Of a stretch of DNA of 21,680 bases, positions 1 through 21,680 are shown in pieces (the stretch's first letter is position 1; every line of letters begins with the position of its first letter). The stretch spans positions 1 through 21,680 of the forward strand of contig PATE01000136.1 in NCBI GenBank assembly GCA_002712305.1. Reading direction: 5' to 3'. The notes under the pieces are model-generated. The model was not told the origin of the DNA, did no database searches, and saw only the letters and a list, made by a program, of their open reading frames with translations. The position numbers and the translations under genes are program-made. Source of the DNA: Gemmatimonadota bacterium. Its GTDB lineage: Bacteria > Latescibacterota > UBA2968 > UBA8231.

Positions 1-317
1 AGGTCCTCTACCCGTACACGCTGTAGCGGACGGATCAGAATCTGTAGATGCTGATCGGGGGTCCGCAGGGCCTGGTGTACCGCGGACAGCACCCCGACCG
101 ATTCACTTGTGGGATCCTCATGGGCGAGGGCTGCATCGTCGACCAGAACGGCGAGCCGCTCCCCAGAGGCAAGTTTTGTCTCCAAGACACGTGCCAGGAC
201 TGGATCGGTGACGGTCAGGGGGCGCAGCTGCTGCGTCGGAAAGGGCACCGGCTCCGATAGTGGGACCGCCAGCACATGTGTTGGCAAGGGGATGCTGGAC
301 GTTTCAGTGGCAACCAT
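1..317 (-). CDS. lon: Lon-type N-terminal substrate-binding domain, 5' part only (probable Lon protease)
   Basis: An uninterrupted 105-codon frame starts at ATG 317 and runs off the left edge. The translation follows the N-terminal LON domain pattern: an LPTHVLAVPLSEPVPFP strand near residues 11-27 (family: LPLRdvVvFPgm), an LETKLASGERLAVLVDD block at about 45-61, a GVLSAVHQALRTPD segment at about 75-88, and QILIRPLQRVRVEDL at the visible end (family: VLVeGlqRvri). In Lon this domain recognises unfolded or regulatory protein substrates before the AAA+ and Ser-Lys protease domains. Those domains would lie outside the window. The GGAGAG Shine-Dalgarno 6 bases upstream supports the start. The glycine after FP in typical Lon is missing, so a stand-alone LON-domain protein or a divergent Lon paralogue remains possible. 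The gene diverges from the PilZ-like gene at 763. Confidence 0.72.
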   Translation of the reverse strand, partial: MVATETSSIPLPTHVLAVPLSEPVPFPTQQLRPLTVTDPVLARVLETKLASGERLAVLVDDAALAHEDPTSESVGVLSAVHQALRTPDQHLQILIRPLQRVRVED

Positions 318-616
318 GGTACTCTCCGTGGCTGGGATTCCGGGATGAATCGATGGCCCCTGCCCCATGGCAATTGCCGTACCAACCCTTGGTCTCTCTG
401 TAAAAACGCGACTGCAAACGTCGGCTATGCCAAGCTGGCAGCGCCGTGGCACTGCCAGATGGCATACGATCTCGATCTGTGCTCTGTTGTTGCCTCGACG
501 ACACCGATGTCGGTGAAGGTTTCTAGACGGATTCGAGGCATGCAACCGCCTATGACGGCGAGCAGGATGGACGCCCAATACTCCGCTCAGCTCCCGTCAA
601 CGCCACGAGGCAGTTC
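318..616. other. Divergent intergenic region without a convincing gene
   Basis: This region separates the lon-like gene (minus) from the promoter of the PilZ-like gene (plus). The short open frames on both strands lack family resemblance and good ribosome binding sites. I found no tRNA fold and no CIRCE-type heat-shock inverted repeat. I could not identify a good sigma70 promoter for lon on the minus strand, although one must lie here or further right if lon is transcribed alone. The one structured element is the nested hairpin at 426-466, listed separately. Confidence 0.5.
426..466. repeat. Nested inverted repeat (extended hairpin) in the lon upstream region
   Basis: The outer arms TATGCCA (426-432) and TGGCATA (460-466) pair over 7 bp. 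The inner arms TGGCAG (436-441) and CTGCCA (452-457) pair over 6 bp, separated from the outer stem by a small 3/2-base internal loop. The apical loop is 10 bases. No T-tract follows on either strand, so it is not an intrinsic terminator. It lies 109 bases upstream of the lon start and could be an operator or an RNA structure in the lon leader. Function is unknown. Confidence 0.5.
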
Positions 617-646
617 TTGACAGTCAATATGGTCTAAGTATATTAA
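617..646 (+). promoter_or_regulatory. Sigma70-type promoter for the PilZ-like gene or a short leader RNA
   Basis: A perfect TTGACA -35 box lies at 617-622. It is followed by TATATT at 639-644 (16-base spacer, five of six consensus) or TATTAA at 641-646 (18-base spacer). The -35 box is half of an 11-base palindrome, TTGAC-A-GTCAA (617-627). The heptamer ATATTAA is directly repeated at 640-646 and 649-655. These symmetric and repeated elements over the promoter core could be regulator sites (inference). Transcription would start near 651-653. Confidence 0.65.
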
Positions 647-679
647 ACATATTAACTTCCGGCAGTTTTGCGGCTCCGG

Positions 680-708
680 CCCCGTGTCGAAACTCACACG
701 GGGCTTTT
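680..708 (+). terminator. Terminator-like hairpin in the leader of the PilZ-like gene
   Basis: A perfect 8-bp stem, CCCCGTGT (680-687) with ACACGGGG (696-703), encloses an 8-base loop and is followed by CTTTT (704-708). It lies downstream of the promoter at 617-646 and 54 bases before the ATG at 763. It therefore looks like an attenuator, or the 3' end of a very short RNA of about 55-60 bases. The T-tract is only four long, so termination may be partial. No structure with a T-tract exists on the minus strand here. Confidence 0.5.
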
Positions 709-762
709 GGTGAATTTCCTGCGCCGACTCCCTGCTTTCGCCCGCCATGGTGGCCTTAGAAT

Positions 763-2274
763 ATGTTTGACTTCCTGACTCGTAAGAAACACAAGGGCCC
801 GTCCTTCGACCCGCACGTCGAGATCGAACAATTGGGGCAGATGAGTCCCCCATCTACCCTCGTCTGTATGCCTACACCTGGCGACGAGGAGGAGATGGAA
901 GATCTGGGGAAGTCCTTCTTTCTTCGACGGAACAAGAAGATCTACGCCGAAGGTGCGAACATCTACATCACCTCGCCGGACAATCTGAAGAGCACCAACA
1001 CCGACAACAGCATAAGCAGCAAGGTGATTCGACTGCAGTTCTCCAATCGTCGTGTCCCTCATACTCTCGACTGTCGCATCATCGGGCGCTTCCGGTTGCT
1101 GCCTGAGGTTGTCGAATCCCTCGACTTCAACGCCAAATCGGCCTACAAGCTGTTGCCTGTCGGCAAGATCTCGAAGAAAGAAAAGCGCGGGTATTACCGA
1201 TATACATCGCAGAACTACGGTGACCCACGGATCCCCGTCACGACACATATCACCTTCGATACGTATCTGAAGAGCACAAACCACAAATTCAAATCAGAGG
1301 GTGCTCCATCGGTTCTGATCAGCGATCTGCAGGCGGCCCCCTATCACGATCCGCCGCCGCATCGGGCTTTTACGACCCGCGATAGCATCAACGAGTTCCG
1401 CGATCAGATGCTGACGAAGGAGCCCAACGATCGCCGTGTAAACGTGACCAAGGTGATTAGAGATGCTTCCTCGAGCATGGTGAAAAAAAACGACGAGGAG
1501 TTGCTCCTGGGTGACATCAACATCCTCGGTCTTGACATGGAATCTCTGCGTGATGTGCTCTACTTGAAGAAATCGCAGAAGGCGGGGATCAAGAAGGGAC
1601 AGGACAACCCATACAACCTTCATGAGGGAGAGCGAATCATCACGCGCTTCTCTCACGATGACAAGCAGTATGAGATGTTGTTTGAGGTCTTGGAACCGCG
1701 AACCCAGAATGAGGTCGTGCGTCCGTTAGAGTTTGCGCGGAAGGAAAACGGCCTTTCGATCTCTCTGATCGATTACTCGATTGGGGGTGTCCTCATCGAG
1801 TCCAGCTCGAGTTTTCTGAAGCTCGTCTTGGGGGACAAGTGTCCTCCGAATGTCGAGGACGAAGCTAACTTCGACGGTGACTATTGGCAGAAGGCGTTCG
1901 AGGAGTTGAAGGTGCCCATGCTGCATCTCACCCTCTACCCCCAAATGGAATTCCCTGAGACGGTGAAGAAGTTCGAGCCCGAGCTCCCGTCAAAATTCTC
2001 CATTGTGGGTCAGGTCGTTCGCACACATATGGCACATCACGACGAACGTCGAGTTCTCCAACACGGAATCCAGTTCGCCTACGATGCTCAGGGCGTACCA
2101 ATGGAGGAGGATGAGATCATCAATTGGCGCTACACGCGCTCCATGAAGGACAACATCCATCTGCGCGAATGCCATATGCACCTGAGCCAGCTGATCGGCT
2201 ATCTGGAAAACCGTGCAAAGGATCTTCAACGATCCCAACCACGCGGTGCGGAGGGGAGCAACGCCGCCGGTTAG
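763..2274 (+). CDS. Uncharacterised PilZ-like domain protein, 503 aa
   Basis: This soluble protein has no signal peptide or membrane segments. Residues 86-150 resemble the N-terminal (YcgR-like) half of PilZ proteins and lead to a basic KEKRGYYRY stretch (139-147) similar to the RxxxR c-di-GMP-binding turn. A second candidate region has a GE-R start near 289, RPLEFAR at 320-326, and the typical PilZ signature DYSIGG at 337-342 (family: D/N-x-S-x-x-G). GIQFAY at 435-440 matches the closing beta strand. About 190 residues separate the first basic motif from the signature, so the domain is either duplicated and degenerate or interrupted by an insert. PilZ proteins usually bind cyclic di-GMP; binding here is unproven. 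The start at ATG 763 has no clear Shine-Dalgarno. It overlaps the end of an 8-codon frame (746-769). The gene has its own promoter and ends in a bidirectional terminator shared with the convergent gene. Family assignment is tentative. Confidence 0.6.
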   Translation: MFDFLTRKKHKGPSFDPHVEIEQLGQMSPPSTLVCMPTPGDEEEMEDLGKSFFLRRNKKIYAEGANIYITSPDNLKSTNTDNSISSKVIRLQFSNRRVPHTLDCRIIGRFRLLPEVVESLDFNAKSAYKLLPVGKISKKEKRGYYRYTSQNYGDPRIPVTTHITFDTYLKSTNHKFKSEGAPSVLISDLQAAPYHDPPPHRAFTTRDSINEFRDQMLTKEPNDRRVNVTKVIRDASSSMVKKNDEELLLGDINILGLDMESLRDVLYLKKSQKAGIKKGQDNPYNLHEGERIITRFSHDDKQYEMLFEVLEPRTQNEVVRPLEFARKENGLSISLIDYSIGGVLIESSSSFLKLVLGDKCPPNVEDEANFDGDYWQKAFEELKVPMLHLTLYPQMEFPETVKKFEPELPSKFSIVGQVVRTHMAHHDERRVLQHGIQFAYDAQGVPMEEDEIINWRYTRSMKDNIHLRECHMHLSQLIGYLENRAKDLQRSQPRGAEGSNAAG

Positions 2275-2304
2275 TTACGCCGCAGCTGAGTGACACACTC
2301 GGGC

Positions 2305-2354
2305 AAAAAAACGAGGGTAGCGGATCGAGAATTCCGCTACCCCTCTATTTTTTT
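2305..2354. terminator. Bidirectional intrinsic terminator between convergent genes
   Basis: The stem GAGGGTAGCGGA (2313-2324) pairs with the arm at 2333-2345, with one extra C as a bulge and an 8-base loop. It is flanked by seven A residues (2305-2311) on the left and seven T residues (2348-2354) on the right. Each strand therefore reads as hairpin plus U-tract, so it should end both the PilZ-like gene (plus strand) and the hypothetical gene (minus strand). Confidence 0.9.
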
Positions 2355-2417
2355 GCGCTGGTTCCCCGTTCGTCGTGCTCGACCGCTACTTGAGGACGAG
2401 CGGCTCTCTCACGAGAA

Positions 2418-3809
2418 TCAGCCCTCTTCTTCTTTGCGCTTCTTCGCCGAAACTCGATCCTGAAACGCGGACTTCAGCTTCTCGTCGGTATGATGTCCTC
2501 TGCGTTCTTCGATTCGCTTGTCCACCGAAGCCTTCAGCTTTTCACTCTTCAGCTTGTCCTCTTCCGGCTTCTCATCTTCACGGAAACGCTGATTGAGAAG
2601 GATGAGCAGCTTACTGAAGGTATTCTGGTTTTCGGCGCCCTGATGCAGGGCGTAGGGTGGCATAAACTTCAAACCACGCTCCATCGAATTGCGCCCTCGC
2701 TCCTCAATCAGATCACGTGGAAAGACGCGGAAGGTGACTCGGAATTGCTCACGGGCATCCTCTACACGCTCAAGCAGCAAGGGTAGATAGGCATCCACCT
2801 CTTTGCCCGCCTTTTTTGGGAACCCTCGAGCCAGCGATTCAGCGATCCCTTCATCCATTCGGAAGTACAGAAGGAAACCGAGTTTGATGTTGATCTCGCC
2901 AATATTCTCGTTCGGCTTCTTAATGACCGATGGACGTGCGACCTCGTGATCGATGCCTTCCACGAGACGCTCCTTGATCATCAAGGTGATATCGCCCGTG
3001 GTCTCAAACATGTCGATGACAATGTTATCGATCACCTTCAGATCTTCACGTTCGACATACTTGTCGAGGGGGTCTCGAATCGCGTCGAAGAAGTTCCCCT
3101 GCGTGCTCTTCTGATTCCATCCTCCCCCACCGGGGAAGATCAGTAGCTTTGCGCCGGACAAGTAGCGCTCCAATACCTGGCCGTCCGTTCTGCCGGGACC
3201 ACCCGGAAAAGAGTTTACCGTATCGATGCGGATCTCGATGATGTCCTCGCCGCGGACAAGTACATCCTTGGAGAACTTCTTCTCTGCTTCCTCTCGCGGG
3301 CCTGCCCAATGTTTGCCGGCATTGTTCGGGTCCTCCTTGATGTAGAAGGACTTGCGCAGAAAGAAACCCTTGGCCAGGAAATACACAGGGCCTTCTGAGT
3401 CGTCGACGGTTGTGGTATAGGTCAGTCTGACCTGCTCGCCGGCCGTGAGAAATCGATCGGTCGGTTCAAACGCACCGCCCCCTTTGGAGCGCGGTGCGTT
3501 CATGAACACGACGGCCTTGGGAACCTCCTTGAACTTGCGGAAGGAAAACCCGCACAGCAGACCCTGACCTCGGCCGTTCTCAACAGATTCTGTCTGCATC
3601 CGAGGTCGCAGAATCTCTGCGTTGACCTCCGCTTCGCGAAATGGAGCAAACAGCGTCTGTAGCTCTTTGGCTTTTGAGAACATCTCTGGCCGGGAAAAGG
3701 GCTTGGGCGGCTGTTTTTCCGCCGGTGCCTTGGCGCCATCAGAGGCCTTTTCGCCTGCCGCCTTCTTCTTCTTGACGACCTTTTTCTTTTCTTCTTTGAC
3801 CTTACCCAC
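2418..3809 (-). CDS. Unrecognised lysine-rich conserved-looking protein, 463 aa
   Basis: I do not recognise a family. From the chosen GTG at 3809 the protein begins with a strongly basic low-complexity tail (GKVKEEKKKVVKKKKAAG, then Ala/Pro/Lys-rich to about residue 36). A mixed alpha/beta body follows at about 38-410. It includes glycine-rich segments FPGGPGRTDG (about 201-210) and IFPGGGGWNQ (about 224-233), and a basic FLRKSFYIKED stretch (about 150-160). The C-terminus is a highly charged, probably helical tail rich in Lys and Glu (about 410-463). There is no signal peptide or membrane segment. The frame opens further upstream to GTG 3866. However, GTG 3809 has a strong AGAGGTG Shine-Dalgarno with a 5-base gap, and the promoter at 3869-3897 would start transcription near 3862, below the longer start. 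It is convergent with the PilZ-like gene, which suggests but does not prove a related role. A nucleic-acid- or envelope-binding basic protein is possible, but no function can be assigned. Confidence 0.75.
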   Translation of the reverse strand: MGKVKEEKKKVVKKKKAAGEKASDGAKAPAEKQPPKPFSRPEMFSKAKELQTLFAPFREAEVNAEILRPRMQTESVENGRGQGLLCGFSFRKFKEVPKAVVFMNAPRSKGGGAFEPTDRFLTAGEQVRLTYTTTVDDSEGPVYFLAKGFFLRKSFYIKEDPNNAGKHWAGPREEAEKKFSKDVLVRGEDIIEIRIDTVNSFPGGPGRTDGQVLERYLSGAKLLIFPGGGGWNQKSTQGNFFDAIRDPLDKYVEREDLKVIDNIVIDMFETTGDITLMIKERLVEGIDHEVARPSVIKKPNENIGEINIKLGFLLYFRMDEGIAESLARGFPKKAGKEVDAYLPLLLERVEDAREQFRVTFRVFPRDLIEERGRNSMERGLKFMPPYALHQGAENQNTFSKLLILLNQRFREDEKPEEDKLKSEKLKASVDKRIEERRGHHTDEKLKSAFQDRVSAKKRKEEEG

Positions 3810-3868
3810 AAAAACACCTCTCTCGAGGAACGGCAGCGTCGAAATCGCGGAACTTGTTGATTCCACTT

Positions 3869-3897
3869 ATGATAGAGATATCGTAGCCGATGGTCAA
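3869..3897 (-). promoter_or_regulatory. Sigma70-type promoter for the unrecognised gene at 2418-3809
   Basis: On the minus strand, TTGACC (3897-3892) is followed after exactly 17 bases by TATCAT (3874-3869); each box matches five of six consensus bases. Transcription would start near 3862, giving a leader of about 50 bases with an AGAGGTG ribosome binding site before GTG 3809. It sits just downstream of the rlmD-like stop codon (3926), so this gene can be transcribed independently of the methyltransferase. Confidence 0.75.
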
Positions 3898-3925
3898 TCC
3901 GAAGATATTGGTGCGAGAAACGTCG

Positions 3926-5299
3926 TTACCGCTGCCATGAAGGTGTCCGAATCAGAGATGTGATGACCTCACAGTGGGGTGTATGTGGGAACAGATCTAC
4001 AGGCTGAGCTACCTGGATCTCATATCCCCCACTGACGAATTCGGCCAGATCCTGCGCCAGGGACTCCGCATTACAGGATACATAGAGGAATCGGTCAGGA
4101 CCCAGGTCGAGAATGCCCTGGATCACCTTCTTGTGTAGTCCTGCCCGTGGCGGATCCACCACAACCAGGTCGTAGCGTCGTTCCTCTGCGGTCGCGTCGG
4201 CCAGCAGGTCCTCGGCCAGGGCGCTGACGAACCTGCAGTTTCCAATCTCGTTGCGTTCGGCGTTGCGCCGAGCGTCCACAACAGCCTCAGAGACAGATTC
4301 GACGCCGATCACGCTTCGTGCATGTTGTGCCAGGTGCAAAGACATGCCGCCCGTTCCGGCGTAGAGATCCAGGACATCGCTCTGTGTAAGATCGCCGGCA
4401 AGCTCACAGACAGTCTCGTACAATCGCTCAGCGGCTAACGTGTTCGTTTGGAAGAAGGAGCGCGAAGAGATCGCATACTCAATGTCGCCACAACGTTCCC
4501 ACATGTGCCCGTCACCACGGATGTGAAACTCTTCTTCGCCGATTGCGACCTGGGCGAGGCCTGAATGTTTCGTTACGATGCAGCTTGTGATCTGTCTGCC
4601 AAGATCTTCGAACACGGATGCGAGTAGATCATCGACGCCATCGTGCGGATACGAAGAGACGACGAGATTCACCATGACCTCCCCTGTTCGCTTCGCATCT
4701 CGTACGACGAGAAAGCGAAGCAACCCCTCATGGCTGCGTAGGTCGTAGACCGGCAGTTTCAGTCGTGTCGCGTGGGAGCGTACGCTGTCTACGATTCGGT
4801 TCGAAACCTCTGACTGAAGCCAACACGTCTCCAGATCAAAGACGCGATTGTAGCGCCCGCGCATGTGTAGCCCAAGTTGGGGGACGCCGTCGGGGCCGCT
4901 GCCAAAAGAGAATTCCATCTTGTTTCGATAGAAGTTTTGCTGGGGACTTGGCAGAATCGGTCGCCACGAACCTGCGGTCAGGTCCTGCTCTGCCACGAGG
5001 CGGTGGACTAGACTCTCCTTGATCTTCAGTTGATCATCGTATTCAATGTCCTGCCAGCGACAGCCGCCGCACACCCCGAAGTGAACACAAGCTGGGTCGA
5101 TGCGCTCCACGCCAGGTTCGATCAGATCATCGACAACGCCCTCGAAGCGCCCCTTTCGCTTTCTTCTCAGGTAAACGAGCGCACGGTCTCCCGGAACGGC
5201 GCGGGGGACGACCACCTCTCGGCCATCGCAGACACCGACACCGTCTCCTTTGGCATTGAGCCGCTCGATATCGAGGGTGATGTGCTCACCACGTTTCAT
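3926..5299 (-). CDS. rlmD: 23S rRNA (uracil-C5)-methyltransferase, RlmD/RlmCD/TrmA family
   Basis: This SAM-dependent enzyme methylates C5 of a uridine in RNA, for RlmD U1939 of 23S rRNA (E. coli numbering). Residues 1-60 form a TRAM RNA-binding domain. C71, C77, C80 (CxxxxxCxxC) and C159 are placed as the four [4Fe-4S] ligands. The Rossmann methyltransferase domain follows, with SFFQTN (281-286), the SAM loop DLYAGTG (311-317), DPPRAG (382-387), catalytic Cys409 in YVSCN, and the general base Glu444 in PHCEVI. The usual Pro after SCN is Ala here. At 457 residues it is normal for the family. ATG 5299 is chosen for its GGGGGTGA Shine-Dalgarno and typical MKRGE start. The frame extends to GTG 5365, but that part contains the rplQ terminator. 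RlmD, RlmC and TrmA cannot be separated with certainty; the iron-sulfur cysteines exclude classic TrmA. No promoter fits between the terminator and this gene. Confidence 0.9.
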   Translation of the reverse strand: MKRGEHITLDIERLNAKGDGVGVCDGREVVVPRAVPGDRALVYLRRKRKGRFEGVVDDLIEPGVERIDPACVHFGVCGGCRWQDIEYDDQLKIKESLVHRLVAEQDLTAGSWRPILPSPQQNFYRNKMEFSFGSGPDGVPQLGLHMRGRYNRVFDLETCWLQSEVSNRIVDSVRSHATRLKLPVYDLRSHEGLLRFLVVRDAKRTGEVMVNLVVSSYPHDGVDDLLASVFEDLGRQITSCIVTKHSGLAQVAIGEEEFHIRGDGHMWERCGDIEYAISSRSFFQTNTLAAERLYETVCELAGDLTQSDVLDLYAGTGGMSLHLAQHARSVIGVESVSEAVVDARRNAERNEIGNCRFVSALAEDLLADATAEERRYDLVVVDPPRAGLHKKVIQGILDLGPDRFLYVSCNAESLAQDLAEFVSGGYEIQVAQPVDLFPHTPHCEVITSLIRTPSWQR

Positions 5300-5320
5300 G
5301 CTCACCCCCGTCACTCTGGC

Positions 5321-5362
5321 GAAAAAAGAAAACGAGACGGAGGCAACGGGCCTCCGTCTCGT
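5321..5362 (-). terminator. Strong intrinsic terminator of the ribosomal protein cluster
   Basis: Perfect 13-bp arms, 5362-5350 and 5344-5332, carry ACGAGACGGAGGC and its complement with a 5-base loop. On the minus strand they are followed by TTTTCTTTTTT. This ends the long transcript after rplQ (stop at 5434). It lies only 21 bases upstream of the rlmD start codon. A smaller hairpin, GCTAG-CAAG-CTAGC (5408-5421), lies between rplQ and this terminator. Confidence 0.92.
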
Positions 5363-5433
5363 CACAGAAGGTTTGATCAGATTTCGGGATGCTACACCGG
5401 CCGTGAGGCTAGCAAGCTAGCTCGCCTCGACGA

Positions 5434-5853
5434 CTACTCGTCGCCCTGATTCTCTTCCTCTGCCTCGGGAAGATCTTCGCTCAGCGCCGAGTCGCCAGAG
5501 CGATCAACGAGTTCAATCAAGCACATCTCCGCTCCATCACCACGTCTTGGTCCCGTCTTGATGACGCGAGTATACCCACCGGGCCGTTCAGAAAACCGTG
5601 GTCCAATGTCGTCGAAGAGTTTAGCCACGACGGTCTTGCTGGCGATAACCCTCAAGACCTGGCGTCGTGCGTGAAGATCACCACGCTTGGCAAACGTAAT
5701 CAGGCTTTCCGCAGTGCTCCGCAGAGCCTTTGCCCTGGCACTCGTCGTGGAGATGATCTCGTGCTCAAACAGAGACGCGGCCATGTTCCCCATCATCGCT
5801 TTGCGATGGGATCTGCCGCGACCGAGTTTGGCCGTCTTTTTACCGTGTCGCAT
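5434..5853 (-). CDS. rplQ: 50S ribosomal protein L17
   Basis: L17 sits near the exit of the polypeptide tunnel in the large subunit. The protein opens with MRHGKKTAKLGRGRSHRKAM, the family hallmark. KALRSTAESLITFAKRGD (about 43-60) and GPRFSERPGGYTRVIK (about 83-98) follow, then RRGDGAEMCLIELVD. At 139 residues it is somewhat longer than the shortest L17 because of an acidic tail after position 116 (EDLPEAEEENQGDE). It is the last gene of the cluster, 21 bases after rpoA as usual, and is followed by an intrinsic terminator. Confidence 0.98.
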   Translation of the reverse strand: MRHGKKTAKLGRGRSHRKAMMGNMAASLFEHEIISTTSARAKALRSTAESLITFAKRGDLHARRQVLRVIASKTVVAKLFDDIGPRFSERPGGYTRVIKTGPRRGDGAEMCLIELVDRSGDSALSEDLPEAEEENQGDE

Positions 5854-5874
5854 GATAGATTCCGATCAGTCTTT

Positions 5875-6891
5875 CTAGAAGTCCTCGGCCAAGGAGCTCG
5901 CGGGCTCGTCTTCGACCTCAACATCGTCGTATTTGGAGATGTCCATCCCCCACGCCAAGTCAAGCGACGTCAGAATGTCTCCCAACTCATTGAGTGACTT
6001 GCGGCCGAAGTTCCGGAACTTCAACATCTCCGCTTCACTCTTTGAAACCAATTCATGCAGGGTCGAAATACCAGCCGCCCGCAGGCAGTTTGCCGAACGC
6101 ACGGATAATTCTAGTTCCTCGACGGGCATGGCCAGCATGCGTGCGACACGCTTGGTCTCCTCATCGACTTCCTTCTCTTCGGCAGGGGCGGGCTCCTGCT
6201 CGTAGTTTGCGATCAGACCGAAGTGGTCGATGAGAACTCGTGCCGCCTGAGCAACGGCATCCTGTGGCGACAGGGCACCATCGGTCGTCACCTCTAGAGT
6301 GAGGCGGTCGTAGTCCGTTCGGCGACCGACACGAGCATTCTCGATCTCATAGTTTACTTTCAGCACGGGCGAGAAATTCGCATCCAGTGGGACCGTGCCG
6401 ATCGGTTGGTCCGCAACCTTGTTGTCTTCAGCGAACACGTATCCGCGACCTGTGCCGATCATGAGATCCATCTTGAGCTCTGCGTCTTTGCCGAGCGTGG
6501 CGATATGGAGATCTGGGTTCATGACGTCCACCGAGGCATCGACGGCCAGATCCTTTGCTTTCACTTCGCTCGGCCCCTTCGCATGCACACGGATCGTACG
6601 GTCTTCTTCTCCGTGATAGCGCAGGGCGACTTCCTTGAGATTGAGAACGATCTCGGGGATATCCTCTCGGACACCTTTTACGACAGAAAATTCGTGCTGC
6701 ACACCTTCGATATTCAGGGACTTGATCGCGGCTCCCTGAATTGAGGAGACGAGTACACGACGTAGGGCATGACCGACAGTAACGCCGAAACCGCGCTCGA
6801 GCGGCTGCATGACGAAGCGTCCGTAGGTATCGGTGAGGCTGTCCTGGTCGATCTCGAGCAACCTGGGCATCTGCAGACCTTCAAGGGCCAT
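5875..6891 (-). CDS. rpoA: DNA-directed RNA polymerase alpha subunit
   Basis: Alpha dimerises to nucleate assembly of RNA polymerase, and its C-terminal domain contacts UP elements and activators. From MALEGLQ (ATG 6891) the protein is 338 aa. The N-terminal dimerisation domain has the conserved LERGFGVTVGHALRRVLVSS (about 31-50). A flexible acidic linker (PAPAEEKEVDEE) follows, then the C-terminal helix-hairpin-helix domain. That domain has ELSVRSANCLRAAGI, including the arginine equivalent to E. coli R265 that contacts DNA, and LKFRNFGRKSLNEL. The frame is open to 7152, but the upstream part has no family similarity and overlaps rpsD. ATG 6870 (MPRLLEID) with a GAAGG site 7 bases upstream is an alternative start. 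A structured 169-base spacer separates it from rpsD. Confidence 0.97.
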   Translation of the reverse strand: MALEGLQMPRLLEIDQDSLTDTYGRFVMQPLERGFGVTVGHALRRVLVSSIQGAAIKSLNIEGVQHEFSVVKGVREDIPEIVLNLKEVALRYHGEEDRTIRVHAKGPSEVKAKDLAVDASVDVMNPDLHIATLGKDAELKMDLMIGTGRGYVFAEDNKVADQPIGTVPLDANFSPVLKVNYEIENARVGRRTDYDRLTLEVTTDGALSPQDAVAQAARVLIDHFGLIANYEQEPAPAEEKEVDEETKRVARMLAMPVEELELSVRSANCLRAAGISTLHELVSKSEAEMLKFRNFGRKSLNELGDILTSLDLAWGMDISKYDDVEVEDEPASSLAEDF

Positions 6892-7060
6892 ATGGATCTC
6901 TATCCCCCATGAGCTGGGAACGTGAAATGTGATTCGGATTCGGATGAATCGCGACGACTCGCGCCACCCGTTTCTAAGCGCCCTCGGCGCCACCTCGCGG
7001 GACCAGCCCGCGGCAGCCGGCCCGATGAACGGTCCGGAAGTAATGTGTGTACTGTTTTCC
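6892..7060 (-). promoter_or_regulatory. Long structured rpsD-rpoA spacer
   Basis: At 169 bases this is the longest gap inside the cluster. It holds a run of short perfect hairpins: GATTC/GAATC (6937-6950), CGCGA/TCGCG (6950-6963; shares base 6950 with the first), GCGCC/GGCGC (6978-6990) and CGCGGG/CCCGCG (6996-7012). None is followed by a U-tract on the minus strand, so they are not ordinary terminators. I see no convincing -35/-10 pair. It could be an RNA processing site, a feedback binding site for S4, or a Rho-sensitive region controlling rpoA and rplQ; these are inferences. Confidence 0.45.
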
Positions 7061-7687
7061 CTACACGCGGCTATAGAACTCGATAACGAGCTGTTCCTCG
7101 ACCGGCGTTGGGATGTCGCCACGATTCGGGCGCTCGGACACGGTACCCACAAGGTTTGCCTTGTCTACTGTCAGCCAAGCGACCAGTTCACGCGAACGAC
7201 GCATCGATTCCTGAATGACCTCCAACTTGCGACTGCTCTCGGCGACGGAGATGACATCACCCGGCTCCGTCAAATAGGACGGAACGTTCACACGTCGCCC
7301 ATTCACGGTGAAGTGATTGTGACGCACCAACTGCCTGGCTCCTTTGCGTGAGGGAGCCATCCCAAGTCGGAACACAACATTGTCTAACCTGCCCTCAAGC
7401 AGACGCAGCAAGTTCTCACCGCTGACACCCGGAACTCGAGTTGATTCTTTGTAGTATTTGCGGAACTGGCCCTCTCGGATGCCGTAGATCCGAGCCATCT
7501 TCTGCTTGGCACGCAACTGAACGCTGTATTCCGATTGCTTGCGGCGCATGCCTTGCCCGTGCTGCCCTGGCGCATAAGACCTGCGCTCAAAGGCACACTT
7601 CTCAAGATTGCAGCGCTCTCCCTTGAGGAAGAGCTTTGCTCCCTCGCGGCGGCACTGGCGGCAATTAGGTCCTGTATATCTGCTCAT
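7061..7687 (-). CDS. rpsD: 30S ribosomal protein S4
   Basis: S4 is a primary 16S rRNA binder that starts small-subunit assembly, and in several bacteria it represses its own operon. The protein opens [16 protein letters not shown] and keeps four cysteines (C9, C12, C26, C31) arranged as the zinc site of the C+ form of S4. YAPGQHGQ follows at about 39-46. The S4 RNA-binding domain is around 97-160 ([32 protein letters not shown]). At 208 aa it is of normal length, with the usual C-terminal [11 protein letters not shown]. It lies between rpsK and rpoA as in the classic alpha operon. Confidence 0.98.
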
Positions 7688-7720
7688 GGTCGAGTCGTCT
7701 CGGCTGGTGAATACCGTCGC

Positions 7721-8155
7721 TTACACACGGCGACGCTTGGGAGGACGGCAGCCGTTGTGCGGCACCGGCGTAACATCACGGATCGCCGAAATCTCCAGAC
7801 CGGCGTTCTGTAGAGCACGGATCGCGGAATCGCGGCCAACGCCCGGGCCCTTGACCCAGACTTCGACCCGACGCAGCCCCATGCTCACCGCTTCCTGGGC
7901 AGCCCGTTCTGCAGCCAGCTGCCCCGCGAAGGGCGTCGACTTTCGGCTTCCGACGATTCCGACCTTGCCCGGAGTCGCCCAGGAAAGCACGTTGCCCTCA
8001 ACATCGGTGAGGGTGATAATCGTGTTGTTGAAGGTGGATAAGATGTGCGCCACACCCAGTGCTTCTACCTTCTTAGACTTCTTGCGACGGCGACGGCCTC
8101 TCTCTGCTGGCAACTCTTCTAACGTCCTGCTAAAGTCTACATGAATGTGCGGCAC
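7721..8155 (-). CDS. rpsK: 30S ribosomal protein S11
   Basis: S11 forms part of the platform of the small subunit beside the mRNA exit. Family blocks are complete: [15 protein letters not shown] (about 37-51), [18 protein letters not shown] (about 68-85), [15 protein letters not shown] and the invariant C-terminal [20 protein letters not shown]. The frame begins at GTG 8155 and gives 144 aa, about 15 more than usual. The extra [17 protein letters not shown] has no clear ribosome binding site. A start further inside, near the basic [11 protein letters not shown] segment, cannot be excluded. It follows rpsM after an 88-base gap in which no gene is seen. Confidence 0.95.
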
Positions 8156-8243
8156 CGACTGCGACGCACATGTGTTTCTTACAGGTCCGGAGAATCAGCT
8201 GGGCCGAGTCTCCGCAGCACCTCTGCTCGAGGCGCTCTGTCGC

Positions 8244-8624
8244 CTACTTGGTAGGCGCCTTCTTCTTGCCGGCGATCGATCGTCTCGGACCCTTCCGTGT
8301 GCGCGCATTTGTCTGCGTGCGCTGCCCACGAACCGGCAGTCCACGTCGATGGCGAAGGCCACGATAGCAGCCGATATCCATCAGACGTTTGATGTTCATG
8401 TTCACCTCTCCGCGCAGAGTTCCTTCCACGCGATAGTTGCGTTCGATGATGCCGCGCAACTGCGTGACCTGCTCCTCGGTGAGGGTGTGCACCTTCGCCA
8501 TTGGATCGAGCTTCGATTCGGCGAGAATCGCTTCGGCCGATGTCCGCCCAATACCGTAGATGTAGGTCAGGCCGATGCGGATGCTCTTGTCGCGGGGAAG
8601 ATCTACCCCGGCGATACGTGCCAT
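8244..8624 (-). CDS. rpsM: 30S ribosomal protein S13
   Basis: S13 is in the head of the small subunit, where it contacts the P-site tRNA and the B1 bridges to the large subunit. The protein starts [20 protein letters not shown] with the helix-turn [14 protein letters not shown]. It contains [33 protein letters not shown], split here only by the usual family positions, and a lysine-rich tail (KKKAPTK). The length of 126 aa is normal. ATG 8624 is preceded by an AGGAG site 8 bases upstream. It opens the alpha-operon part after rpmJ. Confidence 0.98.
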
Positions 8625-8665
8625 GTATTTGCTCCTAAGCCTTCTATAGTTTTTCGCTGTAGCGT

Positions 8666-8782
8666 TTAGCCCTGGCGCTGCTTGTGCCGTGGGTTCCGCT
8701 TACAGATGACGCGCACTACCCCGTGGCGCCGGATGATCTTGCAGTCGGCACAACGCTTGCCGACAGATGCTTTGACTTTCAC
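8666..8782 (-). CDS. rpmJ: 50S ribosomal protein L36 (zinc-binding form)
   Basis: This 38-residue protein of the large subunit reads [20 protein letters not shown], followed by [18 protein letters not shown]. Cys11, Cys14, Cys27 and His33 form the zinc site of the C+ type. The start is GTG 8782, with AGGAG nine bases upstream and a second purine run AAGGGA closer in. It lies directly after secY with 33 bases between. adk, map and infA, which sit here in many bacteria, are absent, as in enterobacteria. Confidence 0.96.
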
Positions 8783-8815
8783 GTCCCTTGTCTCCTGCTA
8801 TGTCCACTGTAGCCT

Positions 8816-10150
8816 CTAACGCCGGCCCTGAATACGGCCCTTCTTCATGAATCCCTCATAGTGACGGGTCATCAGTTGGGACTCGATCTGTTGGAGTGTG
8901 TCGAGAGCCACACCGACAATGATGAGCAATCCAGTACCACCGAAGAACTGGCTATAGGACGGCGTCACATTGAATTGCTCGATCACGAAAAAGGGAAACA
9001 CGGCGACGGCAGCCAACGCAAAGGACCCCGGAAGGGTAATCCGCGTCAGAATACTGTCGATGTAGGCGGCCGTGCGCTTCCCTGGCCGCACACCCGGAAT
9101 GAAGCCACCGTGACGCTTCATATTGTCCGACAATTGATTCGGATCCATGACGATGGCGGTATAAAAGTACGTAAAGAAAATGATCATCATCCCGTAGAAG
9201 AACCAGTAGAAGAGCGAGTTCGTGGAGAAGTATGTCCCCATGCTCTGCATCAGTTCACTCTGGGGCCAGAATTGCGTCAGCGTGCCCGGAAGAAACATGA
9301 TCGATTGGGCGAAGATGATGGGAATCACGCCAGCCGCATTGATTCGCATGGGAATGTGCGTAGACTGCCCACCATAGACACGTCGCCCCACGACGCGTTT
9401 CGCGTATTGCACCGGTATCCGTCGCTGCCCCTGTGTGAGCAACACGACAAAAGCAACGACGATGACAATGAGGGCGAGGAGGAAGATCTCTTCGATCAGA
9501 CTCTTGCTGAAGCCCCGGTTGATGAGGTAGTGATTCCACTCACTCTTCACGGCGAAAGGCAATTCTGCGATGATGCCGATGAAGATGATCAGTGAAATAC
9601 CGTTGCCGATTCCACGCTCTGTGATCTGCTCGCCAAGCCACATGATGAAGATCGTACCCGTTGTGATCGTCACCATCGTCAGGAGCCGGAACCCCCAACC
9701 CGGGTCGATGACCGCCTCGATACCAGAGGTCTGGCCACGGATACTTTCAAGGAAGTAGCTGACACCCAGTGACTGCGCCGCCGCCAGGAACACCGTCCCA
9801 TAACGCGTGTACTGGTTAATCTTCTTACGGCCTTCCTCCCCTTCGCGCTGCAACTTCTGGAAGAAAGGAACCACGGCGCCCATCAACTGGAGAATAATGG
9901 AGGCCGAGATATAGGGCATGATCCCAAGGGCGAAAACCGTAGCTCTTGTGAACGCGCCACCGACGAACATGTCATAGAGTCCGAAGATCGTGCTACCGGC
10001 GCTGGCGAACCATTCCTGTAGAATGATCGATCGGATGCCCGGGACGGTGATCTGTCCACCGATTCGGTAAACGATCAGAATGCCAATCGTATACAGGATT
10101 TTCCGGCGCAGGTCCGGGATCTTGAAGCAATTTTGGATGCTCTGAAGCAC
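8816..10150 (-). CDS. secY: Protein translocase channel subunit SecY
   Basis: SecY is the pore of the SecYEG translocon in the inner membrane and carries secreted and membrane proteins. The 444-aa product has the family's ten hydrophobic segments, beginning with KILYTIGILIVYRIGG (about 17-32). It has the conserved GIMPYISASIILQLM (about 76-90), GNGISLIIFIGII (about 177-189), and the cytoplasmic loops QRRIPVQYAKR (about 241-251) and FIPGVRPGKRTAAYI. These loops contact the ribosome and SecA. GTG 10150 is the only reasonable start; its ribosome site (GCGGAAAAAC) is weak. It begins 11 bases after rplO, so translation may be coupled. Confidence 0.98.
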   Translation of the reverse strand: MLQSIQNCFKIPDLRRKILYTIGILIVYRIGGQITVPGIRSIILQEWFASAGSTIFGLYDMFVGGAFTRATVFALGIMPYISASIILQLMGAVVPFFQKLQREGEEGRKKINQYTRYGTVFLAAAQSLGVSYFLESIRGQTSGIEAVIDPGWGFRLLTMVTITTGTIFIMWLGEQITERGIGNGISLIIFIGIIAELPFAVKSEWNHYLINRGFSKSLIEEIFLLALIVIVVAFVVLLTQGQRRIPVQYAKRVVGRRVYGGQSTHIPMRINAAGVIPIIFAQSIMFLPGTLTQFWPQSELMQSMGTYFSTNSLFYWFFYGMMIIFFTYFYTAIVMDPNQLSDNMKRHGGFIPGVRPGKRTAAYIDSILTRITLPGSFALAAVAVFPFFVIEQFNVTPSYSQFFGGTGLLIIVGVALDTLQQIESQLMTRHYEGFMKKGRIQGRR

Positions 10151-10161
10151 GTTTTTCCGCT

Positions 10162-10617
10162 TTAGCCCTCGACGCCCTGCGCCGAACCACCCGCTTGTTC
10201 AATCTTTGCACGTGCGGACTTGGAGAATGCGTGCGCGCGAACGTTCAGTGTTGCACTCAGATCGCCGTCCCCAAGAATCTTGATCGTATCTGTCGCCTTG
10301 CGAACCAGTCCGGCCTTGGCAAGTTCGGCAGGACCTACGTCACCTTCGAGACCAGCCTTCTGAATCTCGCCAACGTTGACGACTTGGAAGGTGGTACGGA
10401 ACTTGGCGTTTGAGAATCCGATCTTGGGCAAACGACGATGCAAGGGCATCTGGCCGCCCTCAAAGCCCCGGCGCGAACCACGCATGCCGCCCGAGCGAGA
10501 ACGCTGCCCTTTGTGACCACGTCCAGCCGTCTTGCCGTTACCCGTTCCGGGTCCTTTGCCCTTACGCTTGGCCGTACGCCGTGACCCAGGCGCCGGACTC
10601 AAGTCTCCCAGCTTCAT
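10162..10617 (-). CDS. rplO: 50S ribosomal protein L15
   Basis: L15 is a late-assembly large-subunit protein with an extended glycine- and arginine-rich N-terminus. From ATG 10617 it reads MKLGDLSPAPGSRRTAKRKG, then GPGTGNGKTAGRGHKGQRSRSG, and GFEGGQMPLHRRLPKIGF, all family hallmarks; a globular C-terminus ends at residue 151. The open frame extends to 10872, but that part is the rpmD region in another frame and has no family similarity. It starts 5 bases after the rpmD stop, with AAGGA near the start codon. Confidence 0.97.
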   Translation of the reverse strand: MKLGDLSPAPGSRRTAKRKGKGPGTGNGKTAGRGHKGQRSRSGGMRGSRRGFEGGQMPLHRRLPKIGFSNAKFRTTFQVVNVGEIQKAGLEGDVGPAELAKAGLVRKATDTIKILGDGDLSATLNVRAHAFSKSARAKIEQAGGSAQGVEG

Positions 10618-10622
10618 ATTCC

Positions 10623-10802
10623 TTATGCCTCTTCCGAAACGCTTACGAGGTGGACGACCTTGGCGATCATGCCGCGAATCTGCGGCGTGTCGTTGTGGAC
10701 GACGGTATGATGGAGTCGTCGGATGCCGAGAGCCCGGACCGTGCCTTGTTGTTTCTGGCTGCGCCCAATGGCACTGCGCACCTGTGTGATGGACAATTTC
10801 AT
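10623..10802 (-). CDS. rpmD: 50S ribosomal protein L30
   Basis: This 59-residue large-subunit protein begins [20 protein letters not shown], then [20 protein letters not shown], the signature of bacterial L30, and ends with [18 protein letters not shown]. The ATG at 10802 overlaps the rpsE stop codon by four bases (ATGA), typical of translational coupling, and GGAGAG lies 8 bases upstream. Its position between rpsE and rplO is canonical. Confidence 0.96.
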
Positions 10803-11302
10803 CGGAGACTCTCCATAGGCACACCGCGAACGCGCGAGGTCGTCTCAGCATCACGCAGTTCACGCAGACCATCTAACGTTGCCTTGATCGTGTTCTGCGA
10901 GTTGGCAGACCCCAGTGACTTGGTCAGAATATCGTGGATTCCGGCAAGATCAAGCACGATCCGGATACCACCACTGGCGATCACCCCAGTTCCGGGCGAC
11001 GCTGGTTTCAGCAGAACACGCGCTGCACCGAAACGTCCGATGATCTCGTGCGGGATCGTTCCGTCGACAACAGGCACGCTGAACACCTGCTTCTTGGCGT
11101 CCTCTGTTGCTTTGCGAATGGCCTCAGCAACTTCTCCAGCCTTGCCGGACCCAACGCCCACATTGCCCGCGCGGTCACCGACCACCACCATTGCCGTGAA
11201 GGAGAAATTGCGTCCACCCTTGCGCACATGAGACACGCGGCGGACGCTGTTCTGAACGACGACCTCAGTTAGTTCGGAGGAATTTGAATCCGTTTTTGCC
11301 AA
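10799..11302 (-). CDS. rpsE: 30S ribosomal protein S5
   Basis: S5 is in the small-subunit body near the mRNA entry and affects decoding accuracy. The double-stranded RNA-binding domain (about 10-75) contains [18 protein letters not shown], the loop where spectinomycin-resistance changes occur in other bacteria, then [20 protein letters not shown]. The C-terminal domain has [19 protein letters not shown]. At 167 aa the length is normal. The start is TTG 11302, with AGGAA seven bases upstream; no ATG or GTG fits the family N-terminus. The end overlaps rpmD. Confidence 0.97.
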
Positions 11303-11333
11303 ACCTGTTTCCTGTTCCTGACGCTTCTATGAC

Positions 11334-11699
11334 TCAGAACTGGAGGCCGCCCTCGCGGGCACCCTCGGCGACGGCGCGAATGACGCCGTGGTAGATCAAC
11401 CCAGCACGATCAAAGACGACCTTCTCTACACCCTGCTCTTTGGCCTTCGACGCGATCAACTTGCCGAGTTCGTGGCCTTGCTGCGTTCGCGGAATCTGCT
11501 TGTCGAACCCCTTGGCCAACGTCGACAGACCGATGATCGAATGGCCGGCCACGTCATCGACGAGTTGTGCCTCGATATTGCGCAAGGAACGCCGCACCAC
11601 CAAGCGAGGTCGCTCGGCGGTTCCAGAGATCCGCTTTCGAATTCGGTGGCGACGCCGTCGCTGCGCGATGGCCTTCTGCTTCTGCTGCCTGTTTTGCAC
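11334..11699 (-). CDS. rplR: 50S ribosomal protein L18
   Basis: L18 binds 5S rRNA with L5 in the central protuberance. The basic N-terminus (RRRRHRIRKRISGTAERPRL, about 15-34) is the RNA-binding arm. It is followed by VVRRSLRNIEAQLVDD, and the C-terminal VVFDRAGLIYHGVIRAVAEGAREGGL is the family signature. The length is 121 aa. Translation starts at GTG 11699 with only a weak ribosome site. A 65-base gap separates it from rplF. Confidence 0.97.
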   Translation of the reverse strand: MQNRQQKQKAIAQRRRRHRIRKRISGTAERPRLVVRRSLRNIEAQLVDDVAGHSIIGLSTLAKGFDKQIPRTQQGHELGKLIASKAKEQGVEKVVFDRAGLIYHGVIRAVAEGAREGGLQF

Positions 11700-11764
11700 G
11701 TCCAGTTAGTCCCGTTGGATGTCGAAGTCTGTTCGAGTCGATGCCTGCAGGAATCGCAGTTGTC

Positions 11765-12325
11765 TTAGGCGACGGCGGCCGTCTTGCCGGCCTTCCAGTG
11801 AATCACTTCGTCCACGTAACGAATCCCCTTGCCCTTGTAGGGGTCGGGTTTCCGTGTTTGGCGGATTTCGGCGGCCACCTGACCAACCTGCTGCTTGTCG
11901 ATACCCTGTACAACGATTCGCGCCTGCACTCCACCGGTGCCGTCGGAAACGTCGAGAGCAATTCCCTGCGGTGCTTCGTAAAGCACGGGGTGCGAGTAGC
12001 CAATGTGGAGGGTCAGCTTGCTGCCCTGGGCCTCGGCGCGATATCCGACACCGTGAACCTCAAGCACCTTGCTGAAACCTTCCGTTACGCCTTGGACTGC
12101 GTTGGCCACCAGCGACCGCGTGAGCCCGTGCAGTGCCATCGCCTCCTTGATGTCGCCCTTGCGCTCGACGACCACTTCGCCTTCGGCGATGCGGACATCG
12201 ACATGATCGTCCCTGTATCTTAGGTCGAGTTCGCCCTTGGGCCCCTTCACATGGACATCCGGCGAGGATACGGTGACCTCTACCCCCTGAGGGATCGGAA
12301 CAGGCTGTTTTCCAACTCGAGACAC
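11765..12325 (-). CDS. rplF: 50S ribosomal protein L6
   Basis: L6 lies near the GTPase-associated centre and the sarcin-ricin loop. It begins MSRVGKQPVPIPQGVEV and has the two tandem L6 folds. The second contains the conserved EVHGVGYRAEAQG, GYSHPVLYEAPQGI and the C-terminal signature RKPDPYKGKGIRYVDEVI. At 186 aa it is slightly longer than the common 177-180 because of the tail HWKAGKTAAVA. The start is GTG 12325 with AAGGAG ten bases upstream. Confidence 0.97.
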   Translation of the reverse strand: MSRVGKQPVPIPQGVEVTVSSPDVHVKGPKGELDLRYRDDHVDVRIAEGEVVVERKGDIKEAMALHGLTRSLVANAVQGVTEGFSKVLEVHGVGYRAEAQGSKLTLHIGYSHPVLYEAPQGIALDVSDGTGGVQARIVVQGIDKQQVGQVAAEIRQTRKPDPYKGKGIRYVDEVIHWKAGKTAAVA

Positions 12326-12342
12326 GTTCGAAGGCTCCTTGA

Positions 12343-12741
12343 CTACCAGACGCTGCAGAGGACTTCGCCGCCGACACCCACCTTGCGGGCATCACGGTCG
12401 GTCATCACACCGCGTGAGGTAGTTACAATGGCAATACCGAGGCCACGTCGGACCCGCGGCAATTCGGTTTTAGCAGCGTAGCGCCGTAGTCCAGGTCTGC
12501 TGGCCCGACGAATCCCCTGAATGATGCCCCGACTCTTGTCGTCGTATCTCAGGTAAAGACGCAACTGGCCTTGCTTGCCGTCTTCGTAGAAAGCGAAATT
12601 GTCAATGAATCGCTCCTCTGCCAGCACACGCGAAATCTCGCGCTTGATACCGGAAGCAGGAACATCCACACTGCGGTGCTGGGCGCTGCTGGCGTTACGA
12701 ATACGCGTCAGCATATCGGCGATGGGGTCGGTCATGCTCAT
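12343..12741 (-). CDS. rpsH: 30S ribosomal protein S8
   Basis: S8 binds the central domain of 16S rRNA and, in E. coli, represses the spc operon. From ATG 12741 it reads MSMTDPIADMLTRIRNA, with KREISRVLAEERFIDNF in the middle and the C-terminal RNA-binding block GLGIAIVTTSRGVMTDRDAR, KVGVGGEVLCSVW. The length is 132 aa. The open frame extends upstream to 12858 but overlaps rpsN without family similarity. AAGGAA seven bases before ATG 12741 supports this start; it overlaps the end of rpsN. Confidence 0.97.
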   Translation of the reverse strand: MSMTDPIADMLTRIRNASSAQHRSVDVPASGIKREISRVLAEERFIDNFAFYEDGKQGQLRLYLRYDDKSRGIIQGIRRASRPGLRRYAAKTELPRVRRGLGIAIVTTSRGVMTDRDARKVGVGGEVLCSVW

Positions 12742-12751
12742 AGTAGGTTCC

Positions 12752-12937
12752 TTACCAACTCGCCTTGGTGACGCCAGGGATTTCGCCGCGCAGGGCCAAC
12801 TCGCGGAAGCAGATCCGGCACAGACCAAACTTGCGGTAGACCGCTCGAGGACGACCACATCGTTGGCAGCGGGTATACTTGCGCACGTTGAATTTCGGCT
12901 TGCGTGCAGCCTTGATGATCAGGCACTTCTTTGGCAT
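12752..12937 (-). CDS. rpsN: 30S ribosomal protein S14, zinc-binding type (type Z)
   Basis: S14 is in the head of the small subunit. This is the short 61-aa form: [20 protein letters not shown], followed by the zinc site CQRC and CRIC (C-x2-C twice), then [18 protein letters not shown]. This form is used by many lineages; the long zinc-free form is found in enterobacteria. ATG 12937 is chosen by family match. The frame is open to 12988, but the extra 17 residues overlap rplE. Its position between rplE and rpsH is canonical. Confidence 0.97.
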
Positions 12938-12965
12938 TCGCCGGTCTCTCGTCGTTGTAACAGCG

Positions 12966-13511
12966 TCAGTTGCTGAAAGGCACCCCAAAGAGTCTCAGCA
13001 ACTCCTTGGCTTCTTCGTCGGTCTTCGCTGAGGTGACGAAGGTGATGTTCATCCCCCGAATCTTGTCTATTCGGTCGTACTCGATCTCAGGGAAAATGAT
13101 CTGCTCCCTGATGCCGAGATTGTAGTTTCCCTGGCCATCGAAGCCGCGGGACGGGACACCACGGAAATCTCGCACCTGGGGCAGGGTAAAGTTCACCAAT
13201 CTGTCCAGGAACTCATACATCCGCTCTTTGCGGAGGGTGACCTTCGCGCCGATGGGCATTCCCTCGCGCAACTTGAAGTTCGAAATCGCCTTCTTGGACC
13301 TGCGCACACTCGGCTTCTGGCCGGTGATGGCTGTCAGTTCAGCCAAGACGTTCTCAAGGGCTTTGGGCTCCTGCACCGCTTCGCCAACGCCCGCGTTAAC
13401 GACGATCTTCTCGAGCTTTGGCACCTGCATGGTATTGCTGTACTGGAACCGCTCGCGCAGGGCAGGTGCCACCTCGGCGACGTACGTGTCTTTGAGTCTG
13501 CTGGTTGTCAT
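12966..13511 (-). CDS. rplE: 50S ribosomal protein L5
   Basis: L5 binds 5S rRNA in the central protuberance and contacts the P-site tRNA. The protein contains [16 protein letters not shown] (about 32-47), [20 protein letters not shown] (about 64-83), the [20 protein letters not shown] signature (about 115-134), [17 protein letters not shown] and the C-terminal [13 protein letters not shown] 13511 is preferred because GGAG lies six bases upstream. An in-frame GTG directly before it (13514) would add one residue. The length is 181 aa. The start abuts the rplX stop. Confidence 0.98.
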
Positions 13512-13514
13512 CAC

Positions 13515-13832
13515 CTACTCCGAGTCGATCATCTCGCCGCTTCGCGCGGCGACTCGAACGTTCCGGCCATCATCGAGGCGTTTCTTGCCGACCCGTGTCG
13601 GCTCGTCATTGTGGGGATCGATGACCATCACATTGGAAACATGAATCGGCGCCTCTCGCTCCACGATCCCCCCTTGAGGGTCACGCTGCGTCGGCTTTGT
13701 GTGCTTCTTCATCATTCGGATTCCCTCGACAATCAGGCGATCTTGTTCTGGAATCACTCGCAGGACCCGCCCGCGCTTACCCTTGTCATTGCCACTGATC
13801 ACAAGCACAGTGTCATCGCGTCTGATCTTCAT
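13515..13832 (-). CDS. rplX: 50S ribosomal protein L24
   Basis: L24 is one of the two assembly-initiator proteins of the large subunit. From ATG 13832 it is 105 aa. The KOW motif is VLVISGNDKGKRGRVLRVIP (about 9-28), followed by VEGIRMMKKHTKPTQRDPQG, GGIVEREAPIHVSNVM, and a C-terminal KKRLDDGRNVRVAARSGEMI. AGGAG eight bases upstream supports the start; the open frame reaching 14153 overlaps rplN and is not family-like. The TAG stop lies next to the rplE start. Confidence 0.97.
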   Translation of the reverse strand: MKIRRDDTVLVISGNDKGKRGRVLRVIPEQDRLIVEGIRMMKKHTKPTQRDPQGGIVEREAPIHVSNVMVIDPHNDEPTRVGKKRLDDGRNVRVAARSGEMIDSE

Positions 13833-13843
13833 GCCATGATCTC

Positions 13844-14212
13844 CTAAACGACTTCCGGTGCGAGGGAGACGATGCGCATGAACTGTCGATCTCGGAGCTC
13901 TCGTGCCACAGGTCCGAAGATGCGTGAACCGCGCGGCTCGTTGTTTGCGTCGAGCAGGACCGCAGCATTCTCGTCGAAGCGGATATAGGATCCGTCGGTT
14001 CGACGAAACTCCTTCTTCGTCCGCACCACGACGGCGCGCGCCACCTCGCCCTCCTTCAGAGGGCCGTTGGGCAACACGTCGTGCACGGCGACAACGATGA
14101 GGTCGCCGACGCCAGCGTAACGCCGCTTTGTTCCCCCTAGGACACGGATGCACTTGGCGCTGCGGGCACCCGCATTGTCCGCCATCCGCAGGATTGAATA
14201 TTCGTGAATCAT
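13844..14212 (-). CDS. rplN: 50S ribosomal protein L14
   Basis: L14 lies at the subunit interface and binds initiation and anti-association factors in other bacteria. It reads [20 protein letters not shown] (family: ADNSGA), then [39 protein letters not shown], and the [20 protein letters not shown] signature, ending REFM-type [17 protein letters not shown]. The length of 122 aa is exactly typical. ATG 14212 has an AAAGAG site nearby. Confidence 0.98.
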
Positions 14213-14244
14213 CTGCTCTTTATGCTCTCTGGTCTGCTCTCACA

Positions 14245-14511
14245 CTACTCGGTAGCTCGGGCGACAACCTCGACGAGGCGCCAGCGCTTGGTCTTGCTCA
14301 TCGGGCGGCACTCCCGGATGCGAACCAGGTCGCCAACGGCGGACTGATTGCCTTCATCGTGAGTGACGGCCTTCGTCGTCCGGGCAATCTGACGGCCATA
14401 CAGGCGGTGCGCCGTGCGAGACTCGATCGCGACAACCCGGGTCTTTTCACTTCCAGCTTTGATCACTCGGCCTTCGATCAGTCGGCCGCCAAAGCCATCG
14501 TTCTGTGCCAT
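14245..14511 (-). CDS. rpsQ: 30S ribosomal protein S17
   Basis: S17 binds the 5' and central domains of 16S rRNA. It is an OB-fold protein of 88 aa with LIEGRVIKAGSEKTRVVAIE (about 11-30), HRLYGRQIARTTKAVTHDE (about 35-53) and the GDLVRIRECRPMSKTKRWRL signature (about 60-79). The ATG at 14511 follows the rpmC stop by three bases. AAGGA about ten bases upstream lies inside rpmC, so expression is probably coupled. Confidence 0.98.
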   Translation of the reverse strand: MAQNDGFGGRLIEGRVIKAGSEKTRVVAIESRTAHRLYGRQIARTTKAVTHDEGNQSAVGDLVRIRECRPMSKTKRWRLVEVVARATE

Positions 14512-14514
14512 TGA

Positions 14515-14748
14515 CTATTCGTCCTTCGCGGTGGCATCGCCACCAGGTAGGGTGCGAAGACCCTGCTCATGCTCTTTGAGCAGAGTTCGGACCCGGGCAA
14601 TGTCTCGCCGCACGTCCCGCATGCGAATCGGGCTGCTCAATTGCCCTAGTGTATTCTGGAATCGGAGGTTGAAGCTCTCCTCTCCCAACTCATCAAGGCG
14701 CCCTTTGAGCTCGTCGACGCTTTGTTCTCTCATCTCGCTGGCTTTCAT
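14515..14748 (-). CDS. rpmC: 50S ribosomal protein L29
   Basis: L29 is near the tunnel exit, next to L23 and the docking sites for trigger factor and SRP. The 77-aa protein reads MKASEMREQSVDELKGRLDE, with FNLRFQNTLGQLSSPIRMRD (about 26-45) and IARVRTLLKEHE (about 50-61), two long helices typical of the family. A short hydrophilic tail (GGDATAKDE) is extra. AGGAG lies five bases before ATG 14748. Confidence 0.97.
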   Translation of the reverse strand: MKASEMREQSVDELKGRLDELGEESFNLRFQNTLGQLSSPIRMRDVRRDIARVRTLLKEHEQGLRTLPGGDATAKDE

Positions 14749-14756
14749 GATCGCTC

Positions 14757-15167
14757 CTAGCCCAATCTCTCGACGAACTTTGTCTTGATGGGCAACTTGT
14801 GACCCGCAAGTCGCAGGGCCTCTTTCGCGACCTCCAACTCAACACCCGATAACTCAAACATGATTCGTCCGGGTTTAACGACGGCAACCCAATCCTCTGG
14901 GGCTCCCTTGCCCTTCCCCATGCGCGTTTCTGCCGGCTTCTTCGTCCGCGGTTTATCCGGAAAGATGCGTATCCACATCTTGCCACTCCGACTCATTGCG
15001 CGACTGATGGCGATACGGGCGGCTTCGATCTGACGGCTGGAGATCCAGCCCGGCTCCATGGCCTTCAGACCGAACTCCCCGAAGGAAACGAGAGCGCCTC
15101 CCTTGGCCTGTCCGCGCATTCGACCGCGCGACTGCTTGCGCCACTCGACCTTCTTGGGCATCAACAT
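14757..15167 (-). CDS. rplP: 50S ribosomal protein L16
   Basis: L16 contacts the A-site tRNA elbow and is needed for late large-subunit assembly. The protein has [60 protein letters not shown], and [20 protein letters not shown], then [20 protein letters not shown], all strongly conserved. It is 136 aa from ATG 15167 or 134 aa from the second in-frame ATG at 15161, which gives the usual MPKK start. The AGGAAAG site is 8-12 bases upstream. Confidence 0.98.
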
Positions 15168-15194
15168 GGTGCTGGTTTCTTTCCTCTATTGTCC

Positions 15195-15857
15195 TTAAGA
15201 CTGCTGCGGCTGCTGTTCTTCTTCGACTTCATCCACCACCTCACCGTGGCAGATCCAGCATTTGACCCCTACCGTGCCTGAGATCGTGTATGCTGTCGAA
15301 TGCGCAAAATCGATATCGGCGCGCAAGGTGTGCAAAGGCACGCGACCGGCGGGTTCGGATCGTTCACGCCGTGACATTTCGGATCCACCGATCCGCCCTG
15401 CGCACTCGATACGAATTCCTTCGGCTCCCATCCGCATGGCGGAGGCGACAGATCGCTTGATCGCCCGGCGGAATGCGACACGCTGTTCCAACTGACGAGC
15501 CAGATTGTCTGCTACGAGTTGGGCATCGAGCTCAGGCTTCTTCACTTCCTGAATGTTGAGTGACACATCCTTCTGCGTCAGCGTCTTGAGCTCCTCACGC
15601 AGTTTGTCCACCTCGGCACCCCGGCGACCGATTGCGATTCCCGGTCGGGCGCAATGCACTTCGATGGTCACACGCTTGGGTTGCCGCTCGATGTGCACCT
15701 TTGCCACACCGGCTCGCTGCAAACGCTGACCGATATATCGCCGGAGCGTGATATCCTCGGCCAGCAACTCGGCAAAGTCCTTCTCGGCAAACCAATTCGA
15801 ACTCCAGCCCTTGATGACGCCGAGACGGAAGCCGTATGGATGTGTCTTCTGACCCAC
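15195..15857 (-). CDS. rpsC: 30S ribosomal protein S3
   Basis: S3 lines the mRNA entry channel and, with S4 and S5, contributes to helicase activity of the ribosome. It begins [20 protein letters not shown]. It has a type II KH domain with [20 protein letters not shown] (about 71-90), and a C-terminal domain with [20 protein letters not shown] and [21 protein letters not shown]. At 220 aa, the last 16 residues form an acidic and Gln-rich tail (EEEQQPQQS). GTG 15857 is the start with AAGGA upstream, which overlaps the rplV end region. Confidence 0.98.
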
Positions 15858-15871
15858 GTGGGTATCCTTCG

Positions 15872-16288
15872 TTATTCTTCGGTGTCGACGACGGCCTCGG
15901 CCGGCGCCTCGTCAGTCTGGTCGACTGCGGTCTGATTCACGGTGGCTCGCCCATCGGAGACGATGATCGTCACATGGCTCTGCCGCTTGTTGATACGATT
16001 GGCCGAACCGCGTGCTCTGGGACGCAGACGCTTCAGCGTACGACCTTCGTCAGCAAAAACCCGACTGACGAACAACTCGTCTGCATCGATGGTGACTTCA
16101 TCGTCACGGTTCACGGCGTTGGCGATTGCCGAGCGCAGTGTCTTCTCGATGATCCGAGCAGAAAAACGGGGCGAGTGTTGCAGAATCGCCAGTGCTTCTT
16201 CCACCGACTTGCCGCGGATCAGATCGATGACCTGTCGGACCTTGGTGGCGGGAATGCCAATGTGCCGTTGTACGGCTCGCGCTTCCAT
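15872..16288 (-). CDS. rplV: 50S ribosomal protein L22
   Basis: L22 reaches into the peptide exit tunnel with a long beta hairpin, where it affects macrolide response and stalling peptides. The protein has MEARAVQRHIGIPATKVRQV, DLIRGKSVEEALAILQHSPR, KTLRSAIANAVNR and LKRLRPRARGSANRINKRQS, the tunnel hairpin region. ATG 16288 has an AGGGTGA site five bases upstream and is preferred over the in-frame GTG 16294. At 138 aa it is longer than the usual 110-115 because of an acidic C-terminal tail (about 24 residues, ending VVDTEE). Confidence 0.97.
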   Translation of the reverse strand: MEARAVQRHIGIPATKVRQVIDLIRGKSVEEALAILQHSPRFSARIIEKTLRSAIANAVNRDDEVTIDADELFVSRVFADEGRTLKRLRPRARGSANRINKRQSHVTIIVSDGRATVNQTAVDQTDEAPAEAVVDTEE

Positions 16289-16295
16289 GTTCACC

Positions 16296-16583
16296 CTAAC
16301 TTAGCGCGGCGCTACGCTCAGTGGAGCGTCCCGCATGACTGCGAAACGTCCGCGTCGGCGCAAACTCGCCAAGCTTGTGGCCCACCATATTCTCGGTGAT
16401 GTAGACGGGGATGAACTTGTTGCCGTTGTGGACGGCCAGTGTGTGCCCGACGAAATCTGGGGTGATCGTCGATCGCCTGGACCACGTTCGAACGACTTTC
16501 TTGTCGCCCGATTTGTTCAAGGCTTCAACCTTCTCGGCCAAATGCTCGTCGATGAAGGGGCCCTTCTTGATTGACCTTGCCAA
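16296..16583 (-). CDS. rpsS: 30S ribosomal protein S19
   Basis: S19 is in the head of the small subunit and pairs with S13 at the bridge to the large subunit. The protein begins [20 protein letters not shown] and has [40 protein letters not shown] and [13 protein letters not shown], a full family match of 95 aa. The start codon is TTG at 16583, with AGGAG about five to six bases upstream; no ATG is available at this position. Its stop overlaps the Shine-Dalgarno of rplV. Confidence 0.97.
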
Positions 16584-16642
16584 GTTCTCTCCTGCCGTCC
16601 TCGTTTATACCTGATTGCGAGCGTGTTGTTGCGTGCGATCGC

Positions 16643-17482
16643 CTACTTGCGGCTTCGTCGACGCAAGATCCAGGCATTCGATGCCTTCTTGCGTCTGCGT
16701 GTCTTGTATCCCTTGGTCGGCTTGCCCCAGGGGGTGACCGGATGACGGCCACCGGAGGATTTGCCCTCGCCACCGCCATGCGGGTGGTCGACCGGATTCA
16801 TCACAACACCACGAACCTTGGGGCGCCGTCCAAGCCAGCGGGACCGTCCCGCCTTGCCGCCGACAACGTTGGCGTGATCCGTATTCCCCACCTGCCCGAT
16901 CGTGGCGCAGCAGGTCTTCAATACTTCGCGAATCTCACCAGAAGGTATGCGCAGTTGCACGCGCCCCCCCTCCTCCTCATCCCGACCCATGATCTGAACC
17001 TCGGCGCCGGCGCTCCGGGCCATTCTTCCGCCCTGCCCGGGGTTCAACTCGATGTTGTGGACGAGTGTCCCTACGGGAATTCTCCCGAGCGGGAGGGTGT
17101 TGCCTACCGAGATCGGTGCATCGGGACCAGACATGACCTCGTCGCCGATGCCCAACCGATTCGGCGCCAGGATGTATCGCTTGTCACCATTCTTGTAGAA
17201 GATGAGGGCGATGAAGGCGGACCGATTCGGATCGTACTCGATGGTGGCAACGCGGCCAGGGATCCCCACGTTATCTCGGCGAAAATCGACGATTCGATAT
17301 CGACGCTTGTGGCCACCACCGCGTCGACGTGAGGTGATGCGCCCCCGATTGTTGCGCCCACCCGATTTGGTGATGGTGTCCGTCAGCGCCTTGTGCGGGG
17401 CATCGCTGGACACCTCTTCGAAGGTGTTGACTGTTCGGTAGCGCTGAATCGGCGTAACGGGCCGAAAGCGTTTGATCGGCAT
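16643..17482 (-). CDS. rplB: 50S ribosomal protein L2
   Basis: L2 is a primary 23S rRNA binder next to the peptidyl transferase centre and is needed for subunit association. The 279-aa protein has [20 protein letters not shown] (about 42-61), [20 protein letters not shown], and [20 protein letters not shown]. The C-terminal [20 protein letters not shown] contains the conserved histidine equivalent to E. coli H229, followed by [21 protein letters not shown] 17482 is preceded by GGAGAG nine bases upstream. Confidence 0.98.
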
Positions 17483-17487
17483 TCTGT

Positions 17488-17772
17488 CTAGCTCTCCACC
17501 AGTTCGATCGAATCACCGGCCCGCAGTTTCACGTAGGCCTTCTTGCCTTTTGACGTCATTCCGACGGCGACGCCTTGGCGCTTTTTCTTGCGCGGGACAG
17601 GCACGGTTCTCACCGACTCCACCTTCACCTCGAAGATCGATTCCACGGCCTGACGAATCTGAATCTTGTTCGCCCGTGGGTCGACGCGGAAGGTGTATGT
17701 ATTCCCGTCACGCAGGATGGTCGCCTTTTCGGTGATCACCGGCGACCGCAGTACTGTACGCTCCACTGCCAT
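17488..17772 (-). CDS. rplW: 50S ribosomal protein L23
   Basis: L23 sits at the tunnel exit and docks trigger factor and the signal recognition particle. The 94-aa product reads [20 protein letters not shown], then [20 protein letters not shown] and [20 protein letters not shown], followed by [15 protein letters not shown]. The conserved FxVxxxANKxxIkxAVE pattern is present. ATG 17772 has a GGGAAGAG purine run upstream. It lies 11 bases after rplD and 5 before rplB. Confidence 0.97.
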
Positions 17773-17783
17773 CTTCTCTTCCC

Positions 17784-18413
17784 TCAGCCCCCGTGAACCT
17801 TGCTCAGCGCTTCCACGCTGGCTGAGGTCAGCACCAGGATATCGTGCGCAATGATTTCATACGTACCCACGGTGCCAGCTGTGCTCATCGTCACGCCCGC
17901 GATATTGCGCCCTGACTTCACAACAGCCGGATTTGCATCGGCCTGGACGAACAACACCTTGCCACTGGCGCCACATGCATTCAACAACGAGGCAAACGTC
18001 TTTGTGCTGGGTTCGCTGAGCTGCACGTCATCTACGACGAGCACCTTGCCCTCGCTAGCCTTCAGGCTCAGTGCTGAAGAGATCGCCCGCTTGCGCATCG
18101 ACCGAGTAAGGCGACTCGAGTAGGACCTGGGCTTCGGCAGACTGAATGCCGAGCCACCGCCCCGCAGGATCGGTGAACCAACTGTGCCCCGGCGTGCGCT
18201 GCCGGTACCCTTCTGCCGGTGGTGCTTGCGCTTGGAGTATGCAACCTCTGAGCGCCCCTTCACAGACGCATTGCCTTGACGCTGATTGGCCTCGTACACA
18301 ACTACGGCACGGTGAATTGCCTGCTCAGACACCTCCGCCTCGAATAGCTGGGCTGGGAGGTCAACGCTGCCAGACTTTTGGCCTGCAGCACTGAGAATAT
18401 CGACGGACGCCAT
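17784..18413 (-). CDS. rplD: 50S ribosomal protein L4
   Basis: L4 lines the exit tunnel and, in E. coli, represses the S10 operon by attenuation. The 209-aa protein has VYEANQRQGNASVKGRSEV (about 39-57), and RQKGTGSARRGTVGSPILRG with GGGSAFSLPKPRSYSSRLTR, the extended tunnel loop. KVLVVDDVQL and NIAGVTMSTAGTVGTYEIIA follow. It starts at ATG 18413, 8 bases after the rpsJ stop, without a strong Shine-Dalgarno (GACAAGAG). rplC, normally between rpsJ and rplD, is missing. The N-terminus MASVDILSAAGQKSGSVDLP is intact, so it is not a fusion with L3. Confidence 0.97.
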   Translation of the reverse strand: MASVDILSAAGQKSGSVDLPAQLFEAEVSEQAIHRAVVVYEANQRQGNASVKGRSEVAYSKRKHHRQKGTGSARRGTVGSPILRGGGSAFSLPKPRSYSSRLTRSMRKRAISSALSLKASEGKVLVVDDVQLSEPSTKTFASLLNACGASGKVLFVQADANPAVVKSGRNIAGVTMSTAGTVGTYEIIAHDILVLTSASVEALSKVHGG

Positions 18414-18421
18414 CTCTTGTC

Positions 18422-18730
18422 TCAGACCTTGATGTCGATTCCGATGCCGGCAGGTAGATCAAGCTTCATCAATGAATCCACCGTTTGGGGTGTAGATTCA
18501 TAGATATCGATCAACCGCTTGTGCACACGGGTTTCAAACTGTTCACGAGACTTCTTGTCAACATGCGGTCCACGTAGAACCGTGTAGATCGTGCGATCCG
18601 TCGGCAGAGGGACAGGCCCGGCAATCCGCGCTCCGCTGCGTCGAACCGTCTGGACGATCTCGTCCACCGACCGGTCCAGCGCCGCGTGATCGTATGCCTT
18701 CAACCGAATGCGAATTCTATCAACAGCCAC
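18422..18730 (-). CDS. rpsJ: 30S ribosomal protein S10 (NusE)
   Basis: S10 is in the head of the small subunit and also acts as NusE in transcription antitermination, linking NusG and RNA polymerase to the ribosome. The 102-aa product contains [80 protein letters not shown] and [11 protein letters not shown], a complete family match. The start is GTG 18730 after the purine-rich GGAGAGGGAAGAG. It follows tuf by 40 bases; the small hairpin in that gap has no U-tract. The next gene is rplD rather than rplC. Confidence 0.98.
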
Positions 18731-18770
18731 GGGCTCTTCCCTCTCCTAGATTCCCTGCCAACCGGCAGTG

Positions 18771-19961
18771 TTACTCGGTGATCTCGGTGACGACGCCGGA
18801 ACCAATCGTGCGACCACCCTCGCGGATGGCGAAACGAAGCCCCGGCTCGACGGCGATCGGCTGAATCAGATCGACATCGATCGTCACGTTGTCGCCGGGC
18901 ATCACCATCTCCGTGCCCTCAGGCAGGGCGATGTTGCCGGTCACGTCTGTCGTGCGGAAGTAAAACTGCGGACGGTAACCATTGAAGAAGGGCTTCTCAC
19001 GCCCCCCCTCCTTGGCCGTCAACACATAAACCTCAGCCTTGAATTTGGTGTGGGGTGTGATGCTGCCTGGCTTGCACAACACCATTCCACGAGTCAGATC
19101 GTCCTTGTCCACGCCCCGCAACAGGATACCGACGTTGTCGCCCGCCTCGCCCGTGTCGAGCAGCTTGCGGAACATCTCAACACCCGTACAGGTCGTCTTG
19201 CGGGTCTCGCGAATACCGACGATCTCAATTTCCTCGCCCACGTTGACAATACCACGCTCGATACGACCCGTTCCCACCGTGCCGCGTCCTGTGATCGAGA
19301 AGACGTCCTCGACAGGCATCAGGAAAGGCTGGTCTACAGGACGCTCTGGCAGCGGCACATACTCATCGACGGCATTCATCAACTCGTCGATGGCGACATT
19401 GCCGATCTCACCGTCATCACCCTCGACGGCCTTGAGAGCCGAGCCGCGAATGACCGGAAGATCATCACCCGGGAAATCGTACTCGGAGAGCAACTCGCGC
19501 GTCTCGAGCTCGACCAGGTCGAGCAACTCAGGATCATCGACCTGATCGACCTTGTTCATGAACACGACGATACGCGGAACATTCACCTGACGGGCCAACA
19601 GAATGTGCTCGCGAGTCTGGATCATCGGACCATCGGCAGCGCTCACGACGAGAATGGCTCCATCCATCTGAGCGGCACCGGTGATCATGTTCTTCACATA
19701 GTCAGCGTGACCAGGGCAGTCGACGTGGGCGTAGTGCCGCGAATCGGTCTCGTACTCCTGGTGAGAAACATTGATCGTCACTCCTCGGGCCTTCTCTTCC
19801 GGAGCATTGTCGATATCGTCGACCGACTTTGCCTCGGCGAGCCCTCTGGCGGCCAAACGCAGCGTGATCGCAGCGGTCAGCGTGGTCTTGCCGTGGTCAA
19901 CGTGACCGATCGTACCGATGTTCACGTGAGGCTTATTACGCTCGAACTTGTCCTTACCCAT
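18771..19961 (-). CDS. tuf: Translation elongation factor Tu
   Basis: EF-Tu delivers aminoacyl-tRNA to the ribosomal A site as a GTPase. Full length at 396 aa: P-loop GHVDHGKT (19-26), switch I with [10 protein letters not shown] (55-64), DCPGH (81-85) with catalytic His85, NKVD (about 136-139), and SALKA. Domains II and III follow, with [10 protein letters not shown] and [16 protein letters not shown]. Two positions differ from the common pattern: GPMIQTREH has Ile114 in place of Pro, and GRGTVGTGR has Gly where Val or Ala is usual. ATG 19961 has GGAGG about ten bases upstream. It lies between fusA and rpsJ as in the str-S10 junction. Confidence 0.98.
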
Positions 19962-20020
19962 GGTGGGTCATCCTCCCTTGCGGTCTTCTTTGGAACCTGT
20001 TGGTAGCCGAATCGGCCTGC

Positions 20021-21680
20021 TTAAGCTTTTTTCGCTTCTTCGGTGCCCCGGACACTGGCCACGATCTCTTCCATGACCGACTTGGGTACTTCGCGGAACT
20101 GAGCAAACTGCAGATGAAATACGGCGCGCCCCTGAGTCAGGGAGCGCAAGCGCGTGGCGTACCCGAAGGTCTCTGCCAGCGGGATCTTCGCACCGATCAC
20201 CTGCGCGTCGGTACGAGGATTGATGCCTTCCACATCGGCGCGATGCGAGTTGAGATCGCCGATGACGTCACCGAGATACTGCTCCGGGACAACAACTTCG
20301 AGAGCCATGATGGGCTCCATCAGAAACGGTCGCGATTTCTGCGCGCCATCCTTGAAACCCATAGATCCGGCGACCTTGAAGGCCATCTCGGACGAGTCGA
20401 CGTCGTGATAGGAGCCGTCGACAAGACGAACCTTCGCATCTTCGATAGGATATCCGGCAACAGGGCCGTTGAGCATGGCCTCGGCAATGCCGTCGCGCGC
20501 GGGATTCACGTATTCGCGGGGCACTGAACCGCCCACAATCTCGTTCTCGAAGACAAGCCCGGTTCCAGGTTCTCCCGGCTCGATCTCCAGCTCGACGTGC
20601 CCAAACTGCCCACGCCCACCGGATTGCCGAACGAAACGACCCGTTCCGTGAACTGCGTCGCGCAGCCCTTCTTTGTAGGCCACCTGCGGACGACCCACTG
20701 TCGCCTCGACCTTGAACTCGCGAAAAAGACGGTCGCAGAGAATCTCGAGATGAAGCTCCCCCATGCCCGAAATCACCGTCTGGCCCGTGTCGGAATCGAC
20801 TCGAACCCGGAAGGTGGGATCTTCTTCTGCCAACTTGTGCAGGGCCGTCTGTAGCGATTCCTGGTCGGCTCGCGTCTTGGGCTCAATGGCGACATGCACG
20901 ACCGGCTCGGCAAACTCGATCTTCTCGAGCACGACCGGCGAATCTTCGTCGCACAGGGTGTCTCCTGTCGTGGTGTCCTTCAGACCCACCACAGCGACGA
21001 TATCACCTGCGTGCACTTCCTTCAGCTCGGTACGATCGTTGGCGTGCATCTCGAGCAATCGAGAAACACGCTCTCGCTTTCCAGTGCTGACGTTGTAGAT
21101 GTAGGAACCGGCGGACAGCGAACCGGAATAGACGCGGATGAAGGAAAGTCGACCGACAAAGGGGTCGGTCATGATCTTGAAAGCCAACGCCGAGAAAGGT
21201 GCGTCGTCTTTGGCTTCGCGCACCGCCTCTTCTTCGCTGTCAGGCTTGTGACCCGTGACGGCGGCCACGTCTGACGGGGCGGGCAAGAAGCGTAAGACAG
21301 CATCGAGCAGACGCTGCACACCCTTGTGCTTGAACGCGCTGCCGCAGGTGACGGGTACCGCCTTCAACGCGACAGTGGCTTTGCGCAGGGCGGCGATGAT
21401 CTCCTCAGGGGCGATTTTACCACCTTCGAGGAACTTCTCCAGCAGATGATCATCAAACTCGGCAACAGACTCGAGCAGTTTTTCGCGATACTCGAGAGCC
21501 CGCTCCATGAGATCCTCTGGAATCTCGTCGACGTGGAACTTGGCCCCGAGTGAGGTCTCTTCGTAGGTCACGGCCTGCATATCGATGAGATCGATCAGCC
21601 CCGTGAACGTCTCGCCTGTGCCGATGGGCAGTTGGACGGGAACGAAATGACTTCCAAGGCGCTCTTCGAGCATGCCGAGG
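20021..21680 (-). CDS. fusA: Translation elongation factor G, 3' part (5' end beyond window)
   Basis: EF-G is the GTPase that drives translocation and, with RRF, ribosome recycling. The frame is open to the right edge and gives about 553 residues up to the TAA at 20021. The P-loop and switch regions, about the first 150 residues, lie outside. Visible parts are the end of the G domain with G' (FTGLIDLIDMQAVTYEE), domain II (KIMTDPFVGRLSFIRVYSG, DTTTGDTLCDE), domain III (TRADQESLQTALHKLAEEDP, SGMGELHLEIL), domain IV (QSGGRGQFGHV, GGSVPREYVNP) and domain V (EPIMALEVVVPEQYLGDVIG, SLTQGRA). No internal break is seen. An internal ATG at 21673 is not the real start. It is followed by tuf after 59 bases. 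Confidence 0.98.
   Translation of the reverse strand, partial: LGMLEERLGSHFVPVQLPIGTGETFTGLIDLIDMQAVTYEETSLGAKFHVDEIPEDLMERALEYREKLLESVAEFDDHLLEKFLEGGKIAPEEIIAALRKATVALKAVPVTCGSAFKHKGVQRLLDAVLRFLPAPSDVAAVTGHKPDSEEEAVREAKDDAPFSALAFKIMTDPFVGRLSFIRVYSGSLSAGSYIYNVSTGKRERVSRLLEMHANDRTELKEVHAGDIVAVVGLKDTTTGDTLCDEDSPVVLEKIEFAEPVVHVAIEPKTRADQESLQTALHKLAEEDPTFRVRVDSDTGQTVISGMGELHLEILCDRLFREFKVEATVGRPQVAYKEGLRDAVHGTGRFVRQSGGRGQFGHVELEIEPGEPGTGLVFENEIVGGSVPREYVNPARDGIAEAMLNGPVAGYPIEDAKVRLVDGSYHDVDSSEMAFKVAGSMGFKDGAQKSRPFLMEPIMALEVVVPEQYLGDVIGDLNSHRADVEGINPRTDAQVIGAKIPLAETFGYATRLRSLTQGRAVFHLQFAQFREVPKSVMEEIVASVRGTEEAKKA

Follow-up and report, generated by a model that had tools for sequence, protein, structure and literature searches.

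The stretch of DNA analysed in this work, referred to as the window (21,680 nt), carries on its minus strand the gene run fusA-tuf-rpsJ-rplD-rplW-rplB-...-rplQ, which includes the S10 cluster, one of the best-conserved gene orders of bacteria. The gene for elongation factor Tu, tuf (18771..19961, minus strand; TIGR00485, 717 bits), lies immediately upstream of rpsJ (18422..18730, minus strand), which encodes an intact ribosomal protein S10 of 102 aa (TIGR01049, 143 bits, profile positions 2-99 of 99), followed by rplD (17784..18413, minus strand), encoding an intact ribosomal protein L4 of 209 aa (TIGR03953, 193 bits, profile positions 1-187 of 188). Only 8 bases (18414..18421, minus strand) separate rpsJ from rplD, and the gene for ribosomal protein L3, rplC, is not found there; the window therefore departs from the canonical S10 operon, defined by the presence of rplC between these two genes. 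With so short a gap, and with both neighbors at full length according to curated models, the absence of rplC from this position, reported in an earlier note on this DNA, was corroborated. Since neither rplC nor a remnant of it can fit in 8 bases, the persistence of a remnant at the junction is impossible.

The remaining S10-spc-alpha cluster, from rpsJ to rplQ (5434..18730, minus strand), is complete and collinear with that of sister orders except for the absent rplC, and its gene order was otherwise unchanged when the window was compared with 13 relatives, including members of the same order as well as of sister orders. In this sense the description of the rest of the cluster as complete stands, with the exception of adk, map and infA, which are not located between secY and rpmJ in the window; the corresponding interval (8666-8816) contains rpmJ as its sole gene (8666-8782). 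Further, two open reading frames in the vicinity of the alpha operon, of 503 aa (763-2274, plus strand) and 482 aa (2418-3866, minus strand), displayed no match to NCBIfam or Pfam models.

A search of the whole source genome, a draft of 146 contigs, identified one L3 gene, located outside the window on a contig of 40 kb (C125), in agreement with the expectation that L3 should be encoded elsewhere. This gene (locus L001; G000:C125:936-1556, plus strand) comprises 206 codons and corresponds to a full-length bacterial L3, scoring 268.5 bits against TIGR03625 over profile positions 1-201 of 202, above the curated cut-off of 142.9; its start is likely the ATG at position 936 of the locus, and its end is at 1556. 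Loss of the gene is ruled out by this intact copy.

The distribution of this arrangement was assessed in the 25 genomes of the order present in the database, all from uncultured Latescibacterota and representing one family and seven genera. In every one of the 23 genomes with a readable junction rpsJ is directly joined to rplD, with a gap of 5-59 nt measured from the last sense codon of rpsJ to the first aligned residue of L4, and rplC was found as a single copy outside the cluster in all 20 members in which it was detected, with no second copy or duplicate kept in place in any of them. The other five members, all of them fragmented drafts, gave no rplC match, presumably due to missing sequence. 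Both loci lie on one contig in six genomes (G001, G008, G009, G012, G013 and G020), in all of which rplC is located 32-121 kb upstream of the S10 cluster and on the same strand; in the single-contig genomes G012 and G013, the L3 and L4 loci are 113 and 92 kb apart, respectively. An argument based on gene dosage relative to oriC was considered and rejected, as the best dnaA match (a position of dnaA, not of oriC) lies megabases away from both loci in G012 and G013; these chromosomes measure about 6 Mb, and some 2.1-2.7 Mb separate the match from the S10 cluster. Regarding nomenclature, public records of several metagenome-assembled genomes (MAGs) of the order (L082, L083, L085, L086 and L090) are labelled Gemmatimonadetes or Gemmatimonadaceae, and their relatives are labelled Latescibacterota.

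The new site of rplC is conserved across the genera of the order, where its neighborhood consists of genes for a TPR protein, DHODB and DHOD, (cl10 and a pcm-like gene), a glycosyltransferase family 9 gene (GT9, minus), rplC (plus), a HIT-family hydrolase gene (HIT, minus), GT2 (plus) and MFS-HEAT (minus). The HIT gene follows rplC in 20/20 genomes and the GT9 gene precedes it in 19, the exception being G004, with flanks of 1.5 kb. Since the GT9 gene is divergent and the HIT gene convergent with respect to rplC, the latter is monocistronic at this site. In addition, infC lies some 6 kb away from rplC; this gene (L210:358-966, G000:C125) is not directly followed by rpmI or rplT, but by a short open reading frame in the opposite orientation and a FAD-oxidase-like gene. 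An empty target site was not found in the sister orders, where GT9 genes occur without HIT, GT2 or DHOD neighbors. Among the sister-order genomes, only G025 has MFS-HEAT and GT9 genes in the same orientation and some 4 kb apart, a pairing that is suggestive at best.

Candidate expression signals accompany the gene at its new location. A sigma70-like motif, TTGCNN-N17-TANNTT, with a spacer of 17 bases, precedes rplC within 150 nt in 20/20 genomes against 0.12 expected by shuffling, a figure that overstates independence given that the genomes are related and the pattern was chosen after viewing the sequences. The same motif occurs exactly once in each of ten loci of 8-16 kb, always at rplC, and is absent from eight S10 loci of 19 kb. 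Many members of the order also display AAGGAG-like ribosome-binding sites at rplC, with a short 5' region in most, as well as terminator-like hairpins with T-runs downstream of the gene. No structured leader was found, neither as a consensus fold over 20 sequences nor as an Rfam match, in a gappy leader alignment from which a small or divergent element could escape. The best reading of these signals is that rplC would be transcribed from its own promoter, with no detectable autoregulatory leader. L3 and L4 are early proteins of the large subunit, and as a rule they are encoded on one mRNA. The monocistronic arrangement together with the conserved promoter-like motif indicates that co-transcription of L3 and L4 has likely been lost, the putative promoter of rplC providing the replacement supply; on such anatomical grounds, the loss of L3-L4 coupling proposed in the earlier note gains support.

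Outside the order, rplC was found in place in 21 genomes from three other families of the class, and across the phylum it adjoins rplD in all 36 non-member genomes with a detected rplC; conversely, no order member has rplC in place, so that the comparison of relatives recommended in the earlier note places the canonical junction only in orders of the phylum other than this one. With rplC in place in the rest of the phylum and the order of the cluster unchanged, the relocated state is derived and confined to this order, and a single relocation event in its ancestor would be the simplest reading. Of a GTDB sample of 69 L3 loci drawn from other lineages, spanning many phyla and picked by L3 similarity and not by gene order, 67 displayed the canonical position. 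The two remaining loci correspond to a contig end (L150) and to an insertion between rplC and rplD (L103; Candidatus Tariuqbacter arcticus, JABMRZ010000155.1), in which two open reading frames of 90 and 132 aa separate both genes (L103:1156-1819). This insertion is located near the same site as the junction described here, but in another lineage.

The following features of a single-gene relocation are found in this case: rplC is gone from the cluster, the rest of the cluster is collinear, a single intact copy exists elsewhere, and relatives outside the order keep the gene in place. One alternative is an assembly or binning artefact, in which a segment of 0.6 kb was deleted or collapsed at the rpsJ-rplD junction; an assembly deletion was put forward in the earlier note, and the draft state of the source genome could speak for it. 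However, the same junction is present in 23 assemblies, two of them single-contig chromosomes, from what their record titles indicate to be several MAG projects, which excludes an assembly deletion, and 20 genomes carry a single-copy rplC at a conserved site elsewhere, leaving an artefact of any kind with a negligible probability. The intact copy together with the shared junction instead bears out the other explanation offered there, a clean relocation of one gene.

A second alternative concerns the origin of the moved copy, which may have been gained at the new site from a foreign lineage before the native gene was lost from the rpsJ-rplD interval. The L3 proteins of the order form one clade (support 100/100), and their identity to Desulfovibrio L3 (up to 57%) is about as high as that to sister orders (50-56%), which could be taken as a sign of replacement, although this comparison is biased, since the outgroups were selected by their similarity to the L3 of the order. 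Approximately unbiased (AU) tests likewise allow a grouping of the order's L3 with the outgroups (p-AU 0.47) as well as with its own class (p-AU 0.34), neither being rejected. On the other hand, in the unconstrained L3 tree a branch of weak support (83/59) divides all outgroups from the order and its phylum, and forcing the order's L3 to group with Desulfovibrio comes at a cost of 17 log units (p-AU 0.15). In the tree of concatenated S10, L4, L23 and L2, the order falls close to its class. Overall, replacement by a foreign gene appears quite improbable, and the moved rplC is likely the native gene, as favored on parsimony. The same-strand linkage of rplC and the S10 cluster is weakly suggestive of duplication and later loss, a mechanism of the kind considered in a study by Brandis (PMC8046335), and may also reflect one inherited state shared by the genomes.

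We therefore consider it very probable that rplC underwent a clean single-gene relocation and became a monocistronic gene with its own sigma70-type promoter, uncoupling L3 from L4. Under this reading, a single clean event in the order's ancestor would have taken the gene out of the rpsJ-rplD interval and set it down as a lone gene between the GT9 and HIT-hydrolase genes, in a move within the chromosome that perhaps involved duplication and then loss. The relocated gene would be transcribed alone from the predicted sigma70-type promoter, yielding an ordinary L3, while S10 and L4 would remain in the str-S10-spc-alpha cluster; the supply of L3 would then be freed from any transcription or translation coupled to L4.

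Exits of single genes from the S10-spc-alpha cluster are already known, and the present case is unusual in the gene involved and in its stability throughout an order. According to the text of the study by Brandis, Gammaproteobacteria and Bacilli contain 48 catalogued 'deletions' of this type, among them those of rplJL in H. influenzae and of secY in B. selenitireducens; its main text does not mention rplC (PMC8046335). As described there (PMC8046335), those cases resemble the one reported here in that an essential translation or secretion gene exits its cluster, with the operon order left intact and a copy elsewhere on the chromosome. The rplJL and secY cases were each found in a single species, whereas rplC is displaced to one conserved site in a whole order of seven genera. 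Our search of the openly accessible literature retrieved no relevant report of rplC relocation, or of Latescibacteria with regard to rplC. Compared with the canonical S10 operon of the other orders of the phylum (rpsJ-rplC-rplD-rplW-rplB), all other genes and their order are shared, and the difference lies in rplC, which is monocistronic and outside the cluster.

It is conceivable, though doubtful, that the dedicated promoter of L3, the initiator of large-subunit assembly according to the earlier note, is kept by selection, allowing this assembly to be set independently of the supply of S10 and L4; if true, this would constitute a lineage-specific rewiring of ribosome supply and not a neutral move. 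The relocation of rplC constitutes a clade-defining gene-order marker within Latescibacterota. Furthermore, a stable and natural uncoupling of L3 throughout an order suggests that the linkage between L3 and L4 is dispensable, and these bacteria represent a natural test of the need for co-operonic synthesis in balanced ribosome assembly.
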